Shown here in pieces: positions 1 to 36,289 of a stretch of DNA of 36,289 nt. Origin of the DNA: Cytophagaceae bacterium. GTDB lineage: Bacteria > Bacteroidota > Bacteroidia > Flavobacteriales > Flavobacteriaceae. Positions within the stretch are counted from its first letter, which is position 1; each line of letters starts with the position of its first letter. Location: contig PAUP01000047.1 of the NCBI GenBank assembly GCA_002712765.1, forward strand, positions 1 through 36,289, read 5' to 3'. Both the position numbers and the translations under genes were made by a program. The notes under the pieces were generated by a model, which had not been told where the DNA came from, did not search any database, and saw only the letters and a program-made list of their open reading frames with translations.

Positions 1-67
1 AGATAAATGGCACAAGTAGAGTCTATCCTAAAACCCGATTGGGTCATTCTAAATCAAAAAGCAACCG

Positions 68-75
68 TATCTTCG
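68..75 (+). promoter_or_regulatory. Bacteroidota -7-like element (TATCTTCG)
   Basis: TATCTTCG lies 16 bases before the ATG at 92 and differs by one base from the Bacteroidota -7 consensus TAnnTTTG. The 15-mer AACCGTATCTTCGTA around it (63-77) recurs exactly before crtY at 26749-26763, which supports a promoter role. No TTG is seen at the usual -33 distance; the nearest is at 39-41. Confidence 0.4.
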
Positions 76-91
76 TATAAAACATGCCTTT

Positions 92-892
92 ATGAAAAAG
101 ACCTACGCCATTGCCAATTTAATATCTGTTATTCTGGTCTTGGTAGTCAATGGGCTATCACAATCACAACGTTGGAACAATACCACTATAGGTGAGCGCA
201 GCGATCAATATGACAATCTATTTACTCCTGCAGGATATGCTTTTGCTATTTGGGGGCTTATCTTTTTGATGCTAGTAGGCTACGCGCTTTTTCAGATACG
301 TCGCGCCTTTTTTAGTGACAAACCCACCCCTAGTATCGAGCAAACGGGATGGTGGTTTTTTATAGCCAACCTGGCCAATGCGGCCTGGGTGGTTGCCTTT
401 ACTTATGATTATATAGGTGTTTCTCAACTTATTATGCTGGTGATCTTGGTAAGCCTATTAATGATCGTAAAGCGCACCAATATGGAACGATGGGACGCGC
501 CTATAGAAGTGATTGCCTTTGTCTGGTGGCCAATTTGTATCTATGCAGGCTGGATTGCCGTTGCCACTATTGCCAATTTTTCGGCTTATTTTACTGCTCT
601 AGGGTTTGATGGAGGACCTTGGTCTGAAACTTCCTGGACACTTCTTATGATTGTTATAGCAACGGCGGTTAATTTGTTTATGATTTTCTCTCGTAATATG
701 CGCGAATTTGCCGCAGTGGGTATCTGGGCCTTGGTTGCCATTTATGTGCGGCACGGTGGTCGTATAGACAGTATCGCATATACCGCTCTTGCTGGAGCCC
801 TCATTTTAGGAATCGCTGCTATGTATCACGGCTATCAAAATCGAGCCACTGCTCCTCACCTCAAACTCAAAGAACGACTATCTAAGTCGTAA
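92..892 (+). CDS. TspO/tryptophan-rich sensory protein-like membrane protein
   Basis: This 266-residue integral membrane protein has about eight hydrophobic segments, starting with one at residues 7-23. The stretch NLFTPAGYAFAIWG (about 43-56) and the many Trp residues (WWFFIANLANAAWVVAF, VWWPICIYAGW) resemble the TspO/MBR-related family often annotated as tryptophan-rich sensory protein in Flavobacteria. TspO proteins bind porphyrins and related ligands, but the ligand here cannot be read from sequence. The ATG at 92 is preferred because it begins MKKTYAIANL, leading straight into the first membrane helix, with a -7-like element just upstream. The gene stands alone and is followed by a terminator-like hairpin inside a 115-bp repeat. 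The family call is by pattern recognition and fairly secure; the function is not. Confidence 0.8.
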   Translation: MKKTYAIANLISVILVLVVNGLSQSQRWNNTTIGERSDQYDNLFTPAGYAFAIWGLIFLMLVGYALFQIRRAFFSDKPTPSIEQTGWWFFIANLANAAWVVAFTYDYIGVSQLIMLVILVSLLMIVKRTNMERWDAPIEVIAFVWWPICIYAGWIAVATIANFSAYFTALGFDGGPWSETSWTLLMIVIATAVNLFMIFSRNMREFAAVGIWALVAIYVRHGGRIDSIAYTALAGALILGIAAMYHGYQNRATAPHLKLKERLSKS

Positions 893-928
893 TGGTTTCT
901 CTACCATTTTTAATAGCCAAATACAATA

Positions 929-1043
929 GGGTAAGTCCCCCTTTTTTAGTCAATTTATGCCAAAATAGGAAAGGTTTTGGGGGACTTCCCCCTTTTTTTA
1001 ATAGGTGCTTGTATAATCTAAAGAATAAGGAGATATTGCTGTC
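929..1043. repeat. 115-bp intergenic repeat, copy 1
   Basis: It aligns without gaps to 2695-2809, with 15 mismatches by eye (about 87% identity). The differences cluster in the left and middle parts. The right-hand 37 bases, from GCTTGTATAATCTAAAGAAT onward, are nearly invariant. The left part holds the inverted pair AAGTCCCCC (933-941) and GGGGGACTT (979-987). Both copies end shortly before a lipoprotein gene, here 75 bp before the ATG at 1119. It could be a shared 5' regulatory region, a small non-autonomous element or a duplicated promoter; the sequence alone does not decide. Confidence 0.8.
979..999 (+). terminator. Intrinsic terminator-like hairpin within repeat copy 1
   Basis: GGGGG (979-983), an ACTT loop and CCCCC (988-992) are followed by seven T (993-999). 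This has the form of a Rho-independent terminator, about 90 bp after the TspO-like gene stop. GGGGGACTT can also pair with AAGTCCCCC at 933-941, so two structures are mutually exclusive. Confidence 0.5.
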
Positions 1044-1052
1044 CTGAAAGCG

Positions 1053-1081
1053 CGAATAGCCCCATAATTGCTATTCGTTTT
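1053..1081 (+). terminator. Terminator-like hairpin in leader of the 1119 lipoprotein gene
   Basis: CGAATAGC (1053-1060) and GCTATTCG (1070-1077) form a perfect 8-bp stem with a 9-nt loop, followed by a short T run. It sits between repeat copy 1 and the ATG at 1119, so it could attenuate a transcript started in the repeat or end a short RNA. Repeat copy 2 has no equivalent hairpin. Confidence 0.4.
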
Positions 1082-1118
1082 AAATCAAATAATTACAACC
1101 TAAGCCCACCAAATCATT

Positions 1119-1748
1119 ATGAGATTATCTCGCCTGATCTGCTATGCAGTGATCCTTTTTGCGTTTACTAATTGTGCTTCTAGCTACAAAACCATTTCTC
1201 CAAAAACCCTTATTTATGTTTCTAAGACTGCAACAGAAGATGTAGCACTCGAATACAAATACAATCTACTCGATAAGAAATACAAAAAGAAAGAAGACAA
1301 AAAAGGCATCAAGCTTGTCGCTGTAAAAATCACCAATAATTCTGGAAAGGATCTCACCTTTGGGAAGGATCTAAAATTGGTATACGAAAATGGAGACCAA
1401 GTTTTTGTGCTTGACAACGACCGCGTGTACAATACCCTAAGACAAAAACCAGCTTCCTATCTTTGGTACCTACTTTTAACTCCAACTATGCTAAACACTA
1501 CTAGTTCAAATTCTTCTAGCAGTGGTATTGGAGAAGAAACCAACTCTATCCCTATTGGACTTGTCATTGGACCAGGATTGACAGCTGGAAATATGATTGC
1601 CGCAAGCTCTGCAAACAAGAAGTTTGAAGAAGAATTAATGATCTACAATATCTATGGTACACTTATCAAAAATGGTGCTACCGAATACGGCCTTATAGGC
1701 ATAGATTCTGATTTTTATGAGGCCCTCAAAATTAAAGTTGAGCGTTAA
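1119..1748 (+). CDS. Putative lipoprotein, unknown function
   Basis: This 209-residue protein has a short charged N-terminus, a hydrophobic stretch and a lipobox-like AFTNC, with Cys19 as the probable lipidated residue. It is therefore likely an exported lipoprotein. The mature part begins with a Lys-rich beta-type region (DLTFGKDLKLVYENGDQVFVL). It then has a Ser/Asn/Gly-rich stretch with a hydrophobic segment (about residues 115-165) that may be a second membrane-associated region. I do not recognise a family. It is the first of three lipoprotein genes in a row, each separated by more than 200 bp, so each is probably transcribed separately. A 115-bp repeat and a hairpin precede it. Confidence 0.75.
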   Translation: MRLSRLICYAVILFAFTNCASSYKTISPKTLIYVSKTATEDVALEYKYNLLDKKYKKKEDKKGIKLVAVKITNNSGKDLTFGKDLKLVYENGDQVFVLDNDRVYNTLRQKPASYLWYLLLTPTMLNTTSSNSSSSGIGEETNSIPIGLVIGPGLTAGNMIAASSANKKFEEELMIYNIYGTLIKNGATEYGLIGIDSDFYEALKIKVER

Positions 1749-1797
1749 TTCTTGCTCCCTCTATCTCAATTTTTTATAGAAATACCTGACTAAGGAT

Positions 1798-1947
1798 TTG
1801 TTTATCCTTACAAGTCTATCCCTATATACTTGCCTGATTTTTCTGGTGAGCGGCCCAAGTCTGTCCAAAACACAAGTTCATTATTTTAAAGTGGAGTTCA
1901 GCGACCACGGTAAAAAACGAGGCGAATCCGAAAAGCCATATGAGTAG
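1798..1947 (+). other. Possible small secreted peptide ORF (TTG start) or gene remnant
   Basis: A 50-codon frame beginning with TTG at 1798 encodes a hydrophobic N-terminus (about FILTSLSLYTCLIFLVSG). A polar tail follows, ending VEFSDHGKKRGESEKPYE and a TAG at 1945-1947. The tail's codon use looks coding, and the hydrophobic start resembles a signal peptide. The frame ends 17 bp before the ATG at 1965. There is no ATG, and I recognise no homologue. It may be a remnant rather than a gene. Confidence 0.25.
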
Positions 1948-1964
1948 GAATAAATTAATTATAA

Positions 1965-2474
1965 ATGACTAAAAAAAATTACCCAAAACTAACAGCAGTT
2001 ATGCTTGCCTCAACACTTGTTTTTTCAAGTTGTGCTTCTATTGTGAGTAAAAGCAAATATCCTATTGCTATCAATAGTGCTCCTAGTGAAGCTAAGATTG
2101 TGGTAAAAGACAAAAAAGGAATAGAGATTTTCTCTGGTAAAACCCCTGCCAATTTAGAACTCAAAGCAGGAAGTGGATTTTTCAGTAAGGCAAGATATCA
2201 AATCACCTTTTCTAAACCTGGTTATACTACCAAAACAGTCCCTGTCGAATTCAAACTAGACGGATGGTACTTTGGCAATTTAGTTTTTGGAGGAGTTATT
2301 GGTTTTCTTATCATAGATCCTGCGACTGGCGCTATGTATAAATTGGAAAAAGAATTTATAAACCAAACTTTGGAGCCTGCCGTTACAAGCGCAGAAAATG
2401 ATGGATTACAGATATATGCTATCAACGACATCCCTTCAGATTGGACAGAACATTTAGTCCTTTTGGAAGAGTAA
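1965..2474 (+). CDS. PEGA-like lipoprotein
   Basis: This 169-residue protein has a lipoprotein signal with lipobox FSSC (Cys23). The segment YPIAINSAPSEAKIVVKDKKGIEIFSGKTPANLELKAG (about 35-72), followed by ARYQITFSKPGYTTKTVPVEF, has the layout of a PEGA domain, a small beta domain found in surface proteins. It then has a short hydrophobic glycine-rich segment (GNLVFGGVIGFLIIDPATGAMY, about 103-125), common in Bacteroidota lipoproteins of this type, and a polar C-terminus. Role and partner are unknown. It ends just before a strong inverted repeat. It is not homologous in any obvious way to the lipoproteins at 1119 and 2845. Confidence 0.75.
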   Translation: MTKKNYPKLTAVMLASTLVFSSCASIVSKSKYPIAINSAPSEAKIVVKDKKGIEIFSGKTPANLELKAGSGFFSKARYQITFSKPGYTTKTVPVEFKLDGWYFGNLVFGGVIGFLIIDPATGAMYKLEKEFINQTLEPAVTSAENDGLQIYAINDIPSDWTEHLVLLEE

Positions 2475-2489
2475 TACTTTGCCTACTTT

Positions 2490-2547
2490 AAACGGGTCAT
2501 GTGGTTTACACCCTATAAATGGGATTATACCACATCACCCGTTTTCG
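2490..2547 (+). terminator. Hairpin terminator after the PEGA-like lipoprotein gene
   Basis: AAACGGGTCATGTGG (2490-2504) pairs with CCACATCACCCGTTT (2530-2544) with one mismatch. The loop contains a smaller CCC/GGG pair, and T-rich sequence follows. It starts 15 bp after the stop codon. The rest of the 370-bp gap up to 2845 holds only the second 115-bp repeat and unremarkable AT-rich sequence. Confidence 0.6.
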
Positions 2548-2694
2548 ATTTTGTTTGATTGGTAATAGACTTTTGCCTTTCTGATAAATGGCTCTCTATC
2601 TAAATAACCTTTATAATTAGGTCTCCAAAGAGGCTCAGGCCGTATTTAAAATAATCGGCGGTCGTACCAGAATTTAACTAGGGGCAATTTATTG

Positions 2695-2809
2695 GGGTAA
2701 CTCCCCCTTTTTTACTCGATTTACGCCAAAATTTGAGGTATTTTGGGGGACTTCCCCCTTTTTTTGATTCGCGCTTGTATAATCTAAAGAATAAAGAGAT
2801 ATTGCTGTC
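2695..2809. repeat. 115-bp intergenic repeat, copy 2
   Basis: Gap-free partner of 929-1043. It ends 35 bp before the ATG of the lipoprotein gene at 2845. The left inverted pair is weakened by one mismatch (AACTCCCCC at 2699-2707 against GGGGGACTT at 2745-2753). The hairpin with the T run and the right-hand conserved block are intact. Conservation concentrated in the block nearest the gene suggests a functional leader or promoter. Confidence 0.8.
2745..2765 (+). terminator. Intrinsic terminator-like hairpin within repeat copy 2
   Basis: GGGGG (2745-2749), an ACTT loop and CCCCC (2754-2758) are followed by seven T (2759-2765), identical to the hairpin in copy 1. Because a separate terminator already follows the upstream gene at 2490-2547, this hairpin is more likely part of the repeat's own function than a gene-end signal. 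Confidence 0.45.
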
Positions 2810-2844
2810 GCAACACATCAAAACCTCTAATCATTTTACAACCA

Positions 2845-3294
2845 ATGCGCACCTACAAATTCTTTTTTTCTCTAGCTTTTTTGAGTACGTTCTTTGTACT
2901 ACTCTCTTGTTCTTCGACTAAAAATGTCCAGAAAAACGCGGCACAAATACTTAAAGATCCCAATACCTTTAGACTAACCGAAATCTCAACAGACGACACC
3001 TATGGCTACACCCCAGAAAATGCAGTAGAGGTAGGGGGCTCCAGACAATCTGAAGGACCGCTTAACGAAAGACGTTTTCTAAATGCGCTTACGGGACCTA
3101 ATGGCGAGCGAGTGTCTTATTACAGGGCCGGCAGTTGCTGTCCTGTAAAAAGTGAAAATGGTTTGATGGGTACTGCCATCCTTGACAATTATCGCGTTAC
3201 TTGGGAAAATTCTAAGGATACTGTCTCTATTTACATCAATATGTATGACTCGAGTTATCTCAAAGCACCTAAAGGTTTTGGAATTAGAGAGTAA
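2845..3294 (+). CDS. Small conserved flavobacterial lipoprotein
   Basis: This 149-residue protein has a hydrophobic signal ending in lipobox LLSC (Cys22). The mature part contains YGYTPENAVEVGG, NERRFLNALTGPNGERVSYYRAGSCCP (about 85-111), NGLMG and IYINMYD. I recognise this pattern from small flavobacterial proteins that are often misnamed 2-dehydro-3-deoxyphosphooctonate aldolase; it is not an aldolase. The adjacent cysteines in GSCCP could form a disulfide or bind metal. The ATG at 2845 is chosen because the signal peptide begins there. A 115-bp repeat ends 35 bp upstream. Function is unknown. Confidence 0.8.
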   Translation: MRTYKFFFSLAFLSTFFVLLSCSSTKNVQKNAAQILKDPNTFRLTEISTDDTYGYTPENAVEVGGSRQSEGPLNERRFLNALTGPNGERVSYYRAGSCCPVKSENGLMGTAILDNYRVTWENSKDTVSIYINMYDSSYLKAPKGFGIRE

Positions 3295-3415
3295 TCGTTC
3301 CATTCAAACCTTAGCACCCTTTACTATTCACTTACCTATAGCAAGACCTTAGACCTATATAGTAGCGATACAAATTATGATAGCTGTCTAAGACGTACTT
3401 AAAATTCTATCGTTA

Positions 3416-5491
3416 ATGAAAACAAAAGACGTACAGCTCTCTCCTGATTTTCGCCGTCAGGCTACCAAAGCGATTCAATCGATCGTATTTTTTATTATGT
3501 CTTATGTGATTTTGTTAGTGCTGGCAGTGGCTCTTACCTTTTTGTGCGTTTTTGGCAGTATTGCCCTTATGAGTGCAAAACCTTCGTTGATCACTCTGGT
3601 AGTTGGTATAGGATTAGCGAGTGTTGGGATATTAGTACTGTTATTTCTGATCAAATTTATCTTTAAATCTAACAAGGTAGATCGTTCAAATCTCATAGAG
3701 GTCAACAGGGCAGAGCAGCCTCAATTATTTGCCATGCTCGATGACATCGTTGAAAAGGTTGGTACAGACTTTCCCAAAAAGGTATACCTCTCTGCCGAGG
3801 TAAACGCCTCGGTATTTTACGATTCGAGCTTTTGGAGTATGATTTTTCCCGTAAGGAAAAATTTATCGATAGGAATGGGACTAATCAATACGATTAGCGC
3901 CTCAGAGCTCAAAGCTATACTCGCGCACGAATTTGGTCATTTTTCTCAGAAAACAATGAAAGTAAGTAGTTATGTCTACTACGTAAATCAAGTTATCTTT
4001 AATTTGCTTAACGACAATGATAATTACCATAATCTCGTACATCGCTGGGCCAATATTCATGGTATTTTTGCCCTCTTCGTATTGCTAGCCCAAAAAGTCA
4101 TTGAAGGCATTCAAAAAACGCTGAGATACCTCTATGGCATAGTCAATAAAAATTACTTGAGCTTGTCTAGAGAGATGGAGTTTCATGCCGATGAAATAGC
4201 TGCGTCTATTACAGGCTATGAGCCTTTGAAAACGTCTTTGCTTCGCATGCAACTTGCCGATATTTCCTTTAATGAGGTATTATCTTTTTATGAAGACAAA
4301 ATAAAAGAGAATCTAAAAAGTCAAAATATTTATAAAGAGCACACCTATGTACTGCACTTTTTTGCCAAAGAAAATAAGCTCCCAATAATTCAGGGTATAC
4401 CCTATATTAAAGAAGAAGAGCTCAATAAACTCAACAAATCCAAACTGAATATAGAAGATCAATGGGCCTCTCATCCCAGTACAGAAGATCGTATTGAACG
4501 TCTCGAAAAAACCACTTGGGCAACCATAGACACTCCCCATATCCATGCCAATGACATCATACAAAACTTAGAGCAATTACAGCATGCCTGCACTCAAAAA
4601 CTCTTTAAAGTGGTAGTATACCAGGGCGAGGTTTCAGAAATCACTCTAGAGGCATTTAAAGAGGCGCATCAAGAAATTTACAATAGCAATGTCTTTGCGA
4701 AAGCTTATAATTCGTATTACGATCACAAAAACCCAATCGGGTTTGATCTGAAGGATATAGCCCAATCTACCCAAAAACTAGATTTTGAAACCCTGTTTGG
4801 CCCAGACAAGATCGACATGGTATATACAGCTGTGGCCCTCGATAATGACATCTTAATACTCAAACAAATAGCAGCAAATGAGCTACCGGTCAAAACCTTT
4901 GACTATGACGGCAAAAAATATAAGAAAAGCGAGAGTAAAGCACTTCAGAATCAATTAAAAACACAGTATGAAGATGTGCAAGCCAGCATCAAAGAAAATG
5001 ACAAGGCCATTTATAGTTATTATCTCCAACTAGAACAACAACTAGATCATACTCCTAGATTAAAAGCCTACTACCAAGAGTTCTTTGCGTTTGACCATGA
5101 CTTTAATGCCAAATTTGAAGTCTACACGGCAATGATGAATCAGTTAATCTTTACTAATGAAATCACTCCACCTGAAGATATCATACTTAATTTTGACCGC
5201 CTTAAATCTTATGAGCATAAACTTAAAACTCATTTAAAATCCATATTAGAAGACGAGCTATACACAAGTGAACTCACGCCCGATATACGAAGCAGTTTTG
5301 AAAAGTACCTAGAAAAACAGTGGGTGTATTTTAATAAAGATCAATATCTAGAGCGACACTTAGAAATCCTTTCTGCAGCGCTTAACAACTTTGCATTTAT
5401 CTATTCTAGAGGCTATTTTCTCTTAAAAAAGAAGGTGCTAGACTATCAAGAGCAGCTGCGTAGTCAACACTTGGCAACTGTAGAGATTTAG
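3416..5491 (+). CDS. M48-family membrane zinc metallopeptidase
   Basis: This 691-residue protein has two N-terminal membrane segments (about 19-53 and 57-83). A gluzincin catalytic core follows: HEFGH at residues 171-175 supplies two zinc-ligand His and the catalytic Glu. MEFHADE supplies the third ligand Glu255 and Asp259, as in M48 (HtpX/Ste24-like) peptidases. A further hydrophobic stretch lies at about 212-228. Family members act in membrane or envelope protein quality control. The C-terminal 350 or so residues are charged and helical, are not recognised, and make the protein much longer than HtpX. No clear promoter is seen upstream. The gene ends 78 bp before mfd, with a weak AAGCC/GGCTT hairpin (5507-5520) between them. 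Confidence 0.88.
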   Translation: MKTKDVQLSPDFRRQATKAIQSIVFFIMSYVILLVLAVALTFLCVFGSIALMSAKPSLITLVVGIGLASVGILVLLFLIKFIFKSNKVDRSNLIEVNRAEQPQLFAMLDDIVEKVGTDFPKKVYLSAEVNASVFYDSSFWSMIFPVRKNLSIGMGLINTISASELKAILAHEFGHFSQKTMKVSSYVYYVNQVIFNLLNDNDNYHNLVHRWANIHGIFALFVLLAQKVIEGIQKTLRYLYGIVNKNYLSLSREMEFHADEIAASITGYEPLKTSLLRMQLADISFNEVLSFYEDKIKENLKSQNIYKEHTYVLHFFAKENKLPIIQGIPYIKEEELNKLNKSKLNIEDQWASHPSTEDRIERLEKTTWATIDTPHIHANDIIQNLEQLQHACTQKLFKVVVYQGEVSEITLEAFKEAHQEIYNSNVFAKAYNSYYDHKNPIGFDLKDIAQSTQKLDFETLFGPDKIDMVYTAVALDNDILILKQIAANELPVKTFDYDGKKYKKSESKALQNQLKTQYEDVQASIKENDKAIYSYYLQLEQQLDHTPRLKAYYQEFFAFDHDFNAKFEVYTAMMNQLIFTNEITPPEDIILNFDRLKSYEHKLKTHLKSILEDELYTSELTPDIRSSFEKYLEKQWVYFNKDQYLERHLEILSAALNNFAFIYSRGYFLLKKKVLDYQEQLRSQHLATVEI

Positions 5492-5544
5492 AACTATCGC
5501 CCTTAAAAGCCCAAAGGCTTCTTCCATAAGTCAGATCGGGACAT

Positions 5545-5552
5545 TATCTTTG
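5545..5552 (+). promoter_or_regulatory. mfd promoter -7 element (TATCTTTG)
   Basis: TATCTTTG matches the Bacteroidota -7 consensus TAnnTTTG exactly and ends 17 bases before the GTG start of mfd. No TTG lies at the -33 distance. Its position supports the GTG at 5570 rather than a start further upstream. Confidence 0.55.
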
Positions 5553-5569
5553 CACAAAATCCTTTCTAG

Positions 5570-8500
5570 GTGTCAAAAACTATAGTTTCGACTGCCCTTG
5601 CACAGTCTCTGCAATTACAGAAACTGGGGGATGCTATTGCCCAGTCACATCAGCACATACACGCCCGCGGCCTTATTGGTTCTGCCTTGTCTTTTGCCGT
5701 GAGTGACGCTTACGCGAAAAGTGATACCCCCATACTGCTCATTCTCAACGACAAAGAAGAAGCGGCTTACTACCTCAATGATCTAGAACAGTTGCGCAAG
5801 GAAGCCAATGTGCTTTTCTATCCTGGCAGCTATCGAAGACCCTATCAAATCGAAGAGACCGACAACGCAAATATACTTTTGCGTGCCGAGGTGCTCAACC
5901 GTATCAACAGCCGTCGTAAAGCTGCGCTGATTGTGACCTATCCCGATGCGCTTTTTGAAAAAGTAGTGACCCGTAAAGAACTGGATAGACAAACCCTTAA
6001 AGTAGCCGTCAACGATAAGTTATCTTTGGATTTTGTCAATGAAATCTTGTTCGAATACAAATTTAAACGCGTCGATTTTGTCACCGAACCCGGCGAATTC
6101 TCGGTACGCGGTGGGATTGTAGATGTTTTTTCGTTTAGTCATGACGAGCCTTATCGCATCGAGTTTTTTGGAGACGAGGTCGATAGTATTCGCACCTTTG
6201 ATGTGGAGACTCAACTCTCATTAGATCAAACCAAGAAAATTGCCATCATGCCCAATGTCGAGAATAAAGCCCTTGACGAAAAGCGTGATAATTTCTTGAA
6301 TTACATCGCCAAGAATACGGTGGTCTTTATCAAAAACAGATCGCTCTTTTACGATCGGATAGACCGCAATTTCGCGAAAGCGGAAGAAGCCTTTGAAACC
6401 CTTTCTAAAGACATAAAACACGCCTCTCCCGAAGAATTATTCTGTACAGGGAAGATGCTCAAAGATACGCTAGCCCGTTTTCAAACGGTAGACCTGGCCG
6501 CCGCCAATGCCGAGATCGACATCGATACACTTGTGGGCTTTAACCAGCAACCTCAGCCGTCCTTTAATAAGCAGTTTGATCTTTTGATCGAGCATCTCAA
6601 TCAAAATACAGAAAAGGGCATCCGCAATATTATTTGTTGTGTGAGCGAGCAACAGGCACAGCGTTTTCACGATATTTTTGACGATGCCGATGCCAATGTA
6701 CGCGCTTACGAAACTGTTGTCTTATCGCTCTATCAAGGTTTTGTAGACACCGATTTAAAACTGGCCGTTTACACCGATCATCAAATTTTTGAACGTTATC
6801 ACAAGTTCAATCTCAAGAATGGCTATGCCAAAAAGCAAGCCATCACTCTAAAAGAACTCACCAATCTCAACGTAGGCGATTATGTAACCCACATCGATCA
6901 CGGGATAGGAAAATTTGGAGGGCTTCAAAAAATTGAAGTCGAAGGCAAAAAACAAGAAGCGATCAAACTCATTTATGGCGAGCGTGATATTTTGTATCTA
7001 AGCATACATTCGTTGCATAAAATTACCAAGTACAACGGTAAGGATGGTAAACCGCCTCAGATTTATAAATTGGGAAGTCAAGCTTGGAAAAAGCTCAAGG
7101 CCAAAACCAAATCTCGTGTCAAGCATATCGCTTTTAATCTTATCAAACTTTACGCCAAGCGCCGCTTGCAAAAGGGCTTTGCCTTTGGGCCAGACACCCA
7201 TATGCAACACGAGCTAGAGGCAAGTTTTATTTATGAAGATACTCCAGATCAGATTACCGCAACCCAGGCGGTAAAAAGCGATATGGAAAGTGACAGACCT
7301 ATGGATCGGTTGGTATGTGGTGATGTAGGTTTTGGAAAAACAGAAATTGCCATCAGAGCGGCCTTTAAAGCCGTCGATAACGGAAAACAAGTCGCGATAT
7401 TGGTGCCTACCACCATACTTGCTTTTCAGCACGCCAAGACGTTTAAAGAGCGGCTTAAAGATTTTCCGGTACGGATCGAATACCTCAACCGCTTTAGAAC
7501 GGCCAAAGAAAAAAGAGAGGTACTCGAAGGTTTAGAAAGTGGGGCTATTGATATTGTGATTGGAACGCATCAGCTTACCGGTAAAAATGTAAAATTTAAA
7601 GATTTAGGACTACTCGTTATTGATGAAGAACAAAAATTTGGAGTGGCGGTCAAGGATAAACTCAAAACCATTAGCGAAACCGTTGATACCTTAACCCTAA
7701 CCGCAACACCTATACCGCGAACCCTGCAATTTAGCCTTATGGCAGCGCGAGATTTGAGCACCATCACAACCCCACCGCCCAACCGCTACCCTATAGAAAG
7801 TCATGTGGTGCGTTTTTCTGAGGAAACCATCAGAGATGCCATCTCCTACGAAATACAACGCGGAGGCCAAGTCTTTTTTATCCATAACCGGATCGAGAAT
7901 ATCAAAGAGGTGGCGGGCTTAGTCCAACGTTTGGTACCTGATGCCAAGGTAGGGGTAGGTCACGGCCAGATGGAAGGCAAAAAGCTAGAAGGACTAATGT
8001 TGTCGTTTATGAATGGGGATTTTGATGTACTGGTCTCTACCACCATCGTAGAAAGCGGTCTGGATGTACCCAACGCCAATACCATATTTATCAATAATGC
8101 CAATAATTTTGGACTGTCAGATTTGCATCAGATGCGGGGGCGTGTAGGTAGAAGTAACAAAAAGGCATTTTGTTATTTTATTACTCCTCCTTACTCTGCC
8201 ATGACCGAGGACGCTCGCAAACGCATCTCGGCCTTAGAACAATTCTCGGTATTGGGAAGTGGTTTTAATATAGCGATGAAGGATTTAGAAATACGTGGAG
8301 CTGGTGATCTTTTGGGAGGTGAACAAAGTGGATTTATCAACGAAATCGGCTTTGAGACCTATCAAAAAATACTAAATGAAGCTATAGACGAACTCAAAGA
8401 AAATGAGTTTAAAGAGTTGTATAAAGATGAAAGTTCGGCAATTGGCAATCGCGATTTTGTCAAGGACACCGTAATAGACACAGACTTTAGTTTGCTCTTC

Positions 8501-8953
8501 CCAGACGACTACATCAACAACATCGCCGAACGTCTCAATCTATATACCCAGCTCAACACGGTCAAAACAGAACAGGAGCTGGCTGCTTTTGAACATACGC
8601 TTGTTGATCGTTTTGGCCCCTTGCCAGATCAGGCCAAAGATTTGCTCAACTCGGTAAGAATCAAATGGATTGCGACCAAGATCGGACTGGAAAAAGTAGT
8701 GATGAAAAAAGGAAAATTTACTGGCTTTTTTATTGCCGATCAGGAAAGTGATTTCTATCAAAGTCCTGCCTTTTCAAGAGTGCTACAGTATGTACAAGCC
8801 AATGCCTTTAGGTGTACGCTCAAAGAAAAAAAGATGGCCAAAGGCTTGCGATTGCTGCTTAAATTTGACGATGCACAAAGCATAGAAGCCGTTTACGATA
8901 TGCTAGCGCCACTCATGCCAACCCAAGAAAAACTTTCTGATACGCCCTCCTAA
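5570..8953 (+). CDS. mfd: Transcription-repair coupling factor Mfd
   Basis: Mfd is an ATP-driven translocase that removes RNA polymerase stalled at DNA lesions and recruits the UvrA nucleotide-excision repair machinery. The 1127 residues fit the family. The N-terminal UvrB-like part (about 1-400) includes FVTEPGEFSVRGGIVDVF. The RNA-polymerase-interacting CarD-like domain starts near residue 436 (GDYVTHIDHGIGKF). The helicase core has Walker A GDVGFGKTE (584-592), DEEQKFG (685-691) and TATPIPRTLQFS, followed by GRVGRSNKKAFCYF. The C-terminal TRCF domain occupies roughly the last 180 residues. The start is GTG, supported by the -7 element just upstream. A decayed copy of the GCTTTCGCGAAAGC palindrome at 6369-6382 encodes NFAKA. 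The stop codon directly abuts that of yraN on the other strand. Confidence 0.97.
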   Translation: MSKTIVSTALAQSLQLQKLGDAIAQSHQHIHARGLIGSALSFAVSDAYAKSDTPILLILNDKEEAAYYLNDLEQLRKEANVLFYPGSYRRPYQIEETDNANILLRAEVLNRINSRRKAALIVTYPDALFEKVVTRKELDRQTLKVAVNDKLSLDFVNEILFEYKFKRVDFVTEPGEFSVRGGIVDVFSFSHDEPYRIEFFGDEVDSIRTFDVETQLSLDQTKKIAIMPNVENKALDEKRDNFLNYIAKNTVVFIKNRSLFYDRIDRNFAKAEEAFETLSKDIKHASPEELFCTGKMLKDTLARFQTVDLAAANAEIDIDTLVGFNQQPQPSFNKQFDLLIEHLNQNTEKGIRNIICCVSEQQAQRFHDIFDDADANVRAYETVVLSLYQGFVDTDLKLAVYTDHQIFERYHKFNLKNGYAKKQAITLKELTNLNVGDYVTHIDHGIGKFGGLQKIEVEGKKQEAIKLIYGERDILYLSIHSLHKITKYNGKDGKPPQIYKLGSQAWKKLKAKTKSRVKHIAFNLIKLYAKRRLQKGFAFGPDTHMQHELEASFIYEDTPDQITATQAVKSDMESDRPMDRLVCGDVGFGKTEIAIRAAFKAVDNGKQVAILVPTTILAFQHAKTFKERLKDFPVRIEYLNRFRTAKEKREVLEGLESGAIDIVIGTHQLTGKNVKFKDLGLLVIDEEQKFGVAVKDKLKTISETVDTLTLTATPIPRTLQFSLMAARDLSTITTPPPNRYPIESHVVRFSEETIRDAISYEIQRGGQVFFIHNRIENIKEVAGLVQRLVPDAKVGVGHGQMEGKKLEGLMLSFMNGDFDVLVSTTIVESGLDVPNANTIFINNANNFGLSDLHQMRGRVGRSNKKAFCYFITPPYSAMTEDARKRISALEQFSVLGSGFNIAMKDLEIRGAGDLLGGEQSGFINEIGFETYQKILNEAIDELKENEFKELYKDESSAIGNRDFVKDTVIDTDFSLLFPDDYINNIAERLNLYTQLNTVKTEQELAAFEHTLVDRFGPLPDQAKDLLNSVRIKWIATKIGLEKVVMKKGKFTGFFIADQESDFYQSPAFSRVLQYVQANAFRCTLKEKKMAKGLRLLLKFDDAQSIEAVYDMLAPLMPTQEKLSDTPS
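6369..6382. repeat. Partial copy of the GCTTTCGCGAAAGC palindrome
   Basis: ATTTCGCGAAAGCG keeps the core TTTCGCGAAA and the right arm, with the left arm changed. It lies inside mfd and encodes NFAKA. Confidence 0.6.
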
Positions 8954-9313
8954 TTAAAAGTGATAAAAGGCATTTTCAAAATGCTTGAGCTGCTGCTGGT
9001 GATTGTTTTTTAAAATAGCGATGATATCAAAGCGAATCTCCATATCGAGATCGTGCAGGAGCACATACTGATGAGTGGCTTTTACCGTGTGTTTGATTTT
9101 TTGACCATTGACAAAGCTTTGTGGGTCTCCAAAAAAGTCGGAGTTCCGGGTTTTGACCTCAACTACTACTAGAATTGAGTTACCCCATTGACAGATAATA
9201 TCGAGTTCTGATTTTTGATACCGCCAATTGCGATCTCTTATAACATAGCCTCTTTCTTTTAAATAGGCTACTGCTAAGTCTTCTCCCCAACGTCCTAGTG
9301 CGATATGATCCAT
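8954..9313 (-). CDS. YraN/UPF0102 family endonuclease-like protein
   Basis: This 119-residue protein has the usual size of the UPF0102 (YraN) family. GRWGEDLAVAYLKERGY (7-23) is typical of the N-terminus. The core ELDII (36-40) followed by VVVEVKTR (49-56) gives a PD-(D/E)xK-type nuclease active site with Asp38, Glu52 and Lys54. The family is associated with DNA metabolism, but its substrate is unsettled. The gene is convergent with mfd, the two stop codons touching at TAATTA. It lies 80 bp downstream of the LD-carboxypeptidase gene, with a possible promoter of its own between them. Confidence 0.92.
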   Translation of the reverse strand: MDHIALGRWGEDLAVAYLKERGYVIRDRNWRYQKSELDIICQWGNSILVVVEVKTRNSDFFGDPQSFVNGQKIKHTVKATHQYVLLHDLDMEIRFDIIAILKNNHQQQLKHFENAFYHF

Positions 9314-9344
9314 ACCCTAAGATCGCGAGGGTAGTTGTAATGGT

Positions 9345-9352
9345 CAAAAATA
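9345..9352 (-). promoter_or_regulatory. yraN promoter -7 element (TATTTTTG, minus strand)
   Basis: On the minus strand TATTTTTG matches TAnnTTTG and lies about 30 bases before the yraN ATG. A TTG (complement of 9369-9371) sits 16 bases further upstream, slightly short of the usual -33 spacing. Confidence 0.45.
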
Positions 9353-9393
9353 AGTGCCGTAGATTTATCAATCGTAAGTAATAGACCTGTCAT

Positions 9394-10293
9394 CTATAAA
9401 TAACGCAGAGCAACTTTTTTATCACTTACTTCAAGGCGGGCTTGTGCGCCCAAAACAAGCGCACGGTTATCATCTAGATGGCCTGCAGGAAAATCAAAGA
9501 CCACAGGATAGCTACATTCTCCTACAGCGTCCATAATAATTTCTTTGGCGGTTTTTCCAAAGGGTATACGGTTGTCATGCATTTTGGTCATTCCACCTAC
9601 TATGAGTCCTGCGAGGTGATCCAACATCCCGTTGCGTTTGAGATTGACTATCATTCTATCAATGTGATACAGGTATTCGTCCAAATCTTCAATAAACAAA
9701 ATCTTACCCTCAGTATCCAGATTAGAACTGCTACCACATAAAGAATAGAGTATCGACAAATTTCCACCTACCAGCAGTCCTTCGGCTATACCGCTTCTGT
9801 TTTCTGTGGCTAGAATTTCCCATTCGATATCGGGCTTTTTTCCTTCAAGGGCTTTGGCTAAGGATGCTTTCGCGAAAGCAGAATTCTCTTCAACACTCAC
9901 AGGCATGGTGGCATGTAAGGTCTGAAAACCAATCTTGTGAAGATGACTGTGCAAAACCGTCACATCAGAATAGCCAACGATCCATTTTGGGTATTTGACA
10001 AATTTGTAAAAGTCTAGACTGTCTATAATTCTAACCGTCCCATACCCACCACGAGCACACCAGATGGCTTTGATCTCAGGATCATCCAGCATGCGTTGCA
10101 TATCCTGAGCCCGCAAACTGTCTGACCCAGCATATTGGTCGTCTTCGGCATCAATAGTTTGACCAATAACAGGTATATACCCCCATTGCTGTAACAAGTC
10201 AAGACCTTCTGCGAGCTCTTTTCGACTAATTTTACGAGCGGTAGCGACTAAGGCCACTTTGTCGCCGCGTTTTAAAAAGGGAGGGGTTACCAT
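9394..10293 (-). CDS. LD-carboxypeptidase, peptidase family S66
   Basis: This 299-residue enzyme resembles LdcA, which removes the terminal D-alanine from murein tetrapeptides during cytoplasmic cell-wall recycling; MccF-type members act on other substrates. The family's Ser-Glu-His set is visible: Ser109 in GYSD, Glu202 in FIEDLDEY and His272 in FPAGHLDDN. GGYGTVRI (82-89) is the usual substrate-pocket segment. No signal peptide is seen, consistent with cytoplasmic action. The ATG start gives MVTPPFLKRGDKVALVATAR, a canonical N-terminus. A perfect 16-bp palindrome copy at 9865-9880 encodes AFAKA in the linker between the two lobes. Confidence 0.93.
   Translation of the reverse strand: MVTPPFLKRGDKVALVATARKISRKELAEGLDLLQQWGYIPVIGQTIDAEDDQYAGSDSLRAQDMQRMLDDPEIKAIWCARGGYGTVRIIDSLDFYKFVKYPKWIVGYSDVTVLHSHLHKIGFQTLHATMPVSVEENSAFAKASLAKALEGKKPDIEWEILATENRSGIAEGLLVGGNLSILYSLCGSSSNLDTEGKILFIEDLDEYLYHIDRMIVNLKRNGMLDHLAGLIVGGMTKMHDNRIPFGKTAKEIIMDAVGECSYPVVFDFPAGHLDDNRALVLGAQARLEVSDKKVALRYL
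9865..9880. repeat. GCTTTCGCGAAAGC palindrome inside the LD-carboxypeptidase gene
   Basis: TGCTTTCGCGAAAGCA is a perfect 16-bp palindrome. It is read on the minus strand in the AFAKA frame (residues 139-143). Confidence 0.9.
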
Positions 10294-10533
10294 ATGACGT
10301 TAATTGAAGTTTCAAAATACGCAAAATACTATAAAAACCAGAACCCCTTAATAGCTTACAAAACCGATTACGATGTGTAGAAGTTTCTTTGGCTACACCT
10401 TTGAATGTCCATTGCAAAAATTATTATACATTGTGCCTAATAGGTAGCCCCTACCATAAGCAGCGAGGTCACTAGAGCGCAACTGCCTCATGTTGCTTTG
10501 TTTCTTGAATTAAAAATAAACTCCTTCACCACT

Positions 10534-10845
10534 ATGTCTCCAGAAGCCTTAATAGAGAAATATTTTACCGATACCCTCACTTCAAAAGAACAGCAAGCCC
10601 TAGTCAATTATCTGGCCAAAAACCCTGATAAGGCAAAAGCTTTTGAAGATAGAAAACAAATGGAAAAGTCATCTGTACAAACAACAGATGAAGCCAAGCC
10701 TGTGCGCTTGCCAGATTTTCAAGCACACAAACCTGCCAGTACAGCCGAGGAAGAAGAAAGTCGTCGTTTGTTTATACGATACGCCATTGGTGCAGCTATC
10801 ATCATTGGACTCACCCTACTGTTTGTCAAATTAAAAACGGCTTAA
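10534..10845 (+). CDS. Small single-pass membrane protein with anti-sigma-like N-terminus
   Basis: This 103-residue protein starts at ATG 10534 (MSPEALIEKYF); an in-frame TTG at 10498 is less likely. Residues 4-45 (ALIEKYFTDTLTSKEQQALVNYLAKNPDKAKAFEDRKQMEK) resemble the short helical N-terminus of Bacteroidota FecR-type anti-sigma factors. A polar linker, a charged EEEESRR segment and one membrane helix (about 82-100) follow. There is no zinc-finger HxxxCxxC and no sigma factor gene next to it, so the anti-sigma idea is inference only. It precedes the DUF1800/DUF1501 pairs by 214 bp on the same strand. That gap contains small competing inverted repeats (GGCTA/TAGCC at 10920-10934) but no clear promoter. 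Confidence 0.65.
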   Translation: MSPEALIEKYFTDTLTSKEQQALVNYLAKNPDKAKAFEDRKQMEKSSVQTTDEAKPVRLPDFQAHKPASTAEEEESRRLFIRYAIGAAIIIGLTLLFVKLKTA

Positions 10846-11059
10846 AAGTCAAAAAGCGAACTAGCTCATATAACACACTAAATAGGGTTGGTTTCAGTCG
10901 CAAAACCTTGAAGCAAAGAGGCTAATATCTAGCCACTTCGGCTACAAACAACAACAACTACATACTATGGATTAAACTTTTTAGTTTAGATATAGTCATA
11001 GTTAATGTAATGTTAACGTGCTTCAAGTCGTTTGACTGTCTTTAACAAATCCAATCTTT

Positions 11060-12520
11060 ATGGAAATTCTTACATCTTGTAATGTTGCTTCTATCGATCC
11101 TTTTGTGCCTTCGTCGGGCAACCCTTGGAATGTGGCAAAGGCCAAACACGTCTATAGACGTTTGGCCAATGGCACCTCTGAAGCCAATATTAATATCGCG
11201 GTTGCTGGTAGTCCTGATGAACTTATTGATTCGCTTATAGACGAAGCGATTGCTATGCCCAATACCCCTGCTCCAGATTGGGGATACTGGTCATTTCAGG
11301 ATTACTTAATAGATTACAATACTGAAACCAATGAGCAGCGTGGCATTTGGTACCGCCAGACGGCAAATGATATATTGACAAAGGGCTTAAAAAGCAAGCT
11401 AGCCTTTTTCTGGCTCAATCATTTTGTGACAGAACTTGAATCCTATAATCATCCGCCCTATATGTTTCAGTATTGGGATGATTTACAAACCCACGCCATA
11501 GGTAACTTTAGAGATTTTGTAAGAACAATTGGGCTCAACCCCGCGATGCTATTATACCTGAATGGATTTGAAAACACTAATGTCAATCCCAACGAAAATT
11601 ATGCACGTGAGCTCTTTGAGTTGTTTACTCTTGGCGAAAACAATGGCTATACCCAAACAGATATCGTAGAGACCTCTAGAGCACTTACTGGCTATAATCA
11701 CTGGGCCGATTACGGGGCAGCTATTACCTTTGACAGTAGCACCTTTGACGCTTCAGATAAAACCATTTTTGGACAAACAGGCAATTGGGATTACAATGAT
11801 GTCATCGATATCCTATTTGAACAGAAGGCTGAGCTTATCGCTGCATTTATATGTGAGAAACTCTATCGCTTTTTTGTAAGTCCTGACGTTAATACTGCCG
11901 TTGTCAACGCTATGTCAACTACGCTTCTGGCAAACGACTTTAACATGGAACCCATGCTACGACAGTTGTTTAAAAGCCAACACTTTTTTGATACCGATGC
12001 CAATGGGTTGATCATCAAAAGCCCATACGACATGACCTCTATCTATATCAATGAAACGGGCTTTTTGTATGACAACACCAATGGAGATTATACGAACTTT
12101 ATCATCTACCTCAACGATACCTTAGGGCAAGATATTTATGAACCTGTTGATGTGGCGGGATGGCAAAGAGATCGCGATTGGATCAATACCAGCACCATTT
12201 CTGGGCGTTGGCTAAGTATGGAATACCTCACCTGGCCTATGTGGAATTACGACAACGACCAGTTTAGACAGTTTGCCAAAGATTTGACCAACAATAGTAA
12301 TGACCCCGCTCTGATCACTCAAACCATTGTTGATTTTTTCATCTCCAAACCACTGTATACGGCCTCAGATTATGATAACGCTACAGATGTATTAAAATGG
12401 GAAGTGCCTCAGAATTATTATGACACTGGCCAGTGGAATCTCGATTGGGACTCTGCCGCATACCAGGTCCTGCTTCTTATTCATCACATATTTAAAATGC
12501 CCGAATTCCAATTAAAATAA
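11060..12520 (+). CDS. DUF1800 family protein (copy 1)
   Basis: This 486-residue protein carries the hallmark DUF1800 segments. These are KLAFFWLNHFVTE, NPNENYARELFELFTLGENNGYTQTDIVETSRALTGYNHW (NENYAREL begins at residue 178) and the late VAGWQRDRDWINTSTISGRW. The biochemical role of DUF1800 is not established; its genes are commonly paired with DUF1501 genes, as here. No signal peptide is visible: the N-terminus is MEILTSCNVASIDPFVPSSGNPWN, with Trp and Tyr rather than a hydrophobic helix. Only 6 bp separate it from the DUF1501 gene, so the two should be co-translated. It is homologous along its length to the gene at 14460. Confidence 0.9.
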   Translation: MEILTSCNVASIDPFVPSSGNPWNVAKAKHVYRRLANGTSEANINIAVAGSPDELIDSLIDEAIAMPNTPAPDWGYWSFQDYLIDYNTETNEQRGIWYRQTANDILTKGLKSKLAFFWLNHFVTELESYNHPPYMFQYWDDLQTHAIGNFRDFVRTIGLNPAMLLYLNGFENTNVNPNENYARELFELFTLGENNGYTQTDIVETSRALTGYNHWADYGAAITFDSSTFDASDKTIFGQTGNWDYNDVIDILFEQKAELIAAFICEKLYRFFVSPDVNTAVVNAMSTTLLANDFNMEPMLRQLFKSQHFFDTDANGLIIKSPYDMTSIYINETGFLYDNTNGDYTNFIIYLNDTLGQDIYEPVDVAGWQRDRDWINTSTISGRWLSMEYLTWPMWNYDNDQFRQFAKDLTNNSNDPALITQTIVDFFISKPLYTASDYDNATDVLKWEVPQNYYDTGQWNLDWDSAAYQVLLLIHHIFKMPEFQLK

Positions 12521-12526
12521 GCTGCT

Positions 12527-14176
12527 ATGTGCGATCATCATACTCCTTCTCCCTCTGATAAAGACCAGAAAAAAAGTCATTCGCCATCGGCCAAGATTAC
12601 CGATGCCCATCACAATGAAGAACACGCCACTTGGAATCGTCGTTCCTTTTTACAGGCTTTAGGTTTGATTGGTGGTGGTACCATAATGGTAGGTGGGGCC
12701 AATCTTTCTGCCTCTGTACCTTCGCGTCTTACCGCTGCCCTGGCCAATGCCGAAAACAATGGTCGTATCCTGTTACTCATACGACTTAAAGGGGGTAATG
12801 ATGGTCTCAATACCATAGTGCCGGTTTATGACTATGATTTTTACGCCCAAAACAGACCCAGTATCAAACATGAACTGTCAGATCTGTATTCGCTTTCGCC
12901 AGACTTTGGGATCCCTTCTAGTATGCAACCGTTACAAAGTCTTTGGGGAGATGGTAAAATGAAAGTCGTACACGGTGTAGGCTATCCTGATCAAAACTTA
13001 TCGCATTTTAGAAGTTCGGATATCTGGGCCTCGGCCGATGCCGTAAACGTTGAAAATACGGGTGTTTTTGGGAGGTACTTTGAAGACATTTATCCCGATT
13101 ACCTCATCAACCCGCCTGCAGAGCCGCCAGCCATACAAATAGGAAGTATAGGCAATTTACTCTTTGATGGACTGGATACCACTTATGCCTTTTCGGTGTC
13201 CAATCCAGAGCAATTGGCCAATATTGCCGAAAACGGTGTCTTGCACGATGTGCTTAATATCCCAGGATGTACCTATGGCGATCAATTAGGCTTTATGCGT
13301 GGAATGACCAATACCACCTTTACCTATGCCGGGGTGATTAATCAGGCATACGAAGCCGCGACCAATGCTGTAGAATACGGTGATTCCAGTTTTGCACAAC
13401 AACTTAAGATTGTGGCCAGAATGATTAAGGGTGGTTTAGGCACTCAAGTCTATATGGTCACGCTTAACGGTTTTGACACTCATGCCAATCAAGTTGACGA
13501 TCACAATAGTTTAATGTCTGACTTGTCCACTTCTGTGAAAGCCTTCTATGACGATTTGGGCACGGTAGGGCGGGATCACCGTGTCATAGGTATGACCTTT
13601 TCTGAGTTTGGAAGACGTATAGAAGAAAACGGATCTAACGGCACCGATCACGGGGCAGCTTCTCCAGTGATGATGTTTGGTCCAAAATTAGACGGCAATG
13701 GTTTTATAGGCACTCAGCCCGATTTGCAAACACCAGACACCAATGGTAACCTACAGTTCAATACTGATTTTAGAAGCCTGTATGCTACTGTGCTCAAACA
13801 ATGGTTATGTATTGACGCCGCTTTGGTAGACGAGGTACTGCTGGGTGTGTCTTATGAGACTATAGATCTTGGTTTTGACTGTGAAAGCTTATCTACCGAT
13901 GATTTTTCAAAACCAGATGGGTTTTTGCATCTGGCCACTTATCAAAATCAAATCACCTATCTCGAGTTTACACTACCCTCGCCTGCCAAGATGCACATAG
14001 AGCTCTTTAATATCATTGGTCAAAAAGTGGGTGTCATTAGTAATGATTATATGCTCGCTGGAGCACATAAGATTGATATTAAACAAGCTGTAGGCAAGCG
14101 ATTGTTTACGGGGCAATACATCTATAGGATCAATTATAGCGGGCGTGCTTACAGCAAATCGATACTCATAAAGTAG
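12527..14176 (+). CDS. DUF1501 family Tat-exported protein with T9SS-like C-terminal domain (copy 1)
   Basis: The 549-residue protein begins with a His-rich polar stretch (MCDHHTPSPS...DAHHNEEH, about 36 residues). A twin-arginine signal follows, NRRSFLQALGLIGGG, with Arg38-Arg39. The DUF1501 domain, related to the sulfatase/alkaline phosphatase fold, shows GGNDGLN (89-95), VHGVGY, SHFRSSDIW (Ser159-His160), GFDTHANQ and NGTDHGAA (Asp374-His375). The last 75 or so residues (ELFNIIGQKVGVIS...FTGQYIYRINYSGRAYSKSILIK) match the pattern of a type A T9SS sorting domain, ending in a basic residue. This predicts Tat export followed by T9SS surface delivery, an unusual combination. The substrate is unknown. 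A strong terminator follows. Confidence 0.9.
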   Translation: MCDHHTPSPSDKDQKKSHSPSAKITDAHHNEEHATWNRRSFLQALGLIGGGTIMVGGANLSASVPSRLTAALANAENNGRILLLIRLKGGNDGLNTIVPVYDYDFYAQNRPSIKHELSDLYSLSPDFGIPSSMQPLQSLWGDGKMKVVHGVGYPDQNLSHFRSSDIWASADAVNVENTGVFGRYFEDIYPDYLINPPAEPPAIQIGSIGNLLFDGLDTTYAFSVSNPEQLANIAENGVLHDVLNIPGCTYGDQLGFMRGMTNTTFTYAGVINQAYEAATNAVEYGDSSFAQQLKIVARMIKGGLGTQVYMVTLNGFDTHANQVDDHNSLMSDLSTSVKAFYDDLGTVGRDHRVIGMTFSEFGRRIEENGSNGTDHGAASPVMMFGPKLDGNGFIGTQPDLQTPDTNGNLQFNTDFRSLYATVLKQWLCIDAALVDEVLLGVSYETIDLGFDCESLSTDDFSKPDGFLHLATYQNQITYLEFTLPSPAKMHIELFNIIGQKVGVISNDYMLAGAHKIDIKQAVGKRLFTGQYIYRINYSGRAYSKSILIK

Positions 14177-14203
14177 TGATTTTAACCATTCTGAATTATA
14201 GCT

Positions 14204-14233
14204 AATGGCGTGTTTTGATAACACGCCATTTTT
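14204..14233 (+). terminator. Strong intrinsic terminator after DUF1501 copy 1
   Basis: AATGGCGTGTT (14204-14214) and AACACGCCATT (14220-14230) form a perfect 11-bp stem with a 5-nt loop and end in a T run. It separates the two DUF1800-DUF1501 pairs into independent transcription units. The rest of the gap to 14460 shows nothing clear. Confidence 0.85.
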
Positions 14234-14459
14234 AGTATTACAATTATTTTTTATACTTTACTTTCCCCAAATCATAAGTAGTACCCTTAAAGTTATGTCT
14301 TCCCGTACAACACAGGAACTCGCTTTTAAGACTTCAAAAAAGAAAAAGTATCAATAGCTCTTAGGAGTTATTTGAACATATCCCAATAAAAATTAGCCCT
14401 TGGTTACGCAAGTGCCAGTTGTAATTATTGACTAATTGTCCTTGCTTAAAATGACGCGT

Positions 14460-15917
14460 ATGGAAACACAAACCTCCTGTAATACTGCCACCTTGGCGCC
14501 TTATATTCCCACGACCGAAAACCCTTGGGATATGTATAAAGTACAAAGCCTCTATGCCAAGTTAGGTTTTGGAGAGCATCGTGTAATTATGAACTCGGCC
14601 CTCACTAAAACCCCGCAACAACTCGTATCAGAGCTTTTGACAGAAGCTCGAGATATGCCATTAACTCCAGCACCAGATTGGGGGTATTGGAACAGAGCCC
14701 AGTTTGACAATTCGGCAAATAATTACAATTATTATCGCAGGCAATGGTATCAACAAACCATAGACGACCTTTTGCAAAATGGCTTACGCGAAAGATTAAC
14801 GCTGTTTTGGTCAAACCACTTCGTGACCGAACTACGTGGCTATTTTTCTCCTTCTTATCAATTTCAGTATTACCGAACTTTACAAACACATGCCTTAGGA
14901 AATTTTAAAGACTTTGTTCATGATATTGGCCTTACTGGCGCCATGCTGCTTTACCTCAACGGTTTTCAAAATCGAGAGCATTCGCCTAACGAAAATTATG
15001 CGCGTGAGCTCTATGAACTCTTCACCCTAGGAGTAAACAATGGCTACACAGAGTCAGACATCACAGAAACTGCCAAAGCACTAACGGGTTGGAACCATTG
15101 GTCTTCGCCTTGGTCTCCGATTTATTTTGATACCGATACCTGGGACAATGATTACAAAACCATTTTTGGTCAGACCGATAGATGGAAATACGACGACGTC
15201 ATTGATATTCTCTTTGAAGAAAAAGGTCATTTAATCGCGCCTTTTATAGCCCGAAAACTATATAAGTACTTTGTAAGCCCTGACGTTAATGAAGGTATTG
15301 TATCCGAATTAGGACAGGTTCTCTTAGACAATAACTTTGAACTTGAACCCATGCTCGAAACGCTTTTTTTGAGTGCACATTTTCACGACAGTACCACCCA
15401 AGGGGTACTTATTAAAAGCCCCGTAGATCTTCTATTATCGTTTGAAAATACCAGCGGGCTAACCTTTAATCGTTTTTATAACTACCAAAACCTGTATCGA
15501 GTGTATACCACCAATTTGGGCCAAGAACTCTATAACCCCATCGATGGGGCAGGCTGGCAAGCCGATGAAAATTGGGTGGACTCCAACACCATTGTATTGC
15601 GATGGGATTACCTAGATTTTATTATCGATAAGTTTAAACAAAACAGTACCGACCAATTTAGAAATCTCGCCCTGACAATGCTTGGAGGTAATACCAACGA
15701 TCATATCTTGGTAACCAAAACCATCGTCAATAGCTTTCTAGCCAGAACATTAGTGCAAGATTCAGATTATGATGAGGCAATAGAGGTATTTAAAGGCGAA
15801 GTACCTGGCAATTATTACGACAATGGAATTTGGGATCTCTACTTTGATTCGGTGCCAGATCAGGTCGAAGGACTCTTACGTTATATCACCAAACTCCCTG
15901 AATTTCAATTAAAATAG
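14460..15917 (+). CDS. DUF1800 family protein (copy 2)
   Basis: This is a paralogue of the gene at 11060. Starting at ATG 14460 (METQTSCNTATLAPYIPTTENPWD) it aligns with the start of copy 1; an ATG at 14451 and a TTG at 14436 lie just upstream in frame. It keeps LTLFWSNHFVTELRG, SPNENYARELYELFTLGVNNGYTESDITETAKALTGWNHW and GAGWQADENWVDSNTIVLRW. The C-terminus (LPEFQLK) is almost identical to copy 1 (MPEFQLK). As in copy 1, no signal peptide is visible. The gap to the partner DUF1501 gene is again 6 bp. A decayed palindrome (GCTTACGCGAAAG, 14782-14794) encodes LRER. Confidence 0.9.
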   Translation: METQTSCNTATLAPYIPTTENPWDMYKVQSLYAKLGFGEHRVIMNSALTKTPQQLVSELLTEARDMPLTPAPDWGYWNRAQFDNSANNYNYYRRQWYQQTIDDLLQNGLRERLTLFWSNHFVTELRGYFSPSYQFQYYRTLQTHALGNFKDFVHDIGLTGAMLLYLNGFQNREHSPNENYARELYELFTLGVNNGYTESDITETAKALTGWNHWSSPWSPIYFDTDTWDNDYKTIFGQTDRWKYDDVIDILFEEKGHLIAPFIARKLYKYFVSPDVNEGIVSELGQVLLDNNFELEPMLETLFLSAHFHDSTTQGVLIKSPVDLLLSFENTSGLTFNRFYNYQNLYRVYTTNLGQELYNPIDGAGWQADENWVDSNTIVLRWDYLDFIIDKFKQNSTDQFRNLALTMLGGNTNDHILVTKTIVNSFLARTLVQDSDYDEAIEVFKGEVPGNYYDNGIWDLYFDSVPDQVEGLLRYITKLPEFQLK

Positions 15918-15923
15918 AAAAGT

Positions 15924-17549
15924 ATGTGCAATCATCATAATACAGGCCATATCCATAGTGCACGGCCAAAAACCGACACCAAGCACAACGAAGAACACAA
16001 GACGTGGAATCGTCGCTCTTTTTTACAAGCATTAGGACTTGTAGGAGGGGGCACCATCGCTTTTGCCAATAATGCACTTACCATTAATAAGCCTTCACCG
16101 CTAGGGATGGCACTATCCCAATCTGATAATGAAAACATCTTGGTTATCGTGCGGCTCAAAGGAGGAAATGATGGGCTAAATACGGTTATTCCCATGTATG
16201 ATTATGATACTTACGCCTCGGCAAGGCCAACGATCAAAATAAATCAGCAGGACACCTTTGCGCTAGACTCAGACTTTGCCATGCCCAATTTTATGAACCC
16301 ATTAGAGTCAATCTGGGGCGAAGGAAAAATGAAAGTGGTTCACGGCGTGGGCTATAACGATCAGTCATTGTCCCACTTTACCTCTTCAGACATTTGGGCA
16401 AACACAGATGCCAGCAATCAAGAAGAAACGGGTTGGATGGGACGCTATTTTGAAGATTTGTATCCCGATTATTTATTTAATCCCCCGGCATCTCCTCCGG
16501 CCATCCAGATTGGTAGTGCAGGAAATCTAATATTCGATGGGAGTACGCTCAATTACTCCTTTGCTGTTTCAAACCCTGCTACTTTGTTTTCGATAGCCGA
16601 GAACGGAACGGTTTACGATATCAATAACTTACCAGATTGCACGCATGGTGACAAGCTAGGCTTTCTACGTGGTCTTGTCAATACCACCTACAATTATGCA
16701 GGCACTATCAATGAGGCGTATGAGAACTCTACAGATCAAGCAGATTACGGCACTACAAGTTTGGGCCAGCAGTTAAGTCTGGTAGCCCGTTTAATAAAAG
16801 GTGATCTTGGTACCAAAATTTATATGGTGACTCTCGATGGCTTTGATACGCATAGCAATCAAGCCAACAAACATCAAACTTTGATGAGTACCCTTTCCGA
16901 AACCATGGCTGCTTTTTATCAAGATTTGGAACTGGCAGGCTGGGACGACAAAGTGCTTGGTATGACCATATCAGAATTTGGGCGTCGCCCCTACGAAAAT
17001 GGATCTAATGGTACCGATCACGGTGCGGCTTCGACCATGCTCATGTTTGGGCCAGCACTCAATGGAAATGGGTTTGCAGGTACTCATCCCGACTTAAATG
17101 ATGTAGATGCCCGTGGCAATCTCAAATTTGATGTAGACTATCGTTCGGTATACACTTCTGTTTTAACAGATTGGTTGTGTATCGATAGTGGGTTGGTCAA
17201 TCTCATTATGTTAGGACAGGATTACCCTACCCTTGACCTAGGCTTTAATTGTTCGAGTTTGAGTACTCCAGATTTTGATGCCGCAGCAATGGGCGTCACT
17301 CACGGGGCTTACTATCAAAATGAGGATACCTTTATTCACTTTAAAAATCCAACAACGGCTCATGTGGTGGTCAAACTATACAATCTGTTAGGCCAAGAAA
17401 TAGGTACCATCAAAAACGAGATGCTTTTTTCGGGCAGCCACCAATTTGATGTCAAACGCGCCCTTTCTAAAGAGTTACAGACTGGCCAGTATATCTATCG
17501 TATTGCAGTAAGTGGCAAGTATTACAGTAAATCTTTACTTATTCTATGA
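15924..17549 (+). CDS. DUF1501 family Tat-exported protein with T9SS-like C-terminal domain (copy 2)
   Basis: This 541-residue paralogue of the gene at 12527 has the same order of parts. A His-rich lead (MCNHHNTGHIHSARPKTDTKHNEEH) precedes a twin-arginine signal (NRRSFLQALGLVGGG, Arg30-Arg31). The DUF1501 core follows (GGNDGLNTVIPMYDYD, VHGVGYNDQSLSHFTSSDIW, GFDTHSNQ, ENGSNGTDHGAAS), then a T9SS type A-like tail ending QTGQYIYRIAVSGKYYSKSLLIL. The pre-signal HNEEHxTWNRRSFLQALGL block is nearly the same in both copies, while the region before it varies. That suggests selection on the part around the Tat motif. No terminator is evident downstream; the 209-bp gap to metG holds a decayed palindrome (17623-17638) and the metG promoter. 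Confidence 0.9.
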   Translation: MCNHHNTGHIHSARPKTDTKHNEEHKTWNRRSFLQALGLVGGGTIAFANNALTINKPSPLGMALSQSDNENILVIVRLKGGNDGLNTVIPMYDYDTYASARPTIKINQQDTFALDSDFAMPNFMNPLESIWGEGKMKVVHGVGYNDQSLSHFTSSDIWANTDASNQEETGWMGRYFEDLYPDYLFNPPASPPAIQIGSAGNLIFDGSTLNYSFAVSNPATLFSIAENGTVYDINNLPDCTHGDKLGFLRGLVNTTYNYAGTINEAYENSTDQADYGTTSLGQQLSLVARLIKGDLGTKIYMVTLDGFDTHSNQANKHQTLMSTLSETMAAFYQDLELAGWDDKVLGMTISEFGRRPYENGSNGTDHGAASTMLMFGPALNGNGFAGTHPDLNDVDARGNLKFDVDYRSVYTSVLTDWLCIDSGLVNLIMLGQDYPTLDLGFNCSSLSTPDFDAAAMGVTHGAYYQNEDTFIHFKNPTTAHVVVKLYNLLGQEIGTIKNEMLFSGSHQFDVKRALSKELQTGQYIYRIAVSGKYYSKSLLIL

Positions 17550-17622
17550 TACGATTACTCCAATAAATAATCTCAAGGGCTTAAGGACGTAGCACGCTTA
17601 AAGGTGGTAATGCCCTCTAGCT

Positions 17623-17638
17623 CGCTTCAGCGAAAGCG
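17623..17638. repeat. Decayed intergenic copy of the palindrome
   Basis: CGCTTCAGCGAAAGCG differs from CGCTTTCGCGAAAGCG at two central positions. It is the only near-copy of the motif I noticed outside a gene. Confidence 0.4.
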
Positions 17639-17705
17639 GCCGCAGCTCATTAAATGGTTGGGGCTATAAATACTCTTATGTAATGCTAGCTCAAATGGCT
17701 TTAGG

Positions 17706-17739
17706 TTGTGCAGTACTTCGGGCATTTTACCTATTTTTG
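17706..17739 (+). promoter_or_regulatory. metG promoter (TTG -33 and TATTTTTG -7)
   Basis: TTG at 17706-17708 and TATTTTTG at 17732-17739, 23 bases apart, form a plausible Bacteroidota promoter. It ends 19 bases before the metG ATG. Confidence 0.5.
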
Positions 17740-17758
17740 TGGCTTCTAATATTCCTAC

Positions 17759-19810
17759 ATGTCACAACGATATACGATCACCGCAGCCCTGCCATACACT
17801 AATGGTCCAATTCACATCGGTCATTTGGCCGGCGTCTATGTACCAGCCGATATTTATGCGCGCTATTTGCGTATGCAAGGCAAGGATGTTGCCTTTATCT
17901 GCGGTAGTGATGAACACGGAGTTCCCATTACGATCAAAGCAAAAAAAGAAGGCATTACCCCTCAAGATGTGGTAGATCGTTATCACGCCATTATCAAGAA
18001 GTCATTTACAGACTTTGGGATTACCTTTGACAATTACTCGCGTACCTCGGCCAAGGTGCATCACGACACCGCAAGCGATTTCTTTAAAACGATGTATGAC
18101 CAAGGCAAATTTCTAGAAGAGACCAACCAGCAGTTATACGATGCCCAGGCCAACCAATTTCTTGCAGACCGCTTTGTGATAGGAACCTGTCCTAAATGTG
18201 GATATGAAGAAGCCTATGGCGATCAGTGCGAAAATTGTGGCACCTCTCACAACACTACAGATCTCATCAATCCTAAAAGTGTCATCACTGGGGCAGTCCC
18301 TGTGCTTAAAGAAACCAAACACTGGTTTTTACCCCTTGATCACTATGAAGACTTTTTTAAAGAGTGGATTTTAAAAGGCCACAAAAAAGATTGGAAAACC
18401 AATGTATACGGTCAGTGCAAATCTTGGATTGATGATGGTCTTCGTCCCAGAGCAGTTACCAGAGATCTGGATTGGGGTATTCCCGTTCCTGTTGAGGGCG
18501 CCCAAGGCAAAGTGCTTTATGTGTGGTTTGATGCCCCTATTGGGTATATCTCTTCTACCAAAGAATGGGCGGCGAGAGAAGGAAAAGACTGGGAACCTTA
18601 TTGGAAAGATGAGCAAACTAAGTTAATTCACTTTATCGGTAAAGATAATATCGTTTTTCACTGTATCATCTTCCCTGCCATGCTCAAAGGCCACGGTGAC
18701 TATATTTTGCCCGACAATGTGCCAGCCAATGAGTTTTTAAATTTGGAAGGCCGTAAATTATCTACCTCCAAAAATTGGGCGGTATGGCTGCACGAGTATT
18801 TGGAAGATTTTCCAGAGCAACAAGATGTACTGCGCTACACCCTAACGGCCAATGCTCCAGAGACTAAAGACAATGATTTTACCTGGAAGGATTTCCAAAC
18901 CCGTAACAACAGTGAGCTGGTGGCCATTTTTGGGAATTTTATCAATAGGGTAGCCGTCCTGACCCAAAAATATTATGATGGTGTTGTGCCACAACCTGCT
19001 GCTTTTAATCAAGTAGACCTAGAAACCCTAGAGGCACTTAGAGCTTATCCCGCAGTTATTGGCAGTAGTATCGAAAAATACCGCTTTCGCGAAAGCCAAA
19101 CAGAATTCATGAATCTCGCTAGACTTGGTAATAAATACCTCGCCGATGAAGAACCGTGGAAGACGATTAAAACCGATGCCGAGCGCACCCAAACTGTTAT
19201 GTATGTCGCCTTGCAAATCGCATCGGCGCTTGCAGTATTGAGCGAGCCTTTTTTGCCCTTTACCAGTAATAAATTAAAGTCTATTCTCAATATAGACGCT
19301 CCTTTACTTTGGGATGATATCGCTCATAAGGAAGTTTTGCTTTCTTCAGGGCATACGATAAACAAATCGACCTTATTATTTTCTAAAATAGAAGACGATC
19401 AAATTCAAAAACAATTGGACAAATTAGAAGCTAGTAAAAAAGCCAATGCTGCAGAGCATGCCGCTGCCGAAGCTCAAAAGGACACGATCAGTTTTGAGGA
19501 TTTTACCAAGTTGGACCTCCGAGTAGGTAAGATTGTAGCCGCCGAAAAAATGCCTAAAACCAAAAAGTTATTGGTTCTTCAGGTCGATACAGGAATCGAT
19601 ACCCGAACCATCGTTTCGGGTATCGCTGAAAGTTTTTCTCCTGAAGATATAGTAGGTAAAAAGGTGACGGTCTTAGTGAATCTTGCCCCTAGAGCATTGC
19701 GCGGTGTAGAAAGTCAAGGTATGATCTTAATGACCGAAGACAAAACAGGCAAACTCGTTTTTGTCAATCCTGATCAGGATGGTGTCTCACCCGGAATGAC
19801 GATCAATTAG
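17759..19810 (+). CDS. metG: Methionine--tRNA ligase (MetRS) with C-terminal tRNA-binding domain
   Basis: MetRS charges tRNA-Met with methionine using ATP in the cytoplasm. The 683 residues show the class I signature HIGH (19-22) in [14 protein letters not shown]. The zinc knuckle is CPKC...CENC (Cys144, 147, 157, 160). The KMSKS-type loop KLSTSK occupies 333-338, a variant I associate with Bacteroidota-type MetRS. An Ala/Lys-rich linker (about 553-573) joins an EMAP/Trbp111-like tRNA-binding domain ([26 protein letters not shown]) at the C-terminus, which typically dimerises the enzyme. The start is supported by [17 protein letters not shown] palindrome copy at 19083-19096 encodes RFRES in the anticodon-binding region. 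The serine hydrolase gene on the minus strand ends 5 bp after the stop. Confidence 0.98.
19083..19096. repeat. GCTTTCGCGAAAGC palindrome inside metG
   Basis: Exact 14-bp copy, read in the RFRES frame. Confidence 0.9.
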
Positions 19811-19815
19811 ATCGA

Positions 19816-20922
19816 TTAGGGCTGACGCACCACCTCTGTTATTCTGCCTAGGTATACCCCGACACTTGTCCAAGATTTACCCAGACGAATGATGATTAAA
19901 TCTTGAGAAGGGTCTACATAGATATTTTGTCCTAAAATACCAATGGCCATAAATTTATCGGAGCAATTGGCGCTATACCATTGGTATTGGTAACAGTCAT
20001 TGTCTTTGTTAGGGGTTCTGATTTTGGAAATCCACTGCTCTGAGACAATTTGTTTCCCTTTAAACCGTCCATTATTAAGCACTAATCGCGCTATTTTGGC
20101 CAGGTCTATGGCCGTAGTATTTAAACAACAAAAGGCTTTGGCGTTTCTATTTTTATTATCGTCTACACTCCAGGTAGCCGGATTTTCCATCTCTAGTGGG
20201 ATCCATACCTTTTTTTCCAGATACTTTCCTAATTCCATTCCGGCCATACGTTCTATTGCAATACCCAACAAGGTTGTGTTGGCACTTTGATATTCGTGAT
20301 GGGTACCTGGCTCGTGCAAAAAGTCGTACTTGGCGATTTGTTTGAGCTGCTGGCGGCCGTAATACAATCTGCTCACCTCATCAAAAGGACTGCTGTAGCT
20401 CTCGTCAAATTTTAAACCCGAGCGCATATTGAGCAAGTGTTCTATGGTTAATTGCTCAAAATAGGGGTTTCCATCTTTAAGCTCTGGGATGTATTGGGTA
20501 ATCGGATCGTTAACATCATTTATTAACCCTTCGTCTATGGCAATACCTACGAGCAAGGCTGTCACCGATTTGGACACCGAAAAAATATTGGATATTGAAT
20601 CTCGTTTATATCCCTCATAATACTGCTCAAACAATACAGCGTCATTTTTGATCACCAGAAATGCAGTGGTTTCGGTGTGAGCATCTAAAATAGTAGACAT
20701 AGGTTTACGTACTCCATTGACACTAAAAGTTAAGGTGTCCAATCGCTTTCCTAATTTGGAGTCACGGCCATCCTCAAAATAAAAGGTTTGATCTCCTGTA
20801 TTGACTTCGGTGTATGGAAAAATTTTGTGATCGTCAATATCAGCTTTGTAATAGGTAATCATACGACCAATATGGCAAGATTGTAAACTTAAGATCAGAA
20901 AAATGAAGGCTAATTTTTTCAT
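19816..20922 (-). CDS. Serine hydrolase lipoprotein (beta-lactamase/NylB-like fold)
   Basis: The frame is open from 21042, but the ATG at 20922 is preferred because it starts a lipoprotein signal, MKKLAFIFLILSLQSC (Cys16). That gives 368 residues. A penicillin-binding-protein-like serine hydrolase follows. SxxK is Ser115-Val-Ser-Lys118 in IFSVSKSVTALLVGIA. YxS is Tyr211-Gln-Ser213 in HEYQSANTTLLG, the variant seen in 6-aminohexanoate-dimer hydrolase and EstB-like esterases rather than the YxN of true beta-lactamases. LLNMRSGL is also typical. Substrate could be an ester, amide or peptide; resistance activity should not be assumed. The gene is probably monocistronic, with its own -7 element upstream. 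Confidence 0.88.
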   Translation of the reverse strand: MKKLAFIFLILSLQSCHIGRMITYYKADIDDHKIFPYTEVNTGDQTFYFEDGRDSKLGKRLDTLTFSVNGVRKPMSTILDAHTETTAFLVIKNDAVLFEQYYEGYKRDSISNIFSVSKSVTALLVGIAIDEGLINDVNDPITQYIPELKDGNPYFEQLTIEHLLNMRSGLKFDESYSSPFDEVSRLYYGRQQLKQIAKYDFLHEPGTHHEYQSANTTLLGIAIERMAGMELGKYLEKKVWIPLEMENPATWSVDDNKNRNAKAFCCLNTTAIDLAKIARLVLNNGRFKGKQIVSEQWISKIRTPNKDNDCYQYQWYSANCSDKFMAIGILGQNIYVDPSQDLIIIRLGKSWTSVGVYLGRITEVVRQP

Positions 20923-20953
20923 GGTTATATTTTTTTGTGTGGTTTGACTGAGA

Positions 20954-20961
20954 CAAACATA
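20954..20961 (-). promoter_or_regulatory. Serine hydrolase promoter -7 element (TATGTTTG, minus strand)
   Basis: TATGTTTG on the minus strand matches TAnnTTTG and lies 31 bases before the ATG at 20922. It falls inside the longer open frame, which argues against the upstream start at 21042. Confidence 0.5.
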
Positions 20962-21142
20962 AAATAAACAACCCCTGCTAACACCTATTAAATATACCCT
21001 TGTGGCCAAATGCATCGATTTTGTGGCGAGTTGAAGGTCCAATTTACCTCAACACTTTGCCTCTGGCCAAACGAGTTTTAAACAGATTGCTATAGCGACA
21101 GCAAAAATAATACTGATCTCATTCTGACCCGTGTATTTTGGT

Positions 21143-21150
21143 TATTTTTG
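21143..21150 (+). promoter_or_regulatory. tex promoter -7 element (TATTTTTG)
   Basis: TATTTTTG matches TAnnTTTG and ends 26 bases before the TTG start of tex. No clear -33 TTG is seen. Confidence 0.45.
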
Positions 21151-21176
21151 ATCTTCCATTTTAGACCTACTATTTT

Positions 21177-23297
21177 TTGTTACGCTATATCCATACCCAT
21201 ACGCAGCTTCCCGAACGAGGTATTAAAAACACCTTAACCCTTCTCGCCAATGATTGTACCCTTCCCTTTATAGCGCGCTATCGTAAAGAAGCCACAGGCA
21301 ATCTTGATGAGGTAGCGATAGGTCAAATTATGACCTATAAAACCCAGTATGAGGCAATAGAAAAACGTAAGACAAGTATTCTAAAGATCTTGCGAGCCCA
21401 AGGCGACATCCCTCAGGAACTGATCTCTAAAATACAGGGAGCTACTTCATTGACCCTACTAGAAGACTTGTATTTGCCATTTAAAAAGAAACGCAAAACC
21501 AAGGCCGAACTAGCTCGTTTGCAAGGACTAGAACCGCTCGCCAAAATGATTATGGCTGGACATCAAGGTGACCTGCAAGTTCTCGCGGAAAGATTTACAT
21601 CATCTAACCTAGCCACCACTACTCAGGCACTTGAAGGAGCCCGACATATCATCTCAGAATGGATCAGCGAACGCACAGCAATTAGAGCCCAATTGCGCAC
21701 ACAACTCAAACAATTTGCCCTAATAGAAACCAGCGTTATCGGCAGTAAGCAAACCGATGAAAAAGCACAAAAATATCGCGATTATTTTAAGTGGAGTGAA
21801 CCCCTTAGTCGCTGTCCTTCTCATAGGTTACTCGCTATTCTAAGGGCTCAGCAAGAAGGTATTATTAGACTGAAACTCACTATAGATCACGACAAGGCCA
21901 TTACCCAGATAAAACACAACATCGCAGGGGCCTCTTCTCAACACGGCTCTCTTGTTGTCTCGGCCATAGAAGATGCCTATAAACGTTTGCTCTTTCCTAG
22001 TCTTTCTAAAGAACGATTGACGGCTGCCAAAAATAAGGCCGACCAGAAAGCCATTTCTATTTTTGCCAAAAATCTCAAACAATTATTACTAAGCCCTCCT
22101 CTGGGTGAAAAACGTATACTCGCTATCGATCCGGGCTTTAGAACAGGGTGTAAACTCGTATGTCTAGATAGTCAAGGCACTCTCAAACACAATGAAACTA
22201 TTTATCCGCATGCGCCCAAAAACGATGACAAAGCTGCGATCAAAAAAATAAGTAGTCTATGTGATGCTTACAAAATTGAGGCCATCGCTATTGGTGATGG
22301 GACCGCTTCGCGCGAAACAGAACGTTTGATCAAAAGAATTCACTTTAAACGCGACATAGCAGTTTTTGTGGTAAGTGAGGCGGGAGCGTCTATCTATTCG
22401 GCGAGTGCGATTGCTAGAGAAGAATTCCCTAATTATGATGTAACCGTACGCGGGGCAGTGTCTATAGGCCGTAGGCTAGCAGACCCCCTAGCCGAATTGG
22501 TTAAAATCGATCCAAAATCAATAGGCGTTGGGCAATATCAACACGATGTTGATCAAGTGGCTCTAAAAGAAAGTTTAGACAGCGTGGTGGCACATTGTGT
22601 CAATGCGGTAGGTGTCAATATTAATACCGCAAGCGCCTATTTGTTACAATATGTCTCAGGGATAGGTCCAAAACTGGCAGCAGCAATAGTACGCTTTCGC
22701 GAAAGCGAGGGACCATTTACCTCCAGAGCCCAAATCAAAAAAGTACCCCGTCTAGGCGCCAAAGCCTTTGAACAGGCTGCCGGGTTTTTACGCATCAAAA
22801 ATGGCCAACACCCTTTAGATGATTCGTCGGTGCATCCAGAACGCTACGCTCTGGTAGCACAAATGGCAAAAGATCAAAAGACAACGGTTGCACAGCTCAT
22901 GAATAACAGCACCCTACTTCAAAACATTGATCTCGAGCGCTACCAAACCAAAACTGTAGGCCTTCCCACCCTAGCCGATATTATTAAAGAATTAGAAAAG
23001 CCAGGTCACGACATCCGTGAAAAAGCCAAGGTTTTTACCTTTAATCAAAACATACGCACTATCGAAGATCTCAAACCCGGTCAACGCCTTCCGGGTATTG
23101 TCAATAATATTACAGCCTTTGGTGCTTTTGTGTCTATTGGGATCAAAGAGAGTGGCCTAATTCATATATCCAATCTCGCCGACGAATTTGTCGCTGATGT
23201 ATCGGCCCATGTGAGTTTGCAACAACAGGTTATTGTCAAAGTTCTAGAAGTAGATATTTCGCGAAAGCGTATCCAATTAAAATTAGATCAGCTTTAA
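21177..23297 (+). CDS. tex: Tex-family S1 RNA-binding transcription accessory protein
   Basis: Tex proteins bind nucleic acids and are thought to act in transcription. All parts are present in 706 residues. The Tex N-terminal domain includes LPERGIKNTLTLLANDCTLPFIARYRKEATGNLDEVAIGQI. The YqgF/RNase H-like domain has ILAIDPGFRTGCK (Asp318). The helix-hairpin-helix region runs from about 482 to 545 (NTASAYLLQYVSGIGPKLAAAIV...KVPRLGAKAFEQAAGFLRI). The S1 domain occupies about 633-706. The start is TTG at 21177: a TAG lies at 21162-21164 in the same frame, and no ATG gives the conserved N-terminus. An exact palindrome (22692-22707) encodes RFRES in the HhH part and a partial one (23256-23269) encodes ISRKR in the S1 domain. 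The HDAC-like gene follows after 15 bp. Confidence 0.96.
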   Translation: MLRYIHTHTQLPERGIKNTLTLLANDCTLPFIARYRKEATGNLDEVAIGQIMTYKTQYEAIEKRKTSILKILRAQGDIPQELISKIQGATSLTLLEDLYLPFKKKRKTKAELARLQGLEPLAKMIMAGHQGDLQVLAERFTSSNLATTTQALEGARHIISEWISERTAIRAQLRTQLKQFALIETSVIGSKQTDEKAQKYRDYFKWSEPLSRCPSHRLLAILRAQQEGIIRLKLTIDHDKAITQIKHNIAGASSQHGSLVVSAIEDAYKRLLFPSLSKERLTAAKNKADQKAISIFAKNLKQLLLSPPLGEKRILAIDPGFRTGCKLVCLDSQGTLKHNETIYPHAPKNDDKAAIKKISSLCDAYKIEAIAIGDGTASRETERLIKRIHFKRDIAVFVVSEAGASIYSASAIAREEFPNYDVTVRGAVSIGRRLADPLAELVKIDPKSIGVGQYQHDVDQVALKESLDSVVAHCVNAVGVNINTASAYLLQYVSGIGPKLAAAIVRFRESEGPFTSRAQIKKVPRLGAKAFEQAAGFLRIKNGQHPLDDSSVHPERYALVAQMAKDQKTTVAQLMNNSTLLQNIDLERYQTKTVGLPTLADIIKELEKPGHDIREKAKVFTFNQNIRTIEDLKPGQRLPGIVNNITAFGAFVSIGIKESGLIHISNLADEFVADVSAHVSLQQQVIVKVLEVDISRKRIQLKLDQL
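22692..22707. repeat. GCTTTCGCGAAAGC palindrome inside tex
   Basis: CGCTTTCGCGAAAGCG is a perfect 16-bp palindrome read in the RFRES frame. Confidence 0.9.
23256..23269. repeat. Partial palindrome copy inside tex
   Basis: ATTTCGCGAAAGCG has an intact core and right arm, with the left arm changed. It is read as ISRKR. Confidence 0.6.
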
Positions 23298-23312
23298 ATT
23301 CTTACTGCTCTT

Positions 23313-24215
23313 ATGCTCAAAATTGCCTACCATTCTATTTACAAGCATCACCTCCCTGATGGGCATCGTTTTCCTATGGCCAAGTATGATCTATTACCAA
23401 GGCAACTGTTACATGAGGGCAGTTGTACTGGTGATAATTTTTTTGAGCCAGAAGTCGTCTCTGATACTGCGGTACTGCGTTGTCACACCAAAGCCTATTT
23501 TGAAGACTTAAAGACACTCAAAATCCCTGCTAGAGCTGCTAGAAAAATAGGGTTCCCCCTATCGGAAGAATTAGTACTACGCGAGCGCACCATTGCCGAT
23601 GGGACTATAAAAGGCTGTCATTATGCCTTAGAACATGGCATTGCAATGAATATAGCCGGCGGGACACATCACGCCTACTCCAACAGAGGGGAAGCCTTTT
23701 GTATGCTCAACGATCAGGCCATAGGCGCACGCTATCTACAAGCTGCAGGACTGGCTCAAAAAATCCTAATTGTAGATCTGGATGTACATCAAGGCAACGG
23801 CACTGCCGAAATATTTGCAGGAGATGACTCGGTCTTTACCTTCTCTATGCATGGGGCGGCAAATTATCCCTTTAAAAAAGAAACCTCAGATTTGGACATT
23901 GCTTTAGCGACCCAAACCGACGATAGGATCTATTTAAAACACTTAAAAGAGACACTGCCAAGACTCTTAGAGCAAGTACAGCCCGATTTTATATTCTATC
24001 TCTGTGGGGTCGATATTTTGGCCAGTGACAAACTGGGTAAATTGGGGTGCAGTATCTCGGGCTGCAAAGAACGAGACCGTTATGTCTTACAAACCTGCTA
24101 TGAGCATCAAATTCCGGTTCAATGTAGTATGGGTGGTGGCTATTCGCCAGATATAAAAGTGATTATCGACGCCCATGCAAATACTTTTAGACTGGCACAG
24201 GATATTTATTTTTAG
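23313..24215 (+). CDS. Histone deacetylase / acetylpolyamine amidohydrolase family protein
   Basis: This 300-residue arginase-deacetylase-fold enzyme shows the paired His119-His120 in GGTHHAY. The zinc ligands are Asp157 and His159 in VDLDVHQGNGT and Asp234 in LCGVDILASD. GGGY appears near the end. The small size and short N-terminus (MLKIAYHSIYKHHLPDGHRFPMAKY) match bacterial class II-like members that deacetylate small molecules or protein lysines. Tyr275, in the GGGYSPD motif, fits the catalytic Tyr position. It lies 15 bp after tex on the same strand, so co-transcription is likely. The substrate cannot be inferred. Confidence 0.93.
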   Translation: MLKIAYHSIYKHHLPDGHRFPMAKYDLLPRQLLHEGSCTGDNFFEPEVVSDTAVLRCHTKAYFEDLKTLKIPARAARKIGFPLSEELVLRERTIADGTIKGCHYALEHGIAMNIAGGTHHAYSNRGEAFCMLNDQAIGARYLQAAGLAQKILIVDLDVHQGNGTAEIFAGDDSVFTFSMHGAANYPFKKETSDLDIALATQTDDRIYLKHLKETLPRLLEQVQPDFIFYLCGVDILASDKLGKLGCSISGCKERDRYVLQTCYEHQIPVQCSMGGGYSPDIKVIIDAHANTFRLAQDIYF

Positions 24216-24266
24216 CCTTTCTAAGGTTATGCTGTAACACTGTTAGTCTAGTTCTCATTACCGTAT

Positions 24267-24309
24267 AAAAAAAGCATGGTCATTTCCAAAATCGGAAACC
24301 TAGCCATGC
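24267..24309 (-). terminator. Terminator of the S9 peptidase gene (minus strand)
   Basis: An imperfect inverted repeat, GCATGGTCATTTCC against GGAAACCTAGCCATGC (24274-24309), is followed on the minus strand by seven T (complement of 24267-24273). It lies just past the stop of the S9 gene and may also slow transcription arriving from the HDAC-like gene. Confidence 0.65.
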
Positions 24310-24334
24310 CTTGTTCTTGCCTGTCTAAAGAGAA

Positions 24335-26632
24335 TTATCCTTTTACAGGAGCTGTTTTATTTGGTTTTAAGTGCTGTGCATAAAAGCCCATCATGGCCTT
24401 GTAAAAAAGTAAGGTGTTTTCTTCTTTGCCAAAACCGTGACCTTCATCATAACGCACCATATAGGGTACCTCTACACCACTTGCTCGTAGCTTTTCTACG
24501 ATCTGATCCGATTCATTGATATTGACACGCGGGTCATTGGCGCCTTGCACCACAAACAACGGCTTTTTAATCTTGTCTACATGTAAGGCTGGAGAAATTT
24601 CATTCATAATCTCCTGCTCTTCTGGGATGTTTGGATTGTACCAGATTTTGTGCATCAAATCGCGGTACTTTTCCCAATAGGCTGGAAAAGAATTCATAAA
24701 TGTATTTAGATTACTCACCCCCACATAATCTACCCCACAGGCGTATTTGTCTGGAGTTTTGGTCATGCCTCTCAAGACAGCATAACCGCCATGACTACCG
24801 CCATAAATAGCAACCCTGTCTTTGTCTACATAACCTTGCTCGATCACATAGTCTAGACCGTCTTCGACATCATCCATGGCTTTACGACCTATTTGCCCAA
24901 AACCAGCCGCCAAAAATGACTTACCATAACCTCCAGAAATTCTAAAATTAACATGAAGCGTTGCATAACCACGACTGGCAAATAGCTGTGCCTCTGGATT
25001 AAATCCCCAATTGTCACGAATCCCTTGTGGGCCACCATGTGGGTTTACAATTAATGGGAACTTTTGACCTTTTTGAGCGCCAGCAGGTAAAGTAATATAT
25101 CCGTGTATGGTCATACCATCTCGACTTTGAAATGTGATGGGAGTCATGGTTGCCATATCGGCTTCTTCCAGATGAGGCAATAATTTGTAAAGCAGGGTCA
25201 CACTGTCTTTGGCAACATCATAAATATAATATTCGCCTACAATACGATCACTGGTGATCACCACCATATATTTGGACTCGTCATCGGTACGCCCTACAGT
25301 AAAAAATTGCTTGTCACCAAATTCTTTTTTCAATCGCTTATGAATTTTGGTATAGGTCTCGCTTACCGGAACCACCACTTGCTTATCGGCGGTATAAGAG
25401 AAATAGTCAATCTCGTAATTGCGCTTTCGCGAAAGCGTAATCCCACTCACATCATAAGTGTCATTAGAAAACACGGTCTCCAACACTTTTTGCGCCTTCA
25501 AATCATAGCGCTGAATTTGGATTTTATCAGTCTCTAAGTTAGACAACACATAAGCCTCATCGGGATTCTCTGACCGATAATTAAAACGTGATATCCCAAA
25601 ACTATCTCCAAATGGAGCCACTAAAAGCGATTTGAACTGCCCATCTACCTTGTACAACACCTCGGTTTCTACCCCATTTACGATTCGAGTAATAGCGCGC
25701 AGGTTACCCTTGCGATCAAAATCATAGCCAGCGACGGGAGGTGTACCCTCGGCTACGGTGTACAATTTTTCAAAGGCACCTGTGTTAATATTGAGCTTAT
25801 AGGGTTCTTCTTGACCTTTATTGTCTTTGTTCATCTGGACGATAACGTGGTCTTTATCCTCTTTTAATACTGCCAGTACATCCACCTTAACCTCATCATA
25901 AGGGGTGAGTTCTTTATTGTTACTACCGTCTAGATTGACCCCAAATAAATGGTAGTTTTCATTTCCGCCCTTATCTTGTAAATAGAGAATGCGGTTTTCG
26001 CTGGCCCAAAAGTAGCCGCGAATCAAATCTTCCTGTTGTTGCACCAGAAGACGTTCTTCTTGAGACTCGGTATCTTTTAAAAACAGATCGCGCTCTCCGG
26101 TCTCTCTTCGTTTCATATAAGAGATGTATTTGCCATCAGGCGATAGCTTAAAAGAATAGGCCGCTGGGGTTTTAAAATAATCTGATACACTGTATTTAAA
26201 ATCTCCATTTTCTTGAGCCGCTAGTCTTGCCAGATCGGTATCTGAGGTAGGAAGACTTGTATTGCCAGGTTTGCTAAGGGTAGTAGCCTGTAAATCGAGT
26301 GGATAATCTTGTCCCATTTGTGTGAAGGTTCCTTTAATTGAGTTGTTTTCAAAGGTACCTAAATAAGACATTTTGAGCTTGCCCGATTTGATGCTAATTT
26401 GATCGCCATCAAGGCTAGTGCTGTCCATCGCGATTCCCGATGCCCCTTGAGTGGGTACATCCAAGGTGGCCCTGAGTGATCCATCTGTATCACTAAAGTT
26501 AAAAATAAGTTCGAGCCGTGTTCCTTGTACATCGAGGGTGCCACTATAGGCGCCTTTTGGCGTCTGGGCTTTGGTTTGCCACATCATAAAAGAGGCTGTT
26601 ATCGCAAGTAATAGTTTTATTATAGCGTTCAT
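24335..26632 (-). CDS. Secreted S9 family prolyl-oligopeptidase-type peptidase with N-terminal beta domain
   Basis: The 765-residue protein has a signal peptide (MNAIIKLLLAITASFMMWQTKAQ). A lipocalin-like beta domain of about 100 residues follows (GAYSGTLDVQGTRLELIFNF...), a module often fused to flavobacterial alpha/beta hydrolases. A beta-propeller region (about 140-500) contains FKLSPDGKYISYMKRR. The C-terminal alpha/beta hydrolase domain has PHGGPQGIRDNWG and the triad Ser613 (YGGSHGGY), Asp700 (GANDPRV) and His732 (DEGHGF). This is the S9C/acylaminoacyl-peptidase-like layout, so periplasmic or surface peptide degradation is likely. An exact palindrome at 25422-25437 encodes LSRKR in a propeller loop. 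It is probably a single-gene unit with its own terminator. Confidence 0.94.
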   Translation of the reverse strand: MNAIIKLLLAITASFMMWQTKAQTPKGAYSGTLDVQGTRLELIFNFSDTDGSLRATLDVPTQGASGIAMDSTSLDGDQISIKSGKLKMSYLGTFENNSIKGTFTQMGQDYPLDLQATTLSKPGNTSLPTSDTDLARLAAQENGDFKYSVSDYFKTPAAYSFKLSPDGKYISYMKRRETGERDLFLKDTESQEERLLVQQQEDLIRGYFWASENRILYLQDKGGNENYHLFGVNLDGSNNKELTPYDEVKVDVLAVLKEDKDHVIVQMNKDNKGQEEPYKLNINTGAFEKLYTVAEGTPPVAGYDFDRKGNLRAITRIVNGVETEVLYKVDGQFKSLLVAPFGDSFGISRFNYRSENPDEAYVLSNLETDKIQIQRYDLKAQKVLETVFSNDTYDVSGITLSRKRNYEIDYFSYTADKQVVVPVSETYTKIHKRLKKEFGDKQFFTVGRTDDESKYMVVITSDRIVGEYYIYDVAKDSVTLLYKLLPHLEEADMATMTPITFQSRDGMTIHGYITLPAGAQKGQKFPLIVNPHGGPQGIRDNWGFNPEAQLFASRGYATLHVNFRISGGYGKSFLAAGFGQIGRKAMDDVEDGLDYVIEQGYVDKDRVAIYGGSHGGYAVLRGMTKTPDKYACGVDYVGVSNLNTFMNSFPAYWEKYRDLMHKIWYNPNIPEEQEIMNEISPALHVDKIKKPLFVVQGANDPRVNINESDQIVEKLRASGVEVPYMVRYDEGHGFGKEENTLLFYKAMMGFYAQHLKPNKTAPVKG
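25422..25437. repeat. GCTTTCGCGAAAGC palindrome inside the S9 peptidase gene
   Basis: CGCTTTCGCGAAAGCG is a perfect 16-bp palindrome read on the minus strand in the LSRKR frame. Confidence 0.9.
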
Positions 26633-26753
26633 ATGGTACTGTTTTAAAGATTAGTGTAGTTATTTATAAAAAAGTTGCACCACGGTGATGTAGCATTTTA
26701 TCGCGAGCCCAAATATCGCCCTAGCGCCTCCGTAAAAAGTGCCCTCTAAACCG

Positions 26754-26761
26754 TATCTTCG
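26754..26761 (+). promoter_or_regulatory. crtY -7-like element (TATCTTCG)
   Basis: TATCTTCG lies within the 15-mer AACCGTATCTTCGTA (26749-26763), which is identical to the sequence before the TspO-like gene (63-77). It ends only 4 bases before the GTG at 26766, so the transcript would be leaderless or nearly so. Confidence 0.4.
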
Positions 26762-26765
26762 TAGG

Positions 26766-27908
26766 GTGTTAAACGACTACGATTATCTCATTCTTGGCGG
26801 TGGCCTATCTGGTCTACATTTGGCGCTTTCTTTAGAAAAAGACCCCTTTTTTAAGGAGAAAAAGATTGCTGTGATCGAGGCTAGCTCAAAGCAAACCAAT
26901 GATCGTACTTGGTGCTTTTGGGAAAATGAGTCAGGGCCCTACCCACATTTGGTGAGTCACAGCTGGCCTGAAATCATTTTTAAGAGTCCTTACTATTCTG
27001 ATACGATCGCCTTAGCGCCTTATCACTACAAAAAAATAGAGGGTGCCGCGTTTTACGCTTTCGCGAAAGCGCAATTAAACTGCGATCAAATCCAAGCAAA
27101 AGTAGAAGCGATAATAGACCACGATACTGCGGTAGAGGTAATCACCGATAAAGGAACGTATACCGCAAAAAAAGTGTTTTCGAGTATACTTGACCCTAAG
27201 ATCTTAACAGATCAAACCCAACAACAGTATTTAAAACAACACTTTATAGGATGGTTTATTAAAACCGATACCCCAGTATTTGACCCTACACAAGCTACTT
27301 TTATGGATTTTAGTATTCCGCAAAAAGGCAATTGTAGGTTTATGTATGTACTTCCCACTTCTCAGACTGAGGCCTTGTTTGAATATACGTTGTTCTCAAA
27401 AGACCTGCTCGAAGAAGCAGATTACGAAACCGCTATACAAGCATACTTAAATGATATTGGCATATCGCAATATCACATTGTTGCCAAGGAAAAAGGAAAC
27501 ATACCGATGACATCCTATAACTTTGCACAACACAATACTAAAAATATCATACACATCGGATCGGCGGGAGGCTGGACCAAGGCGAGTACTGGATTTACCT
27601 TTACTCACACGCTCAAAAAAACCGAGGCCCTTCTCGATTTCTTAAAACAGCATGACGATTTGAGACGCTTTAGACGAAAGAACCGGTTTTGGTGGTACGA
27701 TTTGGTCTTTGTAGATGTGCTCTACCGTAAAAATTGGCTTGGAGCACGCATTTTTGCGACACTTTTTCAAAAAAACCCTATCGATCGGATCTTTCGGTTT
27801 TTAAATGACGAAAGCAGTTTTAAAGAAGAACTGGCTATTATGTGGAGCTTGCCCAAAACCGAATTTATAAGAGCGGCCTTTCATCGTATTGGGGCGCTGT
27901 TTAGATAA
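26766..27908 (+). CDS. crtY: Lycopene beta-cyclase
   Basis: CrtY-type cyclase converts lycopene to beta-carotene. This 380-residue flavoprotein begins with a Rossmann FAD/NAD(P)-binding motif (YDYLILGGGLSGLHLALSLE). NDRTWCFWE and SFKE..IMWSLPKTEFIRAAF follow the CrtY/CrtL pattern, with IGSAGGWTKASTGFTF near the C-terminal third. GTG at 26766 gives MLNDYDYLILGGG, in line with flavobacterial CrtY proteins. An upstream in-frame GTG at 26739 would place the -7-like element inside the gene. No other carotenoid gene lies in the window, so crtY is away from any crt cluster. An exact palindrome (27056-27071) encodes AFAKA. The stop is 5 bp from that of the J-domain gene on the other strand. Confidence 0.93.
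   Translation: MLNDYDYLILGGGLSGLHLALSLEKDPFFKEKKIAVIEASSKQTNDRTWCFWENESGPYPHLVSHSWPEIIFKSPYYSDTIALAPYHYKKIEGAAFYAFAKAQLNCDQIQAKVEAIIDHDTAVEVITDKGTYTAKKVFSSILDPKILTDQTQQQYLKQHFIGWFIKTDTPVFDPTQATFMDFSIPQKGNCRFMYVLPTSQTEALFEYTLFSKDLLEEADYETAIQAYLNDIGISQYHIVAKEKGNIPMTSYNFAQHNTKNIIHIGSAGGWTKASTGFTFTHTLKKTEALLDFLKQHDDLRRFRRKNRFWWYDLVFVDVLYRKNWLGARIFATLFQKNPIDRIFRFLNDESSFKEELAIMWSLPKTEFIRAAFHRIGALFR
27056..27071. repeat. GCTTTCGCGAAAGC palindrome inside crtY
   Basis: CGCTTTCGCGAAAGCG is a perfect 16-bp palindrome read in the AFAKA frame. Confidence 0.9.
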
Positions 27909-27913
27909 TACGA

Positions 27914-28681
27914 TTACATCCCACGTTCTTTCTGAATGGTCTCATAGGCCTCTTGTACCATTCTAAACTTATCTTCGGCGCCCTGTCGATAGGCTTCATC
28001 CATGTGTTGTAATTTGTCGGGGTGGTATTTTTTGGCCATGGTTCTAAAGGCGCGTTTTACCTCACTATCGGTAGCTGTTTTATCAATCTCTAGTATTTTA
28101 TAAGCACTATCGGCCTTTTTGATAAACATGGCCTTGATACTCTCAAAGTCTTGAAGGTTGATCCTAAAATGACCTGCAATCTTACCTAATACATCCACCT
28201 CGGGGCTACTTATCTGCCCATCAGACTGAGCTATGCCAAAGAGAAAATGCAAGATTTGTAAGCGCACTTCATAACGTGTGCGTGTATTGAGATAGGTGCA
28301 AATACGAGACGCAGAAACTTCTCTACTTTTTACCACATCATTAAAAGTTCTAAACGTCGCATTGGCGCGTTCTTTGCCATAGGCACGTACAAAATACTGA
28401 CGGGCATAATCAAGCTCATTTTGACTTACCGTGCCATCTGCCTTAATAACTATCGAGGCCAATGATAATAAGTTGAGTTCGAAGTCTCCCGGAGACACCG
28501 TGCTTTGAGTGGCATTTTCAAAAACATCTCTAAAGCTTCTACCCCCACGACCTCCCGCAGGACTAGCCGTTCCCTGTTTGAGAAGCCCATCTATTGCCGA
28601 ACCTATAAAGTAGCCAATTACAGCTCCAAAAAATCCTCGTCCTAAAAACCAACCAACAACGGCTCCTATATATTTAACCAT
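27914..28681 (-). CDS. TerB and J-domain (DjlA-like) co-chaperone
   Basis: The 255 residues open with a glycine-zipper membrane segment (YIGAVVGWFLGRGFFGAVIGYFIGSAI, 4-30). A short Gly-rich linker leads to a TerB-like helical domain (about 64-185, with ADGTVSQNE and SDGQISSPE). A C-terminal J-domain (190-255) carries HPD at 220-222. This is the DjlA layout: a membrane-anchored partner that stimulates DnaK/Hsp70. Clients are unknown. The start is supported by the N-terminal membrane segment and a -7 element 26 bases upstream. The gene diverges from the bacilliredoxin gene. Confidence 0.92.
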   Translation of the reverse strand: MVKYIGAVVGWFLGRGFFGAVIGYFIGSAIDGLLKQGTASPAGGRGGRSFRDVFENATQSTVSPGDFELNLLSLASIVIKADGTVSQNELDYARQYFVRAYGKERANATFRTFNDVVKSREVSASRICTYLNTRTRYEVRLQILHFLFGIAQSDGQISSPEVDVLGKIAGHFRINLQDFESIKAMFIKKADSAYKILEIDKTATDSEVKRAFRTMAKKYHPDKLQHMDEAYRQGAEDKFRMVQEAYETIQKERGM

Positions 28682-28706
28682 GTACTTTTTTCACTAATCA
28701 GAACCG

Positions 28707-28714
28707 CAAAAATA
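28707..28714 (-). promoter_or_regulatory. J-domain gene promoter -7 element (TATTTTTG, minus strand)
   Basis: TATTTTTG on the minus strand matches TAnnTTTG and lies 26 bases before the start codon. It shares a roughly 225-bp divergent region with the bacilliredoxin promoter. Confidence 0.5.
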
Positions 28715-28877
28715 AGAGTTCTCACTCATTTGACGGCAGGGTATTGGCTTTGTTACAATTAAGTGAGAAAAGCCCCTACACCATAGATTTACTTTCTTTA
28801 AAACCTCCCATCCAAATACCGCTCCAAAAATCATCATCTGCCAATTGTGCAGCTTTAAAAAGGAGGTACAGTTTTTG

Positions 28878-28885
28878 TATCTTTG
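28878..28885 (+). promoter_or_regulatory. Bacilliredoxin promoter -7 element (TATCTTTG)
   Basis: TATCTTTG matches TAnnTTTG exactly and ends 20 bases before the ATG at 28906. This argues that the open frame reaching back to 28744 is not translated. Confidence 0.6.
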
Positions 28886-28905
28886 CCATGAAAAATAAAT
28901 TGATT

Positions 28906-29316
28906 ATGTATCCACCAGATTTAGTAAAACCGATGCGTGAAGACCTGACTCAAAATGGCTTCACCGAATTACATACCACAGACGACGTTCAAGCGGCTAT
29001 GAAAAAAGAGGGCACTACCCTAATGGTAGTCAATTCTGTTTGTGGCTGTGCGGCAAGAAATGCACGACCAGCTGCAGTTTATGCTACCCAAAATGGCAAA
29101 AAACCAGATAATATGTACACGGTTTTTGCTGGTGTAGATAGAGAAGCTACAGATTTGGCGCGTAGTTTTATGGTACCATTTCCTCCCTCAAGTCCTTCAA
29201 TGGCCTTATTTAAAGATGGAGAATTAGTGCATATGTTAGAGCGTCATCACATCGAAGGTCGCCCTGCAGAGATGATTGCAGAAAACCTTATGGATGCTTT
29301 TAACGAGCACTGCTAA
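28906..29316 (+). CDS. BrxA/BrxB family bacilliredoxin
   Basis: This 136-residue thioredoxin-like protein carries the CGC motif of the YphP/YqiW (BrxA/BrxB) family: Cys46-Gly-Cys48 in VVNSVCGCAARNARP. Bacilliredoxins remove bacillithiol from oxidised proteins in Firmicutes; Bacteroidota homologues probably reduce mixed disulfides, with the thiol partner uncertain. MYPPDLVKPMREDLTQ is the canonical N-terminus, so the ATG at 28906 is chosen over the ATG at 28888 and the open frame to 28744. TMVPF.PPSSPSMALFKDGELVHMLERHHIEGR is also typical. It is monocistronic, with a terminator 24 bp after the stop. Confidence 0.94.
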   Translation: MYPPDLVKPMREDLTQNGFTELHTTDDVQAAMKKEGTTLMVVNSVCGCAARNARPAAVYATQNGKKPDNMYTVFAGVDREATDLARSFMVPFPPSSPSMALFKDGELVHMLERHHIEGRPAEMIAENLMDAFNEHC

Positions 29317-29340
29317 GAAGATTGGCATTCCAGAAGAATT

Positions 29341-29370
29341 AAAAAACCGTTTCTTTGAAGCGGTTTTTTT
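29341..29370 (+). terminator. Intrinsic terminator after the bacilliredoxin gene
   Basis: AAAAAACCG and CGGTTTTTT form the outer stem, extended inward by TTC/GAA after a wobble pair, with a T run at the end. The A and T tracts make it potentially bidirectional. A TTG inside it at 29355 opens the acyltransferase frame but is not a credible start. Confidence 0.8.
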
Positions 29371-29426
29371 ACTTTTATGCTTTTACTACCATCATACTAA
29401 TTTCCAATAGCCGAATCCCGAATGCT

Positions 29427-30179
29427 ATGAAAAAACTAATCGCCTATCCGCTAACGGTACTTTATTATCTCTGTTTTGGATTCACCTTAGTCCTTTTTCA
29501 TCCGATACAGTGGGTTTGTCTCACGCTATTTGGCTATCAGGCCCATAAGAAAAGTGTAGATATTCTCAACTTTTTCTTGCTGCGTTGTCTCAACATATTG
29601 GGAACTACATTTACATTTGACAACCCTCATAAAGTGCGGCTTGATCAGCCTTGTATTATTGTGGCCAACCATCAAGGTACCTATGATATCCCGCCTATCA
29701 TTTGGCATATGCGCCATTTACATCCCAAATTTATCAGCAAAAAGGAGTTGGGGAAAGGGATCCCGAGTATTTCTTTTAATTTAAAGCATGGAGGTTCTGT
29801 ATTGATAGACCGCAAAGACAAAAAACAAGCGGTAGAGGCTATCAAAGGCCTCACTACCTATCTCAATACGTATAATAGATCGGTGGTAATCTTTGCCGAA
29901 GGTACTCGCAGTAAGGATGGTATCCCGATGCGCTTTGCAACAGCCGGATTAAAAACTTTGATGGAAGCTATGCCCGATGCCCTGTTAATTCCTGTTACTA
30001 TTCATAACTCTTGGAAACTCAATCGTTATGGCGGCTTTCCTATGGATGTTGGCGTAGCGGTTTCACATACGGTACACCAGGCCATACCCGTTTCTAGTGA
30101 CTCGCCTCTGGCCCTGATCGCACAATTAGAATCTGTAATACTCAAAGATTTTCCCAGAATTAAAGAACGTAGAAAATGA
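29427..30179 (+). CDS. PlsC-type 1-acylglycerol-3-phosphate acyltransferase
   Basis: The 250-residue membrane protein transfers an acyl chain to lysophosphatidic acid or a related acceptor. Signs are a hydrophobic N-terminus (MKKLIAYPLTVLYYLCFGFTLVLF), the HX4D motif NHQGTYD (His82, Asp87) and FAEGTRSKDG (EGTR at 158-161). KHGGSVLIDR (120-129) and LIPVTIHNS are the other usual blocks. The ATG at 29427 gives the standard N-terminus and clears the terminator upstream. Its TGA overlaps the ATG of the HD gene by 4 bp (ATGA), so the two are translationally coupled. The exact acceptor is not determined; PlsC is the best guess. Confidence 0.92.
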   Translation: MKKLIAYPLTVLYYLCFGFTLVLFHPIQWVCLTLFGYQAHKKSVDILNFFLLRCLNILGTTFTFDNPHKVRLDQPCIIVANHQGTYDIPPIIWHMRHLHPKFISKKELGKGIPSISFNLKHGGSVLIDRKDKKQAVEAIKGLTTYLNTYNRSVVIFAEGTRSKDGIPMRFATAGLKTLMEAMPDALLIPVTIHNSWKLNRYGGFPMDVGVAVSHTVHQAIPVSSDSPLALIAQLESVILKDFPRIKERRK

Positions 30180-30829
30180 CCGCCACAGCCCTGATCGAGA
30201 ACACTAAAGAATTTGTCAAAAAAACTTTGCGAGATGCCGAGGGAGGACACGATTGGTTTCATATAGAACGCGTATATCACAACGCGATGCATATCGCCCA
30301 ATACGAGGCGGTAGATACCACTATTGTAGCCTTGGGCGCCCTGTTACACGATATTGCCGACTCCAAATTTCACCAAGGTGATGAAAGCGTAGGCCCACAA
30401 ATAGCCACTCAATTTTTGCTCGATCAAAATGTAGACAGCCGTGTCATAGAACACGTGGTTAAGATTATCAAGCACATCTCTTTTAAAGGAGGTAATACAC
30501 AGCAGCCGTTTACCTCTATCGAACTGGACGTAGTCCAAGATGCAGACAGGCTAGATGCTTTGGGTGCAATAGGAATAGCACGTACCTTTAACTCTGGAGG
30601 ATTTAAAAATCGAAAAATCTACGACCCAGCGATACCTCCAAAAATGGATATGACCCCAGAAGAGTACAAAGCATCTACAGCACCCACACTCAATCATTTT
30701 TACGAAAAACTCTTGCTTCTCAAAGACCGGATGAACACTCAAACAGGAAAAAAACTAGCCGAAAAGCGTCACCGTTTTATGGAGACTTTTCTCAGCCAGT
30801 TTCTCGCCGAATGGCAGGGGGAATTATAA
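30176..30829 (+). CDS. HD-domain phosphohydrolase
   Basis: This 217-residue protein has the HD metal-binding set: GGHDWFHIERV (His29), LLHDIADSKF (His58-Asp59) and the distal VVQDADRLDALGAIGIARTF (Asp122/Asp124). It matches the small YedJ/YpgQ-like HD family, whose members hydrolyse phosphate compounds including nucleotides; the substrate here is unknown. It is coupled to the acyltransferase gene by an ATGA overlap. Its end overlaps by 6 bp that of the large envelope-protein gene on the other strand, the shared TTATAA supplying Leu-stop to both. Confidence 0.92.
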   Translation: MTATALIENTKEFVKKTLRDAEGGHDWFHIERVYHNAMHIAQYEAVDTTIVALGALLHDIADSKFHQGDESVGPQIATQFLLDQNVDSRVIEHVVKIIKHISFKGGNTQQPFTSIELDVVQDADRLDALGAIGIARTFNSGGFKNRKIYDPAIPPKMDMTPEEYKASTAPTLNHFYEKLLLLKDRMNTQTGKKLAEKRHRFMETFLSQFLAEWQGEL

Positions 30830-33800
30830 CATCACCTTTCCTAAGGTGACTTTATCGAGTTGTTTAAATAGTTTGACCACTTTAATTTCGCGCGTTTCCT
30901 GAGGTGTGCCGTAATTTTTAAAGACCGTATACTTTAGAAAGGGAGGCAAAACATAGTCACTTTCGTCGCCCAGGTATTGTATATTGATAAGCCATTCTCC
31001 AGGCGGCGCATCATCAATAATAAATTCTTCCATCTGGAAGCCTTGGCGTTGTTCTTCTTGCAAACGCTCGCGATTTTCTTCTAAGGTATGCGTCCACTTA
31101 AAGAATTTTTTCTCGGGATTGACAAATTGAAATTCAAAAGGCACCGACCTGTCAGACCACTCGACTACCATTCGAATATCGATATTAAAATCGGCGCGTA
31201 GCCACTCATTGGGCAGTCGCTCAAAATCAATCTTATCCTTATGCAGGGTAGCCAAATGATACAATTCGCTGCGCAGTGGTTTTTCTAGGCCGTCAAAATT
31301 GACACCTTTGATACGCTCGCCCAACATATTGATATACAATTCTAAGGCTTTGTCATATTGTCCGTCCTGTTGATAGGCCAAAGCCAGATCTCGATACGAC
31401 TGGGCCTCTTGAGGGGCAATCTTTACGATGCGTTCATTGACCATCACCATATTTTTGGTATCGCCACGCGTATCGTACACATAAGCCAGGGTGCGCAAGG
31501 CTTTGGTATTGTTTCTAGAAATATAGGCCAGGTCGGCACGCACTTCGTCACCCAGTTTAGGATCAAGCTCCGAAAAATAAGCCGCTGCATCCACATAAAA
31601 CTCTAGTGGAGATTCTTGTGTACGCGACAATTTTTGATAGAGTTTAAATTGCTCTTGAGGTGTTCCGCTTTCGCGAAAGCGGATAATGTATGCGGGCAAA
31701 CTAGCATCCATAGCCCCACTATCTGCGACATAGTCGTTACCCGTGACCAAGGCACTTTTTTCTTGAGTTTTGGCCTTGGCTGTAAAGTTCATTTCGGAGG
31801 TTTTGATCAAAAAAGCCCCCCCTGCTGCCAGTGATCCATATCGCGAGGTCGCAGAAGTAGACTTTAAGACAGATATACTTTCAATCTGTTGTACATCCAG
31901 AAATTCTGGAGGGTCTTGATAGGGCACGCCATTAACAATCCAAATAGGTGGCACATCGGTATTGATAGATTGAGACCCGCCGCGTATCTTATAGACAACT
32001 TCACTGCCGCTATACAATCCTCCTGCAACCTCAACCCCAGATACTTTTCCTGTAATTAATTGCCGTAGGTTGGTCGCACCTTGACCAAAGTTTGACTTTG
32101 AAATTGTCTTGGTTGAAGTTCCTATTTTGTCTTCGCTTACTTCACCGTAGGCAGTCTCTACGGTATTATCGACACGCGTACTACCTGCCACTACAATTTC
32201 GTCCAACTGCTGATTTTTGGAAGTCAAAACGACATCTGGAATTTGTCGAGCTTCGATAAGAACTTCTTTAGGATAATAACCGGCTTTGCTGATGACCAAT
32301 ACCTCATCTAAGGGCGCAGTGATTGAAAACATTCCTGACGCATTGGTATACACTTCATTAAAAGAACCTTTTAAGGTGACCGTGGCGTCATTTAAGGGGC
32401 CTTTGGCGTTAAGTACCTTCCCTGTAATAGCGTTACTTGCTGTAGTAGGGGTAGCCATAGTAGCCACCTCTTCTGTATAGTCATTACCCTTTACAAGCAT
32501 ACTTTCTGGAGGGGCAGCGGTAGTGTTGTTAAAGTCTGTGGTAACTATTTCGACAACACCGTTTTTACCTAAGGTTCCGTAACGGGTTGTCCCAATAATC
32601 GATTTGACCACAGAAATGCGCTCCACCCGATCTGGTGAAATCCAGGGTCTATTCACATCTGGCGGAAACAAATTGCCGTCAATGACAATAAGCATATCAC
32701 CTGCACGGCTATTGTTTACGGTAAGACCTTGTATTGGATCTTCTGTGGCAGTGATACTCGCAAAACGCCCATTGAGTACTGTTGCCAAGTCAGGACGGCC
32801 TTGAGGGATATCGGCCTTTGTCAAGACTTTGATATCGTATCCTACCTTATCCTTATTTTCTTTGCCGTATGCGGTCTGAACCATTTCTTCCTTGGCGGCA
32901 TCTCCTGTGAGGACTACCTCATTAAGGACATCATTTTTGGCAATAAGCTCAATCTGGTAGGTAGACTTTCCAGCCTCAATTTCAAAACTTTTAGAATACA
33001 TGCCCAAATAGCGTACAATAAACAAATCGCCTGGAGCAGCGTTTAAGGCAAAAGAACCATCGGCTTTTGAAGTGTATTCGTCAAAAGATCCATTTCTGAT
33101 GAGCGAAGCACCTTGAATAGGACCAGAAGCCGAAAAAACGGTACCACTCACTTCTAAAACTGCTGGATTGCTTTTTGAATAACTGGCTACCTCTTCGGTA
33201 TAGTCATTTCCTTTGACCAAAGGAGAAGGCGTTTTTGTATTACTTTGTTTGTAGCGTTTGGTTTGTATAAAAACCGCAGGGCCTTGGGCTCCAGTGATGC
33301 CAATTACTCCAATTCTATTCTTTTTTATAGATATGGTCTCTATCAACATCCCAGATAGGGCTTCAACCTCTAAAGCAATGGTAGGTCGACCATCTATAAA
33401 ATAAACGGGCTCTGCACCCCTTACATACAGTATTCCGTCTTTGTAGACTACATTAGATATTTTACCGCTCAAGCCTTGTAATATCCCCAAACCAGCATCG
33501 AGATGTTCAAATTTATAATCGTCTCTAGTCAATGTCGTTACATCATAACGTCTACCGTCAAGATAAAACATACCTTTTTCGGTATCTGGGCCTGTACCAT
33601 TGATGATATCTTCATTTTTAGTCTTTCCTTTTAGGGTGACTTCATTGAGTAAATCACTAGAAGGCAGCAGCTCAATGGCTATATTGGGGTTGTCTTTTAC
33701 CAAAACGTCCTTGCCATACATCCCCAAATAGCGCACTTGCAATACATCGCCTTGTTGTGCTTCGATTTCAAATTGACCATCTGCATTGGTGTACACTTCC

Positions 33801-35473
33801 TTAAACGTACCTTTTACAGTAACCGATGCGCCTTGTATCGTTCCCGAAGGTGAAGAAATCACGCCTCTAATTTTTGACCAATTTTTGACCACCCCGTCAG
33901 AAATTCCCGCTATATCCTCGGTATACTCATTGCCTTTAACAAGCGCCGAATTAACGCGCTTAGCTTTTGCTAATGGAGCAGACTTTGTGGTTACAATAAT
34001 GGCACGTCCTGAGATTAAAGGCCCATATCTCGTTGTCATAAAACCAGAATCCTTTAAAACGATTGACTCGATATCGGTATCGGGTATGTAAAATGGAGGT
34101 GGCTCTCCAGGGCCAAGCTCGATACCATTGACAATAAATTTGCCTAAAGGGTCTCCCTTGTAAACCAACAAAGGACCTCCAGGACGATGAGAGATCACCA
34201 CCTGAGCAAACAAATCGCGTATTACCATTTCTAAAGTACGTCCATTAGGAGTAATATCGTCGCTAGTGACAAAAAAGTCTCCCATAGAAGTCACTCCTCC
34301 AGGAGCAAAAGGCACCGTGGTACCTTTCATTTCTTTTGCCCCAACAATGACCGTCTTGTACTTGCTGGTAAGCACAACTTCTTTTAAAACATCATTTTTG
34401 GGAATGAGTTCGACCGCTATGTCTTCACCTTCTTTGACTAGAGCCTCTTTTGGGTACATCCCTAGATATGTGATAGAAAGAATATCCCCGTCTCTAGCTG
34501 GAATTTGAAAACTCCCGTCAGAGGCTGTCGCATATTCTTGTAAAGTACCTTTGATATATACCGATGCTCCTTGTAAAGGTTTTCCTAGACTATTAACCAC
34601 CCCTGATATCATTGGGAGGGTTGCCCTTGCTTTAGTCGCTTCTTGCTTGTTGTTTTCTTGCACGGCTATGCCCGGAATGGACGGTCTTACTGGGTCAAGA
34701 TTAGTATCAAACAGCGGAGCAAAACTACCCATTGTATAAGCAGCGGTATTGGCCAAAAAAGCTATTCCTTCTGCATTTTTTTGAGTGGTCACCGTATGCA
34801 CGGGCACCTCATTTGGAACATTTAATAACCCATAGTCTGGCTGGCCATTAGAAAATAATATGATCTGATCGGCGTCACCGGCTGCTAACACATTGTAATT
34901 TGATGGACCGTTGTAGGTCTGGCTGTTTACGCTTTCGCGAAAGCGCACTCCCTTTCCATCCCAAACAGTCCAGGGTATAACATTATGTATTTTATCACTA
35001 AAAATCTCGAGCTGTACCTCGGCCTCAGGAGTCTTATTCAAAAACTGTACTAGATATTGCCATTCCTTATCTGGGTCTCTTTTTTGCATGCCTTCAGAGA
35101 TATCCCAAAACACTTTGATCTTAGTACCTGGTAGCCTTGTTTTTGTCGTTGCCTTAGAGAGCTGAAACCTACTATTGGTATACAACAATGCCCTAAGTGC
35201 GTCTGCATCTAGTCGAATCGTTTCATACCCCGCTGCACGCACTAGCAGTTGTGAATTGTCATTTATAACCTGATGGTATTTTTTATAAACAAAACGCCCA
35301 TTGGCTTGACTTAAAACACCTATGCCCTGGTCCATTACTCCAATTTTTGCATCTGCGATAGGTGCATTGGTTTGTGCATCTGTCACCAAGCCCCGAAAGA
35401 CTGTCTGTGCACAGGTAGAAAATGCTAAGAAAAGGCAACTAATGAAGAGGAGATGGTGTCGTGTTGGAAGCAT
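30824..35473 (-). CDS. Giant exported protein: VWA-like domain plus repeated regulatory/Plug-like modules and C-terminal TPR domain
   Basis: The 1549 residues start with a signal peptide ending near CAQ23. The order is: carboxypeptidase-regulatory-like domain (about 25-106), then VWA-like domain (about 118-245, with a MIDAS-like DISEGM at 124-129 and DQIILFSNG). Next come four modules, each a regulatory-like beta domain followed by a TonB Plug-like domain. They span about 287-497, 533-738, 773-980 and 1014-1226. Beta domains share GASVYIKGT...DG.F and YLGMY; Plug parts share VNG/IDG, IESI..LK and RYG. Modules end with LVKGNEYTEDIA (511-522), LVKGNDYTEEVA (752-763 and 993-1004) or LVTGNDYVAD (1242-1251). 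A TPR region (YRDLALAYQQDGQYDKALELY) and a DUF2135-like beta domain close the protein. There is no 22-strand barrel, so it is not a transporter. Palindromes encode RFRES at 177-181 and 1265-1269. Confidence 0.85.
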   Translation of the reverse strand: MLPTRHHLLFISCLFLAFSTCAQTVFRGLVTDAQTNAPIADAKIGVMDQGIGVLSQANGRFVYKKYHQVINDNSQLLVRAAGYETIRLDADALRALLYTNSRFQLSKATTKTRLPGTKIKVFWDISEGMQKRDPDKEWQYLVQFLNKTPEAEVQLEIFSDKIHNVIPWTVWDGKGVRFRESVNSQTYNGPSNYNVLAAGDADQIILFSNGQPDYGLLNVPNEVPVHTVTTQKNAEGIAFLANTAAYTMGSFAPLFDTNLDPVRPSIPGIAVQENNKQEATKARATLPMISGVVNSLGKPLQGASVYIKGTLQEYATASDGSFQIPARDGDILSITYLGMYPKEALVKEGEDIAVELIPKNDVLKEVVLTSKYKTVIVGAKEMKGTTVPFAPGGVTSMGDFFVTSDDITPNGRTLEMVIRDLFAQVVISHRPGGPLLVYKGDPLGKFIVNGIELGPGEPPPFYIPDTDIESIVLKDSGFMTTRYGPLISGRAIIVTTKSAPLAKAKRVNSALVKGNEYTEDIAGISDGVVKNWSKIRGVISSPSGTIQGASVTVKGTFKEVYTNADGQFEIEAQQGDVLQVRYLGMYGKDVLVKDNPNIAIELLPSSDLLNEVTLKGKTKNEDIINGTGPDTEKGMFYLDGRRYDVTTLTRDDYKFEHLDAGLGILQGLSGKISNVVYKDGILYVRGAEPVYFIDGRPTIALEVEALSGMLIETISIKKNRIGVIGITGAQGPAVFIQTKRYKQSNTKTPSPLVKGNDYTEEVASYSKSNPAVLEVSGTVFSASGPIQGASLIRNGSFDEYTSKADGSFALNAAPGDLFIVRYLGMYSKSFEIEAGKSTYQIELIAKNDVLNEVVLTGDAAKEEMVQTAYGKENKDKVGYDIKVLTKADIPQGRPDLATVLNGRFASITATEDPIQGLTVNNSRAGDMLIVIDGNLFPPDVNRPWISPDRVERISVVKSIIGTTRYGTLGKNGVVEIVTTDFNNTTAAPPESMLVKGNDYTEEVATMATPTTASNAITGKVLNAKGPLNDATVTLKGSFNEVYTNASGMFSITAPLDEVLVISKAGYYPKEVLIEARQIPDVVLTSKNQQLDEIVVAGSTRVDNTVETAYGEVSEDKIGTSTKTISKSNFGQGATNLRQLITGKVSGVEVAGGLYSGSEVVYKIRGGSQSINTDVPPIWIVNGVPYQDPPEFLDVQQIESISVLKSTSATSRYGSLAAGGAFLIKTSEMNFTAKAKTQEKSALVTGNDYVADSGAMDASLPAYIIRFRESGTPQEQFKLYQKLSRTQESPLEFYVDAAAYFSELDPKLGDEVRADLAYISRNNTKALRTLAYVYDTRGDTKNMVMVNERIVKIAPQEAQSYRDLALAYQQDGQYDKALELYINMLGERIKGVNFDGLEKPLRSELYHLATLHKDKIDFERLPNEWLRADFNIDIRMVVEWSDRSVPFEFQFVNPEKKFFKWTHTLEENRERLQEEQRQGFQMEEFIIDDAPPGEWLINIQYLGDESDYVLPPFLKYTVFKNYGTPQETREIKVVKLFKQLDKVTLGKVML
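31664..31683. repeat. Longest palindrome copy (20 bp), in the giant envelope gene
   Basis: TCCGCTTTCGCGAAAGCGGA is a perfect 20-bp palindrome, the longest copy in the window. It encodes RFRES (residues 1265-1269) on the minus strand. Confidence 0.9.
34930..34945. repeat. GCTTTCGCGAAAGC palindrome in the VWA-like region of the giant gene
   Basis: CGCTTTCGCGAAAGCG is a perfect 16-bp palindrome encoding RFRES (residues 177-181) on the minus strand. Confidence 0.9.
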
Positions 35474-35484
35474 AGTGATTGGTT

Positions 35485-36289
35485 TTAGTTTAAGGTAATC
35501 TTGCCTAGCGTTACCTTTTGCGATTGTTCATTCAAATCAATAATTTTTACTGTTTTTGTTTGATTAGGGGTAGCGTATTGCTCGTATATGGTGTATTTCA
35601 AATATTTGGGGGTAGTGGTCTTTTCAATTTCGAGACTTTCGATATTGATGAGCCACTCTCCTGGAGGGGCTTCATCCAAAGCAAATTCTTGGAGGGTATA
35701 CCCTTTTGAATACTCCTCTTGAATTCTTGCTAATTGTTCCCACTTGGTATGTGTCCATTTGAAATATTTGGCATTTGGGTTGACAAATTGAATCTCAAAG
35801 GCCATAGCTGGGTCTACCCATTCAAAAACCAAGCGGCGATCTTTTTTAAATCGAACATCCAAGAGTTCATTGGGCAAGTCTTGATAACGCACTTTTGATT
35901 TGTGAAAGGCGAGGAGATGTAATAATTCATTCTCAAGCGTTTCTTTTAGAGGTTCAAAATCCAGCCCTTTGATCTGATTATTGAGTAGCTGCTTGTAGAT
36001 CGAAAAAGCCTCCTGATATTGGCCATTATCCTGATAGGCAAGCGCCAGATCACGATAAAATTGAATTTCGTTGGGCGCAAGACTAATAAGATGAGTTGCA
36101 AGGGCTACGCGTTCTTGTGTCATCCCAAAGCGATCCAACTGATAGCCTAGTGTCTTAAGCACTTCAATATTTTTGGGATATAATGCACTTATGGTCATCA
36201 GTATGTTTTGGGCCTTTTTTGGATTCCATTTTCTAAAATACTGAGCACTGTGTAGTAAAAAAGACAGCTCTTCTCCTCTGGCTCCAGCT
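35485..36289 (-). CDS. Paralogue of the giant protein's C-terminus (partial, runs off the right edge)
   Basis: This frame has no start in the window. It stays open through the last complete codon (36288), 30 codons upstream of the first internal ATG at 36198, so the gene is cut by the window edge. The visible 267 or so residues hold a TPR-like region (FYRDLALAYQDNGQYQEAFSIYKQLL). They then have the same terminal beta domain as the giant protein: VFEWVDPAMAFEIQFVNPNAKYFKWTHT, LDEAPPGEWLINI, YTIYEQYATPNQTKTVKI and a final VTLGKITLN against VTLGKVML. The stop is 11 bp before the giant gene's ATG, so the two form an operon. Whether the missing N-terminal part also has VWA and Plug-like modules cannot be seen. 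Confidence 0.85.
   Translation of the reverse strand, partial: AGARGEELSFLLHSAQYFRKWNPKKAQNILMTISALYPKNIEVLKTLGYQLDRFGMTQERVALATHLISLAPNEIQFYRDLALAYQDNGQYQEAFSIYKQLLNNQIKGLDFEPLKETLENELLHLLAFHKSKVRYQDLPNELLDVRFKKDRRLVFEWVDPAMAFEIQFVNPNAKYFKWTHTKWEQLARIQEEYSKGYTLQEFALDEAPPGEWLINIESLEIEKTTTPKYLKYTIYEQYATPNQTKTVKIIDLNEQSQKVTLGKITLN

Follow-up and report, generated by a model that had tools for sequence, protein, structure and literature searches.

Within the window, the whole 36,289-nucleotide stretch of DNA that was analysed, a gene of a marine flavobacterium at 30824-35473 on the minus strand constitutes a single open frame with an ATG start and without internal stops, which encodes a protein of 1549 aa. 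Its product starts with an export signal, a CPD domain and a VWA fold, continues with four CPD+Plug modules and closes with TPRs and a DUF2135-like end. The region shows the following features:

30824..35473, minus strand: exported protein of 1549 aa with the parts named above
35405..35473, minus strand: predicted signal peptide, aa 1-23, ending ...STCAQ (probable boundary and cleavage)
35144..35398, minus strand: first CPD domain, aa 26-110, no plug after it
34712..35119, minus strand: domain of VWA fold, aa 119-254, with a degenerate metal site (DISEGM / NGPSN / SNG), Z about 14 to VWA domains
33974..34609, minus strand: module M1, aa 289-500, CPD and remote plug
34370..34387, minus strand: Ton-box-like string LKEVVL of M1, aa 363-368
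33248..33871, minus strand: module M2, aa 535-742, CPD and remote plug, lowest identity to relatives
33632..33649, minus strand: Ton-box-like string LNEVTL of M2, aa 609-614
32528..33151, minus strand: module M3, aa 775-982, CPD and plug (SusC 5fq7_D, Z 8.9)
32909..32926, minus strand: Ton-box-like string LNEVVL of M3, aa 850-855
31787..32428, minus strand: module M4, aa 1016-1229, CPD and canonical plug (SusC 6z9a_B, Z 11.9)
32189..32206, minus strand: Ton-box-like string LDEIVV of M4, aa 1090-1095
30842..31690, minus strand: aa 1262-1544, TPR region with the DUF2135-like beta domain, most alike among relatives
35485..36288, minus strand: tandem paralogue just upstream, whose C-terminal part covers 267 codons and is still open where the contig ends

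As a whole, the protein matches CarbopepD_reg_2 (5.6e-47, five stretches), Plug (1.6e-11, two stretches) and TPR in Pfam, and in NCBIfam the SusC/RagA family TIGR04056 (2.6e-77, four stretches), scoring 261 bits where the cut-off is 368, a shortfall to be expected as the barrel is absent. Beta-barrel families of Pfam and NCBIfam were found neither in the protein nor in the adjacent genes, and after the last plug the structure model has TPRs and a beta domain where the barrel of a receptor would stand. The annotated neighbours are, besides the paralogue, which is 44% identical to the TPR-DUF2135 part of the 1549-aa protein, an HD-domain gene and an acyltransferase gene of housekeeping look; genes for TonB, ExbB or ExbD are absent from the annotated part of the neighbourhood. 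That four barrel-less regulatory-beta and Plug modules separate a VWA-like domain from TPRs, with no barrel gene adjoining, had been proposed in a sequence-only reading, and both points are borne out, the former by Pfam, NCBIfam and profile comparison. An assembly artefact can be dismissed, since the four-module gene is found again in the genome of the isolate D. pacifica (1542 aa).

Every module is in itself the N-terminal portion of a SusC/RagA receptor, with the NTE domain (PF13715, four copies, each preceding a Ton-box string), the Ton-box-like string and the plug in the order in which receptors of the TIGR04056 type present them; unlike these receptors, the 1549-aa protein possesses no beta-barrel, and its family has as many as four copies of the cassette between the VWA domain and the TPR-DUF2135 end. 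Aligned with each other, the modules are 28-35% identical over most of their length in 5/6 pairs, M1 and M2 showing 50% identity in an alignment confined to the CPD half. Against Pfam, the plug part alone is recognised for M4 (8.1e-11), falls below the Pfam cut-off for M3 (0.0016) and gives no match at E<=10 for M1 and M2. When profiles are compared with profiles, each of the four position classes matches SusC plugs, at 94, 97, 98 and 99.5% probability (the Mmid2 group consists of three modules only, and one of them, L068 m2, falls among first modules in the tree), and eight comparisons of VWA or C-terminal profiles with plug profiles reach a maximum of 0.81%. The family module profile matches SusC 8aa4_A with 6e-32, spanning both domains. 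The SusC comparison set comprised four sequences out of eight loci examined, retained if DE[VI]V was present. By structure comparison, the CPDs of M2 and M4 resemble the SusC NTE 9hfj (Z 14.4 and 14.9), and the plugs of M4 and M3 resemble those of SusC 6z9a_B (rmsd 2.5, 107 residues) and SusC 5fq7_D (94 residues). That the modules fold as Plug domains, as had been supposed, thus holds for M3 and M4 against solved SusC plugs, whereas for M1 and M2 the match is one of profiles only; the models of the latter show a plug-like strand order by eye, and their structure-search list is filled by VWA domains, a missing plug entry in it not counting as evidence.

In the SusC protein BT1763 the NTE (PF13715) stands before the Ton box VDEVVV, which is separate from the NTE body, and Ton-box mutants, judged non-functional by the authors, grow as poorly as a SusD deletion (passages of PMC7782687). 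The CP domain is reportedly implicated in the contact of a TBDT with TonB (a statement in PMC12204202 citing Pollet et al.). A Ton-box-like sequence motif is present in all of M1, M2, M3 and M4. Family-wide, the string succeeds the CPD in 142/153 cases where a plug follows versus 16/63 plug-free first CPDs (L105 11720-14245, which carries a plug, was excluded as CPD-only control), and in the alignment of 136 non-redundant modules the Ton-box Leu is found in 136/136, Glu in 124/136 and Val in 120/136, the Leu, Val and Glu columns ranking 3, 8 and 9 of 222. First modules of Dokdonia bear the string in 13/13, yet their plug Arg-Gly is detected in 3/13, with RG, VDG and YG counted as plain patterns within fixed stretches. 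By pattern, the string is absent in 13/157 modules overall and, outside Dokdonia, in 4/13 in multi-module and 9/79 in single-module proteins. In L119 6431-7360, an ORF that looks like the first half of a disrupted family gene and was left out as plug-free control, the string is the off-pattern LNEAIV. As the string also occurs on plug-free CPDs, among them that of L130 1-1189, an ORF without visible plug cut by the locus end, its conservation may be partly structural, and its retention is partly inheritance, since the module sequences descend from SusC; nor is the Ton box singled out everywhere, as the plug hallmarks YG and DG are overall about equally kept.

The VWA piece has no match in Pfam, and structure comparison identifies a clear VWA fold (about 145 residues) that resembles VWA domains of adhesins and ITIH. 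The metal site of VWA domains follows the motif DxSxS...T...D, from which the positions DISEGM / YNGPSNY / LFSNGQ depart. VIT-type relatives preserve DxSxS in 23/23 and [ST]DG in 20/23, and the other 74 rows, including the Dokdonia rows of loci L041-L054, in 35 and 36, respectively. Of the VWA-like domain with a MIDAS-like DISEGM that had been read from the sequence, the fold stands and the term MIDAS-like is generous; an adhesin with a working MIDAS was rejected on account of the degenerate metal site. Complete N-termini of the family show a hydrophobic run with [ASG]Q after it in 111/116, and a permissive lipobox-like string in 7/116. The 1549-aa protein is among these seven with LFISC and may therefore carry a lipid anchor, although the string is doubtful, its Cys13 lying within the hydrophobic stretch. 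A T9SS C-terminal sorting family was not found in it at E<=1 in Pfam and NCBIfam, and its location is probably periplasmic.

The protein belongs to a tandemly duplicated family of Flavobacteriaceae, described here from the best 80 of 176 confirmed matches, which make up 74 loci, some of them fragments and two, L063 and L075, overlapping. In this set, proteins have one to four modules (CPD counts, the plug being unrecognised in one module each of L076 and L093 and in two of L077), tandem genes are all on the same strand in 37/37 multi-gene loci and copies with four modules are present in five Dokdonia genomes, two of them cut by contig ends; one of the five genomes is that of the isolate D. pacifica. 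Modules have been amplified and are largely conserved by position in Dokdonia; the tree, built from 113 of 161 rows, displays a separate amplification in L133/L134. Median identity to relatives is lowest for M2, 34% versus 74% for the C-terminal part. Genes next to relatives in ten cluster representatives encode MR_MLE, Rce1-like, AMP-binding, M24 peptidase, radical SAM, enoyl-CoA hydratase, histidine kinase, carboxyl transferase and ABC families, with one without family. Neighbours, whose conservation had been proposed as a check, therefore differ among lineages, and a function read from these housekeeping-like genes was rejected.

VIT-VWA-TPR-DUF2135 proteins of Bacteroidota share the VWA domain and a homologous TPR-DUF2135 end, which aligns family-wide with Pfam-positive relatives (in the 1549-aa protein alone DUF2135 scores 12.8 bits, below the 22-bit cut-off), and some bear CPD or CPD-Plug at the cassette position. 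The 1549-aa protein differs by a CPD in the VIT position, its degenerate metal site and amplified cassettes; neither Pfam nor a profile built from the family and run at full sensitivity (E<=10) finds a VIT domain in it. A phylum-wide search matched 31/296 genomes, one being the source genome itself; four of the other 30 match about 120 TPR columns near 1e-11, and the remaining 26/295 are a lower bound with at most eight candidates scored per genome. At the cassette position of the 20 regions examined out of these 26, nothing was recognised in 12, CPD alone in four and a plug in four. The cassette looks inserted and then amplified, because the sampled relatives are for the most part plug-free VIT-VWA-TPR-DUF2135 proteins. 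Another search matched 53/59 genomes including ordinary SusC matches and yields no prevalence figure. In Maribacter-group loci, YfbK-type proteins one to three genes from family members likewise combine barrel-less CPD-Plug with VWA; their plug is N-terminal to the VWA, their VWA families are PF12450 and PF12034 and they contain no TPR, in contrast to the 1549-aa protein. The literature search retrieved no description of a barrel-less plug chain with VWA and TPR, in agreement with the earlier claim of an undescribed order of parts. To call it a new system would go too far: among the members seen, it shows the greatest expansion within a flavobacterial family that has VIT-VWA-TPR-DUF2135 proteins as its relatives, and YfbK-type proteins accompany family genes in some relatives.

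On sequence grounds, our tentative preference is that the 1549-aa protein represents a periplasmic, multivalent TonB client or adaptor. The VWA domain and the TPR-DUF2135 anchor would frame the adaptor with four barrel-free SusC-type cassettes in between, whose NTE, Ton box and plug would act as Ton-box handles. TonB, driven by ExbB/ExbD, would bind one or several cassettes and pull on, position or be held by ligands of VWA, TPR and DUF2135 without opening a transporter. We infer both TonB binding by the modules and the purpose of their multivalency. Against this reading speak the strings on plug-free CPDs, the modules in which the string is absent, its partial explanation by descent from SusC and the absence of TonB, ExbB and ExbD genes from the annotated part of the neighbourhood. 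Of the earlier suggestion of a decoy that engages TonB, the engagement is what the sequence most favours, the Ton box being among the best-conserved columns, and the decoy is treated below with surface functions.

It is only slightly less likely that a SusC-type cassette was captured into a VIT-VWA-TPR-DUF2135 protein and domesticated, and might now be a binding or spacer repeat only, comparable to the Ig repeats of other envelope proteins, with TonB and barrel uninvolved. The module count of one to four among paralogues and species, the low identity of M2, the plugs of M1 and M2 that are hard to recognise, the empty or partial cassette site of the phylum-wide relatives and the amplification in L133/L134 are consistent with such repeats, as is a neisserial plug which, according to a title in the reference list of PMC12419801, keeps its structure without the barrel. 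The invariant Ton-box Leu with its near-invariant Glu and Val and the lower string rate after the plug-free first CPD are left unexplained by domestication alone.

Improbable is an accessory of outer-membrane biogenesis, whose NTE-like domains would dock on BamA POTRA in the manner of BamP, a periplasmic BAM subunit of F. johnsoniae, and aid the assembly of SusC-type receptors. The protein matches the NCBIfam BamP family (8e-18, four stretches), and the M3 CPD matches chain E, presumably BamP, of the F. johnsoniae BAM complex 9n2d (Foldseek 4.3e-4, VIA Z 10.5, 81 residues); the N-terminal domain of BamP binds BamA POTRA 4/5 (a passage of PMC12611786). However, the CPD fold alone is in common, as BamP has a single NTE-like CPD with an inserted loop and a three-helix end, not seen in the 1549-aa protein, and no plug, VWA or TPR; the BamP score is 64.7 bits versus a cut-off of 230, and bam genes are absent among the annotated neighbours. 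The T9SS component PorE is an envelope protein in which a CP domain is likewise joined to a CpoB-like part (according to PMC12204202), and has TolB- and Pal-like parts where the 1549-aa protein instead carries VWA, plugs and DUF2135.

A function on the cell surface, as scaffold, adhesin or decoy aimed at SusC-type partners, which had been put forward in the sequence-only reading, is more improbable still. The adhesin- and ITIH-like VWA fold, the repeated modules in an N-terminal half of low identity and the lipobox-like LFISC would suit it, but the degenerate metal site, the absence of a reported T9SS sorting family and the 109/116 complete N-termini without a lipobox-like string make it unlikely. 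That the gene is an ordinary TonB-dependent receptor after splitting or decay, or an assembly artefact, has next to no probability and is rejected. Although all modules share homology with receptor N-termini and, in 1 of 74 loci from the best 80 of 176 matches (counting only receptors with CPD or plug), an ordinary receptor comprising CPD, plug and barrel is encoded on the opposite strand at a distance of about 2.7 kb from a family gene (L091), no barrel gene is adjacent here, the frame is intact, tandem family genes all lie on a single strand in 37/37 multi-gene loci and the four-module protein recurs in D. pacifica and further genomes.

Plugs are usually regarded as gates of their own barrel, and the TonB motor normally pulls on nutrient-import receptors. 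Beyond the tentative reading of this single protein as a TonB client or adaptor, it is rather doubtful, though conceivable, that the motor in Bacteroidota acts on barrel-free clients at large, namely a family of periplasmic VWA/TPR proteins with arrays of SusC-derived Ton-box handles. A barrel-less chain with a nearly invariant Ton box makes non-transporter TonB clients directly testable, and the same chain allows the role of NTE domains in non-transporter proteins of Bacteroidota to be tested. If Bacteroidota do use such barrel-free clients, TonB would be a general force or positioning device of the envelope, beyond the opening of transporters.

The gene on the minus strand (window 30824-35473) is an uninterrupted frame of 1549 residues, in which profiles built from the family place the following parts, CPD being the PF13715-type domain known as the NTE in SusC:

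aa 26-110, first CPD
aa 119-254, VWA
aa 289-500, CPD-Plug module M1
aa 535-742, CPD-Plug module M2
aa 775-982, CPD-Plug module M3
aa 1016-1229, CPD-Plug module M4
aa 1262-1544, TPR and DUF2135-like end

Pfam and NCBIfam concur (CPD in five stretches, Plug, TPR and a SusC/RagA model in four stretches), which confirms the order proposed by the sequence-only reading, four modules between VWA and TPR. Identity between modules in pairwise BLAST is 28-35% across most of the length in five of the six pairs, while M1 and M2 share 50% in the CPD half only. AlphaFold2 models reach a mean pLDDT of 82.1 (residues 22-757) and 83.7 (772-1549). Of 157 family plugs, 80 are followed by the linker motif GN.[YF], in the window for example as LVKGNEYTED and LVKGNDYTEE.

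That all four modules are Plug-like, as the same reading held, is borne out for M3 and M4 by structure and profile comparison and for M1 and M2 by profile comparison only. The isolated M4 plug matches Pfam Plug at 8.1e-11 and that of M3 at 0.0016, under the cut-off; the plug parts of M1 and M2 gave no Pfam match at E<=10. Profile-profile comparison with four SusC plugs yielded 94.2% for first modules, 96.6% for the second of four, 98.4% for the second last and 99.5% for the last, the VWA and C-terminal profiles used as control reaching at most 0.81% against plug profiles in eight comparisons. CPD (NTE) and plug are common to the modules and SusC receptors: in the predicted models M4 matches SusC 6z9a_B (Z 11.9, rmsd 2.5, 107 residues, 26% identity), M3 matches SusC 5fq7_D (Z 8.9, rmsd 2.3, 94 residues, 28%) and the CPDs of M2 (Z 14.4) and M4 (Z 14.9) match the SusC NTE 9hfj, and a profile from M3 through M4 to the C-terminus finds SusC 8aa4_A (6e-32) across CPD and plug. 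The structure-match list for the M1/M2 part is filled by VWA matches. A split ordinary receptor would have a barrel gene next door, and none adjoining the gene was found in the window; among the relatives' 74 loci, one (L091) has an ordinary receptor, on the opposite strand and some 2.7 kb from a family gene.

These 74 loci stem from a scan (best 80 of 176 confirmed matches), the closest being all Dokdonia, and 37 of them hold at least two family genes in tandem on the same strand, with a maximum of five. Counted by their CPDs, four modules occur in the window protein, in D. pacifica and MAG-87 (1542 aa each) and on two contigs ending before the gene end, three in further Dokdonia, UBA1903 and UBA3611, and two in MAG-19 and Patiriisocius; one module is the commonest architecture, with the VWA not recognised in some proteins and the shortest having 566 residues. 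Two ORFs of one locus (L119 6431-7360, 309 aa, and 7441-9048, 535 aa) jointly resemble a broken or interrupted family gene of the type seen at L120 6389-9070.

In the module tree (113 of 161 rows), a clade of 14 rows (support 100/100) unites the 13 first modules of Dokdonia with a second module (L068), one of 17 (100/99) unites the 13 last modules with four close single modules, and one of nine (100/98) contains second-last modules, those of L061, L065 and L070 being placed in other parts of the tree; support is weak at the deepest forks (79/71). Since modules group by position, the amplification is old and positions have largely been kept. Two proteins without VWA, with three (L133 4576-7755) and two modules (L134 1-2418), form their own clade (100/100), and their cassette amplification is, judged from the tree, separate from that of Dokdonia.

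Median identities (%) of the window protein to 11 Dokdonia multi-module proteins (10 for the first CPD) are 48 for the first CPD, 40 for VWA, 51, 34, 53 and 63 for M1 to M4 and 74 for the C-terminus, by which measure the C-terminal anchor end is constrained and the VWA much less so. The supposedly MIDAS-like DISEGM belongs to a broken metal site (DISEGM / YNGPSNY / LFSNGQ), whereas DxSxS is retained in 23 of 23 VIT-type relatives, compared with 35 of 74 other rows.

Of the 116 complete family N-termini, 111 have a hydrophobic run and then [ASG]Q, which resembles Bacteroidota type I signal peptides; a permissive lipobox-like string occurs in seven of the 116, including the window's LFISC, whose Cys13 lies within the hydrophobic stretch, and Pfam and NCBIfam searches of the window protein reported no T9SS domain. 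These observations therefore suggest a periplasmic location, and a lipid anchor on the window protein is conceivable. The gene is convergent with genes for an HD-domain protein and an acyltransferase. Conservation of neighbours holds within Dokdonia, where the same clusters flank the locus, but not beyond, where annotated neighbours are mostly metabolic genes varying by lineage. A radical SAM gene is present in 12 loci (e.g. L102 8045-9121), in eight as the next listed ORF upstream of family genes, which may be mere synteny. Elsewhere in the window, a DUF1800-DUF1501 gene pair is duplicated in tandem (11060-17546).

The best supported reading, held tentatively, is a periplasmic adaptor whose cassettes TonB would grip by Ton-box-like strings as putative handles. 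PMC12204202 links the CP domain to TBDT-TonB contact and proposes a force-transducing role for VWA genes that neighbour TPR and TolQ-like motor genes. The string L.E[VIT].[VIL] stands between CPD and plug in 144 of 157 modules and follows 142 of 153 CPDs with a plug behind them versus 16 of 63 first CPDs without; in 136 non-redundant modules its Leu is invariant, with Val in 120 and Glu in 124 (ranks 3, 8 and 9 of 222 columns), and Dokdonia first modules keep it in 13 of 13, the plug Arg-Gly in 3 of 13. However, an L130 CPD ORF without plug also has the string, it is absent from 4 of 13 modules of non-Dokdonia multi-module proteins and from 9 of 79 single ones, and the plug hallmarks YG and DG are kept about equally (Gly 124/136 and 125/136). 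Domesticated repeats without TonB contact rank next, as a reading only slightly less likely. A BAM-accessory role is possible on the model of BamP, which binds BamA POTRA 4/5 through its N-terminal domain (PMC12611786), but one shared fold is the whole basis for it.

Barrel-less plugs are not confined to the family. One to three genes from it, some Maribacter-group loci encode a VWA protein of the YfbK type that has a CPD at its N-terminus, usually with a Plug. Like the window protein it combines CPD-Plug and VWA without a barrel, but the plug stands N-terminal to the VWA, and PF12450 and PF12034 are present (each protein ~700 aa):

L109 3297-5429, Plug above Pfam cut-off
L118 5454-7559, Plug not reported by Pfam
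L119 2763-4856, Plug from local profile only
L120 2739-4820, Plug above Pfam cut-off
L128 4961-7123, Plug above Pfam cut-off

Adjoining the L118 gene is a 208-aa ORF with two plug stretches (4817-5440, Plug 4.1e-17). An 841-aa CPD and Plug protein (L105 11723-14245, minus strand), without barrel by Pfam at 0.001, may be a receptor with a barrel that escapes Pfam. The organism's own genome (78% complete) has 17 Plug matches: a barrel is recognised in ten ORFs, four are long with the barrel unrecognised (L186, L189, L194, L195), and three lack one, namely the window protein, a paralogue on contig C81 and a Spy-like protein on C54. The last (L199 1139-1801, 221 aa, Spy/LTXXQ-like, Metal_resist 2e-10) has at its end the latter half of a plug, at 21.0 bits just below cut-off. 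A Flavobacteriaceae table within PMC7440613 lists plug domains at 1.13% and the PF00593 barrel at 0.55%, a roughly twofold excess that fits barrel-less plugs but does not show them, because other barrel families exist.

The literature searched, in which subscription journals are thinly covered, contained no description of proteins combining plug, VWA, VIT, YfbK and DUF2135 parts, a weak indication that the barrel-less, strongly amplified arrangement of known domains on a known backbone is undescribed. Across the phylum, the C-terminal profile matched in 31 of 296 sampled genomes, and at full length in at least 26 of 295 once the organism's own genome and four matches that cover TPR only are set aside. 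Among 20 of these regions, VIT and VWA precede the TPR-DUF2135 end in 19 proteins; the slot between VWA and TPR (or the start of the VIT-less protein) holds nothing recognised in 12, CPD in four, CPD-Plug in three and a plug in one. One protein (L057) has all six domains (VIT 2.3e-19, CPD 4.9e-20, Plug 8.4e-22, DUF2135 1.4e-10; VWA_2 0.0016 and TPR 0.018, both sub-cut-off). The simplest account would be that a VIT-VWA-TPR-DUF2135 ancestor gained CPD-Plug, that CPD then replaced VIT in some paralogues and that the cassette was finally amplified, this last step falling in Dokdonia and near relatives.
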